Shown: positions 1-64,000 of the stretch, one piece after another
Position numbering within the stretch: the stretch's first letter is position 1
Layout: every line of letters starts with the position of its first letter
Assembly (NCBI GenBank): GCA_029001845.1
Contig: JAREWP010000093.1
Span: 1-64,000 of the forward strand
Length of the DNA stretch: 64,000 nt
Source: Candidatus Magnetocorallium paracelense
GTDB lineage: Bacteria > Nitrospirota > Thermodesulfovibrionia > Thermodesulfovibrionales > Magnetobacteriaceae
Direction: 5' to 3'
The notes under the pieces: generated by a model
Told to the model about the DNA's origin: nothing
The model's database searches: none
The model's input: only the letters and a program-made list of their open reading frames with translations
Translations under genes and position numbers: made by a program

Positions 1-1627
1 GATCAGTAAATTTTATGGCATTGGCAAGAAGATTTGATAAGACCTGATTCAAACGTAATGAGTCACCAATCAAAGCAGGCGGCAGTTCAAGAGATGGAAA
101 TATAACAAGCTCGATATCCTTTTCAGCTGCCTGACGTCCGAACATATCGGCCAGTTGATTTAATACTTCGTTGAGCTGAAAATCAGTTGACTCGAGATTT
201 AGTTTACCGGCATCCATTTTTGAAAAATCGAGTATGTCGTTAATGATGCTCAATAGTGATTTGGAAGATATTAGAATTCGTGACAAATATCTCCGTATGT
301 GTAAAGGCGGATCGGCTCTCAGGGCCAGATCCGTCAGACTGTTGACCGCGTTCAAAGGAGTTCGTATTTCATGGCTCATGTTCGCCAAAAACTCACCCTT
401 CGCCATACTGCTCTCCTCCGCCTTGTTTCTGGCTATCATCAACTCATTAGTGCGCTCTTTTATACGTTCCTCCAAAGTATCCCTCGATATAGTTATACTC
501 TGTAACTCTTCAGTCATTTTGTTAAATGAACCGGTCAAGCGCCCTATCTCATCTGCACTTACGACTTCCGCCCTGTGATCCAAATTACCTTTAGATATAA
601 TATTCATGGACTCTACAAGGTTTATGACGCCAACAAGTATTTTCCTGGTAATATAAAAAGTAATAGAGATTAAGACTATTGTAAAAACAATCATAGAGAT
701 GATTAATTGGGTTCGGGAGTCATCTATGCTTTTTCTAACACCCTTTGTCATCACATCTATCTCTCCATACTGATTGTCAATCGCCTTTTTTATGGTAAAT
801 GCAACGTCTTCCTCATACTCTTCCGCTTTCTCCACCATTTCATGTAATTCATCAATATGCGCTAACATGACATCGGATTGTCCAAGCAACTTCTGAATAA
901 TATCTTTAAAGTCGGAGCTAAAGTCGTCAGGCGTCGTTATTTGCTTTATGAGTCTATCTATCTCTCCCCCGGCTTCTACAATCCATTTCATGGAATCTAT
1001 ACGGTTATCAGGTTCATCATCGTCAGTTTCAGGCTCTTGCTCTTCTTCTCCTTCCTGATAAAGCAAAGCATATTCAAGAGTCTCTTGTAATAAAAACAAA
1101 CACTGGTGCAATAGCTTATCCATTACAGGGAAATCTTTTGCAGACAGAAATTCGCTGTTGTTTAAAGCGGCCTCATAGAAATCGACAAGGGATCTTCCTG
1201 TCATCTCAAGCTCTTTATGTATTTCCAGGAACTCTTCCTGTATTTCAGCAGCTTCTTTTAACATAGCGATAAAATTATCTCTATGCGCGTCAAGATCCTT
1301 TTTGATCCCTCTTTCCAGCAAATCATCTTCCGCAACAATATATTCGTTCTGTGTGTTGTTAAACTCAATTATTTCATCGTTAAACTCCTCTATTTCCTCG
1401 TCGCTGCCTGTGTTTATGTAGCTTTGAAGTTCCATAAGCATCTTGTTTAAAGAGAATTGAAGCTCAAGTATGGCTGTAATATCAGGCATGGCGTCATCTT
1501 TCACTTCATGATATGATTTGCTGATTTTTTCTATATTGTATAAAGAAAGCAGGCCCGATACTATAAAGAAAAGTATAAAAAATAAAACATTGAAACCTAA
1601 CTTAAACTTCAAGCTTTTAAAATCCAT
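1..1627 (-). CDS. Sensor histidine kinase with HAMP and HisKA domains, C-terminus cut by window edge
   Basis: A reverse-strand frame of 542 codons is open from an ATG at 1627 to the window edge. A strong AAAGGAG ribosome site lies just upstream. The product begins with a membrane helix (FNVLFFILFFIVSGL) and continues with a long acidic helical sensor region of about 280 residues that looks like a four-helix-bundle ligand domain. A second membrane helix (ISMIVFTIVLISITFYI) is followed by HAMP, a short coiled coil and HisKA with the phospho-accepting His in [10 protein letters not shown]. The start of the ATPase domain (N-box LLANAIKF) is the last thing seen. It is a membrane sensor kinase. Whether receiver domains follow, as is common for this HisKA subtype, cannot be seen. 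The signal is unknown. Confidence 0.93.
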   Translation of the reverse strand, partial: MDFKSLKFKLGFNVLFFILFFIVSGLLSLYNIEKISKSYHEVKDDAMPDITAILELQFSLNKMLMELQSYINTGSDEEIEEFNDEIIEFNNTQNEYIVAEDDLLERGIKKDLDAHRDNFIAMLKEAAEIQEEFLEIHKELEMTGRSLVDFYEAALNNSEFLSAKDFPVMDKLLHQCLFLLQETLEYALLYQEGEEEQEPETDDDEPDNRIDSMKWIVEAGGEIDRLIKQITTPDDFSSDFKDIIQKLLGQSDVMLAHIDELHEMVEKAEEYEEDVAFTIKKAIDNQYGEIDVMTKGVRKSIDDSRTQLIISMIVFTIVLISITFYITRKILVGVINLVESMNIISKGNLDHRAEVVSADEIGRLTGSFNKMTEELQSITISRDTLEERIKERTNELMIARNKAEESSMAKGEFLANMSHEIRTPLNAVNSLTDLALRADPPLHIRRYLSRILISSKSLLSIINDILDFSKMDAGKLNLESTDFQLNEVLNQLADMFGRQAAEKDIELVIFPSLELPPALIGDSLRLNQVLSNLLANAIKFTD

Positions 1628-1690
1628 GAATAGTCTCCTTTATGCATTCTCCGGTTAAACAGAGGTTGTATAGTTGTTCATTATCTCATC

Positions 1691-1730
1691 GTAACTACTC
1701 AGTTATTCAGTCTATACACCTTGTAGTTAC
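1691..1730. repeat. Dispersed intergenic repeat with hairpin, copy 1
   Basis: GTAACTAC at 1691-1698 and GTAGTTAC at 1723-1730 can pair. The segment between them carries CAGTCTATACACC, which recurs at several other intergenic sites here (near 3690, 5940, 31860 and, inverted, 29400). It is a small dispersed palindromic repeat just upstream of the kinase gene. Its function is unknown; a promoter-proximal or transcript-end role is possible. Confidence 0.55.
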
Positions 1731-1831
1731 AAAATATCAAAATAAATAATAATGATCAATTCATTAGAGATGAATATGGTACTGCTCAAACTGCCAAGTT
1801 TCCGCCTTTTGTAACCTCCCTGCCTGAATCT

Positions 1832-2539
1832 TCATTTGTCGATGTCTCCTTTATCCTGAGTCTGATTTAACAGATACTCTTTGAGAAGTTCATAATCGCA
1901 CTCTTCCATATCAGTAAACTTAATGCCCATACCGGGAGGTTTACCCTTCGATTCAGGCCCCTTTTTTCTGGCCCAAACAACCTCGCAGTTAACCCTGACA
2001 GGCTTTGCAAGATCGGGAAGGTTCAGCTTCATGGAAAATCTGTGTCCCGGATTCAAGGGATCGTCCAGCATTATAAAAAATCCCCATGTACTTATATTTC
2101 CGATATACGCTTTCACCAGTTTTTCTTTAAATCTGAATGTAACGGGAAGCATTACTTTGACTCTTTTAGATTGTCTGGTTGTAAAGCTGTTTGCCTTGCC
2201 TGTCATTCTCTTAACTCTGTGAGCGAGAGAAATCAAAATATGTCTGAAGTCTTTTGAGAGCTTCATAAATTCGCTGTCGAGAAATTCACGATCTATTATT
2301 CCCACTGTCACAGCACCAACGGCTCTCGCTGTAGCTATTCTTCCCATGTCGGCAATGAATCCGGTTTCTCCGAAGATTTCTCCGGGCTTAAGAGTCTCAA
2401 TTATACATTCCTTTCCGTCAAGCTTTTTTGATATCTCTACGACACCCGTTTCCAACACATATATAAGGTCTCCAGAGCTTCCTTCTTCAAAGATAATCCG
2501 ACCGCTATCGTAGTTTTCTTTACCAATAATATGTAGCAT
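1832..2539 (-). CDS. Cyclic-nucleotide-binding domain fused to PilZ domain
   Basis: This 235-residue soluble protein has an N-terminal cNMP-binding/Crp-like beta-roll (about 10-115, with the GEIFGETGFIAD phosphate-binding-cassette-like stretch). A C-terminal PilZ domain (about 120-225) has the R-x-x-x-R element in RQSKRVK and the N-x-S-x-x-G motif in NISTWG, the residues that bind c-di-GMP. There is no DNA-binding domain, so it is probably a dual nucleotide receptor that acts by protein contact. It lies downstream of and in the same direction as the membrane kinase, and close to other PilZ and GGDEF proteins, which points to c-di-GMP-linked behaviour such as motility, adhesion or envelope control. 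The output partner is not visible. Confidence 0.85.
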   Translation of the reverse strand: MLHIIGKENYDSGRIIFEEGSSGDLIYVLETGVVEISKKLDGKECIIETLKPGEIFGETGFIADMGRIATARAVGAVTVGIIDREFLDSEFMKLSKDFRHILISLAHRVKRMTGKANSFTTRQSKRVKVMLPVTFRFKEKLVKAYIGNISTWGFFIMLDDPLNPGHRFSMKLNLPDLAKPVRVNCEVVWARKKGPESKGKPPGMGIKFTDMEECDYELLKEYLLNQTQDKGDIDK

Positions 2540-2579
2540 AAAATATGAGTGATTGAAGCTGCATTAAAGCTGTGTATCT

Positions 2580-2751
2580 GTTCACAGTGATCTGAGGTCA
2601 GAGGTCAGTATAAAGACATAAAGTGTTTTAATACTTATATCACAAAGCATAATAAACAACATCCGGTTAATAAAAAGTAAAGAAGAGCTTATGCTACGAA
2701 TATTTGAGAAAATCTTTTAAAACAGACCTCCGATCCCTGACCTCTGTGAAC
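2580..2751. repeat. Imperfect inverted repeat enclosing about 170 bp
   Basis: GTTCACAG followed by GAGGTCAGAGGTCAG near 2580-2608 is matched in inverse orientation by GACCTCCGATCCCTGACC and CTCTGTGAAC at 2725-2751. The enclosed DNA is AT-rich with no plausible gene. It looks like a decayed MITE or REP-type element. The rest of the gap 2540-3059 shows nothing codable. Confidence 0.45.
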
Positions 2752-3059
2752 GGTTACAAAGTTGTATAGGGAAAAATTCGTTCATTCACATACATTCATG
2801 CTTGCGATATAGAAGAGTTTAGTATATATTTTTAAAACGAAATACATCAAATCCAATAACTTCTCATTCATTCTTTTTTATTTGATACTTTGAAAACAAG
2901 TAAATTTATGATATATTAATTAAAGAGTAATCGGTAGTTATGCAAACAGAGGAATTATTAAAAATTGACAGATGACTTCCTTCCGGGAGTGAAGTAGTGT
3001 TTCCAGCGTGAGGCAGGCGATTCTGCTGCTGGGATTTTAGACCATCCGTTCTCTCGCCC

Positions 3060-3299
3060 TTGAAGTTACTATTTACGATCAGTTTGTATTGTATAGCAGA
3101 CACTCCAAATTTGATCATCTGTTTTACTGGAGGCACTGTTTATCAGAGGATGATTGGTTCATTGCATTGCCCTGCACTTCCAGGTTGTGTTTCTCAAGGA
3201 AAAAACGAACAAGAGACAATAGAAAATATAAAAGAGTCTATTATTGCCTGGCTTTGGGCAGAGGATCAAAAAGCTATATCGGTATATGGATTAATATAA
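3060..3299 (+). pseudogene. HicB-family antitoxin relic, frameshifted
   Basis: One frame gives SEDDWFIALPC and the next gives HCPALPGCVSQGKNEQ followed by ENIKESIIAWLW. Joined, these recreate the conserved HicB-like sequence 'DGWFIAHCPALPGCVSQG...EALENIKEAI'. The junction near 3165 needs a 2-base deletion inside GCA(CA)TTGCCC. The usual N-terminal start is not recognisable and no HicA toxin lies nearby. This is a dead antitoxin fragment; the family assignment is from motif recognition only. Confidence 0.6.
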
Positions 3300-3366
3300 T
3301 TCGCTTTCAAAATATTTTATTATAACCTGAAACAGCGCAGATATAAAAGAGATCAGACCTCAGTAA

Positions 3367-3411
3367 ATGATCAAGCCTGGTGTCATTGGAATGATGCATT
3401 ACATCCGCTTT
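3367..3411 (-). pseudogene. 45-bp fragment matching the large unknown gene at 12113-14398
   Basis: The stretch GATCAAGCCTGGTGTCATTG followed by GAATGATGCATTACATCCGC matches 13589-13631 (GATCGAGCCTGGCGTCATTG, then GAATGATACATTACGTCCGC) with only a few differences. At 13.6 kb it encodes the SNDARLDRF part of the 761-residue protein. Here it stands alone with no flanking homology, so it is probably the last trace of a second, lost copy. Confidence 0.55.
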
Positions 3412-3420
3412 AATTTAAAT

Positions 3421-3451
3421 TTTTTTTGTAGGTAATTTACCTACAAAAAAA
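3421..3451. repeat. Perfect 15-bp-arm palindrome with one-base centre
   Basis: TTTTTTTGTAGGTAA (3421-3435) and TTACCTACAAAAAAA (3437-3451) are exact inverse complements around a single T. A third half-site, TTTACCTACA, follows at about 3469. With no room for an RNA loop it is more like a protein-binding palindrome than a classical terminator, although the flanking T and A tracts would also suit a bidirectional terminator. It lies about 330 bp upstream of the kinase gene at 3781. Confidence 0.5.
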
Positions 3452-3680
3452 TCAGCATTTTACCTACATATTTTTCTTGATTACTTCTGTTATAATCCTC
3501 ACACCTAATATATTTCCTCCAGAACGGCAACAGAGTCCTTTTTTGTGTGTTTTTCTATTCAATGGCATGAGGTAATTAGTCTGAAGACGGAAGGCTGAAG
3601 CAAAAAATCAAATGACTTGGATATGTTAGCCAATAAAAAAGATTTAAGTTTTATTGGTAATGCATGTCTTTCCTATTAGT

Positions 3681-3715
3681 CTTCACCCTTTAGTCTATAC
3701 ATCTAAGTAGTTGCG
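3681..3715. repeat. Dispersed intergenic repeat, copy 2
   Basis: TTTAGTCTATACATCTAAGT followed by AGTTGCG is a diverged copy of the CAGTCTATACACCTGAGTAG family seen near 1710, 5945, 29410 and 31870. It lies directly upstream of the PilZ-GAF histidine kinase. Confidence 0.45.
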
Positions 3716-3780
3716 AAAAATCTACAACAACCATTAGAGAAACAAAATCCTTCTAATTTTTTTGGAACATATAAAAGCAA

Positions 3781-5790
3781 ATGTTGGATAATCTATTCGG
3801 TAAGGACATCGAGAAAACAAACGACAATTGTGCTTTTACCATAGACACGACCATTAAACTTCAGATCGAGAACGAAAAAATAGAATATCAAGGCATGATT
3901 GTCGGCTTGAAACATAACATATATTTAATAGTAAAAATAAGCGACAATGAAATGAAACAGACTCTGTCCAAAAATGATCCGCTTTTAGCTGAATTCTTTT
4001 ATAAAGGAGTGATTTATACCTTCACATCCAGTGTCATGCAAATAATAACAGCACCGGAGGAATTGATTTTTATAGATTATCCCAATGTTATCGAAGAGCG
4101 TAATATACGTAACTATAAACGAGTCGAATGTGTTTTACCTGTTGAAGTCGGCTATAAGGCCGAATTATTTGAAGGAATTATTGTCAACTTAAGTATAGGC
4201 GGATGCAGTCTTATTCTGAAAAATACCGATATCGCCATATCAAGCATGATAAAGCACACGACCGTTGACTACCGATTACATGATGGCATGCAGTTGTATT
4301 TAAGACTACCCGGAATTCAGAGAGAAATAATAATGAATTGCCTAATAAGAAATGTTGTAAAGAACGCACAGGAAACATATATCGGCCTGGAAATTGCGGC
4401 ATATTCCAAAGACGGGAAAAGACAGTTGAGCGATTATATAATGTTCGAGGAAAGAATAGAACAGAGCGTTTACTTTCAGACAGTAATAAATTCAATCCTA
4501 AAAATTTCCATGGAACAAATATCATTAAAAGAACAACTCGATAAAATACTGTTTTTGATTGCAACGACTCCGAGGCTTTCGATCCAGTCCAAATGTTCCA
4601 TATATATAGTAGAAGATGACCCGAATACACTCGTTATCGGCTCGCAGCGGGGCTATTCGAAAGAAATTCTTGAGACTTGCTCGACGGTTCCCTTTGGCAG
4701 ATGCCTTTGCGGCAAGGCAGCATCTAAAAGAGAAATAGTGTTTTCAGATTCCATAGACCATCATCATACTATAAAATATGAAGGTATGCAGGCGCACGGA
4801 CACTACTGCATCCCTATTATTTCACATGGCAGGAGTATTGGCGTAATTAATATCTATATAAAAGACGGAGAAGAAAGAAACAGACACATTGAGGATTTTC
4901 TTTCCTCTATCGCCTTTACTCTTGCAGGCATGATCGAAAGGAAACAGTCTGAGGAGAAACAAGCTTATTTATTGAAAGAATTGCAAGCCAGTCAGGAGCA
5001 AACATTACAATCGTCAAAGATGGCCGCCCTGGGTCAGTTAGCGGCCGGAATTGCGCATGAAATAAATAATCCGGTTGGCTTTATAAACCAAAATATCAAG
5101 AATTTAGGGAAGTTTTCGGAAAAGCTGACCACGTTAATAGATTTATATGATAAAGCAGAAAAATCGAATAAGCAAAAAGCTGAATTTGCATCCTATAAGA
5201 GAGAAATTAACTATGAATATATAAAAACCAGAACCAAAGACATGGTAGAACGGTCCTGCGCCGGTATTGACAGGATAAAAAAGATCATACTCGATCTGAA
5301 AACATATTCTAACCTCGATGCATCGGAGGTTGGTGATTTGGATATTAATAAATCCTTGGATGTAATACTGGAATTATTGCATCATGAGATAAAAAACAAA
5401 ATAAGTGTATTGAAGGAGTACAATGTACTTCCCCTTGTAACCTGTTATGCCGGTAAACTGAACCAGGTGTTTATGAATGTATTGATTAATGCTACTCAAG
5501 CAATTGAAAGAGAAGGAACAATAACAATAAGAACAGGAAGAGAAGAGGAATATGTAAAAGTGGATATATGTGATACAGGTACAGGTGTTCCAAACGTTAT
5601 TAAAGAGAAAATATTTGATCCTTTTTTTACAACAAAACCGGTTGGTCAGGGAGCCGGTTTGGGATTATCCGTCAGCTATAGTATTATTAAACAGCATGAA
5701 GGGGAGATTAGTTTTCAGAGCAACGAAGGCGCCGGATCAACCTTTACAATTAAAATTCCCTTAATACCACACTGTCTGTTGAGTAACTGA
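3781..5790 (+). CDS. PilZ-GAF sensor histidine kinase
   Basis: This 669-residue soluble kinase starts with a YcgR-N-like beta domain (about 20-100) followed by a PilZ domain. The c-di-GMP-binding R-x-x-x-R lies in RNYKRVE (Arg110 onward), and NLSIGG supplies the N-x-S-x-x-G motif. A GAF domain (about 235-390) and a short coiled coil lead into HisKA with His426 in AAGIAHEINNP. HATPase_c follows with the N-box NVLINATQA, then DTGTGVP and GAGLGLS. There are no membrane helices and no receiver, so it should pass phosphate to a separate response regulator. A PilZ domain at the front of a kinase suggests that c-di-GMP gates a phosphorelay. It is monocistronic, with about 490 bp of non-coding DNA downstream. 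Confidence 0.9.
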   Translation: MLDNLFGKDIEKTNDNCAFTIDTTIKLQIENEKIEYQGMIVGLKHNIYLIVKISDNEMKQTLSKNDPLLAEFFYKGVIYTFTSSVMQIITAPEELIFIDYPNVIEERNIRNYKRVECVLPVEVGYKAELFEGIIVNLSIGGCSLILKNTDIAISSMIKHTTVDYRLHDGMQLYLRLPGIQREIIMNCLIRNVVKNAQETYIGLEIAAYSKDGKRQLSDYIMFEERIEQSVYFQTVINSILKISMEQISLKEQLDKILFLIATTPRLSIQSKCSIYIVEDDPNTLVIGSQRGYSKEILETCSTVPFGRCLCGKAASKREIVFSDSIDHHHTIKYEGMQAHGHYCIPIISHGRSIGVINIYIKDGEERNRHIEDFLSSIAFTLAGMIERKQSEEKQAYLLKELQASQEQTLQSSKMAALGQLAAGIAHEINNPVGFINQNIKNLGKFSEKLTTLIDLYDKAEKSNKQKAEFASYKREINYEYIKTRTKDMVERSCAGIDRIKKIILDLKTYSNLDASEVGDLDINKSLDVILELLHHEIKNKISVLKEYNVLPLVTCYAGKLNQVFMNVLINATQAIEREGTITIRTGREEEYVKVDICDTGTGVPNVIKEKIFDPFFTTKPVGQGAGLGLSVSYSIIKQHEGEISFQSNEGAGSTFTIKIPLIPHCLLSN

Positions 5791-6283
5791 AGAGCCCGCA
5801 GGATAGTCATTTAAATGTAGCATACGGTATCCCAAGTATGTCTGTTTTACAACACAAAAAGATCGATTCATATAATTAATCTCTTCTATGATTTATTAAC
5901 ACAGAAAAAAACTGTCTTTACTTACCGTCCCTCAGCCTTCAGTCTATCTACTGAGTAGTTACGAACTACATAACTATTCAGCACTTAGTCTTTTGACAGA
6001 ATTACGGAATAAAACAAGTTTTTGTCTTGTTGATTCAAAATACCCGCCCTCTTTGTATTGTTAATTTTTCTTTACTCCGAAAACAGACTGCAATGCATTG
6101 AATAGAGCTGCTTAAAAATGTTTTAATCTTACTATTAATCTTAATTAAAAATCGTTTTCTACTATGAGCATGATTAAGAGTTTAAAATATATCTGCTGCA
6201 ACCCGAGGGGGCTTAAGCGTTGATCCACAGGTTCTGTCTATATAATTACTTAATTTTTAATCATTTGCACTTGATGTATAAAT
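5791..6283. other. Intergenic gap with one dispersed repeat copy
   Basis: No gene is supported in these 493 bases. CAGCCTTCAGTCTATCTACT followed by GAGTAGTTACG at 5933-5963 is copy 3 of the dispersed intergenic repeat. The remainder is AT-rich leader for the hybrid kinase. A GAGGGGG stretch near 6206 is too far from the ATG at 6284 to be its ribosome site. Confidence 0.5.
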
Positions 6284-9200
6284 ATGGACATGTACAATTT
6301 TCATAATTTCACTCTCCAGGAAATGACTCGATGCGGACGGGAGATTGAACAGCTCTGTAAAGGATCTGCCAATCTGGAGGAGGCTTCCACTAGAATTTCC
6401 CGCTTTTTCTTCAATCATTTTTTAGATCCCATATCAGGGGAAACCTCTTGTGTTCTATCCCGTTGCTTCTGTGTCCGGGAATATGAGACGCTCCAGGGCG
6501 CTGTTCGGGAGGCGGCGGATATGATGGGGGATGACGCTGCTTTTTCTCCTTCTACGAAGTTCCTCACCCTGATGGGAACAACCGGTTTGGAACCACAATG
6601 GTGCGATTGGAAAGATTCTCAAGGGCACAAAGCGATTCCCCTGGCAAGTGAAGAGTTTGTTGCCGGTATTCCGATGATTTCCGAATTGATACGTCAGTTC
6701 GGATTTGAAATCTCCCGGCTTGTCTCTCCTCAGCCTGACACTTTCCTGACTATCGAGGAAAACCCCTTCAGTGTTTTTTTTATTAAGGAGGCACAGGGCA
6801 GCCCCTATATCCCGGCTCAGGATCATTTTGTCATACCCTATGGCGTTCAGTCGGTTCTTGGTTTTGGCAGCATGCTTCCCACCGGTAATATTTTCATTAC
6901 ACTCCTTTTTTCTCGCACAGCGATTCCTCCTGAAACCGCCCGATTGTTCAATAATATCGCATTGAGCATCAAACTTGCGATCATTCCTTTCATTTCGGAA
7001 CGTCACTTGATTACGGAAATCAGAGAGACCTATCTCTCCCGCTTCCCTAATGACACAATCATGAATCTGGAGGCCAGGATTGCAACTTCCTGGAAATTAT
7101 TGGATATTTACAGAGAAACTTCAATCGACCAGGCGAATGAATACGCCGATTTATTGAGTTACGCCCAAAGAGTACTCCAATCTATTGACGATTTGATAGT
7201 TGTCTGTCGTAACGGGAAGATTGAACAGGTCAATCATCCCGGATGGCTCGGATATACAGAGAACGATTTATTGAATCGACCTATTACCGAGGTGTTTCAT
7301 GAGGCTGATCAAAACCTGTTTATCCCATCAAGGCTTGAAGAGTTTGAACAATTCGGTATCATCAAGGCAGTAGAAACCACATTGGTCGGAAAATCGGGAG
7401 AAATGCTTCCTGTCTTGGCCTCTGCATCCATGGTGGATAGTCAAAACGGACAAAGTCTCTTCGTTTTCAAGGATATCAGTGAATTTAAGAAAACTCAGGA
7501 AGAGCTTATGGAGAAGAAATCCCAACTTCGAGCCGCCGAATTGACAAATAAAACAAAAAGCGCATTTCTGGCCAATATGAGTCATGAAATTCGTACTCCA
7601 ATGAACGCTATTATCGGACTGAGCCAACTGGTGCTTCAAACTGACATGACTGCCAAACAGCGGGACTATCTGTCCAAAATTCTTGATTCGGCGGACTCTT
7701 TATTGGGAATTATTAATGACATTCTTGATATTTCAAAGATCGAAGCGGACAAACTGGAAATAGAGCAGGTCGAGTTCAACCTGGAAACGATTTTCGATCA
7801 ACTGATCACCATTGCGCAACCCAAAGCGGATAAAAAGAGACTGGAACTACTCTTTTCCTTACATCCCGGCGTACCTGACAGATTAATCGGGGATCCTCTT
7901 CGTTTAAGGCAAATATTGACAAACCTGCTGAGTAATGCCGTTAAATTTACGGAACAAGGCGAAATCATTATCTCAGTTGAACCATTAAAAAAAGATGATA
8001 AACGGATTTTGCTGAAATTTTCCGTCCGGGATACCGGCATTGGCATAGATGACACGCAGGCAGCCAGGTTGTTTGAGTCTTTCACCCAAGCCGATTTATC
8101 TACGACTCGAGAATATGGCGGCACCGGACTGGGCCTGACTATCTGCCGGAGGCTGGTTTCTATGATGAATGGTAAAATCTGGGTTTCCAGTACGCCAGGT
8201 AAAGGAAGCCTTTTTTCTTTCACAGTTGATTTGGGATATTTACAATCCGACAATTACAGGCGAGTTTCTCTGGAAGGATTAAAAGGATTACGAGTTCTTG
8301 TTGTAGACGACAACGCCACAGCAAGGGAGATACTGACACAAACCATGGAATCATTCCTTTTTAAAGTTGAATCAGTTGCCTCCGGTAAAGAGGCTTTACA
8401 TATTATGACTTCTTCACAACACCACTTTGATCTGGTTTTGATGGATTGGAAGATGCCGGAAATGGATGGACTGGAAACTTCGCGTCGAATAAAAAAGGGA
8501 GATATCCTTGACAAGCCCCCGGTGATCATCATGGTCACGGCCCATGACAGAGAGGAAGTTCTCCAACAGTCGGAAAAAATCGGTTTAGAAGGACTGGTTC
8601 TCAAACCGACAAGTCCTTCAGTTCTGGCAGATGCCATCACGACTGCATTCCATGTAAGCCGGCCGGCTGAAACCAGACCGGAACCACGGATTCCTTTAGC
8701 CGGGAATAGTGAAGCGCAACGCATTCTCGGCGCCAGGGTCCTGGTAGTCGAGGACAACTCCATCAACCGACAGGTAGCGGGAGAACTGTTAACCGGTTAC
8801 GGGCTTCAGGTCTTTTACGCCAACGACGGTTTTGAGGCGATTGAATTCCTGGAAAAAGAGCAAGTAGATCTGGTGTTGATGGATATTCAAATGCCCCATC
8901 TGGACGGTTATGCCGCCACCCGCCGGATCCGGGAACAGAAACGTTTTATCAATTTACCGATTGTCGCCATGACAGCCCATGCCATGACCGGTGATCGTGA
9001 AAAATGTCTTGCAGCAGGCATGAACGATCATGTGAGCAAACCGATTGACCGGGGACAGCTTTATTCGTCATTGGTAAAATGGATACCGCCTCGTAATGAA
9101 ATTGAGCAAAAAGAGACTCCTGACAACATTGAAAACACAGAAGCAACCATCCCAACGCTCCCGGGTATTGATACCGCTTCGGCCATGCAACGTCTCAATG

Positions 9201-9799
9201 GTAATCTTAAGTTATTCACTTCTCTACTATATGAGTTTCAACGAGACTATGGGGAAGCTGCCCGTCAAATTCATTTTCTTCAAAAGGGTAAAAGAAAAGA
9301 TGATTTGGAAAGAGCTGTGGCTCTCGCCCATACGATTAAAGGAATCGCCGGAAACATCTCTGCAATGCGCTTGTTCAACGCAGCATTGAGCCTGGAGGTG
9401 GAATTGAAAAAAGGCTCTCCCCCTGCATCAGAGAGGCTGGATGAATTCGAAACCGCCCTGGATGAAGTGACGGTTTCAGTCACAATAATGAAAGAGTTTG
9501 AAAAATCAAAGGCTGAACCTGATAGTAATAACGCAGCAGTAGGGATGGCGACTCCTATAGTCAAGGAGAAAATCGTTCCTTTTATAAAGGAGTTGTCACA
9601 ACGAATCAAGGGCAGAGAATTCAAAAGCCAACAAACCCTTAATAATCTCAAACCACTACTGGCAGGCGCAGCCATGGAGGTGAGTGAAGAGTTGAAAAGT
9701 CTGGAAGACAGTATCGATCGAATAGATTTTAAAGGTGCGCAACACTCATTATCAATAATTGTAAAGGCACTGGGGATCGATTCTGAGGACCTGGTGTAA
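6284..9799 (+). CDS. Hybrid sensor kinase: PAS-HisKA-HATPase-REC-REC-HPt
   Basis: This 1171-residue cytoplasmic hybrid kinase has an N-terminal region of about 290 residues that I do not recognise. It continues with a PAS domain (about 295-405), HisKA with His434 in [14 protein letters not shown], and HATPase ([21 protein letters not shown]). Two receivers follow, with acceptor Asp721 ([13 protein letters not shown]) and Asp867 ([13 protein letters not shown]), and then an HPt domain with His1016 in [10 protein letters not shown]. This is a complete internal phosphorelay (BarA/TorS-like layout), but with no membrane helix or HAMP. Its stop codon overlaps the start of the diguanylate cyclase, so the two are translationally coupled, which suggests the relay controls c-di-GMP synthesis. 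Confidence 0.93.
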
Positions 9800-10713
9800 T
9801 GAAAAATACAGAAGAAAAGGCAAGGATTTTGATTGTTGATGATGTTCCCGCCAATATTAAGGCCTTGGCTGAGATGTTGGATGCCGGCTATAAAATCTCC
9901 ATGGCGACCACCGGGCAGGATGCTATAGAAGTCGTTGCATCGGAAAATGTGGATCTCATCCTTCTGGATGTCGTTATGCCGGGTATGGATGGCTATAGGG
10001 TCTGTGAAAAGCTTAAGTCTGATGTAACGACAGCCGGCATTCCGGTGATTTTCGTAACCGGTCAGAATGAGGTAAAAGATGAAACCAAAGGGCTGGAACT
10101 GGGAGCTGCAGACTACATTACCAAACCGGCGAACCCTGCAATTCTTAAGGCTCGTGTACGAAACCACATCGAGTTTAAACGCCAGAAAGACAAATTGGAA
10201 AGTCTCTCTGTTATCGACGGACTCACCGGCGTAGCAAATCGCCGCCACTTCGACAGCTTTCTCGATCAGGAGTGGCGGCGCTGTATTCGAGGTTGTTTAT
10301 GTATAACAATCATAATGATCGATATAGATCATTTCAAAGGATACAATGATCATTTTGGCCACTGCAGCGGTGACGACTGCCTGAAAAAAGTCGCCGCCTC
10401 TCTCCGAAATGCACTGTTACGTTCTACGGACCTCGTGGCGCGTTATGGCGGGGAGGAGTTTGCAGCGATTCTCCCTTTGGCGGAGCATCAGGGATCCGTT
10501 TTAATGGCTGAAAGGATGCGTAAAAGTGTGGAGAGCTTACATATCCTGCACCCCAAGTCCGATGCATCGGATTATGTCACTGTCAGTGTAGGGTGCGCTT
10601 CTATGATCCCCAAAGGAAAAATCATATCGCAAACATTGGTTGATGCTTCAGACAAAATGCTATATGCGGCAAAAAAAAACGGGCGCAATCAAGTAAAAGC
10701 AATCTTATTATGA
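9799..10713 (+). CDS. Response regulator diguanylate cyclase (REC-GGDEF)
   Basis: This 304-residue protein has an N-terminal receiver (acceptor Asp in LILLDVVMPGMDG, about residue 57) and a C-terminal GGDEF domain with the active-site signature GGEEF. An inhibitory I-site, RSTD, lies exactly five residues upstream of GGEEF, so product inhibition by c-di-GMP is expected. The ATG overlaps the hybrid kinase stop (TAATG), which makes that kinase the natural phosphodonor. It converts two GTP to c-di-GMP; likely readers in the window are the PilZ proteins at 1832 and 3781. Confidence 0.95.
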   Translation: MKNTEEKARILIVDDVPANIKALAEMLDAGYKISMATTGQDAIEVVASENVDLILLDVVMPGMDGYRVCEKLKSDVTTAGIPVIFVTGQNEVKDETKGLELGAADYITKPANPAILKARVRNHIEFKRQKDKLESLSVIDGLTGVANRRHFDSFLDQEWRRCIRGCLCITIIMIDIDHFKGYNDHFGHCSGDDCLKKVAASLRNALLRSTDLVARYGGEEFAAILPLAEHQGSVLMAERMRKSVESLHILHPKSDASDYVTVSVGCASMIPKGKIISQTLVDASDKMLYAAKKNGRNQVKAILL

Positions 10714-10753
10714 GCTGAAAAGCCGGGGGAGGAAAAAATGGGACATAACCGCC

Positions 10754-11857
10754 ATGGAAACTCAACCAAGAATACTGATTGTCGATGATGTTCCGGCCAA
10801 TGCAAAAGTATTGGCCGAACTTTTGAGCAGTGACTACATCGTTTCTATCGCTGTCAACGGCCACGATGCGATTGAAACAGCATTATTGACAAAACCGGAT
10901 CTGATTCTTTTGGATATCATTATGCCCGGAATGGACGGCTATGAAGTCTGTAAAAAGCTCAAGGCCGACGAGTCGAGCCGGAAAATTCCCGTCATATTTC
11001 TGACAGGGCAAACAGAAACGGAGAGTATTAAAAAAGGTTTTGAAGCAGGCGCCGAAGACTATATCACAAAACCCTTTGACGAAGCGATTGTAAGAGTAAG
11101 GGTCGGGAACCATATCAGAAAGATAAAAACAGAAGAGGAATCCCGTTTAAATGAGATCCAGATGCTTGCCGTTTCCAAGCTGGCGACTTTGGGAGAGGTT
11201 GCAACTGGCATAGCTCATGAAATTAACCAGCCCCTGGCGTACATAAGCGGTTTTATTCAGAACCTTGAGATTGCATTTGAAAAGAATAATATTGATCCCG
11301 ATAAGATAAAAAAGAACTTGAAAACAGCCTATCGTCAGGTTGTACGAATAACAGATATCATTCAGCATTTACGCACATTTGGCAGGAAGGATCAAGAGGA
11401 AAAACAAAAAGAAATAACCAACATGGTTAAGGTCCTGGATAATACACTGCTGATTATGGGGGAACGTATTCGTCTGAGCAATATCGATCTTAAAAAAATC
11501 ATAGAACCTGATTTGCCTGCAATTAAAGGAAGTTCTAACCAGTTGGAGCAGGTATTTATAAACCTCTTTCAGAATTCCGTTGACGCTCTCAGTTCTGCTA
11601 AAGAAGCAGAAATTCGAATAAAAATGTATAGTGACAAGAATATGCTGATAACGGAATTTGCTGATAATGGAGAAGGAATAGATAAGGAGATACAAAAAAA
11701 GATATTCGAACCTTTTTATACGACAAAAGAGGTAGGAAAAGGAACAGGCCTGGGACTGTCCATCGTTTATGGTATTATACAGGAACATAATGGCTCAGTT
11801 GCCTGTGAGTCAGAAATAAATAAAGGTACGACATTCATCATTAAAATACCAATATAA
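10754..11857 (+). CDS. Receiver-histidine kinase (REC-HisKA-HATPase)
   Basis: This 367-residue soluble protein has a receiver domain very like that of the preceding diguanylate cyclase (both begin with ILIVDDVPAN; acceptor Asp in LILLDIIMPGMDG). HisKA follows with the catalytic His in TGIAHEINQPLAY, then HATPase (NLFQNSVDA, DNGEGI, GTGLGLS). A receiver ahead of a kinase is typical of phosphorelay intermediates that answer one kinase and signal to another regulator. It is 40 bp downstream of the cyclase and probably in the same operon. A diverged piece of a similar 3' end is found at about 18811-18850. Confidence 0.93.
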   Translation: METQPRILIVDDVPANAKVLAELLSSDYIVSIAVNGHDAIETALLTKPDLILLDIIMPGMDGYEVCKKLKADESSRKIPVIFLTGQTETESIKKGFEAGAEDYITKPFDEAIVRVRVGNHIRKIKTEEESRLNEIQMLAVSKLATLGEVATGIAHEINQPLAYISGFIQNLEIAFEKNNIDPDKIKKNLKTAYRQVVRITDIIQHLRTFGRKDQEEKQKEITNMVKVLDNTLLIMGERIRLSNIDLKKIIEPDLPAIKGSSNQLEQVFINLFQNSVDALSSAKEAEIRIKMYSDKNMLITEFADNGEGIDKEIQKKIFEPFYTTKEVGKGTGLGLSIVYGIIQEHNGSVACESEINKGTTFIIKIPI

Positions 11858-11891
11858 GGAAACCTCTTACCTTTACAGCGGGGACAAATAT

Positions 11892-12048
11892 GGAGGCGGC
11901 CATTATATATACGAAGAGATCATGTTCGATGGCTTAAAGAAGAGATTTTACAGGCAAAAAAAGAGGGGCAAGTATTTCCTCACCCTGTTCTGCTCTTCGA
12001 TTGATATGAAACTCTGTTCAAGAAAGTGGCGGTCATGAGTCAGGTGTT
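11892..12048 (-). pseudogene. Deletion relic of a second PHP-phosphoesterase gene
   Basis: Bases 11892-11967 match 18871-18947 (the end of the PHP gene and its downstream DNA), for example GCCATTATATATACGAAGAG then ATCATGTTCGA. Bases 11971-12048 match 19445-19523, an internal part of that gene (GTATTTCCTCACCCTGTTCT, GCTCTTCGATTGA). The roughly 500 bases that separate the two parts in the intact gene are missing here. No reading frame survives. This is a decayed paralogue lying convergent to the receiver-kinase gene. Confidence 0.7.
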
Positions 12049-12112
12049 CTGTTTTTCACTCATTCAATTCTCCTTTCTTCCACATTTTTATGCTTTATGG
12101 GGCCCCGCAAAA

Positions 12113-14398
12113 TCATGGACTTTGCTTAGTGATTTTAACGATAACATGATCTGCCCAACCCATAACCCTCTTCACAATTTCCTCGTGAACTCTCCCGCTT
12201 CTTAAAGAGAGGAACGATTTCGCCTGTGAACGAATTGACTTTAGCAATGGCAGGTCCGTTTCCATACCAAATCTTCCCAATCCGCGGATCGCCACCTGTA
12301 GTAAAAGCATAACAGACTTCATGTTTTCCGGTGACTTTATCAGAAAATAGAACCTCGATTGGGGATTTCCGTACTCCTTTGCTACATGGTGTAAAATTCT
12401 ATGCGCCCTCTCCCCGCCGACAAGAGAAAAAAATATAAAAATCTCCCTTTCCAGTGTTGCAAGATAACGGGCAGGCAATGTCTTATAATCGTTCGCTTCC
12501 GGTTGAAATGATTTGGCAAGCTCTTTATGAATCGTTCCGATTTTACAAAAAAGCTTCTCCTCTTCGTTTTCAATGTGTTTTTTCGCATAATCGATCATTT
12601 CACTATTCAGACCTTCCGTTACCAGGAGCACCTCCTCCGGCGTGATCTCGATATCGTTTTGAAGCTCTTTATTGTACTTTCGTATAAGGATATTCATGAG
12701 TATCAGAGAATTTCGGTCCGAAAAGAAAACAGCAGCAGGCGAGGCGGAAAAATCCTCGATCAGCACCTTAAGAGCCAATTGAGGCTCACTCATCCCGGCA
12801 ATTAACAGTTGCAGAGAATTCAGGAATATGACTCGATCTTCTCTGTTGATAATCTCTTTTAAGTAGTGCCAGAGGAATTCGAAAATTACTTTTTCGAATT
12901 CTATGAATTGAGGAATATTTTTTTCAAAAAATTTTTTCCGAAAAGAGCCGTCCCCGTCAAAACATCCTTTTAATAATTCAATAAGAAAAACGGCATTTTC
13001 AGCGGTAATTCCGAAGTCTTTGGCAATCGTTTCAATATCCTGGTCGTCGAATTCGATCTTATGGTGAAGTATACTCTTCATTTTTCTCTTGGTATGAGAT
13101 CGTATTTTAAAAAAGGACAACATGTCGGCAAGTTTTTCATAAATTTTGATAACAATGGTCTCACCGGAATCGGAGATTCTCTCAACCTCATTGCCATTCA
13201 CACGAATCCCGTCCAGAACCTCATCGGAAACGCCAACCAACCCTTTCTTCATATTCTTAAGTGTCTCCGGCTCTATATTTTCATAGATTTTATCTCTTTT
13301 AAAGATATCCAAAAAGTCTGTGACAAGAACGAGGCGACTACTCAGGCTTTCACCATCCACTTCATTATAACCCCCTCCATAGATACTTCCCATAAGCTTG
13401 GCAGTCTTTTGAGGAGAATCCGAAAATTTGCTTAAAATTGCTCGTGAGAGCTTGACTTTCTCTTGTGATAAGACCTCATCTCCGCCGGAAATCATGAGCC
13501 AACGGACATTATTGATCTCTATCCGCGGTTTTTTCAATTGTTCCTTAAGATTCTTAAAAGCAAAAACAGCGTCATAGACACTGACAAAACGATCGAGCCT
13601 GGCGTCATTGGAATGATACATTACGTCCGCTACCTTCTGAACAATCCTTTGCATGGATTCGGGTTTCAGGCGATTGACGCCGGCCAGCATAGTCAGGTTA
13701 CAATCCGGTTGGTTGTTCTCGTTATATATGATAATTTCAGATTCTTCATGAAGATATCCCTTTACGGCGTCATGCAGTCGATTCCCTCTATGCGTGATTT
13801 TATAATAGTGTGACAAGATTCTCACGGAAAGACCCAGCCTCTCGATCTCATCCTCTGTCATTCGGTTTATTTCGATACTGCAAACATTGATTCCGAACCC
13901 TGCGAATATCTCAAAGGCCTTTATTAATCTGCCGGGCAGATGGGAAGCCATCAATCCCAGCCTTCGACTCAATGCTTTGATTATCGGAACATCTACCGTT
14001 AAAGCGCCGTATGTAATTGTACAATCGTATTTCTCGGGCACCCCCTCTCCGGCCATTCCCCTGCCTCGATAACGAAGAACCAACTGATGGGAGCGATTCG
14101 AAATAGTCGATATTTTCTTAAGATTCTCGATCAGCAGCTTCAGATACGCTTCATTTTTTTGAGTAAATCCGGTTAAAGATGCGGACTTTAGGATATTCGA
14201 TAAAAGATAGGCGAATTCAACCAGAAGAACCCGCCTGCTGTCCAGCAGATTCTCCGCCTCCTCCATAGCCTCGATCAGATCGTCTTTTGCTTCAGTCGCC
14301 TCTATATTCCTCGCAGTTGTATCGATACCTCCGAGTTCCATAAAGAGTCTTTCCGCCTCTTTATCCAGTTTAAAGTAGTTTTCTCTTTCCTCAATCAC
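12113..14398 (-). CDS. Large helical protein of unknown function, last gene of the ExbB/ExbD operon
   Basis: The product is about 761 residues, soluble, and rich in charged helical segments; I do not recognise the family. I prefer the GTG at 14398, which forms a GTGA overlap with the stop of the preceding gene. A TTG at 14422 would give 769 residues. Visible features are an N-terminal helical region, a stretch (about 110-290) with several short beta-like motifs, and a C-terminal alpha-solenoid-like half. No catalytic signature, signal peptide or membrane span was found. Tight coupling to an ExbB-ExbD-ExbD membrane-energising set argues for a role in that complex. A 45-bp fragment of a second copy lies at 3367-3411. 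Confidence 0.7.
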   Translation of the reverse strand: MIEERENYFKLDKEAERLFMELGGIDTTARNIEATEAKDDLIEAMEEAENLLDSRRVLLVEFAYLLSNILKSASLTGFTQKNEAYLKLLIENLKKISTISNRSHQLVLRYRGRGMAGEGVPEKYDCTITYGALTVDVPIIKALSRRLGLMASHLPGRLIKAFEIFAGFGINVCSIEINRMTEDEIERLGLSVRILSHYYKITHRGNRLHDAVKGYLHEESEIIIYNENNQPDCNLTMLAGVNRLKPESMQRIVQKVADVMYHSNDARLDRFVSVYDAVFAFKNLKEQLKKPRIEINNVRWLMISGGDEVLSQEKVKLSRAILSKFSDSPQKTAKLMGSIYGGGYNEVDGESLSSRLVLVTDFLDIFKRDKIYENIEPETLKNMKKGLVGVSDEVLDGIRVNGNEVERISDSGETIVIKIYEKLADMLSFFKIRSHTKRKMKSILHHKIEFDDQDIETIAKDFGITAENAVFLIELLKGCFDGDGSFRKKFFEKNIPQFIEFEKVIFEFLWHYLKEIINREDRVIFLNSLQLLIAGMSEPQLALKVLIEDFSASPAAVFFSDRNSLILMNILIRKYNKELQNDIEITPEEVLLVTEGLNSEMIDYAKKHIENEEEKLFCKIGTIHKELAKSFQPEANDYKTLPARYLATLEREIFIFFSLVGGERAHRILHHVAKEYGNPQSRFYFLIKSPENMKSVMLLLQVAIRGLGRFGMETDLPLLKSIRSQAKSFLSLRSGRVHEEIVKRVMGWADHVIVKITKQSP

Positions 14399-16335
14399 GG
14401 TTTTGGCTTTTCTGTCGGGCAAAAAATCATTGAAAAGGCGCAGTAAGTGGGCCCGTTTTCAAGACGCACCAATATTTGATTATATCCTTTTCTAAAAAGG
14501 ATTTTTTTTATAATTTCATTCATCTTCCATGAACTTCTTAAATTGTCTTCCCATACAAGTAATTTCCTGCCTGAGGGATAGGTGATCCAGACCCTTGCCG
14601 CGTCATCGGAGGCAAAAGCTGTCACCATCTCTGTATCTCTTTCAAAATAAATATCTGTATATAGATAATAGGTACTCTCTTCCGCCTCGTCAGGTACGAT
14701 TATCCTGACACTACTGGATTGCATAAAACGCCACTTCAACGCTCTATGTAGACCATCCTTATCTTTTTTACCATCTTTATATTCCATATCGAAATCTATT
14801 TCCTGCTCAGGGGGATGCAGGTTTTTATAATCAATGGCGCCGCTGTTTTCCCAAGGGCCAATAACATACCACGTATCGATATAGATCCAACCGGAACGTA
14901 TCGATTCCGAGAGGAACTTTCTCCCGGGCAGAACATTGGCATTTATAAATTGCTCATTTATATGAAAAAGCTCTTCCTTTGGTAATGAAAAAGCCATTTT
15001 ACGGCCACCCGACATTCCATAGGAATCCTGATTGTAGGTAAACCTGTCAAGACTTATTCCTCGGGCCTCGCCGGAATCTTGTTTTATATTCCCAATACCT
15101 GCGCCGGGCTGAGAGCTTTTAACGGGGTTGTTTTTCGATCCTTCTCCCCTATGTCTTTCTATAGCAAAGGCCTTTTCCAGCGATAAAGTTGAGTTTTTTT
15201 TACCCTCCTTTAGAGTCAACGATAAAAAATTCATACTCATATCTGTAATCCTGGAAAGCATGTTTAAAGTCCTGATTCTCATTTTATCGGTTTTATTGAC
15301 AGCCTCCGTGAGTGTTTGACTATATTTATCTATATCTTCTAACGTTTCGGCCTTCTTTGTCGTATGCAGTTTTTCACCCCAATCGGGACGTTCCGAGCGA
15401 TTTGTCCGAAGTCTGGCAAAGGCTTCGTCAAAGGAGATATTCTCTATTATTGCCAGTTCCGCCGCTCTAACGTCTGTATAGACTTTACCAATATAATTTT
15501 CTAAAGAGCGGGATATATCGTAAAGTCCCTCCGGCCCGGCCTTCAAAGTTTCGCTGCTCACATCGGGAGCTTCTTCGAATCTCTTCATCGAAGTATCTAC
15601 ATTATTCATCTGCATCATATTGGTGTCGATTTTCTTCTTATAATCCTTGAAATCGGCTATTTTTTCAAATACACGATCTTTTGCCTGACGTTGAAATTTT
15701 CTAAACCCCTCACGATCCTTGAAATCGAGAAAACGTTCGTGTATAGGAGTGAAAAAGGTAGAATCCTTTTTTATCCATTCATTGGAAAATGACTCCACAA
15801 GCTCTCTGTTGTCATAGTCGGCCCTGATCTTATCGAGAAATATTTCTAAGTTGTTTAAAGCGTTTTTAATGCCGTCATAACTCTGTTGTGCAAGGGAGGA
15901 GTCGAAATCAAGCTCTATTTGAAACTCTTTATTGAACAGGGTTGTCTCCTTCCTGCTTATTTTCGAATATTCGGAAAGAACCGTAGTCAATGCTTTTTCA
16001 TAGGGTTGAAGCTCACGGATCAAATAGGATTTCTTCTTGCGGTTTTTTATTTTTTTAAGTGAATCCAGTTTTATTTTTTCCATGGCCCTTTTTATCTGAA
16101 TCATCTCCGCTATATTTGCACGCATATCACCGATATGTTTCCTTCTCAGACTTTCCTGTAGTTTGATTGCCTCTTTTTGTGGTATCGTGGTTTTATTTTT
16201 CATACGATCCGTTCGATTTATAGTGCCTGTTTTTTTCTTCGATTTAACAGGATTCTCTTCTTTATCGGGATGAATAACAACAAAACTGAACAGTGAGGCA
16301 TTATGAATTATAAAGAGAAAGGCAATATGAAACAA
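14395..16335 (-). CDS. Membrane-anchored coiled-coil protein in TonB position of Exb operon
   Basis: The protein opens with a hydrophobic anchor (LLFHIAFLFIIHNASLFSFVVI), then a basic stretch and a long charged coiled-coil region (about 45-330). It ends in a beta-rich domain of about 170 residues with IDTWYVIGPWENS, DIYFERDTE, ASDDAARVWI and a final FRKGYNQILVRLENG. That resembles the galactose-binding/PA14-like folds of secreted proteins, not a TonB C-terminal domain. The start is uncertain: 16335 is a TTG, and the frame stays open upstream through GINSFRLWTSVWCIS, which looks like real protein, so an unusual start codon further upstream is possible. Its position after exbB-exbD-exbD suggests it is the periplasm-spanning partner of that motor. 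Confidence 0.72.
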   Translation of the reverse strand: MFHIAFLFIIHNASLFSFVVIHPDKEENPVKSKKKTGTINRTDRMKNKTTIPQKEAIKLQESLRRKHIGDMRANIAEMIQIKRAMEKIKLDSLKKIKNRKKKSYLIRELQPYEKALTTVLSEYSKISRKETTLFNKEFQIELDFDSSLAQQSYDGIKNALNNLEIFLDKIRADYDNRELVESFSNEWIKKDSTFFTPIHERFLDFKDREGFRKFQRQAKDRVFEKIADFKDYKKKIDTNMMQMNNVDTSMKRFEEAPDVSSETLKAGPEGLYDISRSLENYIGKVYTDVRAAELAIIENISFDEAFARLRTNRSERPDWGEKLHTTKKAETLEDIDKYSQTLTEAVNKTDKMRIRTLNMLSRITDMSMNFLSLTLKEGKKNSTLSLEKAFAIERHRGEGSKNNPVKSSQPGAGIGNIKQDSGEARGISLDRFTYNQDSYGMSGGRKMAFSLPKEELFHINEQFINANVLPGRKFLSESIRSGWIYIDTWYVIGPWENSGAIDYKNLHPPEQEIDFDMEYKDGKKDKDGLHRALKWRFMQSSSVRIIVPDEAEESTYYLYTDIYFERDTEMVTAFASDDAARVWITYPSGRKLLVWEDNLRSSWKMNEIIKKILFRKGYNQILVRLENGPTYCAFSMIFCPTEKPKP

Positions 16336-16396
16336 CAGGGAAATACACCAAACAGATGTCCAGAGTCTGAAACTATTTATTCCCTGGGAAAAGGTT

Positions 16397-16807
16397 TTAT
16401 CCTTTATCTTTCGTCTTAATTCGAATATTTTGTAAACCTCGAAAACGGCAGATATCGATTACCTCAACTACATGATGAAAGGGAGTCTCCTTATCGACAT
16501 CAAGACGGATTGTACGTTCCGACCCATTAAGACCCAAACGGCTGAGATAGAGATGAATATGTGTTTTTGAGGAAGGCTTGCCGTCCAGGAAGAGCTGTCC
16601 CTCCGATTTGATCCCGATCGCAGTAAAATCGGACAGAGGCAACACTTTTATTGAAGTGGCGGATTCAGGCAGCTCTATATCGATATCTTTATTCTCCTTT
16701 TTAAACATAGTCGATACAAGGAAAAAAATCAGCAGCAGAAAAACACAATCAATCAGAGGAGATATCGTTACATCGGCTTCTTCTTCGTCAAGTACAATTC
16801 TACTCAC
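16397..16807 (-). CDS. exbD: ExbD/TolR-family biopolymer transport protein (second copy)
   Basis: I place the start at GTG 16807, which overlaps the stop of the upstream ExbD by eight bases and has GGCAGGAT upstream. An ATG at 16849 in the same frame adds 14 residues that lie inside the neighbour gene. The product is about 136 residues: a short cytoplasmic N-terminus, one membrane helix (PLIDCVFLLLIFFLVSTMF) with the essential Asp that ExbD/TolR proteins use in the proton path, and a periplasmic domain ending in HVVEVIDICRFRGLQNI. It should form the proton-driven motor with ExbB at 17474. Confidence 0.9.
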   Translation of the reverse strand: MSRIVLDEEEADVTISPLIDCVFLLLIFFLVSTMFKKENKDIDIELPESATSIKVLPLSDFTAIGIKSEGQLFLDGKPSSKTHIHLYLSRLGLNGSERTIRLDVDKETPFHHVVEVIDICRFRGLQNIRIKTKDKG

Positions 16808-17279
16808 TACCAATCCTGCCGGTTTCGGGATGAATCGTTTTAAAATCACGTATCCTTACGTCTACCGTTGTAAAACCCTGAATACGACATATATCCAATC
16901 CTTTTATAACATGTCGGGTAGGCGTTTCTCGGTCAACAGAGAGTGTTATCGGTAAAAAGATTTTCTTTGTTTCCGCCAATTCTTTTAAAAATAGGGATAA
17001 ATCGCTTATTGGAGAATAGGTCACTGCGCCATCCTCTTTTCTATACCCCGCCTGCTTATAGAAGCCGCCGTTCTTGTCAATACCAATAATGTAAACACTC
17101 TCTTTCTTCGTTTCGGAAACAGAAACTCCCGATTCGGGCAAAATCACCGGAATCTGTCTTTCCTGCCTTTTTATCATTGTCGTCACCAGAAAAAAAATCA
17201 GCAGTAAAAAAACACAATCAATCATTGGAGAGAGACGAATTTTTGCATCGTCATTATTGTCTGAAATAGGTATATGCAT
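16800..17279 (-). CDS. exbD: ExbD/TolR-family biopolymer transport protein (first copy)
   Basis: This 159-residue protein has the same plan as the following ExbD: an N-terminal cytoplasmic tail, one helix (SPMIDCVFLLLIFFLVTTMI) with the conserved Asp, and a periplasmic domain ending in HVIKGLDICRIQGFTTVDVR. The two copies share the sequence around the helix and the HVIxxxDICRxxG region, so they came from a tandem duplication. Two ExbD proteins per ExbB are seen in several TonB-like systems and allow heterodimeric ExbD pairs. Confidence 0.92.
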   Translation of the reverse strand: MHIPISDNNDDAKIRLSPMIDCVFLLLIFFLVTTMIKRQERQIPVILPESGVSVSETKKESVYIIGIDKNGGFYKQAGYRKEDGAVTYSPISDLSLFLKELAETKKIFLPITLSVDRETPTRHVIKGLDICRIQGFTTVDVRIRDFKTIHPETGRIGSE

Positions 17280-17325
17280 TATGAATTATACAATTTACGG
17301 CATTCTTTCTTCTTATCTAAGAACA

Positions 17326-17458
17326 GCAGTCAGCTATCAGCGGCCAGCCTTCAGCTTAAGGACTGTATTGATGTTATGCCAATAATAAGCATCACCTTAT
17401 GGGTGCATCTGTTTTAAACTGTAAAGTGTTGCAATTAAAAAGCTGATGGCTGACAGCT
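17326..17458. repeat. Imperfect inverted repeat between exbB and exbD
   Basis: CAGTCAGCTATCAGC at 17326-17341 and GCTGATGGCTGACAGCT at 17441-17458 are near-complementary arms around about 100 bp. The 194-bp spacer between exbB and exbD has no other content. It looks like a small MITE/REP-type insertion inside the operon; it could also form an RNA stem that uncouples exbB from exbD. Confidence 0.5.
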
Positions 17459-17473
17459 AAATGCTTTTTTTAG

Positions 17474-18217
17474 TTATTCAATTGTTTCGAGAAACCAGGT
17501 GGTAATAATAAGATCGACGCTCTCTTCAAGTTGATTAACAAGACGATAGAGTCGCTGTTTAAAAAAATGATAAAGTACGAGAGAGGGAATTGCGATAATC
17601 AGTCCGACGGCAGTAGTGATAAGCGCTTTTGATATACTGTCGGCAAGCATTGCCGCCCCTCCGATATCGCCATAAATCGACACTTTTTTAAAGGCTTCGA
17701 TCATACCGATAATCGTCCCAAGCAGCCCGAGAAGAGGGCTTAAGGAGGCAATTACGGCAAGGGGATGAATTCTCTGCTGCTGAATACGCATTTCACGTCC
17801 GGCAATATCTCCGGCGGCATTGGAAAGCGTTTTAAAATCCAGATGCCTGTGGTGAACAATAAAGCGGATAATTTCGGATAAAACACCGGGATACCTATCG
17901 CATAGATCAAGTATTTTAACAAACTTTTTTTGTCGATATAAGGGCAATACCTCATTGGCTAAACCGGCAGGGGCAATCCGGCCCGAACGAAGACGAATCA
18001 GGCGTTCAAGAGCAAAGGCCATTGTCGCCAGAGAACAAAGACCCAACGCTATCATTGTGTTTCCTCCCTTTGACAACTCCTCTGACCAGTGAATTCGATC
18101 TTCTGTCACAGAGCGATCTGTGATATCATTCTCCATTGCCGAAGAGATATAAATACCTACCATGAAAATTATGAGTATGGTAAAGAGAAGTAGTTTGAAA
18201 ACTTTTATTTGCTTCAT
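17474..18217 (-). CDS. exbB: ExbB/MotA/TolQ-family proton channel protein
   Basis: This 247-residue inner-membrane protein has an AGGAAT ribosome site directly before its ATG. It has an N-terminal helix (FKLLLFTILIIFMVGIYIS), a second helix (MIALGLCSLATMAFALERLIRLR), a long cytoplasmic helical region, and the conserved C-terminal pair (LAVIASLSPLLGLLGTIIGM and ALITTAVGLIIAIPSLVLY) characteristic of MotA/TolQ/ExbB channels. It is the first gene of the operon running to 12113, with the inverted repeat at 17326-17458 before exbD. Confidence 0.93.
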   Translation of the reverse strand: MKQIKVFKLLLFTILIIFMVGIYISSAMENDITDRSVTEDRIHWSEELSKGGNTMIALGLCSLATMAFALERLIRLRSGRIAPAGLANEVLPLYRQKKFVKILDLCDRYPGVLSEIIRFIVHHRHLDFKTLSNAAGDIAGREMRIQQQRIHPLAVIASLSPLLGLLGTIIGMIEAFKKVSIYGDIGGAAMLADSISKALITTAVGLIIAIPSLVLYHFFKQRLYRLVNQLEESVDLIITTWFLETIE

Positions 18218-18262
18218 AATTCCTGTTCCTGTTTGCTTCTGTCAATAATGCCATAATGGCTT

Positions 18263-18505
18263 ATGGTAGTCATAATAATACCAAAACCATTAAGAGAAAA
18301 GCTAAGCGATGAAGCAACAGAGGCTTTTGTAACAGTTATAAAAGAAGTCGAGCACGATTCAGGTAGGTTTACAAATGAACTCATAACAAAAGCAGAGTTT
18401 AAAGAGGAGATCGGGAAGATAAATGAAAAGATTACAAGCCTTGAAGGCAAGCTAAAGTTATATTTCCTTTTTCCCCCTCTTTGTTATAATCATAGTAAGC
18501 CCTAA
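18263..18505 (+). pseudogene. Truncated small coiled-coil protein
   Basis: The first 60 or so residues (VIIIPKPLREKLSDEATEAF, then ITKAEFKEEIGKINEKITSL) look like the front of the short coiled-coil, DUF1640-like membrane-associated proteins that usually end in a hydrophobic helix. After LEGKL the sequence changes to YFLFPPLCYNHSKP and stops, so the coiled coil and terminal helix are lost. It lies divergent to exbB. It is probably a broken gene; a very short functional peptide cannot be excluded. Confidence 0.5.
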
Positions 18506-18579
18506 TGCACTACCTCCTGCTTCTCAGGGTTATTTACGATACTAAAGAGACTTTTAAATTACGGATTTGTACTGATTCT

Positions 18580-18750
18580 CTTTGAATATAGAACCACAAG
18601 ATAATTTTTATGAAATGTATAATATAATAATTAGTCAAATTTAAATGAAATAATTTAATATTAAACTTAATACTCAAAAGTATAAATAATTTAATTATAA
18701 ATACTAAAAAAGTGTATTTATTATATTTAAAAAATATTGTTTAATAAGGA
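18580..18750. other. Strongly AT-rich spacer
   Basis: About 170 bases of almost pure A and T (runs such as AATTTAATTATAAATACTAA) with no gene. It borders the kinase-fragment mosaic at 18782 and may be a transcription-dead or bendable boundary segment. No terminator or origin motif was recognised. Confidence 0.4.
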
Positions 18751-18781
18751 TCAACCGAGCCGGAGGAGGTTTTAGTCGAAG

Positions 18782-18850
18782 ATCCCGGCTCAGGAACATT
18801 TTGTCATACCCTTTTATACGACAAAAGAGGCAGGAAAAGGAGCAGGTCCG
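18782..18850 (+). pseudogene. Mosaic relic of histidine-kinase genes
   Basis: Bases 18782-18812 match 6809-6839 inside the hybrid kinase (ATCCCGGCTCAGGAACATTT, TGTCATACCCT; one mismatch). Bases 18811-18850 match 11712-11751 near the end of the receiver-kinase (TTTTATACGACAAAAGAGGC, AGGAAAAGGAGCAGG). The two pieces are joined directly. The PHP gene follows, as its relic follows the intact kinase at 11.9 kb. This marks a duplicated kinase/PHP locus in which the kinase has decayed. Confidence 0.65.
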
Positions 18851-18880
18851 TGATTGCCCATTAATTAATCGAGGTGGCCA

Positions 18881-19819
18881 TTATATATGCGAAGAGATCA
18901 TGTTCGAAGGCTTAAAGAAGAGTTTTACAGGCGTAAAAAGAGGGTCAAGTTTGTCTGATACGCGAATTGCCATTGTTCCCCTCTTTTTAATAGCATGTTG
19001 AAGGTCCGGATATTTTGATGATTGAAAAGCAGTGACAGTTGTTCCGCAGAGTATATTCAGGTGGTCGTCGCTGGCCCCTATAGAAGCAAGGCCAAACCTG
19101 TGGGAATACTTTTCGTTAAGGGCGTGGGCCGTGCAGATATCTTCTATACTGTCTGCATATTCCACGAATTTATGCTCTATGTATGAGAGGGGCATACCAA
19201 AGGGATATGATCTGCTGATACCGGGGTGGGGGATTATGGTTACCCCTCCCATTGCACAGGTTAACCTGGCAACACTTTCCGCAGGGGGTAAGCTTTTGTC
19301 AAAGGTCTGAAAATAGCGATGAATTTGCTTCAGCATATTCGGTTTATAGTACTCTTCAGGAAAGAGGGTTATGAGGTGACCCATATTCGTGCTGACCTCT
19401 AAGGCCGGGTAACAGACAGGGGGTTTTAGCCCCTCATGGTTCCAGTATTTCCTCACCCTGTCCTGCTCTTCGATTGAGGCGATATTCTGCTCAAGAAAGT
19501 AGCGGTCATGAGTCAAGTGCTCCGTTATGGTCACAAAATCAAGGCCAAGAGTTGCTCCCCTGGTAAAGATGGTTTCTACCGAATGTCCGCCGTCCGAAAA
19601 GGTCGAGTGAGAGTGGGTTTCACCGATAATAAGGCCGGGGGAATGCTGTTTTAGGGCCTTTATACTTGCAATAAGATCATCGTCGAGGACATTATCTGCA
19701 ACCAGTTTTGCAAAGGGTTTGATGATTTCACTTTTTGCCTTGTTGGGAAGAGCAAGGGTTGTTAATGACACCCCAAGGGAAAGTCCCGCAATTTTTTTCA
19801 TGAATGTTCTTCGTTTCAT
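18881..19819 (-). CDS. Exported PHP-domain metallophosphoesterase
   Basis: This 312-residue protein begins with a twin-arginine-like leader (KRRTFMKK, then a hydrophobic run IAGLSLGVSLTTLALP and a likely cleavage near AKS), so export by Tat is expected. The body is a PHP-type hydrolase with metal-binding motifs ETHSHSTFSDGG (HxH), EHLTHD, IIPHPG and GASDDH. The substrate is not predictable from motifs; family members hydrolyse phosphodiesters or phosphomonoesters. It appears monocistronic and is the intact copy of the relic at 11892-12048. Lack of obvious partners leaves its role open. Confidence 0.85.
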   Translation of the reverse strand: MKRRTFMKKIAGLSLGVSLTTLALPNKAKSEIIKPFAKLVADNVLDDDLIASIKALKQHSPGLIIGETHSHSTFSDGGHSVETIFTRGATLGLDFVTITEHLTHDRYFLEQNIASIEEQDRVRKYWNHEGLKPPVCYPALEVSTNMGHLITLFPEEYYKPNMLKQIHRYFQTFDKSLPPAESVARLTCAMGGVTIIPHPGISRSYPFGMPLSYIEHKFVEYADSIEDICTAHALNEKYSHRFGLASIGASDDHLNILCGTTVTAFQSSKYPDLQHAIKKRGTMAIRVSDKLDPLFTPVKLFFKPSNMISSHI

Positions 19820-20006
19820 AAATACGCCCGTTTAAATGAAGTGTTATGTTCTTGTTTCGGATTGTGTGATTGCAGGAACTTTGGAATGTACTCCCGCCTT
19901 CAAGTCACAATTTAAATACTCGTCAGGATTAAGTTCGGGAGAATATGAAGGAAGATAATATAACTCTATCATATCCTTATGTGGGGTAGTCAGCTAACCA
20001 AGGGAA

Positions 20007-20297
20007 TTAAGCGTAGTCTTTTTCAGGGACAAGGCGGAAGGTTTCAGCGGTAAAGGCTTTGTGAACTTCCTCTTTTACAATCTGGCGTACGTCGTCTCTG
20101 TCCGGTTTATTGTCAAGTTCCTGCCCTTGCCTGGCAAGTTCCTGCCCTTGCCTGGTAAGTTCCTGCCCTTGCCTGGTAAGTTCCTGTCCTTGCCTGAAAA
20201 CCTCTTTCTTGATATCCCCAATCTCTTTAGCAAGAGGAGGAATGACCTGATTAAGGGCATCAATAAGGTCTTCTTTTGTAAGGGGTTTGTCTGACAT
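20007..20297 (-). CDS. Small coiled-coil protein with heptad repeats
   Basis: I use the ATG at 20297 (MSDKPLTKEDLIDALNQV); an upstream in-frame start at 20357 adds 20 unconvincing residues. The 96-residue product has an N-terminal helical part, four near-identical seven-residue units RQGQEL(T/A) and a charged tail ending LVPEKDYA. It is predicted to be wholly coiled coil with no membrane helix. Similar small proteins are common accessory genes without known function. The repeats arise from a 21-bp tandem repeat (20114-20197), so length may vary between strains. Confidence 0.65.
   Translation of the reverse strand: MSDKPLTKEDLIDALNQVIPPLAKEIGDIKKEVFRQGQELTRQGQELTRQGQELARQGQELDNKPDRDDVRQIVKEEVHKAFTAETFRLVPEKDYA
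20114..20197. repeat. Four tandem 21-bp units inside a coiled-coil gene
   Basis: The unit AAGTTCCTGCCCTTGCCTGG (plus one base) is repeated four times with two or three substitutions. Each unit encodes exactly one heptad, RQGQEL plus T or A, so gain or loss of units keeps the frame and changes coiled-coil length by whole heptads. Confidence 0.85.
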
Positions 20298-20579
20298 GTT
20301 TTTAGTATATAAAAATAATTGCAAATTGTCAATCAGGTTGTTCCGACTCTGGAGCAAAGTAAAAGGTTATACACAACCCGTACTAATCCGCACCTATTCA
20401 ACCAGACTGATTACTCCTCTCTCCGGATTGTAAACATACAGAGAAATATCGAGATCGATACCCATCGAGTACTTTTAGCGAGGCGGCATCGGCTTTCGAT
20501 TCGTACTACTACAATTTGATATTGTTGAAATTACCGGAATTTCTCTGTGGCCGTAAGTCATTGATTTTAAAGGGGAAAA

Positions 20580-20654
20580 TGGTGGGCGATACTGGTTTCG
20601 AACCAGTGACCTCTGCCGTGTGAAGGCAGCGCTCTCCCGCTGAGCTAATCGCCC
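20580..20654 (-). tRNA. tRNA-Val (anticodon CAC)
   Basis: The reverse complement folds into a complete cloverleaf. The acceptor stem GGGCGAT/ATCGCCC, D-arm GCTC/GAGC, anticodon stem CTGCC/GGCAG with loop TTCACAC (anticodon CAC, reading GUG) and T-arm ACTGG/CCAGT with TTCGAAA loop are all intact. CCA is encoded at 20580-20582 after discriminator A. No variable-loop anomaly is seen. Confidence 0.95.
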
Positions 20655-21100
20655 GAAGCGTTGATTTTAGTAACTTCCCGGCTGTAGCAACCGAGATAGT
20701 AACACCTATTGTAGCAGAATGGCGCTTCTTTTCAAAAGTCTTTATTCCAACTCTGAGATTATCCGGGCAATGATGAGAGTATTTTGTTGTCATGAAAACT
20801 GTTTTATGGCCGGGAAGCTTTTGTTCTCATAGAGGTCCGCTCCGCTTTTGACAGGTCGAGTTGCGGATGTATGGAGAGTGCTCACGAACATCATTGTATG
20901 CCCACCACAATCAACTCCGGCCCTAAAAAGGGAGTTACATTTAATTGAGACTTCAGAAAAATCAAAAGACGGCTCGGAAACTAATAATTTTGATTCCAAG
21001 CCTAAAAAATTTTCTTATAAAATAAATCTCTGTGAAAGGAAGTAATAAAGACTCAGGCAAAGACAGGCAAATTCTAATCCCAGGCTAATTCATTTATCCT
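20655..21100. other. Spacer downstream of tRNA-Val with no supported gene
   Basis: Short open frames occur on both strands, but none has a convincing start, ribosome site or recognisable motif. tRNA-flanking spacers often receive insertions, and relics of a toxin and a transposase begin at 21101, but no attachment-site duplication of the tRNA 3' end was noticed. Confidence 0.4.
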
Positions 21101-21425
21101 TTATCTGTTCGATTCGACCTCGTATTCGATATATAGTAACTTTGCTGCTTTTTTTAATGACTTATCAAGCGTCCATAAAGGCGTATTTGAGATCAGAGAT
21201 GAACCAAGGAGGTGTGCGTCAATATAGCCTATGCCCATTAGATTTTGTGACTCAATAAAGACCATCACTTCCAAGTGGTCAAGAACATCGACCATTGGCA
21301 GAGCTTCAAACAACCGGATTATTTCCTTTCTATTTTTTAAACTGCCGCAAGCCAACTCTCCGATTATAAGGGATGGCATACTACAATGCCCTGATCAAGA
21401 AGTTCAATGAAAGGTACTGAATGAT
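21101..21425 (-). pseudogene. VapC-like PIN-domain toxin, truncated and frameshifted
   Basis: The intact C-terminal frame (PSLIIGELACGSLKNRKEII, then MGIGYIDAHLLGSSLISNTP and LWTLDKSLKKAA) is typical of VapC ribonucleases, with the acidic residues of the second half (GELACG, GYIDAH, TLDK). The preceding residues FIELLDQGIVVCHPL are found in another frame, so one T has been lost at CATCCCTT. The first 20 or so residues with the first catalytic Asp (V-D-T-S) are absent, replaced by transposase-derived DNA. No VapB antitoxin is present, so the gene is dead. Confidence 0.75.
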
Positions 21426-21505
21426 CTGAGAGAGGGGAAGTTGGATTATATTGATTTATCGGATTGGACATTTCATGATAAATTTTTTGCATTTTTGTTG
21501 GGAAT

Positions 21506-21853
21506 GAGGAGCGGCATCGTCAGGTAAAGCGGTTTGGGAATATTAACAAATTTAGTTCTCCCGATAAATCTCTGATTGAAGCTCATGTTATGTTTACCCT
21601 GCTGACTTATACTCTGATACAACTTTATCTGAATAAAAAGCATCTGAGTGATCTTGCAAACAAAACCGGTTCATCCTTAAAAAGAGAGGAGCAGATGGGA
21701 ACTAACAGTGTGATCGTGTATTCTGGCAAGTATTTTGCCGTCTTCGATTTGGGGGACTACACTGAGGAAATAGCATTCCTGAACGATGACGCCAGGCTGA
21801 AATTGCAGAAATGGATAAAAGGATTTAAACAACGAAAAAAATTCATATGTTAA
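21506..21853 (+). pseudogene. DDE transposase C-terminal fragment
   Basis: The frame reads EERHRQVKRFGNINKFSSP, then EAHVMFTLLTYTLIQLYL and a C-terminal tail. This is the E-x-x-x-R/H region and helical end of DDE transposases of the IS4/ISAs1-like group. Upstream, a different frame (LREGKLDYIDLSDWTFHDKF) carries a more N-terminal part, so the gene is interrupted. No catalytic Asp pair or terminal inverted repeats were found. It abuts the vapC relic and probably truncated it on insertion. Confidence 0.65.
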
Positions 21854-22076
21854 AAAGCTTAAAAATGTAGGTTTTACCGAAGAACAGGCCGAAGTGCAGG
21901 CTGCAAGCATAGTCGAATTGGTTGATGAACAACTGACCACAAAACGTGATTTTAAAGAGATCGTAATAACTCTGAAAAGCGTTATAAGAGAGCTTGAACT
22001 TCGTCTTACCATTAAATTAAGTGCTATAGTCGCTGTCGGAATAGGAATAGTCGCTGTCTTGGTTAAACTGCTTTAA
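21849..22076 (+). pseudogene. 5'-truncated small coiled-coil membrane protein
   Basis: The frame reads YVKKLKNVGFTEEQAEVQAA, then DEQLTTKRDFKEIV and a coiled coil ending in a hydrophobic helix (LSAIVAVGIGIVAVLVKLL). This is the layout of DUF1640-like small coiled-coil proteins. The usual N-terminal start is missing because the transposase fragment runs into the gene. An internal ATG at 21894 could produce a 60-residue peptide, but I see no good ribosome site. Confidence 0.6.
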
Positions 22077-22154
22077 TCATCAATCAGGGTATGAGCAATC
22101 CGGGAGACCTACGGCTCTTTTTTTTACGCCTTCTATTTATAATGAAAAAACAGT

Positions 22155-25100
22155 CTATGACCTTTTTTTCATCCTTAAACGAAATTCTTTAAACTTCTCC
22201 AGAAGCTCGAATTCAACAGGTATGATCAGGAGGGTAAGTAATGTTGCACTTGCAAGCCCTGTAACAAACGCGGTAGCCATGGGCGTCCAAGAGATCGACT
22301 TATTCGGTATGCCGATGGCCATGGGTAAAAGGCCTGTAATCGTCGTTATTGTAGTTATAAGTACGGGCCTCATTCTTACGTTGCACCCATGCAATACGGC
22401 CTCTCTTATTTCAGTGTTTTCATTTCTTCTTATATTCATAAATTCAATCATTATCAACGAATCGTTAACAGAAACACCGGCCAGTCCCACAATAGCCAAA
22501 AAACTTCCTAACGTAAAAGGTGAGCGGGTTAAGAAGACACCTAAAATTACACCTGTAATCGCGAATGCGACTGCCGATAAAATGATTACAGGTTGAAAGT
22601 AATCATTAAACTGTGAGGCAAGGACCATATAAATAGCCAGAACTGCAACAAAAAAGGCTATCGTAAGAGATGAATAAGCCCTCCCTGTAGACTCGAACTC
22701 ACCGGCGAAAACCAAAGTTACACCTGGGTGTTGATAAGCTCGTTTATCAAAAAAATTTTTAACCAAATACTGTACTCTGTTTGGTGACAACTGTGAACCA
22801 TCCCTTATATTGGATGTAATTGTTATAGAAGGTTTACCATTATATCTTTGTCTTGAACTTAATTCTTTGAGATAACGAACCGTCACAAGATCTCCTACGA
22901 AAACAGGTGAATCACCGTTTTCTATGACAGGTAGGTTTAGTACCTCCGATGGCATGGTGATACCACTTTTTTCGAAATTGCCTTTATCATCCACCCTGGC
23001 AAGGCGCACCAGCAAATCCACTTCCTCATCCGTTGTCCTGAACAGACCTGCATTATATCCGTTTAAGGCGCCTGCTACAATTGATGTCACATAATCAGGT
23101 GTTAGATTATATTCATATATGGCCTTCAATTTAGGTGTAAATTTCACAACTGTCTGTAAGTCCGCCCTGTTGTCCTCGAGCTCTATAAGATCTTTGAATT
23201 CCTCTTCTCTTTTTAAGAAATCCAATATTTCATCAGTCGCAACGTTGATGTCCTCCAGTGTATTGCCGGTGACTCTGATATTAACAGCTTTGCCGACCGG
23301 AGGACCTGTATTTTCAGCAAAGATCCGAAGCTCGGGCTTAGGTCTGTTTGAATAATTTTCATCTATATATTGATTGAGTTTTTCCCTCATAAAATCCAGG
23401 TGTTTCAATGGATCGTTTTCCGGATTTTCGGGAAATTCAATATCTTTCTGCTCCGGGAGAGTGACTATTACCTGTCCGAAGTTATGTCCCAGGTGAGCCT
23501 CATAATCAATATCTTCATAGTATCCGGCAGTACCGGAAGCCGATTCTGCCTGTTTTTTTCCGAAGGACATGATATAACGTGATAAATCCCGGACTACCCG
23601 GTCTGTCTCTTCGATAGCCGTTCCCGGCGGCATGAAAACAGGTACATGGTACCTGAAACAATTCCCCGGAAAGAAGTCCACCTTTATAAGAGGCATCATA
23701 CCCGAAACTGAAAGGCCCAGAATTACAATAGATATAATAAAAAGTGCAACAGTTGCAAGTAATGTCACAACCTTATGATTTAATAAAAGAGAGAGAATCA
23801 TTTTATATTGCTTCCACAGGAAGTTAAAGATGCCGGAGAAGAGAGTATTCTCCTTTTCATTATTAGTCGTCGATAGCTTTTTTGGGCCCCAGTCCAGGAT
23901 ATGTATTGGTAATATAAATAGAGATTCAATTAAAGATGCTATCAGGGCGAATGAAACGGCTTTGGGGATCACACTGAAAAAAGCTCCCGTTGTTCCGGTC
24001 ATTAACAACATTGGGATAAAAGCCAGAATACTGGTCAGGATAGAGCTGAAAATAGGGAGAATAACCTCGGATACCCCGCTTATGACAGCCTCTTTTAAGG
24101 GTTTTCCCGTCTCCAGGTGTCTGTAGACATTTTCAATAAGAATAATAGCGTCGTCAACAATGATTCCCGATACCAGGACAAAGGAAAAAAGACTTATCGT
24201 ATTAATGGATTCGCCGGTAAATCTAAGAAATACGATTGCAACAAGGAAAGAAAAGGGGATGCCCACCGAGGCGAGCATTGCGTTTCTAAAACCGAGGGTC
24301 ATCCACAGGATCAATGTGACCAGGATCATTCCGAGAATCATATTTCCCGATAAGGTCCTAACCGAATCTTTTATCTCAATCGTCGAGTCATTAGTAAGAA
24401 CGACATTCACATCATCTCTCTGATGAATATCGGTAAAACGTTTTGACAGCCTCCTTACCTCATCGGCAATGGAGAGGGAATTGGCGCCTTTTTCCTTTTT
24501 AACAATGAGTTTTATTGTACTTTGGCCATTTGCAGATGACATGGTGTCAGGCTGTCTGTGGGAAAGCATAACATTTGTCACAAGGTCTGACACGGTCAGG
24601 AAATTGCCGTCCCCATCCCGTCTTACAATAGTGTTTAAAATCCTGCTTTGGTCATTAAACCTTTCTCCCGTATCCAGCATATACTCATGACTTTTGTGTT
24701 TGAAACGACCTGTGGGGATCTTGGTATTGGCTGATTTTATAGCCATACCCGCCTCTTCAAAGGTTATGCCGTATTTACGAAGTTTTTTTGGATCCAGCGA
24801 TATATGAAATTCATTTTTGTAATCCCCTGATAATTCAACCTCCAAAACACCCGGTATATTGATCAGCTCTGATTTAAACTCTTCGGCAAGAAGCTTAAGT
24901 GTCCTGTTTGACACCTCTCCTGTAATATTAACAACAATAACAGGAATCAAATACTGTGTATCCAGATATTGAAAAACAGGTTCGTCTACTTCTTTGGGAA
25001 GATCGCTTTTTATGTTTAAGACTCTGAATCTCAGATCCTTGAAGAGATTAACATAATCGGTGTCATCAATAAACTTGACATCAATGTTAGAATAGTTTCG

Positions 25101-25358
25101 TCGAGAAGTGGACTTCACAAATTCTATATTTTCAAGCCCGTCTATGGCGTCTTCTATTTTATCGGTCACCAGACTTTCCACATCTTCCGCCGATGCTCCA
25201 TAATAAACGACATCTATTAAAACCCTGCCCATATCTACCGGCGGCATATTTTCAACGGAAGAGGTAAAAATACTGTAGATACCGGTAAAAACAATTATTA
25301 CAAAGACAACATTCAGGAAGACTACTTGTTTTAATGTATATTGAACAAAACTTCGCAT
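22155..25358 (-). CDS. RND-family efflux transporter permease
   Basis: The 1067-residue length and the 12-helix plan with two large periplasmic loops are those of AcrB/CzcA-type pumps. N-terminal helix 1 is followed by VENMPPVDMGRVLIDVVYYG, then the porter domain. The helix-4 relay Asp pair is in SGIIVDDAIILIENVYRHLE. The second repeat ends with GVSVNDSLIMIEFMNIRR and a final helix. It uses the proton gradient to export hydrophobic or amphiphilic compounds across both membranes. The adaptor gene lies 14 bp upstream in the same operon; no TolC-like outer-membrane channel is in the window. A role in exporting the polyketide 7 kb away is possible but unproven. Confidence 0.94.
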   Translation of the reverse strand: MRSFVQYTLKQVVFLNVVFVIIVFTGIYSIFTSSVENMPPVDMGRVLIDVVYYGASAEDVESLVTDKIEDAIDGLENIEFVKSTSRRNYSNIDVKFIDDTDYVNLFKDLRFRVLNIKSDLPKEVDEPVFQYLDTQYLIPVIVVNITGEVSNRTLKLLAEEFKSELINIPGVLEVELSGDYKNEFHISLDPKKLRKYGITFEEAGMAIKSANTKIPTGRFKHKSHEYMLDTGERFNDQSRILNTIVRRDGDGNFLTVSDLVTNVMLSHRQPDTMSSANGQSTIKLIVKKEKGANSLSIADEVRRLSKRFTDIHQRDDVNVVLTNDSTIEIKDSVRTLSGNMILGMILVTLILWMTLGFRNAMLASVGIPFSFLVAIVFLRFTGESINTISLFSFVLVSGIIVDDAIILIENVYRHLETGKPLKEAVISGVSEVILPIFSSILTSILAFIPMLLMTGTTGAFFSVIPKAVSFALIASLIESLFILPIHILDWGPKKLSTTNNEKENTLFSGIFNFLWKQYKMILSLLLNHKVVTLLATVALFIISIVILGLSVSGMMPLIKVDFFPGNCFRYHVPVFMPPGTAIEETDRVVRDLSRYIMSFGKKQAESASGTAGYYEDIDYEAHLGHNFGQVIVTLPEQKDIEFPENPENDPLKHLDFMREKLNQYIDENYSNRPKPELRIFAENTGPPVGKAVNIRVTGNTLEDINVATDEILDFLKREEEFKDLIELEDNRADLQTVVKFTPKLKAIYEYNLTPDYVTSIVAGALNGYNAGLFRTTDEEVDLLVRLARVDDKGNFEKSGITMPSEVLNLPVIENGDSPVFVGDLVTVRYLKELSSRQRYNGKPSITITSNIRDGSQLSPNRVQYLVKNFFDKRAYQHPGVTLVFAGEFESTGRAYSSLTIAFFVAVLAIYMVLASQFNDYFQPVIILSAVAFAITGVILGVFLTRSPFTLGSFLAIVGLAGVSVNDSLIMIEFMNIRRNENTEIREAVLHGCNVRMRPVLITTITTITGLLPMAIGIPNKSISWTPMATAFVTGLASATLLTLLIIPVEFELLEKFKEFRLRMKKRS

Positions 25359-25372
25359 ATTGATTCAACTCT

Positions 25373-26401
25373 TCACTTTGTCAAAACAGGTTTAAGCCGG
25401 GTTCCATGTTCAAGCCTTTTATCATAGGCTGCAATGAGAAAGTCAGCGGACTCTTCGAGTAAGATTAAATTAACGATATCACCATTCATTAATTCAACCT
25501 TCGGATGATCATACCTCTCTATAACAGCGGCCTTTGGAATCATTATCCCCTGATCCGGAATTTTGAGGGAAACAGTAAACTGAAGGCCACCGCGATGATA
25601 ACCTTCATAATTCTTTATTTCAAGCTCGATCTTAAACTTTCTCGTCTTATCGTCAAAAGCAGGATTTAACCACTTTATCGAAGCATCCACCTCTTTTCCT
25701 TCCACCATAGCGTGAAATCCCGACCCAAACTCTTCCAGCGCCTTGAGTTGTTCTCTTGAAACAGATAGGGGTACTACCAGCTGTCTGTAATCAGAGACCC
25801 TGGCCAACTCTTTACCAACCTCTATGATATCTCCCGGTTCAATGTTTTTTTGAGTAATCACAAATCCTTCAGGCATGTTAATCGTATAACGTTTTCTGCG
25901 CTCTTCCAACTCTTTCAATTCAATCTCAAGTGATCTTTTTTCATTCACGGTAAAGCTTACATCGAACTTCGCCTGATCAAGGTCTTGCCTGATTTCATCT
26001 CTCATTTCTTCAGAAACCAGGCTCTTTTTAAACAATGAGTTTACTCGCTTATATTCTTTTTCCAAATAGTCAATACGGGACTTGATACTTTGAATCTTCA
26101 CGTTTGTCCTGTTTATCGTATTTTTCCATGCCTTGATTGACAGATTAATAAAGGTGGGATCAATTTCGATAAAAGGCTGATCTTTTATTACATCTCCCTC
26201 TTCATAATTAACACCAATGACCTTCCCATTAACCTCGGATGAGACTGTAATATGTCTTACACTCCGTGTAAATCCGGTAAGCAGTACTTCTTTATATGCC
26301 TGTTTAACATATAGATTATCAAGGCTTTGTGCATTCGCAGTCAAAATCTGAGTGAGTAACAAACAGATAACCATAACAGAAAAACAAAATTGTTTAATCA
26401 T
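25373..26401 (-). CDS. RND efflux periplasmic adaptor (membrane fusion protein)
   Basis: This 342-residue secreted protein has a signal peptide (MIKQFCFSVMVICLLLTQIL, cleavage near ANAQS). The lipoyl half-motif GKVIGVNYEEGDVIKDQP is followed by a long coiled-coil hairpin (about 85-175), the second lipoyl half (MPEGFVITQKNIEPGDIIEV) and beta-barrel/membrane-proximal domains. There is no lipobox Cys at the cleavage site, so it is not a classical lipoprotein adaptor. It is the first gene of the pair and should bridge the RND pump to an outer-membrane channel. Confidence 0.92.
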   Translation of the reverse strand: MIKQFCFSVMVICLLLTQILTANAQSLDNLYVKQAYKEVLLTGFTRSVRHITVSSEVNGKVIGVNYEEGDVIKDQPFIEIDPTFINLSIKAWKNTINRTNVKIQSIKSRIDYLEKEYKRVNSLFKKSLVSEEMRDEIRQDLDQAKFDVSFTVNEKRSLEIELKELEERRKRYTINMPEGFVITQKNIEPGDIIEVGKELARVSDYRQLVVPLSVSREQLKALEEFGSGFHAMVEGKEVDASIKWLNPAFDDKTRKFKIELEIKNYEGYHRGGLQFTVSLKIPDQGIMIPKAAVIERYDHPKVELMNGDIVNLILLEESADFLIAAYDKRLEHGTRLKPVLTK

Positions 26402-26421
26402 ACGAAATTACCCCCTTGTAT

Positions 26422-26553
26422 CAATACCATTAACTTAAGGGGTGAAGCACCTTCCGACGTAAGCGGGTCATGTTTGAGAAGGCGCAGCGAAGCGGAGCCT
26501 TCAAGTTTAGCCGCTGAAGGCGGATGGTGCTTTGTTCCTTAAGTGAATGACAT
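26422..26553. mobile_element. 132-bp palindromic MITE-like element, copy A
   Basis: CAATACCATTAACTTAAGG at the left is inversely matched by CCTTAAGTGAATGACATTG at the right end, and the middle forms a second stem around GAAGGCGCAGCG/AGCGGAGCCTTC. An almost identical copy lies at 31919-32050. Copy A is flanked by an imperfect direct repeat (CCCTTGTAT on the left, CCTTTGTAT on the right). It carries no gene and is a non-autonomous element. Confidence 0.75.
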
Positions 26554-26878
26554 TGCCTTTGTATAATAAAAGCTCCAACTTTTTTAATACACTTTCGGAG
26601 CTATTTTACCCCAAGTCAAGGTAAACTCTCAACAGAGTCTTTGTTTAACATTCCTTGGCTTATTCTTACATATTCCATCCATTTTTCAGAAACCGCTCCT
26701 CCGGTTATGTTATACTTCATACTGTTTAAATAGAGATTTTGAGGATGATATAAACGGAGTTTTGGGCGCCGGGCTCCCGGTTTAAAGCATAGTAACAAGC
26801 ATCACTTTTCCAAAAAATCTTTTTGCAGTATGTCAGACCATAGTGAAAAAAGCATACAAGAACTGAGATTGTAAGCAT
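26554..26878. other. Leader of the cNMP-CPBP gene pair
   Basis: This 325-bp spacer has no supported gene. AGCTCC and GGAGCT near 26570-26603 could form a stem. A reverse-strand open stretch around 26616-26798 has no start or motif that convinces me. The promoter for 26879 presumably lies in the AT-rich part after 26790. Confidence 0.35.
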
Positions 26879-28033
26879 ATGACAACAAACGAGTGGAACA
26901 ACCTCAAATCGTTTTCTCTCTTCAACGGAATGAACGACACGACACTTCAGACTCTCTGGAATGAAGTGCAGACTCGAACTTTTAAGGAAGGTGAGATGGT
27001 CTTTGAAGAGGGCAGTTCCGGTGACGAGCTCTATATGATCCGCTCCGGCGCGCTTGATGTCCTTAAGTCAGTTGATACATCAGGATATATCAAGATTTTC
27101 GAAATGACGGAAGACAGTTACTTTGGAGAGCTCTCTTTTCTGGACAGTTCTCCGAGGTCAGCTGCCATTCGCGCAAAGGAGAATACGACTCTTTATATTC
27201 TGAAAAAAAATGACTTGATTGAAAAAACCAAAAACAGCGCGGTATTGAATGAATTATACAGAAACATTGCGATTATAGCGTCGGAAAGAGTGAGAAACAC
27301 GACAACAGGTTACGTTGGTTCTTTAGAAAAACAGGTGGAATTACTAAATGATAAAGCCTATTTTACCGGCTTTTTAATTACTGTACTGGGAGCTTATTCC
27401 ATTGTTTTGGTTTTGACAAATTTACTAAACAACGTGTGGAGTTCTGTAAATATTTATGAACTGAAATTCACCTGGATTTTTCTACTGTTAGTCGCTCTTC
27501 CCGTACTTTTATTTGTGATAAAAAACAGAGAACCATGGCATTTTTTCGGTGTCACCTTGTACAACTGGAAACGCTCGCTCATTGAAGGGGTGACTTTTTC
27601 TTTCGCCTTTATTGCCATTGCATTCGCCCTGTTGACTCTTGCCGGAAACATGGGATGGACACCAAAAGATGATACTTCTTTTATGAGCTTTTTGTATATG
27701 ATGTTTGTCCGGAATTTTCCTTTTTTTGTACTTTACTTTCTCCATAGTTTTGGCCAGGAATTTGTAGCGAGAGGAGTATTTCAGAACTCGATACAAAAGG
27801 CCTTTGATGATGAAAAAGGATGGAAATCCGTCTTTCTGGCATCATTTGTCTTTGGGGTGTCTCACATTCCATATGGATCACTTTTAGTTGTATTTACATT
27901 GATTTCAGGGGTATTTTTCGGGTTTATCTTTTTACGACACAAGAATCTCATCGGAGTGTCAATTGTCCATTCCATTCTGGGTGCTTTTCTGTTCTCTCTC
28001 TCCCAGCTCCCTTTTATGTCCAAACTCGGTTAA
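26879..28033 (+). CDS. cNMP-binding domain fused to CPBP intramembrane protease, paralogue 1
   Basis: This 384-residue protein has an N-terminal cyclic-nucleotide-binding domain (about 12-125; phosphate cassette in YFGELSFLDSSPRSAAIRA). A short linker is followed by about seven membrane helices forming a CPBP/Abi (Rce1-like) domain. Recognisable CPBP motifs are EFVARGVFQ (motif 1, with one Glu of the usual EE pair replaced by Gln), FVFGVSHIP (motif 2 His) and HSILG (motif 3). It suggests a membrane glutamic protease gated by cAMP or another cNMP. It lies 13 bp upstream of a paralogue with the same architecture. Confidence 0.85.
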   Translation: MTTNEWNNLKSFSLFNGMNDTTLQTLWNEVQTRTFKEGEMVFEEGSSGDELYMIRSGALDVLKSVDTSGYIKIFEMTEDSYFGELSFLDSSPRSAAIRAKENTTLYILKKNDLIEKTKNSAVLNELYRNIAIIASERVRNTTTGYVGSLEKQVELLNDKAYFTGFLITVLGAYSIVLVLTNLLNNVWSSVNIYELKFTWIFLLLVALPVLLFVIKNREPWHFFGVTLYNWKRSLIEGVTFSFAFIAIAFALLTLAGNMGWTPKDDTSFMSFLYMMFVRNFPFFVLYFLHSFGQEFVARGVFQNSIQKAFDDEKGWKSVFLASFVFGVSHIPYGSLLVVFTLISGVFFGFIFLRHKNLIGVSIVHSILGAFLFSLSQLPFMSKLG

Positions 28034-28046
28034 AGACTATTCAACA

Positions 28047-29171
28047 ATGGAAAATCAAAAAGAACTTAAAGATTTCACCCTGTTCAAGGGAATGAGCGAC
28101 ATCACTCTGAATATTCTAATGGAGGAGACTGAACACCGTTATTACAAAGAGGGTGAAACGGTAATAGAAGAGGGTAGTTTAGGAGAGGAGTTGTACATGA
28201 TCCAATCAGGAAGTCTCGAAGTACTGAAGGCTGGAAACAGCGGTTTTTTTGTGATTACCGAAATGTCACAGGGGACTCAATTTGGAGAGATTTCATTTCT
28301 TGACAGTTCCCCCAGGTCGGCTACAATTCAAGCGAAGACAGATGCAACGGTGCTTATTCTACGTAAAAAAGCTATTATGGAACATGTGAGCAACGAGGAA
28401 GTATTGAGTGAGTTGTATAGAAATATCGGAATTATGGCCTCAGAAAGGTTGAGGAGCCGTTCTTCGGACTATGCCGGCTCTTTGGAAAAAAAAATAGAGT
28501 TGCTTCATGAAAAAAATTATCTTAACCGTTTTTTTATCTCCCTCATGGGAACTTTTTCAATTGTCCTGGTCCTTACCAGTATTATCAGCAGTGTATTGAG
28601 TGGTATCAACATTTATGACCGGGAATTCTCCTGGTTTTTTTTATTGTTAATATTGCTTCCGGTCATTTTATTTGTAATGAAAAGCGGAGAACCGTGGTAC
28701 AGGTTCGGATTGACTCTCAATAATTGGAAACGCTCTTTTATTGAGGGATTGCTTTTTTCCATGGGAGGAATTCCGGTTGTTTTTGCTATTATGAAGATTG
28801 CCGGGGAGTTTGGGTGGAGAATCGGAGATGCTCTTTCATTTCCCCATATTACAGATATCACTTCTTTACGAAACATTTTGTTTTCTCTGTCCTGTTTCAT
28901 TTACAGCTTTGCAAATGAATTTATAGCCCGCGGGGTATTCCAAAGTTCTCTGTATCGCGCTTTTAGTAATGAAAAGGGCTGGAAGGCCATTGTATACTCA
29001 TCATTTATGTTTGCACTTGCACACATCCCTTTCGGGACCATGATGGTGGCCGTTACGCTCATATCGGGATTTTTTCTTGGATTTCTCTTTTTACGCCATG
29101 GAAGCTTAATCGGTGTCACGATTGTCCACTTTCTGTTAGGTGGGTTTGCCATGCTCCTCTCCGGTTCGTAG
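28047..29171 (+). CDS. cNMP-binding domain fused to CPBP intramembrane protease, paralogue 2
   Basis: I choose the ATG at 28047 (MENQKELKDFTLFKGMSD), which matches the start of paralogue 1; an upstream in-frame start would overlap that gene. The 374-residue product repeats the same order: cNMP-binding domain (QFGEISFLDSSPRSATIQA), helices, and CPBP motifs EFIARGVFQ, FMFALAHIPFG and HFLLGG. The pair is a tandem duplication, diverged mainly in the cytoplasmic half, so the two may form a heteromer. It is followed by a palindromic repeat. Confidence 0.85.
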   Translation: MENQKELKDFTLFKGMSDITLNILMEETEHRYYKEGETVIEEGSLGEELYMIQSGSLEVLKAGNSGFFVITEMSQGTQFGEISFLDSSPRSATIQAKTDATVLILRKKAIMEHVSNEEVLSELYRNIGIMASERLRSRSSDYAGSLEKKIELLHEKNYLNRFFISLMGTFSIVLVLTSIISSVLSGINIYDREFSWFFLLLILLPVILFVMKSGEPWYRFGLTLNNWKRSFIEGLLFSMGGIPVVFAIMKIAGEFGWRIGDALSFPHITDITSLRNILFSLSCFIYSFANEFIARGVFQSSLYRAFSNEKGWKAIVYSSFMFALAHIPFGTMMVAVTLISGFFLGFLFLRHGSLIGVTIVHFLLGGFAMLLSGS

Positions 29172-29211
29172 TTAGCTGCCTTAATCACCTATGGTTTCAA
29201 GAACAAGATAT

Positions 29212-29313
29212 CGTCATTCCCGCAGTCACTTTAGCGGGAATCCGGAGTTTGGAAAAAAGAAAACGTGTTATGGAAGGCGTTCAGGAACGCTTCCGTTTTT
29301 CACCGGAATGACA
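29212..29313. repeat. CGTCATTCCCGC palindromic intergenic element
   Basis: CGTCATTCCCGCAGTCACTT, then TAGCGGGAATCCGGAG at the left and CACCGGAATGACAG at the right form the ends of a palindrome-type repeat. A better-conserved relative is at 56001-56124. It probably acts as a transcript end for the cNMP-CPBP pair. Confidence 0.6.
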
Positions 29314-29396
29314 GTGTTGTATGGTTTTGTTTTTGGATGAATTGGTATCAATTTATTTTCCTTGAGATCAGGTGTTCTGAAGTTAACATGAAAAAA

Positions 29397-29428
29397 CGTA
29401 ACTACTCAGTTATTATACAAGGCTGAAA
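29397..29428. repeat. Dispersed intergenic repeat, copy 4 (inverted)
   Basis: CGTAACTACTCAGTTATTAT followed by ACAAGGCTGAA is the reverse form of the CAGCCTTCAGTCTATACACC repeat. It sits about 35 bp upstream of the beta-branching carrier-protein gene, so it may overlap that promoter. Confidence 0.45.
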
Positions 29429-29461
29429 AGAAAGATGGGAATATGATTAGAAAGGATTAAT

Positions 29462-29725
29462 ATGACAAAAAAAGAGATATTTGAAGTGATTAAAAACATC
29501 ATTAACGAAGTGCTGGAAGATGCGCCTCCTGAGCTGATTACAATGGATATAAAGTTAAAGGATCTTAAGGAGCTGGGCGCAAATTCCCTGGATCGTATGG
29601 ATATTACAATTATGACGATGGAAGAACTGGATATTAAGATACCGATGCTTGAATTTGCTTATATTGAGAATCTTCGGGGTCTGGTCGATTTTTTATTCGA
29701 GAAAATAAAGGCTCGGAATTTGTAG
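29462..29725 (+). CDS. Discrete acyl carrier protein of a beta-branching (HCS) cassette
   Basis: This 87-residue carrier protein has the phosphopantetheine Ser42 in LGANSLDRMDI, closely resembling AcpK/donor-ACP sequences of bacillaene-type cassettes, whose motif is GANS-L-DR. It is followed by an HMG-CoA-synthase-like gene and an ECH1 gene, the standard neighbours. In such systems this ACP carries the acetyl group, made by decarboxylation of malonyl-ACP, that is added to the beta-keto polyketide. The decarboxylating KS that normally makes that acetyl-ACP is not in this window. Confidence 0.88.
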   Translation: MTKKEIFEVIKNIINEVLEDAPPELITMDIKLKDLKELGANSLDRMDITIMTMEELDIKIPMLEFAYIENLRGLVDFLFEKIKARNL

Positions 29726-29831
29726 TAATAAACAATGTATTTAAAAGTATCATGTCAGATCCCTATTGAAATAAAACTCAATATACCACATTAAAATTTC
29801 TTGATTTGTTGCATAATAAGGAGATAGATTA

Positions 29832-31064
29832 ATGAATGTTGGAATTGAAGCGATCAATGTTTACGGTGGACCTGCTTATATTGAGGTAAAGGAATTATTT
29901 GAATACCGAAACTTGGATGTAGACAGGTTTCATAATCTGATGATGGAACAAAAATCCGTTGGCCTGCCTTGTGAAGATGCTGTTACTGATGCGGTCAATG
30001 CAGCAAAACCGATTATCGATAATTTGTCGGATGAAGAAAAAAACAGAATAGAGCTTGTTATTACAGGGAGTGAATCTGCAATCGATGTAGGGAAAGCCCT
30101 GAGCACCTATATTCATGATTATCTGGGTTTAAGCCGTAATTGCAGGCTTTTGGAGGTTAAACAGTGCTGTTATTCAGGTACGGCAGCTCTTCAGTTGGCA
30201 AGCTCTTTTATCGTATCAAACGCATCTCCCGGCGCGAAGGCGCTTGTTTTGGCCGCAGATTCATTGCCAGATCTCAAGATGTCTTACGCAGAGCCTTCTA
30301 CCGGTGTGGGAGCAGTTGCAATGCTGGTGAGTGCTTATCCTGAAATTATGGAGCTCGATTTTGGCGCATCCGGTTATTATGGATATGAAGTAATGGATTT
30401 TGTAAGACCCACACCCGTAACAGGAAGAGGAGATATTGATTTATCCCTTCTTTCCTATCTGGATTGTCTGGAAAACAGTTATAACCATTATGAAGAAAAG
30501 GTTGAAGGCGTCGATTTTCGAGAGACATTTGGTTATCTGGCCTTTCATACGCCCTTTGCAGGCATGGTCAAAGGAGCCCACAGAAAATTGTTAAGGACCA
30601 AAAGTCCTGGAATTAAACCCCGGGAAATTGAAGAAGATTTTCAAAGGCGAGTGAAACCATCCTTTACTTATGGTGTCAGAGTCGGAAACCTGGCGGGCGG
30701 AAGTTTATATCTGGCTTTATGCGGTGTAATCGATTCCATGAAAGAACAGGACATGTGTCGGGTGGGAATGTTTTCATACGGGTCAGGTTGCTCATCGGAA
30801 TTTTATAGTGGAATGATAACGCCCCGCTCAAAAGCGCTTTTATCAAAGATGAAAATAAAAGATCAACTGGACAGTCGTTATAAATTAAAGATGGAACGAT
30901 ATGACAGATTACTCGACTTGTATGCGGAATGGATAATACCGGAAGAAAACAAAGAGACAACCATTTCAGATTATCCGGATGTCTACGAGCATTCTCTGGA
31001 AGGAAAAAATCTGTTAGTTCTTGAGAGAATAAAAGATTATCACAGGGAGTATAGATGGACCTAA
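29832..31064 (+). CDS. Polyketide beta-branching HMG-CoA synthase (PksG-like)
   Basis: This 410-residue enzyme has the catalytic Cys113 in EVKQCCYSGTAAL, His239 in LAFHTPFAGMVKGAHR and the expected length for the family. It catalyses aldol addition of acetyl from the donor ACP to the beta-ketone of an ACP-bound chain, the first step of beta-alkylation in trans-AT PKSs. It lies downstream of the donor ACP and is followed within about 15 bp by the ECH1 gene. The choice of PksG over primary-metabolism HMG-CoA synthase rests on context and the QCCYSG/FHTPF motifs. Confidence 0.92.
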   Translation: MNVGIEAINVYGGPAYIEVKELFEYRNLDVDRFHNLMMEQKSVGLPCEDAVTDAVNAAKPIIDNLSDEEKNRIELVITGSESAIDVGKALSTYIHDYLGLSRNCRLLEVKQCCYSGTAALQLASSFIVSNASPGAKALVLAADSLPDLKMSYAEPSTGVGAVAMLVSAYPEIMELDFGASGYYGYEVMDFVRPTPVTGRGDIDLSLLSYLDCLENSYNHYEEKVEGVDFRETFGYLAFHTPFAGMVKGAHRKLLRTKSPGIKPREIEEDFQRRVKPSFTYGVRVGNLAGGSLYLALCGVIDSMKEQDMCRVGMFSYGSGCSSEFYSGMITPRSKALLSKMKIKDQLDSRYKLKMERYDRLLDLYAEWIIPEENKETTISDYPDVYEHSLEGKNLLVLERIKDYHREYRWT

Positions 31065-31078
31065 CAGGAGATGTAGAG

Positions 31079-31828
31079 ATGGATTACAACACCATATTAT
31101 TAGAAAGATCATCAATAGGACTCCATATTATTTTGAATCGACCGGAAGAAGGAAATACGCTTACCACTGAATTGATACGGGAATTAGACCATGTTTTCAA
31201 TTTAGTTAAAAATGATTCGGAGATAAAAGTAGTCATATTAGAGGGGAAAAATGGTGTTTTTTGTAAAGGTATGGATTTTAAAACCGCTGTCTCATCAACT
31301 TCTGATGATTTCGAATATATGGATTTTCTTAAAAATTTAAGTTTAATGTCTAAAATCATCATATCGTCTGTTGATGGTCAGGTAATGGCGGGCGGAGTAG
31401 GGCTTGCCGCCGCAAGTGATATAGTTATTGCAACCCCCCAATCAAATTTTAGTCTGCCCGAGGCATTATGGGGACTTCTTCCCGCCGTGATAACGCCATT
31501 TATTGTTCGGAGAGTGGGATTTCAAAAAGCCTACGCCATGACACTTACAACAATGCCCATTTCAGCCGAAGACGCCTATTCCATAAATTTAGTAGATCAT
31601 ATAACAGAGACTCCTGAAAAAACGATCCGACAGTTGGGTGCAAGAGTGCTCCGTTTAGAAATCTCAACGATTGAAAAGATAAAAAACTATTTCAGAAAGA
31701 TGTGGATTATCAATGAAGAGATGGAACAGACGGCGGTGTCGGAGATTAAACATCTTATGTCAGATGAAAGGGTAAAAGAAAATATTCGCAATTTTGTGGA
31801 ACATCAAAAATTTCCATGGGATAAATAA
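31079..31828 (+). CDS. Enoyl-CoA hydratase-like ECH1 dehydratase (PksH-like)
   Basis: I prefer the ATG at 31079, preceded by AGGAG at the right distance; an upstream in-frame ATG at 31055 overlaps the HMGS stop. The 249-residue crotonase has the oxyanion-hole region GQVMAGGVGLAAASD and the segment LPEALWGLLPAVITPFIVRR followed by GFQKAYAMTLTT, typical of PksH-type ECH1 enzymes. It should dehydrate the HMG-like intermediate to a glutaconyl form, which the PKS-embedded ECH2 domains would then decarboxylate. Confidence 0.88.
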   Translation: MDYNTILLERSSIGLHIILNRPEEGNTLTTELIRELDHVFNLVKNDSEIKVVILEGKNGVFCKGMDFKTAVSSTSDDFEYMDFLKNLSLMSKIIISSVDGQVMAGGVGLAAASDIVIATPQSNFSLPEALWGLLPAVITPFIVRRVGFQKAYAMTLTTMPISAEDAYSINLVDHITETPEKTIRQLGARVLRLEISTIEKIKNYFRKMWIINEEMEQTAVSEIKHLMSDERVKENIRNFVEHQKFPWDK

Positions 31829-31855
31829 GAGGTAAACATGAAGGATAACAGTCTT

Positions 31856-31887
31856 CAGCCTTCAGTCTATACACCTGAATAGTTAAC
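31856..31887. repeat. Dispersed intergenic repeat, copy 5
   Basis: CAGCCTTCAGTCTATACACC followed by TGAATAGTTAAC is the best-preserved copy of the small repeat seen at 1691, 3681, 5933 and 29397. It follows the ECH1 gene and precedes a MITE. Confidence 0.5.
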
Positions 31888-31918
31888 ATGCAAAAAAGAA
31901 TTTTTATGGTATAGTACT

Positions 31919-32050
31919 CAATACCATTCACTTAAGGGGTGAAGCACCTTCCGACGGAAGCGGGTCATGTTTGAGAAGGCGCAGCGAAGCGGAGCCTTCG
32001 AGTTTAGCCGCTGAAGGCGGATGGTGCTTTGCTCCTTAGGTTAATGACAT
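31919..32050. mobile_element. 132-bp palindromic MITE-like element, copy B, with 12-bp target duplication
   Basis: It is nearly identical to the element at 26422-26553 across its whole length. It is flanked immediately by perfect 12-bp direct repeats TGGTATAGTACT at 31907-31918 and 32051-32062. The termini are CAATACCATT on the left and AATGACAT on the right, with an inner stem at GAAGGCGCAGCG. The perfect duplication marks a fairly recent insertion, made by a transposase not found in the window. Confidence 0.85.
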
Positions 32051-32092
32051 TGGTATAGTACTGTCAACTAAGAAGAAATATGGGGTAGAAAA

Positions 32093-32479
32093 ATGGAAGA
32101 AGAAAAGAAGAATCGGCTAATAAAATCAATCCTATGGGATTACAACATTAATCCAAAAGAATTCATTGAAGTCGCCATGGGTGAGAGGGAGAAAGTCGGT
32201 TCTTTTAATCAGGAAAGGGCTTTAGTCAGATTATTTGAACGTGTTTCATGGTATGATTTGATCACTCTTTTTAAACTCGAAGGCTTAGCCGGTCTTCTTA
32301 CAAAAGAAGTGATTTCAAAAATCCGAATGAAAGAATTGAGAGAAAAATATGAATTGGCCAGAAAAGTATTACAGGGAGAAACTGTACCCCTTTCAGGATG
32401 GAGTATTGAAAATCGTGAGAGAATCAAACACACCCTTTTATCTAACCGGTGGTACAGCCATAAGCAGAGGATACTTTAA
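32093..32479 (+). CDS. Probable antitoxin partner of the AbiEii-like gene
   Basis: This 128-residue protein (KNRLIKSILWDYNINPKEFI, then RALVRLFERVSWYDLITLF and the helix RMKELREKYELARKVLQ) resembles the small helical proteins that precede AbiEii-type nucleotidyltransferases. Its last 35 or so residues overlap the toxin gene by 131 bases in another frame and look non-conserved. An original stop may have been lost, or the overlap may be real coupling. It is assigned by context and weak resemblance. Confidence 0.6.
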   Translation: MEEEKKNRLIKSILWDYNINPKEFIEVAMGEREKVGSFNQERALVRLFERVSWYDLITLFKLEGLAGLLTKEVISKIRMKELREKYELARKVLQGETVPLSGWSIENRERIKHTLLSNRWYSHKQRIL

Positions 32480-33065
32480 TCACAGGTATTCTGACGATTT
32501 AGATTTGTTCGTAAATCAAAGTAGTGATTATACGAATTGGATAACACTATTAATGGATCAATTTGAGAGGGCGCAAAAGAGTGGTTATTTGTCGATAAAC
32601 TATAATCAATTACAGAAAGGCCGGGATTTCACACAGTTTTTCTTGGAAAAGGACTTTAATGATGAAATCATAACGTTGAAAATTGATCTGGTTAATGATA
32701 CGGCTGCTCACTATGGGAACCTCTCATCTCATAATACTCTTGGACGGATTGACAGCCTCGAGAATATTCTGTCAAATAAGTTATCAGCTATTTTTCGATT
32801 TGAAGCAAAAGATATTGCAGATATTTGGATAATCTCGAAGAATATGAAATTTGAATGGAGATATATTGTTGCGGCAGGAAAAACAAAAGAAGCTGCATGT
32901 GATCCGGTGGTCATATTCGATATTTTACAATCCTTTCCTCTTGATGAGTTATCTGAGGTGAAGTGGATAAACCCTGTAGATCCGGTTTCATTAAAAAAAG
33001 ATATGGATATTATTGCAAAAGATATTTTTCAAGGGAATTTTAATTCTTTAACCTGCTCTATGTAA
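32349..33065 (+). CDS. AbiEii/MNT-like nucleotidyltransferase toxin
   Basis: This 238-residue protein has the nucleotidyltransferase signature FYLTGGTAISRGYFNHRYSD followed by DLDLFVN (GG...DxD active site) and a helical C-terminal half. AbiEii-family toxins pyrophosphorylate or nucleotidylate tRNA or other targets and are held in check by a neighbour antitoxin, here the gene at 32093. The active-site residues look intact, so the module could work. It sits between a MITE and a gene relic, in the middle of the polyketide locus. Confidence 0.85.
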   Translation: MNWPEKYYREKLYPFQDGVLKIVRESNTPFYLTGGTAISRGYFNHRYSDDLDLFVNQSSDYTNWITLLMDQFERAQKSGYLSINYNQLQKGRDFTQFFLEKDFNDEIITLKIDLVNDTAAHYGNLSSHNTLGRIDSLENILSNKLSAIFRFEAKDIADIWIISKNMKFEWRYIVAAGKTKEAACDPVVIFDILQSFPLDELSEVKWINPVDPVSLKKDMDIIAKDIFQGNFNSLTCSM

Positions 33066-33086
33066 AGTTCCGGGCTTGCATACGTA

Positions 33087-33110
33087 AGTTCTCAATAATT
33101 TGAGGTAAAA
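33087..33110. repeat. Solo end of the CTCAAAAAGTTGAGGT MITE family
   Basis: GTAAGTTCTCAATAATTTGA followed by GGTAAA matches the outer terminal repeat of the elements at 54635, 55725 and 61237. No partner end was found nearby, so it may be a solo remnant. Confidence 0.4.
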
Positions 33111-33404
33111 TAAAAAACTGTCTATCCACTCCAAAAAGAACCCTAACTCTTCCTTCCTCCCAGTAAACAACTCCGATCGCCTGTTGTCTCCTCAAGGTAG
33201 TACCGCATCAATAAAGCCTCCTGTTTTTCTTTAAAATAGTACCGTACCTTCAATTATAATGGAAGCCGTAGAATAAAGGAAGCCCTGTGACATCAGGGAT
33301 ATTATATTTTGCAAAAGCTGAATTGGCTGAAACGCTCTTGTACGTTTAAGTACATGTTTTCTGATTTGTATTGCTTTATATTATAATAAACAGCTGTATA
33401 TACG

Positions 33405-33640
33405 ATTCTATCCCCGAAGTTTTCCGATAAGTTCGGTCTGTTGGAGAGGGAGGTGAAAACACTACTGGATATGTACGGGCTCTCTGATTGATATGAAGAT
33501 GTTGTAAAGAAGTATAACGGCTATTCGGCGGCAGGTATAGATCTAAGGGCCCGGTTGATCTGGACATAGAAGGATTTAAGGGGAAGGAGGTGAAGATGGA
33601 GGAATTCCCGATTTTGAAGCCATAACTACTCAGATATCAA
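33405..33640 (+). pseudogene. Relic of an AAA-ATPase-like/PD-(D/E)XK gene
   Basis: Broken frames give KFGLLEREVKTLLDMYGLSD and then KKYNGYS with stops between. That resembles the mid-region of the ATPase-nuclease family whose 5' end is seen at 63349 (typical F-G-x-T-x-x-E-V-x-x-L-L...Y-N-G-Y). The remaining spacer 33111-33404 shows only degenerate open frames. This is a dead accessory gene. Confidence 0.45.
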
Positions 33641-33657
33641 AGCAGGAGGAATATGAT

Positions 33658-34818
33658 ATGCTAAAGACCGTTAATATTATTGCCACGGCTGCTTATCCCT
33701 GGAAAACCGGTACTGCGATCCTGGCATTACTTCGAGCTTTCTACCTTGCTCAAAGGGGATTGGATGTCAGACTTTACGTACCCTGGATACCGCCTGCTGA
33801 GCAGCCCTTGCTGTTTGGACAAAATACGCGTTTTGATTCTTTTAAAGCACAGGAGGATTGTATGCGAGCCTTTTTACCGGGGGATTGCCCTTCACTCCAA
33901 ATTGAATTTTATCCGGCAAAATATATAGAATATTTTGGATCATTCCTGCCTATTGGATCACTCTTTCCTATGTGTGTGGTTTCTCAAAGGATTCGCTTTT
34001 GTGAGTGGCTGATTTTGGAGGAACCGGAACACCTTACATGGTTACATCCCCGGAATTCTTTTGGAAAACGAGCATCAAGAGTCACGGGCATTGTGCTCAC
34101 AAACTACCTCTATTATTACAAGTCTGTGTTACCCTCCTATATGCATTTCATTCCAAAGTTATTCGATCATTACAATCGATGGCTGACCAAGCGTCATTGT
34201 GATGACATTATCCTTCTCGGAAGAGCCCTTCCCCATTTACCCAAATCTCAATACCTTAATGTTTCCGGAATTCACCCGTCATTTTTTGAAAAAAAATTTT
34301 CAGGAGAATCTTATTCAAAAAAAATCTACTTCATGGGAAAATTGCTTTGGGCAAAGGGGTTTCAAGAGTTGATCGACCTCCTGTCAATGTCGGATATTCG
34401 GGAGATCGATGTGTATGGAGCCGGAATGGATCAGAAGGCCATTGAGGTTTATGGCGACAGCAAGGGTATAAAATTGCACTTTCAAGGCAATTCCTCCAAT
34501 CCTGCCAAGGATATAAAGGACTACAAAATTTTTATCAATACCTCTCGAAGTGATACCATCTGCACCACAACGGCCGAAGCATTGGGACAGGGAAAATTTG
34601 TCATTATACCTGCCATTCCCGGTAATGATGAGTTTTACATATTTAAAAACTGTCTGGTTTATTCTTCACCTCAGGAATTTATTCATCAGCTAAAATTTGC
34701 CATGGAACATAATCCTGAAGAGGATTCGGGCGTTTATAGCCTTACCTGGGAGGCTGTTATAGATCGTTTACTTCAATATTACGAAGAGACGCAGTTTGGA
34801 GGTAGAAATAGAAAATGA
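33658..34818 (+). CDS. Family 4 glycosyltransferase, digalactosyldiacylglycerol-synthase-like
   Basis: This 386-residue protein has an AGGAGG ribosome site. It is a two-Rossmann GT-B enzyme: an N-terminal acceptor half (TAAYPWKTGTAILALLRAFY), a middle segment VLTNYLYYYK, LPKSQYLNVSGIHPSFF typical of DGD1/DGD2-type galactosyltransferases, and a C-terminal donor half with YFMGKLLWAKGFQELIDLL and FINTSRSDTICTTTAEALGQ. Relatives add a hexose to a glycosyl lipid. Its stop overlaps the next gene's start, and it shares direction with the PKS, so it may glycosylate the polyketide or make a glycolipid; either is inference. Confidence 0.82.
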   Translation: MLKTVNIIATAAYPWKTGTAILALLRAFYLAQRGLDVRLYVPWIPPAEQPLLFGQNTRFDSFKAQEDCMRAFLPGDCPSLQIEFYPAKYIEYFGSFLPIGSLFPMCVVSQRIRFCEWLILEEPEHLTWLHPRNSFGKRASRVTGIVLTNYLYYYKSVLPSYMHFIPKLFDHYNRWLTKRHCDDIILLGRALPHLPKSQYLNVSGIHPSFFEKKFSGESYSKKIYFMGKLLWAKGFQELIDLLSMSDIREIDVYGAGMDQKAIEVYGDSKGIKLHFQGNSSNPAKDIKDYKIFINTSRSDTICTTTAEALGQGKFVIIPAIPGNDEFYIFKNCLVYSSPQEFIHQLKFAMEHNPEEDSGVYSLTWEAVIDRLLQYYEETQFGGRNRK

Positions 34819-35774
34819 TAAATGTCGGATTAATCGGATGTGGTTACTGGGGAAAAAATTATGTCACAACGATTGAGAAAATGGAAGAATTAAACATAAG
34901 CTGGATTTATAATAAACATAATGAAATTCCCGCGCAGAAACTACCGGTAAATGTAAGATTTACAAAGAACTATAAAGATATTTTAGCAGACAGGAATGTC
35001 CAGGGCGTCATCATATCAACGCCACCAGGAACTCACTATCAGATTGCCAAAGACGCACTGGAATGGGGAAAGGATATTCTTGTTGAAAAGCCATTCACAT
35101 ATTCTTCCGAAGAAGCTCTAAGGCTTTTGGAACTTGCAGAGAAAAAGGGAAGAATAGTAATGGCAGGGCATATTTTTTTATACAATCCCGCTGTTGTTAA
35201 ATTAAAAAGATTGATTGATCGAGGAGAACTGGGAAAGTTGTATTACTTTTATTCCAGGAGAACAGGGATCGGGCCTTTTCGTACAGATATCAATGCCATG
35301 TGGAACCTGGCCCCCCATGATATATCAATCATAAACTACTTATATAATGTTGAAGTCCCCAAGGCGGTTAGTGCAAGTGGCGCCTGTTTTTTGACATCAG
35401 GTATTGAAGATGTGGTTGATCTGGTATTGGAATATGAAAACAATGTTAAAGCCTTCATTCATGTGAGCTGGCTGGAACCGAAAAAGGCAAGAGAAACAAT
35501 TGTTGTGGGTGACAAAAAGAAGGCGGTTTTTGAAGATACGTCTGCACGGAAACTGGCGCTGTTTGATTCTGATGATCTTCAGTCATTCTTCTGTCCGGAA
35601 TTGGAGGCAATAAGTCCTTTGGAAAGCCAGTGTCTTCATTTTCTGGAATGTATGACAACTGGAAGACAGCCTTTAACTGACGGATTTGAAGGATATAAAA
35701 ATGTTAAGCTGTTGGAATCTGCTCAAAAATCATTGAAAACAGGTAAAAAGGTAGCAATAGATTTATCGGTTTAA
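34815..35774 (+). CDS. Gfo/Idh/MocA-family NAD(P)-dependent oxidoreductase
   Basis: This 319-residue protein has an N-terminal Rossmann motif VGLIGCGYWGKNYV, the family hallmark EKP in DILVEKPFTYSSEEA and a C-terminal alpha/beta substrate domain. Family members oxidise or reduce sugar hydroxyls, often making keto-sugars for amino- or deoxysugars. The start overlaps the glycosyltransferase stop (ATGA). Together with the FAD enzyme four bases downstream it looks like a sugar or tailoring module of the polyketide locus. Confidence 0.88.
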   Translation: MINVGLIGCGYWGKNYVTTIEKMEELNISWIYNKHNEIPAQKLPVNVRFTKNYKDILADRNVQGVIISTPPGTHYQIAKDALEWGKDILVEKPFTYSSEEALRLLELAEKKGRIVMAGHIFLYNPAVVKLKRLIDRGELGKLYYFYSRRTGIGPFRTDINAMWNLAPHDISIINYLYNVEVPKAVSASGACFLTSGIEDVVDLVLEYENNVKAFIHVSWLEPKKARETIVVGDKKKAVFEDTSARKLALFDSDDLQSFFCPELEAISPLESQCLHFLECMTTGRQPLTDGFEGYKNVKLLESAQKSLKTGKKVAIDLSV

Positions 35775-35778
35775 CTAA

Positions 35779-36867
35779 ATGAAAAAAAGGATTCTTATAA
35801 TCGGTGGTGGTATACACGGTTTCTCATCCGCGATAGCATTATCGGACCTGGATTATGAGATCATGTTGATAGAAAAAAAGAGTGATTTTTTCCTGGGAAC
35901 ATCCGGTTCTACTCACAACCGGGCCCATATGGGATATCACTATCCCAGGGCTGCTGATACGGTAAGAGAGTGTCTGGATGGTCTGGAGATGTTTAAAAGT
36001 CAATTTAAAGACGTTTTTATTTACCCTAATGGAAACTACTATACTATTTCCAAATCAAATACTGAAACAACTGACAGGCAATTTGAATGTTTTTGCAATC
36101 AATTCAATTTGCCTTATGAAATGAAATGGCCTGATAAATGTTTTTTAGTCAGGGATGTTATCAGCAAATCTTTTTTAGTCCCGGAATTAATTTTTGACGC
36201 AAAGATGCTTAAATCTATTTTTATAAACCGTGCGATAGAGAAGAATATCATTTTAAAAAGAAACACCGAGTTGCTTAAAGGTCAAAAAATATCGGATGAT
36301 CAGTTTAAGGTTAAAGTCAATGAAAATGGCGCAACTACAGAGTATGTTACAAATCTATTGGTTAACGCAACCTATGCCTACTCCAATAATATTTTAAAAT
36401 CCTTTGGCCTTGAACATCATATGAAGAAATACAAGCTCCAGATTCTTGAAGTGCCTGTTGTCAGGTCAAAGCATAAAATCCCGGGATTGACGGTAATGGA
36501 CGGCCCGTTTATTTCAGTGATGCCCTATGGTAAAACATCTGATTTGTTTCTTATCTATGATGTCGAAAATTCGGTTAACAAACAAAAAGAGGGGTATGTA
36601 ATAGATGACTCAATGAAGATAAAATCAAATTGGGAGAAGATGAAGAACAAAGGAAGGCAATATTTCCCCTTTATGGACAGCCTTGAATATGTTGATTCTT
36701 TAAAGGCTTACAGACCAATTCCACTGCATGATGTCAATAGAGACAGGAGTACCAAGATAAAGCAGTATGATGATTTTCCGGGCTTTTATTCAATACTCGA
36801 GGGTAAGTTTATTTCAGCACTATTGATAGCGGAAAAATTAAAAAAAATTATCTCACTGGAGAGATAG
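35779..36867 (+). CDS. FAD-dependent oxidoreductase (DAO family)
   Basis: This 362-residue protein has the dinucleotide-binding motif ILIIGGGIHGFSSAIALS and the FAD-contact segment GTSGSTHNRAHMGYHYPR, which recalls D-amino-acid and glycine-oxidase-like enzymes that attack C-N or C-O bonds. The C-terminal part carries SLKAYRPIPLHDVNRD. Four bases separate it from the Gfo/Idh gene, so they share a transcript. The PKS starts 140 bp downstream. The substrate is unknown. Confidence 0.85.
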   Translation: MKKRILIIGGGIHGFSSAIALSDLDYEIMLIEKKSDFFLGTSGSTHNRAHMGYHYPRAADTVRECLDGLEMFKSQFKDVFIYPNGNYYTISKSNTETTDRQFECFCNQFNLPYEMKWPDKCFLVRDVISKSFLVPELIFDAKMLKSIFINRAIEKNIILKRNTELLKGQKISDDQFKVKVNENGATTEYVTNLLVNATYAYSNNILKSFGLEHHMKKYKLQILEVPVVRSKHKIPGLTVMDGPFISVMPYGKTSDLFLIYDVENSVNKQKEGYVIDDSMKIKSNWEKMKNKGRQYFPFMDSLEYVDSLKAYRPIPLHDVNRDRSTKIKQYDDFPGFYSILEGKFISALLIAEKLKKIISLER

Positions 36868-37007
36868 TCCATTAACTGATCATAATCGCTTATAAATAAA
36901 TCATGCACAGAAAAGCAACAACACTGTGTAATCTGCGGTATCCTGACTGACTCTAACAGATGTAGTTACGTATGCAGTAAATACAGCAAAAAGAGGGTTA
37001 AACACAT

Positions 37008-40000
37008 TTGAGTTTACATACAATCCCAAAACAAGATATAGCCATCATCGGCATGGCCTGCCGGTTTCCCGGGGCAAAGGATTATCATGCCTTCTGGAAT
37101 AATTTGATAAACGGCGTCAATTCCATCCGGGAAATACCGCCTGAGCGTTGGGATATTTCAACATATTACTCTCCTAACAAAAACAAACCCAATAGAAGTA
37201 TCAGCAAGTGGTGCGGACTTTTAGATAATATCGACCAATTCGATCATCGCTTCTTTTCAATCTCTCCTCGTGAAGCAAAAAGCATGGACCCACAGCAGCG
37301 CCTCCTCCTTGAAGAGACCTGGCATTGTATTGAAGATTCCGGAATATCGATAAAAGTACTACAAGAAAAGAAAACCTCTATATATGTAGGGGTAATGGCC
37401 GGTGATTATCATTCTAAGGGGTCTGAAATGATAACAGACAGTTACACCGCCCTGGGGAATTATGAATCCATACTGGCCAACCGGATATCGTACACCTTTG
37501 GTTTTCATGGCGCCAGCCTCACCATTAACGCTGCCTGCGCCGCTTCCATGGCAGCGCTCCATAATGCACAAACAATCCTGCTATCCGGAGAGAGTGACTA
37601 TGCCATTGCAGCCGGTGTAAACCTGAACATCCATCCCTGGAAGTATATTTCCTTCTCCAAATCCAGAATGCTCAGCCCGTACGGACAATGCAAAACATTC
37701 GATAAGGACGCCAATGGATATGTGCCGGGTGACGGTGTGGGCGTGCTTTTATTACAGCCATTGAAAGACGCCTTAAGAGATAAGTGTCATATATATGGAA
37801 TTATAAAAGGCAGCGCCGTAAACCATGTAGGCCATACTGCATCTATTACAGCACCAAGCGTAGATGGTCAGAGAGGAGTCATCATCGATGCCTGTAAAAA
37901 AGCCGGGGTGAGTCCTGAAACAGTAACCTATGTGGAAGCCCATGGAACAGGCACATCCCTTGGTGATCCCATAGAGGTAGAGGCCCTGACCAGGGCTTTT
38001 CGTGAATATACGGATCAAAAACAGTTTTGTAGAATCGGGTCTGTTAAGACCAATATTGGCCATCTGGAAGGGGCTGCGGGAATAGCAGGGATCATTAAAG
38101 TATTACTGATGATGAACTGTAAGAAAATTCCTCCCACATTAAATATAAAAACATTGAATCCGGTGATCAATTTTGAAGATTCACCCTTTATTGTGGCAAC
38201 CGAATTGGAAGAGTGGCCTGAAAGAGGTAAAAACCAACCTCTACGCGCCGGTATTAGCTCTTTTGGATTTGGCGGTGTCAATACCCATGTGATACTGGAA
38301 TCAATGGAAAATCATATTCCTTCCATATTAGAAGAAAGCAATGAAAAACAACCGTTTATCGTAACAGCCAAATCTCCGGCTGCCTTTAAAAATACGCTGC
38401 AAGGTTGGAGAGAATTTGTCAATGGAGACCTCTACCCAACCTATAGACTGATCGATATATGTGGAACCAATATAACGGCCAGAGAGGCCTTTTCCCATGG
38501 CTTTGGATGTTATGTCAGCAGCAAGGATGAACTAAAGGAAATCTTATCAAAAGAGATTGAACCTGCTTCAAGGCAATCGGAACATCCATGGTCGCTTATT
38601 ATCGGAGAGTGTAATTGGGAAGGCTTTGTCGATCCGGTAAAGCACATGTTAAGTGAACATCCCCTTTTAAAAGATAAACTGGATTTATTATTGAATGAAT
38701 TTTCTAAAATTATTCGTATTAAAAAAAGTACGATTCATGAAGAATTTTATCAACCTGTCTGGATTGAAACAAAAAAGCCCTTATATTCATTTATTGTAAA
38801 TCATGCAATTTTACTGACAACAATGGAATTCGGTTTTAAACCGAGTCTGTTGACAGGTGAAGGATCGGGTATATGGCAGGCCCTTACCTTAAGCGGGATC
38901 ATAAAAAAAGAAGAACTCTTTAAAATTCTGAAAGGACGCAAAAAACCTGAAGAGGCAGCCCTCTCCCGCCCTGCCCTGCCCTTCTATGACCCTGTTACAA
39001 AACAGACCATCATGACATACCGGATCGATGCCCGTTATCTCTCAACACTGATTGATGATATGGCTATCAATGAAGAAGAAAGCCGGTTCTTTATAGAAAA
39101 ATCCCGGATGATGCATACAAATCAGTATACCTTTAAGAAATACCTGGAACAATGGGGTTCAAGGCTGAAGGAAAGATCGAATAAGGAATTATCGGTGATG
39201 TTATATGATGATCAACTCCTTTTTAACACCGATGATCTTAATCAAAAAGAGAGACTATTATTCGTAATTATCTTAGCGGCGTCTCATCATTATGTAGAAC
39301 AAAAGTGGAATCTGTCGAAAGTAAAAGAGATAAGTGACAAAAAATTCAATGAGCTGTTGGATCTGGTCCTGGATGGGGTGATGACTCAGGAGGCATTGAT
39401 AGATCTGTTTACTCAAAAAGAACCTGATCTATACGCTATTGCTGCTCTCTTAAATGAAAGGCAGGGCCGGTTAAATAAAGAAAAGGCTTATCCATTTTTA
39501 AAGCGACATAGTCAGGCAATACCGGCATTACCGGATCATGATGATTGGTTTACGAAGGTCATGGAAACTTCCATGCCTGAACTGGATGGACATAACCGGC
39601 TGAAACTGGGTGGTACATTAAAAGAGAACAACGATCGTGTGATCCATATTGCTTCTAAAGAGTTAAATAATAATAATAATTCTATTTTAAGGAATATATT
39701 GCTTCGCTTATGGTTAAAAGGAGTAGATATCAAGTGGAACTTGTTTTACCGGAATGGCTCTTTTCATAAAATTCCTCTGCCTGTTTACGGATTCGACAGA
39801 ATGTCATTTTGGCTAAATGGAAAAGGAGAGAATAAGATGAAAGATAGAAAGGGGTATAGCGAATTAATAAAAAGCCATGACAATCCCAACACCTTTACAA
39901 GAGAATTGGATCCTGAAAAGGATGCAATCATAACAGATACCATTGTGGAAGGGTTTTTTATAACGCCCAGTCCTTTAAGAATAGAGATGGCCCTTCAGGC

Positions 40001-43000
40001 AGTGAGAGAGGTTGTTTCTTCACAGATAAATACCCTGTCAGCCCTTCGATTTCCTGATCCCGCCATTATAACCCAAAAAACAGAAATAGAAGTTGAAGTA
40101 TGGAAAAATACAAAGCAGTTTCATCTGAAAAAGGCAGGACAAATCATATGTTCAGGCAGGTTCGATATCACGGAAAAAGAATCTTCCGAACCTCTCTTAT
40201 TGGACGATTTATATAAAGGAAAGGTAACAAACCATGAAGATATATATTCATGGTTTCATGACTTTGGATACCATTATGGACCTGGAATGAGGCTTATAGA
40301 CAAAATTTGGGAAACTAAAGAGGCCTTTTTAGTTAAAATTATCCCTAAACCAACCCTTGAGGGAGATATAACGAAATTTGATCCCTTTATATTGGACTGT
40401 GTCTTTCAATCCGTCTTTTATGCAGGTCATACAATCGGTGATCTTTTCCAAAACAAATATTTATATCTTCCTTTAACAATAGGATCTCTACATCTGGCGG
40501 GCCCCCTTACAGATGAATGCTTTGCTCTTATTTCCAGGGAAAAACTCAGAATATTAGACAATAAGGATATGATCCTCGATATGGATGTATACGATAATAA
40601 CGGGCGGAACAAGATTCTGGAGATCAGGGAGATTCATTTTCGTCGTGTCCCCCGAAATTTCATCGATCAATATTTGGAAAAACAGCATAAAGAATTGGAG
40701 AATCCAATTGGAAAAAGAGATGAGAGCCTGGTGATTAAGGAGATCTTGTCGGTCATTGAATCTTATATAGAGGAAAATGCATCGGATATGAAACAGGTGG
40801 AAGAAGGGATGTCCCTGTTAGAGGATTATGGCAGATTACGCCTCTTTCATACCCTGTTCTTTAAAAACGGCGATGTGGTGACTAAAAAAGATATAAAGTT
40901 TATTGGAAAATATAAAAAATTGTCACGGGCGCTTTATGAAATGCTCGCTGTTTCGAAAATTATAGAGATGGAAGGAGAAAATGTTGTTATATCGAAAGAA
41001 TTTATCAGGGAAGATGATGTAATCGATAAGATTAAGGGCCTAAAGTCTTCCCTTGATGAAAAATATATAGCGATTAAACCTTTCCAAAACCTGCTTGAGT
41101 CTGCTGTCATTCAATATCCTGACGTGATATCAGGTAAAAAGAGCCATATGGAGGCCTTATTTCTCGGCGGGCAAACGGAACTCTTTAATCATGTGTATAA
41201 GGGAAACAGGCTGTCTGACTATTATAATCATCAGGTGAGATTAAGTCTGGAGACGATCATAAAGGAGAAACTGAAAGGCGATACAAATAAAAAGATAAAG
41301 ATCCTTGAATTAGGCGCCGGTATCGGAGGGACGACTGAGATTGTCCTTGATGGAATAAAATCTTATGGAGATCGAATCGAATATGTTTATACCGATATAT
41401 CCCTTGGATTTATCAATCTTGGCAGGAAGAGCTATGGTGATAAATATCCATTCTTAAGATTTCAACTGTTCGACCTTGAAAAGAAGGGAATTGAACAGGG
41501 ATTAGAGGAAAGTGAATTTGATATTATCCTGGCCACAAATACTCTCCATGCAACAAAAAATCTGGAACAAACCCTTTTAAATATAAAGGAGCTTTTAAAA
41601 AATAGTGAAGGTATACTCATTTTAAATGAAATCACCAGGGCTCAGGATTTTTGGACTATCGTGACCGGATTGATCAATGGCTGGTGGGTGTATCAGGATA
41701 ATGATCTGCGAATAAAAAATTCTCCCCTTGCTGATTTCGAAACCTGGAAGCGCCTTTTACATCAAGCGGGATTCCAGGATGTCCGCGGTTTTGACTTGAA
41801 GCGTAAAAGGGATTACGAACAAACCGTTATGATAGCCGTCCATAAAGCTGATCAGGCGAAAAAGGGTGATCATATCACTTCAAAAATGATAGAAAAAACG
41901 GATCATACCGTTTTATCGGATATATCGAAGGAAACATCCCGATATTTAAAAGAGATATTTGCCAAACAACTCCATTGTAAGATTGAAGAGATTGATGATA
42001 AGGGATCTTTTTCGGATGATTATGGGGTTGATTCCTTTGTCAATTTAGAAATAATCGAGATCCTAAAAAAAGAGTTTGGAGAAACTATACCCAATACTCT
42101 TTTATTTGAGTGCACAACCATGAAAAAGTTAACGGAATATGTAATAAATAACTTTGAAAGGGAACTCAAATTAAAACTTGGAGATTTCGAAACAGAAATG
42201 CCTGTAGAAAAAGAAAATCAGAGAGAGGAATCAGCGGAAGATCAAGGTGCTATTTATCCAGTCGGTCACAAAAGTATCCATGACGATTTTGCTCCATCTC
42301 AACGGGAGGAAGAAGATATTGCCATTATCGGATTAAACGGCCGTTTTCCTCTTTCGGAAGATGTCAATGCGTTGTGGGACCACCTTAAAAATGGAGAATC
42401 CTGTATCAGAGAAGTACCTGAAAGCAGATGGGATTACAGAAAATACTATGATCAAACAGGTAAGAGACCTGACAAAAGCTATACAAAGTATGGTGGTTTT
42501 CTGGATGACTACGACAAATTCGATGCCCCCTTTTTTCATATCTCACCCCGACAGGCGGAATTGATGGACCCCCAACAGCGGATTGTCCTTGAAACAGCCT
42601 GGGCTGTCATTGAAGACGCAGGATATACCAGGGCTGCGCTTCCGAGAAATACAGGCGTCTTTATCGGCGTTACAACCAACACCTATGGATTATGCGGATT
42701 GGAAGCATCACTAAAATCAGAGGAGACCTACTGCCCTGATACGGATAATTATGATGTACCCAACAGGGTATCCTATTTCTTTGATCTTCACGGCCCCAGT
42801 GTCGCCATCGATACCGCCTGCTCATCTTCTTTGAGCGCCATTCATATGGCGGTGAAAAGCCTGAAAAACAAGGAATCCGATGTGGCTATAGCAGGGGGTG
42901 TCAGTTTAACACTGCACCCCAACAGGGTAATTCAATTCTGCCAAAAGAGTATGCTGTTACCCGGAAAGGAGTGCCATCCCTTTGGACAAGGTGAGGGTGG

Positions 43001-46000
43001 CTTTGTCGATAGTGAGGGTGTGGCTCTTATCCTGTTAAAACCCCTGTTAAAAGCGATTAAAGATAGAGATCATATCTATGGAGTTATCAAGGGAACAGCC
43101 ATGAATTCAGGCGGGAAGACCAGTGGGTATACAGTACCCGATCCGGCGCGGCAGGCATCACTGGTTATAAATGCACTGGAAGATGCAAAGACAGACCCTG
43201 TTACCATCAGCTATATCGAAACTCACGGAACAGGCACAACACTTGGAGATCCTATAGAGGTGGAAGGACTCACAAAGGCCTTCAGGAAATATACGGATAA
43301 GACACAATACTGCCCAATCGGATCGATCAAGTCAAATATCGGCCATCTCATCGCGGCAGCCGGGGTTGCGGGGGTGACAAAGGTATTGCTCCAGATGAAA
43401 CACAAGACCCTGGTCCCGTCGATCCACTCTTCTTCTCCGAATTCTCACATAGATTTCAGTAAAACACCCTTTTTTGTTCAACAGAATCTTACAGAGTGGA
43501 AAAAACCTGAAATAGAGGGACGTCCATATCCCAGACGCGCGGGGATCAGCTCCTTTGGCGCGGGCGGCGCAAACGCCCATGTGATTATCGAGGAGTATGA
43601 GAGGGATCATTCGGATCTTAAGGTATCCTCTATAAAACCTTCTATAATTGTATTGTCCGCCAAAACAAAAGAGAGGTTACATGAATATATAAGAAAATTT
43701 TCGGATTGTTTAGAACTCGACATGGCAGGCGACGTAACTCTGGAAGATATCTCTTATACTTTGCAAACAGGCAGAGAAGCAATGGAGGAGCGTCTTGCCC
43801 TTATCGTTGACAGCAAAAATCAGCTTATTACAAAGCTGACAGATTACAGAAAGAGCAAGTCAGGGATAGAGGATTTGTATTCAGGCAATGTAAAAACAGA
43901 TAAAGGAACATCCGATCTATTGCTGAATGGAAACGCGGGAGAGGCATTTCTTGAAATCATAATAAAAGAGAGAAACCTTTCGAAATTGGCCCGCCTTTGG
44001 GTTACAGGAATTGAAATAGACTGGAACCTCCTTTACGGAGAGGTTAAACCGAGAAGAGTATCCCTCCCTGTCTATCCATTTGAAAAGAAACGTTACTGGT
44101 TCGATGATTACATTAAATTAAAAGAGGCTGAGAGAGAGGGGAAAAATACCTCTTCAATTTCGGATAAGGAAGAATCGAAAGATATACCGGAACAATCGAT
44201 AGAGATGCTTCAGAAACCTGAAAGTTATCGAGGCGATGAGGTTATCGTCCGTATCATAGACAATCATACGGGATTGGTGATCATGCAGGACAGGGAAGGG
44301 AGCAATACCTTTACAGAGAATCTGGTTTATGGACTCCAACAGGCCTTTCAGGAATTAAACCGGAACAGGGATATAAAGGTGATTGTCCTGACCGGCTACG
44401 ATAAGGTCTTTGCCATGGGAGGGAGTCAAAAGGATTTAACGAGATTATCAAGACAGGAAATTAACTTTACAAGTTTTAAATTCTTTTACCGGGGATTATT
44501 GGAAACCAGGGCGCCTGTTATAGTTGCCATGCAGGGCCATGCCTCGGGAGGCGGCCTGGTATTCGGCCTTTTCGGTGATATCATTATTATGGCAAGGGAG
44601 GGTGTTTACAGCGCCAACTTTATGGGCTATGGATTTACGCCGGGTCTTGGTACGACCTATATTCTGGAACAGAGATTCGGTAAAAGTCTGGCCACAGAGA
44701 TGATGTTTACCTCGAAATCCTATCGAGGCGCAGACCTGGAAAGGCGCGGAGGATCTGTTTTGTTTTGTAATCACGAGGCTGTGCTGAATGAAGCATTGAA
44801 TATGGCGAAAAACATGGTTGAAAAACCTGGGAAATCATTGGAAGTACTAAAAAAGGAACTTTCCGGACGTATTCTGGAACAACTCCCGTCTATTATTGAA
44901 AAAGAGGTTGTCATGCATGAGCATACATTCTCTTTACCGGAGGTCCGGAAGAACATAGAGAGCCATTTTCAAAAAGTCTCGGTCATAGGCAAAGCCGGGA
45001 ATGTGAATAATAAGCTAAAGCTTAAAGATCGGGAAGATATTTATTTACCGGCAAAAACTTCGGAGATAAATAATAGAAAGATGAGGTTAAAACCGCTTCA
45101 GGAACGATCGACAACAAATAATTCTTTAGAAAATTCTCCTGAGACAGCGGGGGATAACACAAATCCTGAGACCATGGAACCAACGCCTTTCAGGCCTGTA
45201 AAAAAATCAGCCCTCCATATTCGTAGTGAAGTGATCAATATCGTATCATCCCGCCTCCATATTAACAGGGAAGAAATAGACCCGGATATGCCGTTTCTTG
45301 AATTGGGAGTGGACTCCATAAGCGCAGTCGAAATTACACAGGACATTAATGAAAAGTTTCATATAACAAACCTTAGAGTGACGGACATATATAATCATCC
45401 CGATATATCATCCCTGACAAATTACCTGATGACCCTGGATATTGTTGATTATGATGTAAAAGTTGAATCCCACAGGATGCATATCGATGAAAAAGAGATC
45501 AGAGAGACCCCGGAGCCTCTGTTATTTTCTTCTATGAATACCACCGGTAATAAACCTCTTACAATAGAACCATACTCCAATCTCTACTTTCCGAAAAAGG
45601 AAACCGATATAGCTGTGATCGGTATATCGGCGCGATTCCCCGGCGCTGACAATGTTGAGCAATTCTGGCGGAATATCTGTGACAAAAGAGATGAAATAAG
45701 GGAAGTACCCAAAGACCGGTGGGACATTGGGCCTTACTTTCATCCTGACCCTGACAGGCCTGATAAGTCATACAGTAAATGGGGAGGTTTTCTGAAGGAT
45801 GTGGACAAGTTCGACCCGTTGTTTTTCGGTATTTCTCCCAAAGAGGCTGAAGTGATGGACCCCCAACAGCGCATACTTCTGGAAGAGGCATATCATACCA
45901 TCGAAGACGCCGGATACGACCCGGTTTACTTGTCAAAGGGGAAATGCGGCGTATTTATAGGCGCAGCCATGGGAGATTATTTGGGACGCAATAAGCCCGA

Positions 46001-49000
46001 TAATAACGTATATACCGGCTTTGCCTTTACCGGTCTGAACCTGTCCGTACTGGCAGGGAGAATCTCCTACTTTCTGGATTTGAAAGGCCCGGCCATTAGT
46101 ATCGACACAGCCTGCTCTTCCTCTCTCGCCGCCATTAGTATGGCCTGCCGGAGTATTGTGAGCAATGAATGTGACACTGCCCTGGCCGGAGGGATATCAT
46201 TGATGCACTCTCCCCTTCTCCATATCCAGGCAAGCCAGGCAGGTATGTTGTCAAAAGACGGGCGGTGCAAGCCCTTCAGTAACAGCGCAGATGGCATTGT
46301 TTTATCCGAAGGGGTGGGAATTATCCTTTTGAAACCCTATAAAAAGGCAATAGAGGACAATGATCATATTTATGGAGTTATCAAGGGATGGGGTACGAAT
46401 CAGGATGGTCATACAAACGGAATTACAGCCCCAAACCCTGAGGCACAGACAGAACTCGAACGTCATATTTATAAGGAATTCAATATCAATCCTGAGCACA
46501 TCCGCTACGCAGAGGCCCACGGGACAGGCACCAAACTGGGTGATCCCATTGAGATTAGAGGGTTAAGCGATGCCTTTAGGGAGTATACGAAGAAAAAAGG
46601 GTACTGCGCCATAGGTTCGGTGAAGAGCAATATCGGTCATACCACCATGGCGGCAGGTGTGGCAGGCTTGATAAAAGCGCTCCTTAGTCTGAAATATCGA
46701 GTGATACCACCGACGATCCATTGCGATGTTGAAAATGAACATATCGATTTTAAGGAAAGCCCTTTTTATCTGAACCGTGAGATCGGGAAATGGGAAAAAA
46801 CCGACAATACCGCCGGACTCGCCTGTGTCAGTTCCTTTGGGTTCAGCGGCACCAATGCCCATGTGGTGCTTGGGGAACACCTGCCGGATCATTCAATAAA
46901 AAGCAGAGACCAAATATCTACGCCAATTATCATACTCCTTTCCGCAAGAGATAAAGAGCAGCTCAGGAGAGTCGGGGAAAACCTGTTGAGCCACATCACC
47001 TTACACAAACCGGATATTTCAGACATGGCCTATACTCTCCAGGTAGGGAGAAAGGCCATGGCCCATAGAATTGCCTTTAAGGCGAAAGAGATGGATGATG
47101 TAAAAGAAAAGATATCCGAATATATTAACGGACAAGGCGAGGCAGCCGGTTTATGGGAAGGTGAGGTAAAGCTCAATCACGATCGTGTCACAATATTGGA
47201 AGAAGACGAGGATACGCAGGAGATGATTCGGAAATGGATATCAAAAGGTAAGGTCAGTAAACTGGCCGAACTCTGGGTAAAAGGATTGGACATTGACTGG
47301 AACCTCCTTTATGGGGAAGATAAACCCAGGAGAATTTCACTTCCCGCCTATCCCTTTGCTAAACAGAGATACTGGATACCGGATACAGGCCGAAAGATCG
47401 CAACCATACAATCAGGGATTACCCCGATTCATCCGCTTCTCCATGAAAACACCTCAACGTTACAACGGCAGCAATTCACCTCAACCTTTACCGGCGAAGA
47501 ATTCTTTCTCAGAGATCACCAGATCTTAAATGAAAAGGTTTTACCAGGGGTGGCATATTTGGAAATAGCCCTGGCAGCCGCCATAAAGGCCGTGGAGACG
47601 GATGACTGGAAAACCTGTAAACTCAAGGATATTATCTGGGCCGCGCCTGTCAAGGTCAATACCGGGCCCAGGGAAGTGAAGATAAACCTTTTCCCGGAAA
47701 CAGACAGCATTGCATACGAAGTGAGAACAGAAGACCCGGAAGCCGATCCGGATGAATCCCTGATTGTTCATAATCAGGGTAAGATAATCATAGACCCGGT
47801 CCGGTCAATTCCCACTGTCCTGGATATTCAGGCCATCAAGGAGCGGTGTACCGAACAATTGACTCCTCAAATATGCTACCGGACCTTTCAGAGTTTTGGT
47901 CTTCTCTATGGTCCCGCCTTTCAGGGAATCTCCGAACTCTATTACAACAATCAGGAGGTCCTGGCAAAAATAGAGATACCGGGATTAGATGAATCAAATT
48001 CCGGATTTTATCTCCATCCCGGCGTTCTGGACAGTGCATTGCAGGCGAGTCTGTGCCTGATCTTTGAAACTTTAAAAGGAACATCCACCCCTTATCTGCC
48101 TTTTGAACTTAAAGAACTGGAGATTTTTGAAATACCTCTTCCTGACACCATTTATGTTCATGTAACCTTTAGCAATAACAGCCTGCTCGATGAGATGGTA
48201 AAATATGACATTTCACTACTAAATCACCAGGGAGAAACAGTGGTGAGTCTAAAAGAGCTTGCTATCCGGCAGATGAGGGTGGGACGGGCTGGCCGGCGGG
48301 AACAGGCAAAACACTTAAATGAGTATGGCTTATTATACGCCACGCCTGAATGGAAAAATCAGAGTATTACCGGGACGACAGACTCAGCTTCGCAAGATAA
48401 AGAGCTTCATATGATCCTGATCGGCCAGAGTGAAGAGATGGCCCATACATTAAAAGAAAGACTCGCCCCAAAAACCGAGTTATCACTAACGACAATAAAC
48501 ACTCCTGAAGAGATCCTGGAGGCATTTAAGGTCTCTTTCCTGCATATAAAGGGCATAATAGAGAGTAAACCTTCTACACTTCAAACCATTATTGTTATAC
48601 CGTCAACGGATATTCCGGAATACTGTTACGCCCCTCTTACAGGGTTACTTAAGACGGCAACGCTTGAGCACACAAAGCTACAGGGAAAAGTCATTCAACT
48701 CCCGGAACTGACACCTGAACAGACAGCGGCTATCATTGAACAGGAGACGCAAACAACAGAGGATATGGAAGTTCGTTACCTTAAAGAGGATACCCAACGC
48801 CAGGTCAAAAGACTAATAGAAATAGAGCACCCTCCAGCCGGACCGATAAGTCCGCTCAAATCAGGCGGCGTATACTGGATAACCGGTGGTTTAGGGGGCT
48901 TGGGCCGGTTGTTTGCCGGAGAGTTTGCCAAAGCGGAAAATAGTACGATCATTCTCAGTAACCGGAGAGAACTCGATGAAATGAGTCAAAGAGAACTGGA

Positions 49001-52000
49001 AGAATTACAGAGAGAGGCCAAAGATCACCAAAGTACGGTTGAGTACGTTAGATGTGATGTAACCGACCGGGACTCAGTCATCGGGACAGTCAGAACCATC
49101 ATGGAAAACCATCATAAACTCACGGGTATTATCCATAGCGCCGGTGTAATAAAAGACAACTATATCCATAATAAGAGTGAGACCGAAATTGATGAAGTCA
49201 TGGCGCCCAAGATTTACGGCGCCTGGAACATAACTCAGGCCGTCTCAGGGGAAGAAGTCGATTTTATGGTTTTCTTTTCATCCATTGCAGGGATAAAGGG
49301 CAATCCGGGGCAGGCGGATTACGCAGGGGCCAATGCCTTCCTTGATGCCTTTGCCGATACTGAAAGCCGGGTCAACCGGAAGAAAATGGTCTCCATAAAC
49401 TGGCCCCTTTGGAAAGAAGGGGGCATGGAAGTCGAAAGCCGGACTGAAGAGATGTTGAAGCAGACTTTGGGCATCGTACCTTTAACAACAGAAAAGGGAT
49501 ATGCGGGGTTTCAATCGGCGCTAAACGGCCCATATAACCGGATAGTGGTTGCCGAAGGTCAATCCCGATTATTAAGGAAAAAACTATTGAATCAACCTTT
49601 ATTCAAATCGGACAGAAACAATGGGAATGCCCCGGAGGAGGTACTCAAAGAGAGGCTTAGACCGGAACTGACGGGAATCGTAAGCAATCTCATAATGATC
49701 AAACCTGAAGAACTGGATATAACCGATGATATCAGTGATTATGGCTTTGATTCCATACTGATTACGGAATTTATCAATAGAATTAAGAAAATATTCGATA
49801 TAAGTCTTATGCCGACCATCTTTTTTGAGTATAACACTCTTGAAGGTTTGATAAACTACCTGATAAAGGAACATGGAGCGGCGCTTCAGGATAAATATGG
49901 AATAAACAGAGATAAGGAAGATACAGAGGCTCACAAGATCGACATGACACCGGACGATCATATGCCGAATAATGCAATTAATCAAATAATTAGCAGAGGT
50001 CAACGGTTTATGGCTCCTCTCCAAATGGAGAGACCGAATAGGAAAGAGCCCATAGCTGTCATTGGAATGGCGGGAATCCTTCCTGAAGCGGAAAATCTGG
50101 ACCAATTTTGGGAAAATCTAATCCAGGGTAAAGAGTGTATAACCGAGATACCCAAAGACCGTTGGGACTGGAAGGCCTGTTACGGAGACCCAAACAGGGA
50201 AGAGGGGAAGACAAACGTCAAATGGGGCGGATTTATAAAGGATATCGATAAATTCGATCCCGCCTTTTTCAATATCTCCCCAAGGGAAGCCGAGCTGATG
50301 GACCCCCAGCAGCGGCTCTTCCTCCAATGCGTCTGGCATGCCATAGAACATGCCGGTTACAACCCAATGAGTCTCCGGGGCACCCAAACCGGCCTCTTCG
50401 TGGGAGTGGAAGGACAAGACTATCACGATCTCATAACAAAAAATCGCATAAAGACCGAGGCATACACGGCAACAGGCGTTGTACCATCCATGGCAGCCAA
50501 TCGAATCTCATTCTTATTGGGCTTTCATGGACCCAGCGAGCCGGTCTCAACAGCCTGTTCCAGCTCATTGGTCGCCATTCACCGGGCAGTGAGGGCCATT
50601 CATACGGGGGAGTGCGCTCAGGCCATTGCAGGGGGAGTCAATGCCATTCTTTCACCTGAGTTTCATATAAGTTTCAGCAAAGCGGGAATGCTCTCTGAAG
50701 ACGGGCGCTGCAAGACCTTCTCCGATAAGGCCGATGGATATGTAAGGGGAGAAGGGGTGGGGGCGATTCTGCTCAAACCCTTAAACCAGGCTATACAGGA
50801 TGGAGATAGGATTTACGCCGTAATCAGGGGGACTAGAACAAATCACGGCGGTCATGTAAACTCTCTTACTGCGCCTAATCCCAATGCCCAGGCGGAACTG
50901 ATAAAGGCCGCTTATGAAGAGGCCAATATTTCCCCTGATACCATCACCTACATAGAGACCCATGGCACAGGCACAGAACTGGGTGATCCCGTAGAGATTA
51001 ACGGCTTAAAAACGGCCTTTACATCTCTTTATGAAAAGTATCATCTCAAGGAACCTGAAAAACCGCATTGCGGAATCGGTTCCGTAAAGAGCAACATCGG
51101 CCATTTGGAGACTGCGGCGGGTATTGCAGGGCTGCTAAAGGTGATCCTGGCAATAAGGCATAAAGCAATTCCCCCTACGCTGCATTGTGACACCATCAAT
51201 CCCTATATAAATCTTCATAACACACCATTTTACATTGCCATGGAAAAAGGAGAATGGAAAAGCCTTACAGACAACTATGGAAATCCCGTACCGAGAAGGG
51301 CAGGTGTCAGTAGTTTCGGTTTTGGCGGCGCCTATGCCCATGTAGTGGTTGAAGAATTTTTAGAAACAGAAAAACCGGAAAATCAGGGAGTATCCCAAAA
51401 GGTGGTGATTCCCTTGTCGGCAAAAAACAGGATCCAATTAAAAAGTTACGCCCAACTCCTCACTGATGATCTGAATCAGAAAAAAGATAAAGACCTGGCT
51501 CATATAGCCTACACCCTCCAGACAGGCAGGGAGGCAATGAACAGCCGTATAGCCTTTTTGGTCAAAGATGTCGGTGAACTTAAGGAAAAACTCGACCAAT
51601 ATCTTAAGGGAGAAGAAGAGATAGAATATTTCCGAAAGGGGGAAGTTAAGATCAATCACGATGGCGTTGCAACCCTGACTATGGATGAAGACGCCAGGGA
51701 GATGATTCATAAATGGATTGCCAAAGATAAAATCGGCAAACTTGCAGATTTCTGGGTCAAAGGATTAAATATCGACTGGAATCTCCTCTATGGAGAAGTA
51801 AAGCCACAGAGAATAGCCCTCCCAGTCTATCCATTTGAAAAGAAACGTTACTGGTTTGACAGTTACAGGAAGTCCCAAAAGGCGAAGAAAGAGGAAAAAA
51901 ATGTTTCCTCCATTACAGATCAGGAAGAGTCAAAAAACGTCCGGGAAAGATCAACGGAATTGATCGCTAAGCCTGAAGATTATCGAGGTGATGAGGTTCT

Positions 52001-53384
52001 TGTCCGGATTATCAATAATCATATCGGAGTGGTCGTAATGCAGGACAGGGAGGGGACCAATACATTTACGGAAAATCTGGTTTACGGACTCCAACAGGCC
52101 TTTCAGGAATTAAAGGGAAACAAGGATATAAAGGTGATTGTTCTCACCGGCTATGATAAGGTATTCGCCATGGGAGGGGATCAAAAGGAGTTAACAAAAT
52201 TATCAAGGCGAGAGATCGAGTTTACAAGCTTTGCATTCTTTTACAAGGGACTGTTGGAATTGAAAGTCCCTGTTATTGTGGCCATGCAAGGCCATGCGTC
52301 GGGAGGCGGTTTGGTATTCGGCCTATTTGGTGATATGATTATCATGGCAAGAGAGGGTGTCTATAGTGCAAATTTTATGAGTTATGGCTTTACACCGGGT
52401 CTTGGGGCGACCTATATTCTGGAACAGAGGTTTGGTAAAAGCCTGGCCACGGAAATGATGTTTACATCTCGATCCTATAGAGGGGAAGAGCTGGAGAGAC
52501 GCGGGGGAACCGTCCTGTTTTGTAATCAGGAGATGGTGCTTAACGAAGCATTGAATGTGGCAAAAGAGTTGATTGAAAAACCGGGGAAATCATTAGAGGT
52601 TCTGAAGAAGGAACTTTCAGGGCGTATCCTGGAACAACTCCAATCTGTTATTGAAAAAGAGGCCGCCATGCATGCAGAGACATTCTCTTTACCTGAGGTG
52701 AAGAGGAACATTGAGAGCCATTTTCAGAAGGTTTCGGCTATGGGTAAAGGAGAATCAGGAAACGGGAAAAAGCCGCTGAAACTGAAAGATCCGAAAGATA
52801 TCTGTTTACCGGAAGAATCAAAGGACTCAAATAATAAAAAGATGAGATTAAAACCACTTCAAGATATGGCCGCAACAGATAATGCCTTCAATATCGATGA
52901 TACTTCCGTCACAGGGAACAATCCTCTGGCCATGGAGCCGGCCTTGAAACCTGTAAAAAGACCAGCCATGGATATTGAAACCGAGGTGATCAATATCCTA
53001 TCCGATCTGCTCCATATTGACAGGGACGATATAGACAGGGATATGCCCTTTCTTGAGTTGGGAGTGGACTCCATAAGCGCGGTGGAAATTATCCAGAAAA
53101 TAAATGAAAGATTTCATATAATAAGCCTTAAAGTAACCGATATATATGATTACCCTGATGTATCGTCTTTAATAAGACATATAGAGTCCCTGGACATAGC
53201 CGCTTTTAATCCTGAATCGGGAATGAAAAACCCGGATATAATGATTGACAGGCCATTCGAAAAGCATGAAAGTAGCAATGGAGATGAGATCGATAATTTA
53301 CTGAAGAGTTGTAAATCTATGAAAGTTTCTCCAAAAGAGGCTGCAAAACTATTTGTTAAAGGAGATATCTCTGAAAACATTTAG
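37008..53384 (+). CDS. Four-module trans-AT polyketide synthase with two embedded ECH domains
   Basis: A single 5458-residue protein with a TTG start (GAGGG ten bases upstream). Module 1: KS (Cys177, His312, His352; site reads AACAAS), a degenerate AT (about 525-720), DH-like domain lacking its His (about 964-1215), C-methyltransferase (SAM motif ILELGAGIGG near 1432) and ACP Ser1676. Module 2: KS Cys1938, ECH (about 2403-2662), ACP Ser2770. Module 3: KS Cys3036, DH (His3504, Asp3675), KR (TGGLGGLG, Tyr4105), ACP Ser4249. Module 4: KS Cys4517, ECH (about 4989-5245), ACP Ser5355. No working AT is present, so malonyl loading is in trans. The ECH domains carry ANFMGYGFTPGLG or ANFMSYGFTPGLG, the ECH2 decarboxylase type, and match the HMGS cassette at 29.4 kb. 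No thioesterase; the tail (5400-5458) may dock to another protein. Confidence 0.95.
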   Translation: MSLHTIPKQDIAIIGMACRFPGAKDYHAFWNNLINGVNSIREIPPERWDISTYYSPNKNKPNRSISKWCGLLDNIDQFDHRFFSISPREAKSMDPQQRLLLEETWHCIEDSGISIKVLQEKKTSIYVGVMAGDYHSKGSEMITDSYTALGNYESILANRISYTFGFHGASLTINAACAASMAALHNAQTILLSGESDYAIAAGVNLNIHPWKYISFSKSRMLSPYGQCKTFDKDANGYVPGDGVGVLLLQPLKDALRDKCHIYGIIKGSAVNHVGHTASITAPSVDGQRGVIIDACKKAGVSPETVTYVEAHGTGTSLGDPIEVEALTRAFREYTDQKQFCRIGSVKTNIGHLEGAAGIAGIIKVLLMMNCKKIPPTLNIKTLNPVINFEDSPFIVATELEEWPERGKNQPLRAGISSFGFGGVNTHVILESMENHIPSILEESNEKQPFIVTAKSPAAFKNTLQGWREFVNGDLYPTYRLIDICGTNITAREAFSHGFGCYVSSKDELKEILSKEIEPASRQSEHPWSLIIGECNWEGFVDPVKHMLSEHPLLKDKLDLLLNEFSKIIRIKKSTIHEEFYQPVWIETKKPLYSFIVNHAILLTTMEFGFKPSLLTGEGSGIWQALTLSGIIKKEELFKILKGRKKPEEAALSRPALPFYDPVTKQTIMTYRIDARYLSTLIDDMAINEEESRFFIEKSRMMHTNQYTFKKYLEQWGSRLKERSNKELSVMLYDDQLLFNTDDLNQKERLLFVIILAASHHYVEQKWNLSKVKEISDKKFNELLDLVLDGVMTQEALIDLFTQKEPDLYAIAALLNERQGRLNKEKAYPFLKRHSQAIPALPDHDDWFTKVMETSMPELDGHNRLKLGGTLKENNDRVIHIASKELNNNNNSILRNILLRLWLKGVDIKWNLFYRNGSFHKIPLPVYGFDRMSFWLNGKGENKMKDRKGYSELIKSHDNPNTFTRELDPEKDAIITDTIVEGFFITPSPLRIEMALQAVREVVSSQINTLSALRFPDPAIITQKTEIEVEVWKNTKQFHLKKAGQIICSGRFDITEKESSEPLLLDDLYKGKVTNHEDIYSWFHDFGYHYGPGMRLIDKIWETKEAFLVKIIPKPTLEGDITKFDPFILDCVFQSVFYAGHTIGDLFQNKYLYLPLTIGSLHLAGPLTDECFALISREKLRILDNKDMILDMDVYDNNGRNKILEIREIHFRRVPRNFIDQYLEKQHKELENPIGKRDESLVIKEILSVIESYIEENASDMKQVEEGMSLLEDYGRLRLFHTLFFKNGDVVTKKDIKFIGKYKKLSRALYEMLAVSKIIEMEGENVVISKEFIREDDVIDKIKGLKSSLDEKYIAIKPFQNLLESAVIQYPDVISGKKSHMEALFLGGQTELFNHVYKGNRLSDYYNHQVRLSLETIIKEKLKGDTNKKIKILELGAGIGGTTEIVLDGIKSYGDRIEYVYTDISLGFINLGRKSYGDKYPFLRFQLFDLEKKGIEQGLEESEFDIILATNTLHATKNLEQTLLNIKELLKNSEGILILNEITRAQDFWTIVTGLINGWWVYQDNDLRIKNSPLADFETWKRLLHQAGFQDVRGFDLKRKRDYEQTVMIAVHKADQAKKGDHITSKMIEKTDHTVLSDISKETSRYLKEIFAKQLHCKIEEIDDKGSFSDDYGVDSFVNLEIIEILKKEFGETIPNTLLFECTTMKKLTEYVINNFERELKLKLGDFETEMPVEKENQREESAEDQGAIYPVGHKSIHDDFAPSQREEEDIAIIGLNGRFPLSEDVNALWDHLKNGESCIREVPESRWDYRKYYDQTGKRPDKSYTKYGGFLDDYDKFDAPFFHISPRQAELMDPQQRIVLETAWAVIEDAGYTRAALPRNTGVFIGVTTNTYGLCGLEASLKSEETYCPDTDNYDVPNRVSYFFDLHGPSVAIDTACSSSLSAIHMAVKSLKNKESDVAIAGGVSLTLHPNRVIQFCQKSMLLPGKECHPFGQGEGGFVDSEGVALILLKPLLKAIKDRDHIYGVIKGTAMNSGGKTSGYTVPDPARQASLVINALEDAKTDPVTISYIETHGTGTTLGDPIEVEGLTKAFRKYTDKTQYCPIGSIKSNIGHLIAAAGVAGVTKVLLQMKHKTLVPSIHSSSPNSHIDFSKTPFFVQQNLTEWKKPEIEGRPYPRRAGISSFGAGGANAHVIIEEYERDHSDLKVSSIKPSIIVLSAKTKERLHEYIRKFSDCLELDMAGDVTLEDISYTLQTGREAMEERLALIVDSKNQLITKLTDYRKSKSGIEDLYSGNVKTDKGTSDLLLNGNAGEAFLEIIIKERNLSKLARLWVTGIEIDWNLLYGEVKPRRVSLPVYPFEKKRYWFDDYIKLKEAEREGKNTSSISDKEESKDIPEQSIEMLQKPESYRGDEVIVRIIDNHTGLVIMQDREGSNTFTENLVYGLQQAFQELNRNRDIKVIVLTGYDKVFAMGGSQKDLTRLSRQEINFTSFKFFYRGLLETRAPVIVAMQGHASGGGLVFGLFGDIIIMAREGVYSANFMGYGFTPGLGTTYILEQRFGKSLATEMMFTSKSYRGADLERRGGSVLFCNHEAVLNEALNMAKNMVEKPGKSLEVLKKELSGRILEQLPSIIEKEVVMHEHTFSLPEVRKNIESHFQKVSVIGKAGNVNNKLKLKDREDIYLPAKTSEINNRKMRLKPLQERSTTNNSLENSPETAGDNTNPETMEPTPFRPVKKSALHIRSEVINIVSSRLHINREEIDPDMPFLELGVDSISAVEITQDINEKFHITNLRVTDIYNHPDISSLTNYLMTLDIVDYDVKVESHRMHIDEKEIRETPEPLLFSSMNTTGNKPLTIEPYSNLYFPKKETDIAVIGISARFPGADNVEQFWRNICDKRDEIREVPKDRWDIGPYFHPDPDRPDKSYSKWGGFLKDVDKFDPLFFGISPKEAEVMDPQQRILLEEAYHTIEDAGYDPVYLSKGKCGVFIGAAMGDYLGRNKPDNNVYTGFAFTGLNLSVLAGRISYFLDLKGPAISIDTACSSSLAAISMACRSIVSNECDTALAGGISLMHSPLLHIQASQAGMLSKDGRCKPFSNSADGIVLSEGVGIILLKPYKKAIEDNDHIYGVIKGWGTNQDGHTNGITAPNPEAQTELERHIYKEFNINPEHIRYAEAHGTGTKLGDPIEIRGLSDAFREYTKKKGYCAIGSVKSNIGHTTMAAGVAGLIKALLSLKYRVIPPTIHCDVENEHIDFKESPFYLNREIGKWEKTDNTAGLACVSSFGFSGTNAHVVLGEHLPDHSIKSRDQISTPIIILLSARDKEQLRRVGENLLSHITLHKPDISDMAYTLQVGRKAMAHRIAFKAKEMDDVKEKISEYINGQGEAAGLWEGEVKLNHDRVTILEEDEDTQEMIRKWISKGKVSKLAELWVKGLDIDWNLLYGEDKPRRISLPAYPFAKQRYWIPDTGRKIATIQSGITPIHPLLHENTSTLQRQQFTSTFTGEEFFLRDHQILNEKVLPGVAYLEIALAAAIKAVETDDWKTCKLKDIIWAAPVKVNTGPREVKINLFPETDSIAYEVRTEDPEADPDESLIVHNQGKIIIDPVRSIPTVLDIQAIKERCTEQLTPQICYRTFQSFGLLYGPAFQGISELYYNNQEVLAKIEIPGLDESNSGFYLHPGVLDSALQASLCLIFETLKGTSTPYLPFELKELEIFEIPLPDTIYVHVTFSNNSLLDEMVKYDISLLNHQGETVVSLKELAIRQMRVGRAGRREQAKHLNEYGLLYATPEWKNQSITGTTDSASQDKELHMILIGQSEEMAHTLKERLAPKTELSLTTINTPEEILEAFKVSFLHIKGIIESKPSTLQTIIVIPSTDIPEYCYAPLTGLLKTATLEHTKLQGKVIQLPELTPEQTAAIIEQETQTTEDMEVRYLKEDTQRQVKRLIEIEHPPAGPISPLKSGGVYWITGGLGGLGRLFAGEFAKAENSTIILSNRRELDEMSQRELEELQREAKDHQSTVEYVRCDVTDRDSVIGTVRTIMENHHKLTGIIHSAGVIKDNYIHNKSETEIDEVMAPKIYGAWNITQAVSGEEVDFMVFFSSIAGIKGNPGQADYAGANAFLDAFADTESRVNRKKMVSINWPLWKEGGMEVESRTEEMLKQTLGIVPLTTEKGYAGFQSALNGPYNRIVVAEGQSRLLRKKLLNQPLFKSDRNNGNAPEEVLKERLRPELTGIVSNLIMIKPEELDITDDISDYGFDSILITEFINRIKKIFDISLMPTIFFEYNTLEGLINYLIKEHGAALQDKYGINRDKEDTEAHKIDMTPDDHMPNNAINQIISRGQRFMAPLQMERPNRKEPIAVIGMAGILPEAENLDQFWENLIQGKECITEIPKDRWDWKACYGDPNREEGKTNVKWGGFIKDIDKFDPAFFNISPREAELMDPQQRLFLQCVWHAIEHAGYNPMSLRGTQTGLFVGVEGQDYHDLITKNRIKTEAYTATGVVPSMAANRISFLLGFHGPSEPVSTACSSSLVAIHRAVRAIHTGECAQAIAGGVNAILSPEFHISFSKAGMLSEDGRCKTFSDKADGYVRGEGVGAILLKPLNQAIQDGDRIYAVIRGTRTNHGGHVNSLTAPNPNAQAELIKAAYEEANISPDTITYIETHGTGTELGDPVEINGLKTAFTSLYEKYHLKEPEKPHCGIGSVKSNIGHLETAAGIAGLLKVILAIRHKAIPPTLHCDTINPYINLHNTPFYIAMEKGEWKSLTDNYGNPVPRRAGVSSFGFGGAYAHVVVEEFLETEKPENQGVSQKVVIPLSAKNRIQLKSYAQLLTDDLNQKKDKDLAHIAYTLQTGREAMNSRIAFLVKDVGELKEKLDQYLKGEEEIEYFRKGEVKINHDGVATLTMDEDAREMIHKWIAKDKIGKLADFWVKGLNIDWNLLYGEVKPQRIALPVYPFEKKRYWFDSYRKSQKAKKEEKNVSSITDQEESKNVRERSTELIAKPEDYRGDEVLVRIINNHIGVVVMQDREGTNTFTENLVYGLQQAFQELKGNKDIKVIVLTGYDKVFAMGGDQKELTKLSRREIEFTSFAFFYKGLLELKVPVIVAMQGHASGGGLVFGLFGDMIIMAREGVYSANFMSYGFTPGLGATYILEQRFGKSLATEMMFTSRSYRGEELERRGGTVLFCNQEMVLNEALNVAKELIEKPGKSLEVLKKELSGRILEQLQSVIEKEAAMHAETFSLPEVKRNIESHFQKVSAMGKGESGNGKKPLKLKDPKDICLPEESKDSNNKKMRLKPLQDMAATDNAFNIDDTSVTGNNPLAMEPALKPVKRPAMDIETEVINILSDLLHIDRDDIDRDMPFLELGVDSISAVEIIQKINERFHIISLKVTDIYDYPDVSSLIRHIESLDIAAFNPESGMKNPDIMIDRPFEKHESSNGDEIDNLLKSCKSMKVSPKEAAKLFVKGDISENI
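44215..45490. repeat. Internal duplication: ECH-ACP segment of PKS module 2
   Basis: This segment is highly similar at the DNA level to 51965-53230 of module 4. For example, CTGGTTTATGGACTCCAACA and ATGAAGCATTGAATATGGC recur almost unchanged. The KS regions just upstream are far less alike, so only the ECH-ACP cassette was recently copied or homogenised by gene conversion. Confidence 0.8.
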
Positions 53385-53425
53385 AGAGGCTAAAGAGTAA
53401 ACTATTTATAGTTTTAAAAGACTGT

Positions 53426-53830
53426 ATGATAGACATTATTACAGATACAAATATATTTTTAGCTGTAGCTCTTGATGAACCGGAAAAGGATGAAATCATC
53501 CGGATGACATCCGATGTTTGTGCAATAGCTCCGGAAATATTGCCCTATGAAATCGGAAATGCTTTTACAGCAATGGTAAAACGGAAACAAATAACGCATA
53601 ATGAAGCATTGCCGGCATTTGAAATAGCCAATCAAATACTTGTAAAACTTGTATCTGTTGATATACAAAAAGCTTTAACAATAGCACTTGAATTTAATCT
53701 TTCTGCTTATGATGCTTATTTCTTGCAATGCGCCGAGACTTTTTCATTTCCACTGATCGCACTAGATAAAAGAATGAAGCAAGTAGCTATCGAACTGAAC
53801 ATTAAAGTATTGGAGGTAGGGCAAAAATGA
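53426..53830 (+). CDS. VapC-like PIN-domain toxin
   Basis: This 134-residue PIN ribonuclease has first acidic residue Asp in IITDTNIFLAVAL, Glu in PYEIGNAF, Asp in FNLSAYDAYFLQCA and a C-terminal LIALDKRMKQVA. All four catalytic acid positions expected for VapC are visible. Unlike most vapBC pairs the toxin gene comes first, with its stop overlapping the antitoxin start (ATGA). It follows the PKS by 41 bp and may be read through from it. Confidence 0.87.
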   Translation: MIDIITDTNIFLAVALDEPEKDEIIRMTSDVCAIAPEILPYEIGNAFTAMVKRKQITHNEALPAFEIANQILVKLVSVDIQKALTIALEFNLSAYDAYFLQCAETFSFPLIALDKRMKQVAIELNIKVLEVGQK

Positions 53831-54054
53831 AGACATTTACAGATTCCGAAGCTTGCCAAAACTTATCAAAACTATTAATTATAGCTCAAGAAGAAGAGGT
53901 TGAAATTAGAAGAAATGATGGAGCTATGTTTTCACTGACATCAAAAAAGAAAGAAACAAAATCACTTTTTGATGTTCCGGGTATTAAAACAAAAGCAACA
54001 ACACAGGATATATTAGATTCAATTAGAGATTCAAGAGATCCTAACCCGGCATAG
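53827..54054 (+). CDS. Phd/YefM-like antitoxin paired with the PIN toxin
   Basis: This 75-residue protein (KTFTDSEACQNLSKLLIIAQ, then EVEIRRNDGAMFSLTSKKK) has the small N-terminal strand-helix plan of Phd-family repressors and an acidic, flexible C-terminus (LDSIRDSRDPNPA) that would wrap the toxin. The start overlaps the PIN toxin stop. It probably neutralises the toxin and autoregulates the pair; with the gene order reversed, the operator would lie before 53426. Confidence 0.72.
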   Translation: MKTFTDSEACQNLSKLLIIAQEEEVEIRRNDGAMFSLTSKKKETKSLFDVPGIKTKATTQDILDSIRDSRDPNPA

Positions 54055-54097
54055 CGGTCACCAAAAAAAACAGAACACAGATTTATAAGACTGCACA

Positions 54098-54433
54098 GAT
54101 AAAGATGAATTGGAAAGTATTGAATCTTTAACAGCGCGCTTTGCCCGAACATCCGATATTTTTACCCAAAAGATATTAACAGCCCTGTTTATCTTATTGA
54201 AAGAATACCCCGGAAGCTTTATCGATAGAGCCAATTTATCGGAAAAACTCGGTATCATTAAAAGCTCTGATGAGCTACAACATATAAGGGAATTGAGAAA
54301 TGAAATCGCTCATGAATATTCAATGAGAGATATCACCGAAATCTTTGATGAAGTTTTACAATGGACGGAAGTATTAATAGATATTTTAGAAAATGCTAAG
54401 GCCTATATTGATAAAAAAAACCTTAAGGGTTGA
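54098..54433 (+). pseudogene. N-terminally truncated HEPN/HepT-like protein
   Basis: The frame reads DKDELESIESLTARFARTSD, then FIDRANLSEKLGII and ELRNEIAHEYSM. R-x-x-x-A-H in RNEIAHEY is close to the R-x-x-x-x-H ribonuclease motif of HEPN proteins. The N-terminal part seen in relatives is missing; the only in-frame start is a TTG at 54110 without a ribosome site. No nucleotidyltransferase (MntA) partner lies next to it. Its stop codon (GGT TGA) is supplied by the MITE that begins at 54426. Confidence 0.6.
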
Positions 54434-54607
54434 CTCAAAAATAAATTCGTAATTAAAAGAGACAGATTTGCATTATATTTGGTTGCACTGAATGAGCAAA
54501 ACCGCAGGCATAGCAGCGCTATGTTGAGGATTTTGCGATTGAAGTGCAATCAAAGATGATGTGAAGGTGTCACCTTTTAATGCGAATTTATTTTTGAGTC
54601 AACCCTT
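54425..54607. mobile_element. About 180-bp MITE with 25-bp perfect terminal inverted repeats
   Basis: The ends AAGGGTTGACTCAAAAATAA plus ATTCG (54425-54449) are an exact inverse complement of 54583-54607. Taking AGGGTTGACTC as the tip, both sides are flanked by TA, the target duplication of Tc1/mariner or IS630-type transposases. It carries no coding capacity and sits against the HEPN relic. Confidence 0.8.
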
Positions 54608-54634
54608 AGGGCATAGGATGTTGAGTAAAAATGA

Positions 54635-54860
54635 AATAAGTTCTCTATAAGTTTAGGCATATCCCAAGCCGCAAAGTGTCATTTCGACCAACGGGAGAAA
54701 TCTTCCCCGATGGGATTGATCCTACTGTGGAAGATTTCTCTCGACCCTTCGCTACGTTCGAAATGACACTCTGTAAGGGCATGATGGATGAGCAATCACA
54801 AAATTGTGGTGACCCGAAAGGTCATGAGCGTTTATCCTCAACTTATTGAGAATTTACTAT
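54635..54860. mobile_element. CTCAAAAAGTTGAGG-family MITE, diverged copy 1
   Basis: The outer ends AATAAGTTCTCTATAAGTTT on the left and CCTCAACTTATTGAGAATTT on the right are diverged terminal repeats of the family also seen at 55725 and 61237. Inside is a second palindrome, AGTGTCATTTCGACCAACGG (54675) against TTCGAAATGACACT (54770). This nested core is shared with the 55.7-kb copy. Confidence 0.6.
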
Positions 54861-54930
54861 TTTCACTATAATGTTTAAAGGTTACACATTGACATCAACT
54901 TTGATTGAACCTCAATACAGGAGGGATTAT

Positions 54931-54993
54931 ATGCATAATGAATTTACAGCGATAATAGAAAAAGACAAATTCGTCTTACATGTAGAACTATAG
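54931..54993 (+). pseudogene. HicB-type antitoxin start fragment
   Basis: After a good AGGAGGG site the frame reads MHNEFTAIIEKDKFVLHVEL and stops. MxNEFTAIIEKD is a common opening of HicB-like antitoxins, but the remaining roughly 50 residues are missing. It is either a truncated relic or a tiny peptide; I favour the relic. Confidence 0.45.
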
Positions 54994-55047
54994 ATATCTA
55001 TACAACTTTTTTGACGTTTTGTACGGCAATGCCGTATAATAATTTAT

Positions 55048-55359
55048 ATGCTGTTTATTGAGACTTCTGTATTCTCAAATTATATTCATGAATACTTATC
55101 AGAAGATGAATATGCAGACTTACAAAATTTTCTTGCGGAAGACCCTTATTCAGGAAAGGTTGTCCCTTCTTCCGGAGGTGTGAGAAAATTACGATGGTCT
55201 GCTAAAGGGAGAGGAAAGAGAGGAGGAATTCGCGTGGTGTATTATTGGAAGAGTGCGAGAAATGAGATATGGATGCTAACCGTTTATTCTAAAAACCAAA
55301 AAGAGAATATCCCTTCTCATATTCTTAAAAAAATAGCTGAGGAGATTAGAAATGGCTGA
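55048..55359 (+). CDS. RelE/HigB-family toxin
   Basis: This 103-residue protein has the RelE-fold features: an N-terminal helix-rich half, then VVPSSGGVRKLRWSAKGRGK, then GIRVVYYWKSARNEIWMLTV and YSKNQKENIPSHILKKIAEE. The basic and aromatic residues of the mRNA-interferase surface (R-K-L-R-W, R-V-V-Y-Y, Y-S-K-N-Q-K) are present. The stop overlaps the antitoxin start by eight bases. Toxin-first order is usual for HigBA-type pairs. It appears intact. Confidence 0.9.
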   Translation: MLFIETSVFSNYIHEYLSEDEYADLQNFLAEDPYSGKVVPSSGGVRKLRWSAKGRGKRGGIRVVYYWKSARNEIWMLTVYSKNQKENIPSHILKKIAEEIRNG

Positions 55360-55645
55360 CAGAGATATTGGATTGGAAATATTAGAGGGACTAAAGGAAA
55401 TAAAGGATTTTAAAAATGGAAAAACCCATTTAAAAACAATACATCTGTCCGACCCTTTGCCTCCAAGGAGGATCAGGGAAAAGCTCAATTTGACGCAGGC
55501 AGCGTTCGCGGACCTGATGGGGGTAAGCGTAAGAACACTCCAGGATTGGGAGCAGGGAAGAAGGATACCCAAAGGGTCGGCAAGGTCGCTGTTAAGGATC
55601 GCTGAACAAAATCCTAAAGCCTTTTTATCCTTTTCAGAAAGATAA
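55352..55645 (+). CDS. HTH antitoxin of the RelE/HigB pair
   Basis: This 97-residue protein has a C-terminal HTH_3/XRE domain (IREKLNLTQAAFADLMGVSV, RTLQDWEQGRRIPKGSARSL), as in NadS/HigA antitoxins. The N-terminal arm (LEGLKEIKDFKNGKTHLKTI) should contact the toxin. It overlaps the toxin gene and presumably represses the pair by binding upstream of 55048, where AT-rich sequence with TTTGTACGG repeats is present. Confidence 0.9.
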   Translation: MADRDIGLEILEGLKEIKDFKNGKTHLKTIHLSDPLPPRRIREKLNLTQAAFADLMGVSVRTLQDWEQGRRIPKGSARSLLRIAEQNPKAFLSFSER

Positions 55646-55724
55646 ACATAGAGGAAGTCAGTAAGCTGTTTGAAGCTTATAGACAGTGGACTATTACCAT
55701 TCTTCTTTAAACTTAGTAAATTAG

Positions 55725-55886
55725 ACCTCAAAAAGCTGATAGTGTCATGTCAAGCCTGATCTGTCATTTCGACCAAAGGGAGAAATCTTCACCGGTCGTA
55801 TTGATCCGAAGGGTGAAGATTTCTCTCTCCGCTCCGCTACGTTCGAAATGACAAATTATTTACCTCAGCTTTTTGAGAACTTACCA
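55725..55886. mobile_element. CTCAAAAAGTTGAGG-family MITE, copy 2
   Basis: ACCTCAAAAAGCTGAT at the left is matched by CTCAGCTTTTTGAGAACTTA at the right. The core has TGTCATTTCGACCAAAGGGA (55772) against ACGTTCGAAATGACA (55853), the same nested palindrome as the 54.6-kb copy. No gene is present. It lies just downstream of the RelE/HTH pair and could end its transcript. Confidence 0.7.
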
Positions 55887-56000
55887 GGCTATAAAGAAAA
55901 AAACTGATTATAACGGAATTTGAGGAGGCAGGTATTACAGCCCATAGGCATTAAGCTAAGGATTCATTCGTCTTAGAGTCGTACGAATTCATACACAACA

Positions 56001-56124
56001 AATCGTCATTCCCGCAATCCCTTAGGCGGGAATCCAGCGGTTTCTAATACCGTTCATTTTCATTACACGATTTCTTTTTACCGAACTCTGGATTCCTGCC
56101 TAAAAGAGTGCAGGAATGACGATT
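56001..56124. repeat. Long palindromic CGTCATTCCCGC element
   Basis: AAATCGTCATTCCCGCAATC, then CCTTAGGCGGGAATCCAG at the left, and the inverse CTGGATTCCTGCCTAAAAGA, then GCAGGAATGACGATTT at the right, form arms of about 37 bases with few mismatches. It is related to 29212-29313. No gene occurs between 55887 and 56239. Confidence 0.75.
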
Positions 56125-56239
56125 TCTCTCTCTTAAAACCATCGTGCTTTGGGACTACCCAATCCTTTGCTTAACTCCTGTACTGTTATGGCCCCTCCCC
56201 AAAATCCGTTATAATCAGAAAAAACGATGAGAGAAGGTT

Positions 56240-59218
56240 ATGACTGTTGAATTGAAAAACAAAGAGCTTAAAAAAATAACAATTTTTGTCTCCTCACCAG
56301 GGGATGTAGAGAATGAGCGGGCCAGAGTTAAAGAGGCAGCGGCCCGGCTAAACCGTATGATTAATAACAGCCTTGCTGTTGTCCTGGAGGTATTGGACTG
56401 GAAGACCCACATTGTACCCGATATGGGCAGGCCTCAGGGGGTTATCAATGATCAGTTAGGGGATTACGATATTTTTGTGGGCATATTGTGGAAGAGGTTC
56501 GGGACTCCCACGGGTAAGACAGAATCAGGGACAGAGGAAGAGTTTAACAATGCCTTTGAGAATTGGCGGAAACATGGCAGGCCCCGCATTCTGTTTTATT
56601 TTAATCAAACGCCTTATACGCCGAAAGATATGTCTGAAATGAAGCAATGGACTAAAGTAATGGAATTTAAAGAGAAGTTTTGGAAGGAACAAAAAGGTCT
56701 TGTCATGGAGTATGAGAATGCCGAGGCATTTTCAAACCTGCTTGGAGAACACCTGTTCAAGCTGCTGCAGGAATGGTTCCCGCCGAAATATGGCACAGAC
56801 CGTGCACCTATAACCGATTTTACAGCCTACCTGAAATATTTAAAACAGGAAACCATGCATATAGACATAAGAGGTCTGGTGACGGGAAAGGGAAAGATCC
56901 ATCAGTTTCCCATAGAGGAACTCTATATACCATTGCGTACCCGTTACGGATTAAGGCCGGCCAGTAATTTAGTAAAGGAAAGGTTTAATGAAGGGGATCA
57001 ATTGTTAGAGGAGGCGTTGAAAAGTGAAAAGCTGTTTATAAAGGGAGATCCCGGTTCAGGAAAGACGACATTCTTGAGGCTGATAGCGAATAAACTGTGC
57101 AGGAGACTGCTAGGGGATTCGACCGGTTCAATGGGCCTGTTTACCGAATATAATCCTTTGCCCTTATTAATAAGGCTAGGCTCTCTAAGTCGCTACATAA
57201 GCACTTGTAAAGACAGGCCTGGATTTCCCTGCCCTGTAGAAACAGACAGTCCGAAATGGCTGCTTCACTACCTTGAGGATTTGAGTGACGAGTTTAACTG
57301 GAAGGTAACAGGGGAGATGTTAGAAAAGGAGTTAAAGGAAGGACGCTGCCTGATAATGCTGGACGGACTGGACGAGGCCCCGGACCGGCATGTGCGGCTT
57401 TATTTGAGCCGATTGGCGGAGAATTTGTTAAGGGCCTGGCCGAAGTGCAGATTGGCGATGACAAGCAGACCGGCGGCTTTGGCGGATGGAGACGTAGCGC
57501 CCGGGGAATTTGAGATGGTGGAGATAGCGCCTTTAGATGGCAGAGGGAAAGAGGAGTTTTTGAATCGTTGGTGTGCGATCCTTTATGGAGAAGCACCGAA
57601 TAAAGGGAGGGAGTACAAAAAGGAGCTTAAAGAGGCGTTGGATCACAGACAGATAAGTATAATGGCAAAGACGCCGGTAATGCTAACGGCTCTGGCAGTG
57701 GTGCACTGGAATGAAAACAGGCTTCCGGAGCAGAGAGCGGAGCTGTACGAATCGGTATTGACGTGGCTGTTCAGGTCAAGGGAGGATAAGGAAGGGAGGA
57801 TAAAGGCGGAGAGGTGCAGAAAGCTGCTGCAGAAATTGGCTCTGGCCATGTTTACCCATGAAGGAGGGAGACAGAAACAGGTGGGGATAAGATGGGCGGG
57901 AGAGAGGATTGCCGGAGAGTTTAAGGAGGTTGTGGAAACAGAGAGGATAGAGAATGCGGAGGAATTTTTGCAAAGGGAGATGGTGGACAGTGGTGTAATA
58001 GTGGAGCGTGAATTAAGGGTGGAATTCTGGCACCTGAGTTTTCAGGAGTATCTGGCGGCCTATGAGATAGGAGGAATATCGGATGATAATCAGGAAAAGG
58101 TGTTGTTTCATGAAGAGAGCTTGTACAGGAGTGAGTGGAGAGAGGTGGTGATGCTGCTTGGAGGAGTGTTGTATAAGCAGGGGGACGAGAGGATCAATAA
58201 TCTTATAGACCGGATAATAGAGAGAGCGCCGAAGGAAAGGGGAAATGAAAAGCTGGCGGAGAAAGCGAAGGTCTGCGCGTTGCTGGGGGGAGTCGTACAA
58301 GATCTGTCGCCCTATAATTATGAGCCGTTGAATCCGGAATACAGGGAGATAATAAAGAGTGTAATGGGGATATTCGATAAAGAGGTGTTCAGGAGTATCC
58401 CGGTAAAGATAAGAGAGGAGGCTGCGGACGCGTTGGGGAGAGTGGGAGATCCGAGGTTTGACAGGGAGAAGGAGTTGTGGGTGAGGATACGGGGAGGGAA
58501 GTTTTGGATGGGGGCGCAGAGAGAAGATCCGAAGGGGAGGAATTATGATGGAGATGCTGATACAATTTGGGATGAATCACCGGTACACGAGGTGAGCTTA
58601 TCGGAGTATTGGATAGGGAAGTATCCGGTGACGGTGAATCAGTACAAAGGATTTATGGATGGAGGAGGTTATGAGGAGGAGAAGTACTGGAAATTCGGGG
58701 GATTTGGTGAGTACAAAGAACCGGAAAATTGGCAGGAGCAATTAGGGCATCCCACAAGACCGGTGGTAAGTGTAAGCTGGTATGAGGCAAAGGCATACGC
58801 GGAATGGGCAGGGAAACGTTTGGCGACAGAGGCGGAGTGGGAGAGAGCGGCGCGGGGGCCAGGAGAGGAGTACAGGAAATGGCCGTGGGGAGACAAAGAG
58901 CCCGATAAGGAGACAATGAACTATGGTGGAAATGTGGGACATGCAACACCGGTGGAAATATTTCCGGAAAGCATTTCCCCGGAGGGAGTGATAGACATGG
59001 CGGGAAATGTGTGGGAGTGGGTAGAGGATTGCTACGGAGATTACCAATCGGGTAGTACAGTTGATCCTATCGGTCCTGAAGAGGGCTCGTTCCGTGTTAT
59101 TCGCGGTGGCGGCTGGCTCTACGACGCGTCCTACTGCCGATCGGCGAATCGTAGCGGGGGCGAGCCCGGCGATCGGGACGGCTTTCTTGGGTTTCGCCTT
59201 GCCTTTTCGAGGTCTTAA
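56240..59218 (+). CDS. DUF4062-NACHT-FGE protein, likely DGR-diversified conflict/immune receptor
   Basis: This 992-residue protein has three parts. DUF4062 (about 12-120; ITIFVSSPGDVENERARVKE, DYDIFVGILWKRFG) is followed by an NACHT STAND ATPase with Walker A GDPGSGKTT from residue 269 and Walker B CLIMLDGLDEAPD near 371, plus helical winged-helix-like segments. From about 745 to the end lies an FGE-sulfatase (C-type-lectin-like) domain (IRGGKFWMGAQREDPKG, GNVWEWVEDCYGDY, GFRLAFSRS). NACHT proteins oligomerise on ligand sensing, and DUF4062 is a predicted signalling/effector partner. The terminal lectin fold ends in variable repeat 1. Residues 350-930 are encoded by purine-rich DNA unlike the neighbours; the variable repeat is abruptly GC-rich. 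Confidence 0.9.
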   Translation: MTVELKNKELKKITIFVSSPGDVENERARVKEAAARLNRMINNSLAVVLEVLDWKTHIVPDMGRPQGVINDQLGDYDIFVGILWKRFGTPTGKTESGTEEEFNNAFENWRKHGRPRILFYFNQTPYTPKDMSEMKQWTKVMEFKEKFWKEQKGLVMEYENAEAFSNLLGEHLFKLLQEWFPPKYGTDRAPITDFTAYLKYLKQETMHIDIRGLVTGKGKIHQFPIEELYIPLRTRYGLRPASNLVKERFNEGDQLLEEALKSEKLFIKGDPGSGKTTFLRLIANKLCRRLLGDSTGSMGLFTEYNPLPLLIRLGSLSRYISTCKDRPGFPCPVETDSPKWLLHYLEDLSDEFNWKVTGEMLEKELKEGRCLIMLDGLDEAPDRHVRLYLSRLAENLLRAWPKCRLAMTSRPAALADGDVAPGEFEMVEIAPLDGRGKEEFLNRWCAILYGEAPNKGREYKKELKEALDHRQISIMAKTPVMLTALAVVHWNENRLPEQRAELYESVLTWLFRSREDKEGRIKAERCRKLLQKLALAMFTHEGGRQKQVGIRWAGERIAGEFKEVVETERIENAEEFLQREMVDSGVIVERELRVEFWHLSFQEYLAAYEIGGISDDNQEKVLFHEESLYRSEWREVVMLLGGVLYKQGDERINNLIDRIIERAPKERGNEKLAEKAKVCALLGGVVQDLSPYNYEPLNPEYREIIKSVMGIFDKEVFRSIPVKIREEAADALGRVGDPRFDREKELWVRIRGGKFWMGAQREDPKGRNYDGDADTIWDESPVHEVSLSEYWIGKYPVTVNQYKGFMDGGGYEEEKYWKFGGFGEYKEPENWQEQLGHPTRPVVSVSWYEAKAYAEWAGKRLATEAEWERAARGPGEEYRKWPWGDKEPDKETMNYGGNVGHATPVEIFPESISPEGVIDMAGNVWEWVEDCYGDYQSGSTVDPIGPEEGSFRVIRGGGWLYDASYCRSANRSGGEPGDRDGFLGFRLAFSRS
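59084..59203 (+). repeat. DGR variable repeat 1 (VR1)
   Basis: This 120-bp GC-rich block codes for the last FGE strands (GSFRVIRGGGWLYDASYCRS, ANRSGGEPGDRDGFLGFRLA). It aligns with 61049-61169, with 19 substitutions; in every substituted column at least one of the two copies has adenine. The invariant 3' part TCTTGGGTTTCGCCTTGCC and about 60 bp beyond it are the likely IMH-type anchor. No template repeat was noticed in this window. Confidence 0.85.
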
Positions 59219-59324
59219 ACTTTGTCCTTTTAGACTTTTACCCTTTTAAATTTTTTTTGGAAAGCAAAATAGTTAATAAAGGCACGATGTGGAAAAAATT
59301 TTTTTTTGAAAGGTGTTATTGTTG

Positions 59325-59670
59325 ATGCTACAAATAAAGGTGTTTACATTGCGATTTAATGATGAGGCAGAGGGGTTTGATGATGAAGTTATCCGTGCCT
59401 TTTTAGCTGACAAAGCGATTCTTTCTCTAAACTCTCAATTCTTCGTAAGAGATAATGTGCCCTATTGGAGTGTCATTGCAGTATATAAGTCTTTTCCGGG
59501 TAAGGTAGATTCAGCTAATGTTCGAGAGAAACAATTTGAAGAAAAGAAAGACTATTACCGCTCTCTTCTAACTGAAGCAAGCACACCTTTGTTTAATCTG
59601 CTAAGAGAATGGCGGAATGAAAAAGCCAAAAAAGAGGGACTTCCGCCATATATCCTGTGCCTTTATCCCG
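59325..59670 (+). pseudogene. Truncated DGR-associated HRDC-type accessory protein
   Basis: From ATG 59325 (AAAGGTG upstream) the frame reads MLQIKVFTLRFNDEAEGFDD, then IRAFLADKAILSLNSQFFVR and LLREWRNEKAKKEGLPPYIL. This is the N-terminal beta domain and first helix of the HRDC-containing proteins often found beside DGR reverse transcriptases. After PPYILC the conserved HRDC helices are missing; the frame continues to 59864 as unrelated residues and overlaps the TIR gene. The break coincides with GC-rich DNA holding a hairpin (59700-59752). Recognition is from memory of the family, so moderate confidence. Confidence 0.6.
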
Positions 59671-59699
59671 CGCCGGGGCGCACCCGGACGAAGAGAGAC

Positions 59700-59752
59700 A
59701 GACCGCTGCGACCGGTAGGTCCTGCTGAAGGATTCGAAGGTGGCAGCGGTCT
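59700..59752. repeat. GC-rich stem-loop between HRDC relic and TIR gene
   Basis: AGACCGCTGC (59700-59709) pairs exactly with GCAGCGGTCT (59743-59752) around a 33-base loop. It could be a transcript hairpin or the scar of a deletion that removed the rest of the HRDC gene. Its position directly ahead of the TIR start at 59780 could also affect that gene's translation. Confidence 0.55.
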
Positions 59753-59779
59753 CATTTCTATACGAGGTTATCCCTTACC

Positions 59780-61258
59780 ATGGAAGATTTATTCGAATAC
59801 GATGTATTTTTATGTTTTGCCGGCAAGGATGAAGAGTTGGTTAAACCGCTTTGGCAGGAGATGAGTCTGAGCGGATTACGTGTATTCTGGTCCGATGAGA
59901 CACTAAAAGAAAATGTTGGCCAATCCTTTTTCGAAGTGATTCAGAGCGCCTTGGTGAAGAGCAGGCATTTTCTTTTGTTTTGCACGGACAAGGCCATGCT
60001 CTCCGAATGGGTAAGAATAGAATACGTAACATTTTTCAATGAATGCTACTTACCATCCAGGAGAAAACGAAGGCTGGTATTATTTAAAACAAAGGATTTT
60101 GATAAATCTTCTCTACCACCGTTTTTAAGGACCATACAATTAACAGAGTCATCGGAAGAGGTGATAAAAAACCTCGGCGGTGTTGATATCCTGATGTTGA
60201 AAAGGGAGAATAAAAGGCTCAATGAAAAAGTTAAGCTGGCTGAGGGAGAAATATTTGAATTAAAAGGAGAGATTACAAAGAGGACAAAGGCGTATAAAGC
60301 TCTGCAAGGACGTTTTAGAGACCATATATCCTTAAAAGAGCATGAGGAGAGATTGAAGGAAAGGGAAAGAGAGATATGGAAAAAGGTGGATTTGGTTGAA
60401 AAGCAGGATGTAGATATTCAATCAACAGGGTCTGAAATTAAAGCCGGGGCGATTTTAGAAAAAGAGATAAAAAAACAGGTTTTTACCTTTGCCTATATTC
60501 CCCCCGGTGAGTTCAATATGGGCAGCCCTTCCGATGAGCCCGGAAGAAGAAATGATGAAATCCTCCATAAGGTGACGTTGATAAAGGGTTTTTATATGCA
60601 GACAACGCAGGTGACACAGGGCCAGTGGAAGGCGGTAATGGGGGACAATCCTTCAAATTTTAAAGAGTGTGGAGATGATTGCCCCGTAGAGACGGTATCC
60701 TGGAATGACGTCAATGATTTTATAAAGAAGCTGAATGAATTGAATGGCAGTGACGGCAAATACAGACTTCCCACAGAGGCGGAATGGGAATACGCGGCCA
60801 GAGCCGGTACGGATACGCCCTTTGCCTTTGGAAAGTGTCTGTCCACAGATGACGCCAATTACAGTGGTAATCATCCTTTGGAAGGCTGTCCTAAAGGAGA
60901 GTATCGCAGGAAAACGATTCCTGTGGGAAGCTTAAAAGCAAACAATTGGGGGTTGTACGACATGCATGGGAATGTGTGGGAGTGGGTGGAGGATCGGTAT
61001 GGGGATTATCCCGCAGGCAGTGTAAGCGATCCTGTCGGGCCTGAATCGGGCTCGATCCGTGTTGTTCGCGGTGGCGGCTGGAACTACGACGCGTCCTGCT
61101 GCCGTTCGGCGTTTCGTGACGGGAACGTGCCCGGCATTCGGATCAACCTTTCTTGGGTTTCGCCTTGCCTTTTCGAGGTCTTAAACTTTGTCCTTTTAAA
61201 CTTTTACCCTTTTAAAATTTTTTTGGAAAGCAATATGGGCAACATCTCAAAAAGTTGA
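59780..61258 (+). CDS. TIR-coiled-coil-FGE protein with frameshifted DGR variable end
   Basis: The N-terminal TIR domain (about 5-130) opens with YDVFLCFAGKDEELV and has SEWVRIE with Glu81 at the NADase catalytic position. A long charged coiled coil (about 145-215) and an FGE/C-type-lectin domain from about 233 (FAYIPPGEFNMGSP, RLPTEAEWEYAARAG, GNVWEWVEDRYGDY) follow. The terminal variable repeat has an extra C near 61148. After RIN the frame shifts to SWVSPCLFEVLNF and runs to 61258, ending inside a MITE. Without the insertion the protein would end LGFRLAFSRS at 61184. The lectin core strand is therefore altered and the present protein is probably defective, unless this is a sequence error. 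Confidence 0.85.
   Translation: MEDLFEYDVFLCFAGKDEELVKPLWQEMSLSGLRVFWSDETLKENVGQSFFEVIQSALVKSRHFLLFCTDKAMLSEWVRIEYVTFFNECYLPSRRKRRLVLFKTKDFDKSSLPPFLRTIQLTESSEEVIKNLGGVDILMLKRENKRLNEKVKLAEGEIFELKGEITKRTKAYKALQGRFRDHISLKEHEERLKEREREIWKKVDLVEKQDVDIQSTGSEIKAGAILEKEIKKQVFTFAYIPPGEFNMGSPSDEPGRRNDEILHKVTLIKGFYMQTTQVTQGQWKAVMGDNPSNFKECGDDCPVETVSWNDVNDFIKKLNELNGSDGKYRLPTEAEWEYAARAGTDTPFAFGKCLSTDDANYSGNHPLEGCPKGEYRRKTIPVGSLKANNWGLYDMHGNVWEWVEDRYGDYPAGSVSDPVGPESGSIRVVRGGGWNYDASCCRSAFRDGNVPGIRINLSWVSPCLFEVLNFVLLNFYPFKIFLESNMGNISKS
61049..61169 (+). repeat. DGR variable repeat 2 (VR2), with one-base insertion
   Basis: This 121-bp block is homologous to 59084-59203. It encodes SIRVVRGGGWNYDASCCRSA, FRDGNVPGIRIN, then the frameshift. 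Relative to VR1 it has 19 substitutions, each with adenine in one copy, and one inserted C at about 61148. Taking A wherever either copy has it gives an inferred template rich in AAC and AAT codons (W-N-Y, N-R-N-G-N, N-R-N-N), exactly what known template repeats look like. Confidence 0.85.
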
Positions 61259-61395
61259 GGTAATTCTCCCCCTCACCTCAATCCTCTCCCCCAGGGGAGA
61301 GGAGGTTTTAAAGAAAAAAGATCCCCTCTCCCCTGGGGGAGAGGGTTAGGGTGAAGGGGGTCTTTTTCAAAGACCTCAACTTTTTGAGAACTTAC
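61237..61395. mobile_element. MITE inserted downstream of VR2, with 6-bp target duplication
   Basis: CAATAT flanks the element on both sides (61231-61236 and 61396-61401). The uninterrupted arrangement is preserved downstream of VR1 (GGAAAGCAAAATAGTTAATA), which fixes the insertion point. The ends carry CTCAAAAAGTTGAGGT as inverted repeats, and the core has CCCTCTCCCCTGGGGGAGAG palindromes. It belongs to the family at 54635 and 55725. It supplies the present stop codon of the frameshifted TIR gene. Confidence 0.85.
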
Positions 61396-61481
61396 CAATA
61401 TAGTTGATAAAGGCGCGATGTGAAAAAAATTTTTTTTGTAAGGGCTCTACAGCTTTTCAGCTTAAAATGTTCGGAGGTAAG

Positions 61482-63254
61482 ATGGATAAATGGATAATAA
61501 AGACAATAGATGATGATATTTTTACAGATAGAGAGTACTGGCTTGATTTTCTATATAATTATCATATCCATGCAATAAAAAAGAGAGGGATGTCAGCAGC
61601 CTTTTTAGGGCTAAGACGATTGGGTAAGACGGAGCTGTTTAAAAGAGTCTATAATATGCTCTTTTTTAATCAAGATGATGTGATCCCGATCTTCTGGACT
61701 TATGAAAAGAAGAATCTGATTAATCCTGATTTCAGCAAGGATTATCTGGAAAATTTTTTGAAGCAATACTTTGCTTTTAAAAATAAAGATAAATATGAAG
61801 AGTTTCTGGATACCAGGTTCTCTGCCTTATTAGACTATGGCATGGAGAAGGGTTCTAAGGGTATAAAAACTCTTATCAGGCGGTTTGTCAATCAAATGAA
61901 AGAAGGTAATGAAAATAGCATGCTAACAATGGCGATAGAGGCCCCAAGGACAGTTACGGATTATGACGAAGAGCCCATGATCGTGTTGATTGATGAGTTT
62001 CAAGAGGGTTTCAGTATATATAACAGCGATGGTAAAAAGGCCAACTGCATCGGAAGCCACCAGGATGCTATTGACTCCCGTATATGCCCTCATATCATAA
62101 CAGGATCAACAATGACCCTTATCTTATATGATATTGTCAGAAAAGGACCTTTATTTGGCCGATTCAGTCCTGTATATATAAGGGGTATGGAGGAATATTT
62201 CGCCAAAGAGCTTGTTTATAAGTGGTGTAAGCGATATGAAATAGAGGTATGCCAGGAGATGGCCTCTGAGCTGGCTGTAAGATGTGGTGGAAATCCCTTT
62301 TATATTGAAGCTGTGGTCAAGCAGGCTCATATACAGGGTATCAATCTGGATAACCCGGAAGATCTGGATAAGGCCCATATAACAGACCTGACAAGGGGGA
62401 CGATATGGAGAGAGCTTGAGATTCAGGTCCAAAAGTTTATCAATCAATTAAATCGACAGGGGATCGGTAAACTGATTCTCTACCATGCAGCCAGGTATGA
62501 AACCATCAATTCTATGACCATCGAAAAGATCGCCGCTGAATTGAAGGTAAGCTTTAATGAGGTAAGGGAGATGCTCTCATTAATGGCAAGGGCGGACCTG
62601 TTGGAGGAGTCCGGCATTTGGGGGACCCTATTCTATAAGATACGTGACCCTATCATGAATGAATTTATACAGGTATGGTGTGAGATCGAGGTGGAAGGAA
62701 AGAAGGCGAATGAGGCAGCTTTCGATAAATTTGAAAAGTACAAGAAAAAGGCTGATCTACTGGATAGCTATATTGGTCAGTATAACTATTATAAGGGGAT
62801 TACTGTAGAGATATATATACTCTTTATGATGACGAAGTGGAATTTTAACGAGTTAGATGGTAATAGGTATTTTAATATTGATCAAAAGGTGATACTCCCT
62901 AAATTTTTATATGTAGACGGGTGTCATGTAAAGTATGAAGACATTGGAAAGGCTCAGGTAGATCTCATCGGGGCGAAGGACTTTGAGCAGTGGTTTGGAG
63001 AGTGTAAGTATTTAAAGGATCGGGTGGGTCTTGATATGGTAAAGGAGTTTGTCGAGAATAAGGCAGAGATTGCAAAGAAGGAGTTTAAGAGAGAAAATAC
63101 GGTGCTCTGGTTTTTTAGCAGGAGCGGCTTTACGCCTGAGGCTGAGTTATATATGAAAGATAGGGGTGTATTGTATACGAATGAAGAGCAGTTAAATGAG
63201 TTGCTCACCCTGTTTGAGGTGAATACGCTGCCAAAAGAATTGGGCAATTTTTAA
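61482..63254 (+). CDS. ATPase with C-terminal DUF234-like nuclease domain
   Basis: I choose ATG 61482, preceded by a perfect GGAGG; an in-frame start at 61404 lies in the VR-flanking repeat. The 590-residue protein has P-loop GLRRLGKTEL (about residue 43), Walker B MIVLIDEFQE (about 193), a winged-helix segment (about 345-395) and a C-terminal PD-(D/E)XK-like region with WFGECKYLKDRVGLDMVKEF (E-x-K). This matches the archaeal-type ATPase plus DUF234 plan. Members are common in accessory islands; function is poorly known. It follows the TIR gene but is separated by the MITE. Confidence 0.82.
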   Translation: MDKWIIKTIDDDIFTDREYWLDFLYNYHIHAIKKRGMSAAFLGLRRLGKTELFKRVYNMLFFNQDDVIPIFWTYEKKNLINPDFSKDYLENFLKQYFAFKNKDKYEEFLDTRFSALLDYGMEKGSKGIKTLIRRFVNQMKEGNENSMLTMAIEAPRTVTDYDEEPMIVLIDEFQEGFSIYNSDGKKANCIGSHQDAIDSRICPHIITGSTMTLILYDIVRKGPLFGRFSPVYIRGMEEYFAKELVYKWCKRYEIEVCQEMASELAVRCGGNPFYIEAVVKQAHIQGINLDNPEDLDKAHITDLTRGTIWRELEIQVQKFINQLNRQGIGKLILYHAARYETINSMTIEKIAAELKVSFNEVREMLSLMARADLLEESGIWGTLFYKIRDPIMNEFIQVWCEIEVEGKKANEAAFDKFEKYKKKADLLDSYIGQYNYYKGITVEIYILFMMTKWNFNELDGNRYFNIDQKVILPKFLYVDGCHVKYEDIGKAQVDLIGAKDFEQWFGECKYLKDRVGLDMVKEFVENKAEIAKKEFKRENTVLWFFSRSGFTPEAELYMKDRGVLYTNEEQLNELLTLFEVNTLPKELGNF

Positions 63255-63348
63255 GTGTCAGGTCTTTACATTTGACATGGTATCGCTAATAATCCCGGAA
63301 TATTAAAATTTTAACCTTTATACATATATATAAGGGAGGTCAATTTAA

Positions 63349-64000
63349 ATGACTCTGTATAGTCATTGTGGAGAAGAAATTCCTGAAACATTAATAAAAA
63401 AACTTATAGCCATGGGAAAGGATAGGATCATATGTCCCATATGTGGAGATTCTATCCCTATAAAAGAGATTACAGAAGGGGGTATTGATCAATGGTCTAA
63501 AGAAAGAATGGCCCTACAGACATCCCATAGTTCTTTTTTGAAATTGATCCGGGGCGGATATCTATATGTTGATAAGACAGAGCATGTATATAAACTTGTT
63601 AAAAGGGATGGCCTTTACTTCCTGTCCAGGCCCAGACGATTTGGAAAATCTCTCCTGATCTCTACTTTTAAGGCATTATTTCAGGCCCAAAAAGAGTTGT
63701 TCAAAGGATTATGGATAGACAGGCATGGAAATTGGGAATGGACTGAACATCCGGTTGTGATTTTTGATTTTAATAGCATATCCCACGGATCTTATGAGGA
63801 GCTAAAGGCAGGTCTTTTATCAGCTATTGACCTTTCTGCCAAAGATAATGGTATTAAATTGGCAAATCCATTATTAGTGGAAAGATTTAGAGAACTGATA
63901 AGGGGATTGAAAGAAAAAACAGGTCATGATGTAGTGATATTAGTAGATGAGTATGATAAGCCAATGATAGATTTTATAGGGCAGGGAAAGGAGAAGCTGG
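63349..64000 (+). CDS. AAA-ATPase-like protein (DUF1703 type), C-terminus beyond window
   Basis: The frame is open from ATG 63349 (GGGAGGT upstream) to the window edge, 217 codons. It starts with a small zinc-ribbon-like part (CGEEI...CPICGD), then the AAA-ATPase-like N-terminal domain: FLKLIRGGYLYVDKTEHVYK, FLSRPRRFGKSLLISTFKAL (P-loop-like) and VVILVDEYDKPM (Walker-B-like). In full-length relatives a PD-(D/E)XK nuclease domain follows. A relic of the same family is at 33405-33640. The zinc-ribbon front is less usual. Confidence 0.85.
   Translation, partial: MTLYSHCGEEIPETLIKKLIAMGKDRIICPICGDSIPIKEITEGGIDQWSKERMALQTSHSSFLKLIRGGYLYVDKTEHVYKLVKRDGLYFLSRPRRFGKSLLISTFKALFQAQKELFKGLWIDRHGNWEWTEHPVVIFDFNSISHGSYEELKAGLLSAIDLSAKDNGIKLANPLLVERFRELIRGLKEKTGHDVVILVDEYDKPMIDFIGQGKEKL

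Follow-up and report, generated by a model that had tools for sequence, protein, structure and literature searches.

Two ECH2-containing modules of a trans-AT polyketide synthase in Candidatus Magnetocorallium paracelense and their predicted role in beta-branching

A 64,000-nucleotide stretch of the genome of Candidatus Magnetocorallium paracelense (the window) holds a polyketide synthase gene, PKS1, in which two modules carry an ECH2 domain between KS and ACP. The question raised by this locus is whether the two modules specify two beta-branches at fixed positions, and whether such a layout stands apart from known pathways. How an assembly line selects few beta-ketones among many for branching is debated, and the Trp-flag model has exceptions. 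A search of the literature on Magnetobacterium polyketides returned none.

PKS1 was read from a TTG start as one uninterrupted frame of 5,458 aa, with the domain order KS1-dead AT-DH*-cMT-ACP / KS2-ECH2-ACP / KS3-DH-KR-ACP / KS4-ECH2-ACP in Pfam and NCBIfam searches (Table 1). The first module had been called KS-pseudoAT-DH*-cMT-ACP in a sequence-only reading of the window, and the call was correct: DH1 has no catalytic His, and the insert behind KS1 is modelled as an acyltransferase (AT) without the Ser. This 480-aa insert gave no match in a Pfam AT search. Its AlphaFold model (pLDDT 81) was aligned to the AT of ZmaA (Z 24.8, rmsd 3.3, 306 residues), and the nucleophile Ser was replaced in all five aligned copies of the dead AT; as modelled, the insert is an AT fold predicted to be catalytically dead. 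In the KS tree, KS1 fell into one clade (five rows, SH-aLRT 100) with other KSs that start a line and have a dead AT behind them. A first KS with a dead AT is possibly a starter-module type, and KS1 may have the starter role. Dead ATs after the first KS were seen at 38340-39782 of the window and at loci L183, L004, L155, and L152, in lines of this genome, Vallitalea, and Paenibacillus.

Table 1. Positions of the HMGS cassette genes, PKS1, and the PKS1 domains in the window
Feature	Position	Strand	Basis and remarks
Discrete donor ACP, 87 aa	29462..29725	+	PP-binding; NF005502 71.9 bits (under cutoff 79); CurB nearest solved chain, E 1.4e-7
HMG-ACP synthase	29832..31064	+	CurD E ~2e-142, PksG E 1e-134; catalytic Cys in KQCCYSGT
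ECH1, predicted dehydratase	31055..31828	+	nearest solved: putative ECH 4nnq E 1.5e-50, PksH 3hp0 E 1.4e-34
PKS1, four modules	37008..53384	+	ORF, Pfam, NCBIfam
KS1	37032..38306	+	Cys-His-His present; in clade of line-starting KSs with dead AT next
Acyltransferase, predicted dead	38340..39782	+	GHSxG replaced by GEGSG; AlphaFold model
DH*	39855..40655	+	Pfam; catalytic His missing
C-methyltransferase	40881..41843	+	Methyltransf_12 and others (Pfam); SAM motif ILELGAGIGG
ACP1	41940..42143	+	Pfam
KS2	42309..43598	+	KS tree; DNA comparison with contig C40
ECH2, module 2, embedded, predicted decarboxylase	44241..44972	+	NF005496 279.7 bits; catalytic His
Acceptor ACP, module 2	45219..45443	+	GVDSISAVEI; Ile at Trp-flag position
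KS3	45606..46877	+	NIGHTTMAAG; after-ECH2 clade; predicted to receive module 2 branch
DH, module 3	47421..48290	+	Pfam; active-site His and Asp present
KR, module 3	48864..49424	+	Pfam; alignment, catalytic residues kept
ACP3	49665..49880	+	Pfam
KS4	50043..51359	+	Pfam; catalytic residues kept
ECH2, module 4, embedded, predicted decarboxylase	51996..52730	+	NF005496 284 bits; catalytic His
Acceptor ACP, module 4	52980..53198	+	GVDSISAVEI; Ile at Trp-flag position

The earlier observation of an ECH2 between KS and ACP in modules 2 and 4 was confirmed: two domains (aa 2412-2655 and 4997-5241, 280-284 bits), each flanked by KS and ACP, passed the cutoff of the PksI family (NF005496, 215 bits). 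Their nearest solved structures by phmmer were PksI (4q1g, E 1.7e-61) and the CurF ECH2 (2q2x, E 2.4e-49). In the alignment, both domains keep the decarboxylase His and the oxyanion glycines; the His is equivalent to His230, on which PksI depends (PMC7501309). By cutoff, His, and glycines, both are PksI-type and predicted decarboxylases. The missing catalytic Lys of CurF and PksI was considered as a sign of inactivity and dropped, as this position varies among free ECH2s as well and Lys80 of PksI is dispensable (PMC7501309). The module 4 ECH2 is 84% identical to that of module 2, and purifying selection was observed on the ECH2 copies (dN/dS about 0.10) and on KS3/KS5 (0.09). Catalytic residues are kept in KS, DH (module 3), KR, HMGS, ECH1, and ECH2, and the two embedded modules probably function. 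No truncated ECHa was detected ahead of either ECH2 domain. Apart from these two, the genome (99.6% complete) has no ECH2 at the PksI-family cutoff, and among 396 genomes of the same phylum only the present one passes it.

HMGS, donor ACP, ECH1, and ECH2 of an HMGS beta-branching cassette are present. HMGS was found in a single copy and no other ECH2 exceeded the cutoff, so the two embedded domains are the only decarboxylation candidates in the available genome. The donor ACP, HMGS, and ECH1 are separate genes, as read earlier, at 5.2-7.5 kb upstream of PKS1 rather than the 6-8 kb then given, and ECH1 keeps acidic residues aligned to PksH Asp68 and Glu137. The modules had also been described as self-contained, which goes too far: only decarboxylation is placed in cis, and aldol addition and dehydration need HMGS, donor ACP, and ECH1 in trans. 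The nearest solved structures for HMGS, donor ACP, and ECH2 come from the curacin A cassette (CurB-CurF) and B. subtilis PksG/H/I; however, PksI is free-standing, and the CurF ECH2 is from a cis-AT line. No gene for a KS-type decarboxylase (Ser nucleophile) lies between donor ACP and HMGS, and a profile search of the genome gave no PksF-type KS-decarboxylase over the cutoff; the two nearest free-standing KSs keep the Cys nucleophile and score under it. Directly upstream of the cassette (26879-29171) are two overlapping genes, each with a cyclic-nucleotide-binding domain and a CAAX-type protease. Between the cassette and PKS1 (33658-36867) lie genes for a glycosyltransferase, a Gfo/Idh/MocA dehydrogenase, and an FAD oxidoreductase, which are possible tailoring or starter genes.

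The earlier reading missed both the absence of a KS-decarboxylase gene and the continuation of the line outside the window. There, a second gene, PKS2, runs from position 65206 of contig C58 to the contig end at 83127, which interrupts it. Its order is KS5-DH-ACP-KS6-DH-KR-ACP-KS7-ACP-KS8-DH-KR-ACP-C-FkbH-PCP-thioester reductase. By the gene order and KS5, PKS2 would act after PKS1. Its C-FkbH-PCP-thioester reductase end (L001/L002) suggests that a glyceryl unit is attached via the C domain, followed by reductive release. No AT matches were found in the modules of PKS1 or PKS2, and a trans-acting AT-AT-NMO gene was found on contig C15. By its sequence, the line is assigned to the modular trans-AT type, with modules lacking a working AT, AT in trans, and KSs grouped by incoming chain. 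PKS1 and PKS2 lie about 12 kb apart, with toxin-antitoxin-like and NACHT/TIR genes in between, so co-expression of the two is not assured.

Relatives were taken as the best 80 ECH2 matches among 85,000 species genomes, searched with an ECH2 alignment. Ten of these loci carry ECH2 inside a PKS with KS and ACP, and two further embedded-ECH2 loci were found on plasmids of Kitasatospora and Photobacterium; similar KS-ECH2-ACP modules are found across six or more further bacterial phyla. A related-locus search with the first half of PKS1 gave no relatives. Closest in layout were Paenibacillus monticola LC-T2 (L152-L154) and Vallitalea sp. McD1.14 (L155-L157). Both lines begin with a KS and a dead AT and come with genes for donor ACP, HMGS, and ECH1; in neither did a discrete ECH2 exceed the cutoff. 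The former has two KS-ECH2-ACP modules and the latter three, with one KS-DH-KR-ACP module between them as in PKS1. They differ from PKS1 in having a KS-decarboxylase and tandem ACPs, and both are uncharacterised too. A KS-type malonyl-ACP decarboxylase adjoins HMGS in Paenibacillus, Vallitalea, Aquimarina, Sporocytophaga, and a Prochloraceae cyanobacterium, and sits between donor ACP and HMGS in the first two; perhaps it is a usual but not obligatory cassette part. In the cyanobacterium (L171, 6948-12860), a single ECH2-C-FkbH-ACP protein is encoded right after the KS-HMGS-ECH1 genes.

Characterised pathways also have embedded ECHs. Module 6 of palmerolide is a KS-ECH-ACP beta-branching module with a trans HMGS cassette, but with two trans ECHs plus the embedded one, and its product is known (PMC8739492); pederin, onnamide, psymberin, oocydin, phormidolide, and mandelalide are cited beside it as KS-ECH-ACP precedents (PMC8739492). 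The lasonolide A PKS (LasH, LasO), according to the available part of its description, is a trans-AT line with two embedded ECH2 in two modules, a separate ECH1, and apparently no free (trans) ECH2, as in the present genome (PMC9600693). It differs in having a truncated ECHa before each ECH2, Trp-flag ACPs, and the KS-decarboxylase LasD, and its ECH2 modules, numbers 1 and 10, lack the one-DH-KR spacing of PKS1 (PMC9600693). The modular ECH2 (mECH) of kalimantacin also acts in cis, but it competes with the trans ECH2 BatE to give an exo-methylene, and no free ECH2 was found in the present genome (PMC12560621). Several ECH2 domains are used in kalimantacin, phormidolide, leptolyngbyalide, and oocydin (PMC12560621). 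The rarity implied earlier is therefore contradicted by the palmerolide and lasonolide precedents and by Paenibacillus monticola (two modules) and Vallitalea (three), with the same one DH-KR spacing. It still stands that no characterised match was recognised: no pathway with a known product was found to share the complete domain order. KS-ECH2-ACP modules are not rare, and the pathway is an uncharacterised one of an already known type.

Split HMGS beta-branching at modules 2 and 4, with ECH2 in cis, HMGS, donor ACP, and ECH1 in trans, and a duplicated block, is the reading that is held with high confidence. PKS1 would open a trans-AT polyketide assembly line. HMGS and the donor ACP would add acetate in trans to the beta-ketone on ACP2 and ACP4, ECH1 would then dehydrate the bound intermediate in trans, the built-in PksI-type ECH2 would decarboxylate it in cis within the same module, and KS3 and KS5 would accept the branched chain. 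If both branches were endo-beta-methyl, the chain on ACP4 would be R-CO-CH(CH3)-C(CH3)=CH-CH=CH-C(CH3)=CH-CO-S, in which four carbons separate the two beta-methyls; a polyketide route would thereby yield a terpenoid-like pattern.

A KS-clade phylogeny had been proposed as a check. The 13 KSs that come next after an embedded ECH2 module, from nine genomes or MAGs, all fell within one 20-row clade (SH-aLRT 99), with four changes of the after-ECH2 label against a mean of 12.3 when labels were shuffled. KS3 and KS5 were grouped with four KSs of Vallitalea, Paenibacillus, and an Ectothiorhodospiraceae MAG (SH-aLRT 97), and the after-ECH2 KSs have GH(T/A)-type motifs in common. The two thus sit with KSs located behind modules of the KS-ECH2-ACP type in unrelated bacteria, and this cross-phylum placement supports beta-branching at both sites. 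With intact ECH2 modules, the low dN/dS of about 0.10, and the KS clade, the earlier prediction of two beta-branches at fixed positions, with one DH-KR unit between them and a C-methylated unit ahead, is reasonable.

The outcome of the branching is less firm. An exo-methylene (beta,gamma) at the embedded ECH2, as made by the kalimantacin modular ECH, has an appreciable if minority chance of being the product instead of an endo-beta-methyl. Kalimantacin module 11 makes an exo-beta-methylene with an in-cis mECH (PMC12560621), and pederin-type lines put embedded ECHs at exomethylene positions (PMC6855096); as a lone embedded ECH2 yields this group in kalimantacin, the endo-methyl is not settled for PKS1. 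However, exo-methylenes are commonly tied to a truncated ECHa directly before ECH2 (PMC9600693), a domain detected not in PKS1 but in a Nostoc locus having W-flag ACPs. The PKS1 ECH2 also clusters apart from those of Nostoc and Ensifer, although one clade for all embedded ECH2 is compatible with the AU test (p 0.558).

The double module most likely arose by within-line duplication of an ECH2-ACP-KS-DH-KR-ACP-KS block, with the copied KR lost later. In their ECH2-ACP parts, modules 2 and 4 share 65-92% identity over ECH2, climbing at LPVYPF (LPxYPFx5W motif), and KS3-DH-KR-ACP-KS4 pairs with KS5-DH-ACP-KS6, from which the KR is missing. These pairings imply that the block was duplicated and later split by the intervening genes; duplication, as against another form of copying, is what we infer. 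That the two-branch layout is instead an inherited unit common to Paenibacillus monticola and Vallitalea is rather unlikely. Spacing, similar cassette order, and the starting KS-dead AT are shared with both, and gene conversion could mimic a sister pattern, but the two PKS1 ECH2 copies are sisters (SH-aLRT 100), as are KS3 and KS5 (SH-aLRT 100), and in Paenibacillus and Vallitalea the pairing runs between the two lines, copies at matching positions going together.

The core of KS2 (about 42330-43500) is mostly 95-100% identical in DNA, by sliding window, to a KS on contig C40 that belongs to a second PKS line and is followed by DH-KR in place of ECH2. Beyond the core, identity decays in a mosaic tail, and the idea of a single exchange ending exactly at LPxYPFx5W was dropped; the near-identity is attributed on sequence grounds to recent KS exchange or gene conversion. 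LPTYPFx5W is a proposed recombination site (PMC11260071), and the duplicated block and the KS2/C40 near-identity resemble the module reshuffling exploited for engineering at this motif (PMC11260071).

At the Trp-flag position (Ser+6), both PKS1 acceptor ACPs have Ile. Beta-branching ACPs without Trp are known from virginiamycin and leinamycin (PMC10006238), and with these exceptions the flag is not strictly defining for an HMGS cassette. Ile, Leu, or Met occupies the position in all readable ACPs of the PKS1-type module class (22 and three more), and in the 17 sampled modules of the PKS1-type ECH2 cluster no readable ACP had the flag. The other ECH2 cluster (Nostoc and Ensifer, two embedded modules) has Trp in 4/4 ACPs; the Nostoc locus has both ECHa and Trp, the Ensifer locus Trp alone, and PKS1 neither. 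By sequence features, PKS1 would fall outside the lasonolide/pederin type of embedded ECH module, which combines a truncated ECHa with Trp-flag ACPs. Loci with ACPs but no KS-ECH2-ACP module had Trp ACPs in 14 of 52 cases. Two mis-anchored ACP motif reads (NORP loci) were left out of the counts. That one or both ECH2 modules are remnants, with the cassette dead and plain beta-ketones passed on, is improbable: the genome has no KS-decarboxylase found, the acceptor ACPs lack Trp, and the cluster has taken up toxin-antitoxin-like and repeat elements, but both dN/dS values are low, the full set of catalytic residues is kept, and Trp is absent from every readable ACP of the same module class in other genomes.

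A single origin of all embedded ECH2 had looked clear (15 rows, 100); after the plasmid loci were added, two clusters (17 and 2) were obtained in a quick tree of a sample drawn by similarity to the window. At least two embedded ECH2 and no free ECH2 over the cutoff were found in the present genome, Vallitalea, Paenibacillus, and Ectothiorhodospiraceae, and one embedded plus one free ECH2 in Anaerolineae, Aquimarina, and Sorangium; these are small numbers, with some genomes incomplete. These modules may fairly be read as a second cis-ECH2 class. A fuller version is offered tentatively: a distinct class, spread across six or more further phyla, whose built-in ECH2 and Trp-less ACP would fix the branch position in place of a Trp-flag ACP and a roaming ECH2, with multi-module lines lacking a free ECH2 and, here, a donor ACP charged without a KS-decarboxylase. 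Such Trp-less modules with a cis decarboxylase would be a natural test set for branching selection.

Toxin-antitoxin- and defence-like genes lie within the PKS cluster at 32349-33065, 53426-55645, 56240-63254, and from 63349 onward of the window; they include AbiEii nucleotidyltransferase, PIN, HEPN-like, RelE-like, NACHT-FGE, TIR-FGE, and AAA/PDDEXK_9 types. At their 3' ends (58994-59270 and 60959-61236), the NACHT-FGE and TIR-FGE genes share an 83% identical repeat with these two copies only in the genome. The copies are near-identical around and beyond the stop of the first gene, and the second gene is frame-shifted by an indel. A 135-bp repeat (96% identical, 26421-26555 and 31918-32052), for which an Rfam search gave no match, has more copies on contigs C40, C100, C66, C94, and C15. 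A repeat of about 160 bp (17313-17476) has copies on contigs C100, C40, C71, C80, C97, and C72 that are 80-85% identical.

Follow-up and report, generated by a model that had tools for sequence, protein, structure and literature searches.

The window, a 64,000-nt stretch of DNA from Candidatus Magnetocorallium paracelense (contig JAREWP010000093.1), most likely harbors the stump of a DGR, from which a deletion took the machinery and left two target genes that are most likely frozen. We give this reading a probability of roughly 0.85. The remnant is the first two-thirds of an HRDC accessory gene, lying between two FGE target genes with hypervariable ends.

The frame of the HRDC fragment starts with an ATG at 59325, reads MLQIKVFTLRFNDEAEGFDDEV...WRNEKAKKEGLPPYILC and reaches a TGC at 59658-59660. 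These 112 codons (59325-59660, forward strand) constitute the 5' part of a DGR-linked HRDC accessory gene whose 3' end is missing, as indicated by the Pfam HRDC match, homology to the plasmid pPAES01 and presence in single copy. A tblastn search returned as best match (E=2e-22) the annotated HRDC gene in the DGR of Prosthecochloris aestuarii plasmid pPAES01 (NC_011061.1), with 37% identity over 111 residues (99% of the fragment), and searches of the whole genomes of relatives gave matches with E=6e-10 and 8e-8. The Pfam HRDC match (PF00570; E=1.2e-4 to 1.9e-4) scored 22.4 or 21.7 bits, slightly below the curated cut-off of 23.8 bits, and covered positions 4-26 of the 68 in the domain, compared to 4-68 in the intact homologue that was tested. 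The fragment matches the entire N-terminal part of DGR-linked HRDC proteins and the start of the HRDC domain, and lacks the complete C-terminal domain (PF00570) of such accessory proteins. Its closest homologues (in pPAES01 and in the genomes G265 and G001) are encoded beside Avd and DGR RT genes in intact DGRs. The resemblance to the N-terminal part of DGR-linked HRDC proteins that a preliminary description had proposed for this frame is confirmed by these matches, which place the fragment in the HRDC family and not in an unrelated one. Judged by its homology, the fragment descends from a DGR-linked HRDC accessory protein and survives as a truncated relic, no longer a complete member of the group. 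The same description had suggested looking for an intact copy beside an RT, and the search of the window's own genome revealed no second HRDC copy. Relatives of the fragment were likewise not found in the viral contigs and phages that were searched. The single match in a genome-contig collection (L019) was rejected as short and antisense to a RecQ-like gene.

Homology stops at residue 112, in the sequence PPYILC (59660), inside the HRDC domain. At this point the intact HRDC protein of pPAES01 reads ...KKEGIPPYVICNNKELAKITAARPQSL... and the window reads ...KKEGLPPYILC|LYPAPGRTRTKR. The open reading frame itself remains formally open as far as 59864, past the point (59780) where the next gene begins. 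The 119 bases from the end of PPYILC to that gene (59661-59779, forward strand) bear no relation to HRDC homologues. Folding, copy search and Rfam describe them as single-copy, non-homologous sequence, which would comprise the breakpoint region of the deletion and the leader of target 2. The break was correctly placed ahead of a GC-rich hairpin in the preliminary description; its fragment end at 59775 has to be moved to 59660, where the homologous part ends. The hairpin (about 59700-59755) has 10+3+6 base pairs, and a 96-nt stretch that contains it folds with -50 kcal/mol. No second copy of 59661-59779 was detected in the window's own genome, and alignment of the junction to the variable repeats (VRs) in search of a template repeat (TR) remnant was no better than that of shuffles. 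An interpretation of the hairpin as a mobile element or a known RNA was rejected, given its one copy in the genome, no viral match and no Rfam family.

The two genes that flank the fragment are both encoded on the forward strand. Target gene 1 (56240-59218, 992 aa) combines DUF4062 (5.6e-7), a NACHT NTPase (5.7e-10) and a C-terminal FGE-sulfatase domain of C-type-lectin fold (4.2e-54), all recognized with Pfam. Target gene 2 (59780-61258) encodes a TIR domain (TIR_2, 2e-11), a coiled coil and an FGE-sulfatase domain (3e-46), with a C-terminus changed by a frameshift in its VR. Mutual alignment placed VR1 at 59083-59186 and VR2 at 61048-61152 (approximate limits, forward strand). One of the two copies has an A at 19 of the 21 VR1/VR2 differences (59081-59186), as against 10 of 22 in the stretch immediately upstream (58994-59080; Fisher test for A-involving differences, p=0.003), and the VRs are clean outside A-bearing sites. 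Since the differences occur almost only where one copy has A, both VRs were probably diversified from one shared template by adenine mutagenesis, to judge from the two sequences. Both genes have the FGE domain and the 3'-terminal VR varying at adenine-derived sites that characterize DGR targets, the latter deduced from comparison of the two VRs. A 1-nt insertion near 61144 shifts the frame of VR2 and replaces the conserved GFRLAF end, which is present in target 1, with an unrelated tail.

Duplication of the 3' ends of the targets includes their flanks (blastn of 58994-59270 against 60959-61236, 83% identity). The 3' flank of target 1 (59187-59322, forward strand) encompasses the gene end, a T-rich element and the sequence up to the HRDC start, and is shared with target 2 up to 59313. 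Its homologue behind target 2 (61153-61440, forward strand) was delimited by blastn and by a 49-bp block, and is split by an insertion. Flank identity amounts to 81 of 84 bases up to 59270 and to 88% over the 49 bp past the insertion. The insertion itself (61237-61395, unstranded) is a MITE-like palindrome with visible inverted repeats, flanked by CAATAT duplications and absent from the target 1 copy, for which Rfam returned sub-threshold hairpin matches only. The T-rich element at 59225-59260 (of the type TTTTACC-TTTT) follows shortly after the VR; elements of this type are located behind the VR of every FGE target compared (the window, L018, L017, L057 and L080), in two phyla, and may play a part in recognizing the target or in termination. 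On either side of the stump is a giant polyketide synthase gene, one at 37008-53384 of the window (5458 aa) and the other running from about position 1202 of L012 (at least 5975 aa).

Intact cassettes of relatives reveal what may once have followed the fragment. The order in pPAES01 is an FGE target (4849-5751), HRDC (6001-6480), avd (6452-6814), RT (6811-7824), TR (about 7831-7932), a small ORF and a second FGE target (8593-9384). The TR of this plasmid (L080:7831-7932) lacks about 24 nt that are present in its VR1, between AACAACAA repeats. In G001, a genome of the same family, a trypsin-FGE target is followed by HRDC, Avd (NCBIfam NF033474, 103 bits, cut-off 80 bits), RT and TR, and 20 of 21 TR/VR mismatches fall on TR adenines. 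In G265, from the same order, the succession is FGE target, HRDC, GIY-YIG ORF, Avd, RT and TR, with TR adenines at 19 of 22 mismatches; the GIY-YIG ORF between HRDC and Avd occupies L057:7036-7338. The RTs of all three cassettes have the motif GLPIGNLTSQ in common, and the available text of the DiGReF survey ties the SQ motif to DGR RTs (PMC3521204). Two other relatives, G006 and G007 (L082, L083, L091), encode longer RTs (533-613 aa as open frames), and genes that weakly resemble Avd lie nearby.

In the window, G265, G004, pPAES01 and G001 alike, the next gene after the target is HRDC, in the same orientation, and the distances from target stop to HRDC start are 106, about 90, 127, 249 and 336 bp, respectively. 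In G004, a fourth relative, a kinase-FGE gene precedes an HRDC gene that is truncated after 120 aa and matches positions 4-46 of the 68 in the domain. No Avd was found in this genome, which is 79% complete, and the stretch beside its HRDC gene contains no DGR RT and no Avd or RT remnants. This locus is apparently a second stump.

The window's own genome (6.0 Mb in 103 contigs, 99.6% complete) contains none of the three parts that make a DGR functional. An RT with xGxxxSQ, a form of the DGR RT motif, is missing both at the locus and among the seven RT matches of the genome. The latter are group II-like RTs or fragments, an RT-Cas1 fusion on C33 and an RT beside Cas1 on C44 (CRISPR-linked, recognized by eye; L003 and L016), and a small RT on C76 with the motif QGSPCSP. 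No Avd exceeded the cut-off of 80 bits, the best match in the genome reaching 23.7 bits on another contig, and neither the window nor the rest of the contig holds remnants of Avd or RT. A genome search for the TR with the VR pattern, in which adenine-capable sites were left free and 3 mismatches were allowed, recovered the two VRs of the window only. The absence of RT, TR and Avd, together with the same layout in pPAES01, supports the initial proposal of a once-complete DGR cassette between the targets from which RT and template were deleted.

The history that best accommodates these patterns would begin with the order target 1 (NACHT-FGE), HRDC, Avd, RT, TR and target 2 (TIR-FGE), in which the C-type-lectin ends of the two targets would have been diversified by mutagenic retrohoming from one shared TR. 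Subsequently, a deletion starting at HRDC codon 112 and ending in the leader of target 2 would have removed the 3' part of HRDC together with Avd, RT and TR, about 2 kb in total (about 2.1 kb if spacing was as in pPAES01). The VRs would now most likely be frozen, and VR2 would since have gained its uncorrected 1-nt frameshift, with nothing left to overwrite it. That one deletion event took place, how large it was, and that living cells no longer diversify the VRs are inferences. Note that a rearrangement bringing in target 2 is not separated from the deletion, because the junction has no recognizable RT or TR remnant.

The preliminary description had allowed for targets served by a distant DGR or frozen, and the second outcome fits better because VR2 is frameshifted and the searches yielded neither another TR nor a DGR-type RT. 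The local cassette could be broken and an intact DGR elsewhere (unassembled, on a plasmid or phage, or in part of the population) could still diversify the VRs in trans. Degenerate loci of Thiohalocapsa PB-PSB1 do vary, in trans or as part-broken populations (PMC10907252), and with VR1 and VR2 clean outside A-bearing sites the loss may have happened recently. Because the genome is 99.6% complete and in 103 contigs, it could lack a piece, or an extrachromosomal element, that carries a DGR. However, the frameshift of VR2 and a genome devoid of DGR-type RT, TR and Avd over cut-off make ongoing diversification from a distance unlikely. Similar VRs together with a TR can confuse assemblers, and the true locus could be intact and its reads wrongly joined, but the junction falls in single-copy sequence, a false join would be expected within the repeats, and no orphan RT/TR contig exists. 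We therefore consider an assembly artefact very improbable. An equally slight chance is left to an origin of the HRDC fragment outside DGRs, with its position beside the targets due to chance. Proteins of roughly 410 aa near DUF488 genes, which occur in the same order (L030, L031), are weakly similar to the fragment (34 and 30 bits), but the fragment is much closer to the DGR HRDCs (97 bits to pPAES01 and 60 bits to G265), begins with its own ATG and immediately follows a VR-bearing target, the position that HRDC has in intact DGRs. The proteins of L030 and L031, in which the same N-domain and HRDC are C-terminal, are encoded beside DUF488-like genes outside any DGR, and the DGR accessory gene may have been derived from them.

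The truncated gene could alternatively encode a working short protein, with the N-terminal domain under selection without the HRDC bundle. Its 112 codons are free of stops, and G004 also carries a truncated HRDC (120 aa) directly behind an FGE target. Against this, the truncations of the window and G004 end at different points, the frame in the window extends through non-homologous bases into the following gene, and the genome of G004 has a completeness of just 79%; we regard this explanation as improbable. We hold similarly low expectations for truncation as a recurrent, selected end state, in which the N-domain or leader would still serve the target (e.g., by fixing a chosen variant) or would label the locus as a homing site for a mobile DGR that acts in trans. 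This idea arises because the window's genome and G004 have both lost Avd, RT and TR and retain the target with its 3' flank and the 5' portion of HRDC.

Read as a stump, the locus shares with the pPAES01 DGR an FGE target, an HRDC gene that belongs to the same family and has the corresponding position, a second FGE target downstream, and target 3' ends duplicated with their 3' flank. In contrast, pPAES01 keeps Avd, RT and TR between HRDC and target 2, and the translations of its FGE targets contain neither NACHT nor TIR parts. G001 and G265 share the order of target (FGE), HRDC, Avd, RT and TR, but are complete and have one target each at the locus, with the GIY-YIG ORF added in G265. In the available text on Treponema denticola, strains without RT and TR keep leftover target genes, so that VR-bearing targets outlast the core DGR, which there includes the HRDC accessory gene (PMC4891356). 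That text describes no truncated HRDC, and phylum and targets are different (PMC4891356). Thiohalocapsa PB-PSB1 likewise has STAND NTPase- and TIR-type conflict-protein targets with FGE C-type-lectin ends, key machinery that is missing or pseudogenized, and MITE-like elements nearby, whereas it keeps complete DGRs and several of its degenerate loci still vary (PMC10907252). Among the papers searched, none mentions both DGRs and Magnetobacterium.

Leftover and degenerate DGRs are already documented, and the locus leaves this picture unchanged. It provides a clean case in which diversification was lost and diversified sensor-like genes remain, with the ancestral layout visible on a plasmid from another phylum. 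It also adds a lineage whose NACHT- and TIR-type conflict proteins were DGR targets, and offers a place to ask if bacteria profit from freezing a DGR-made receptor.
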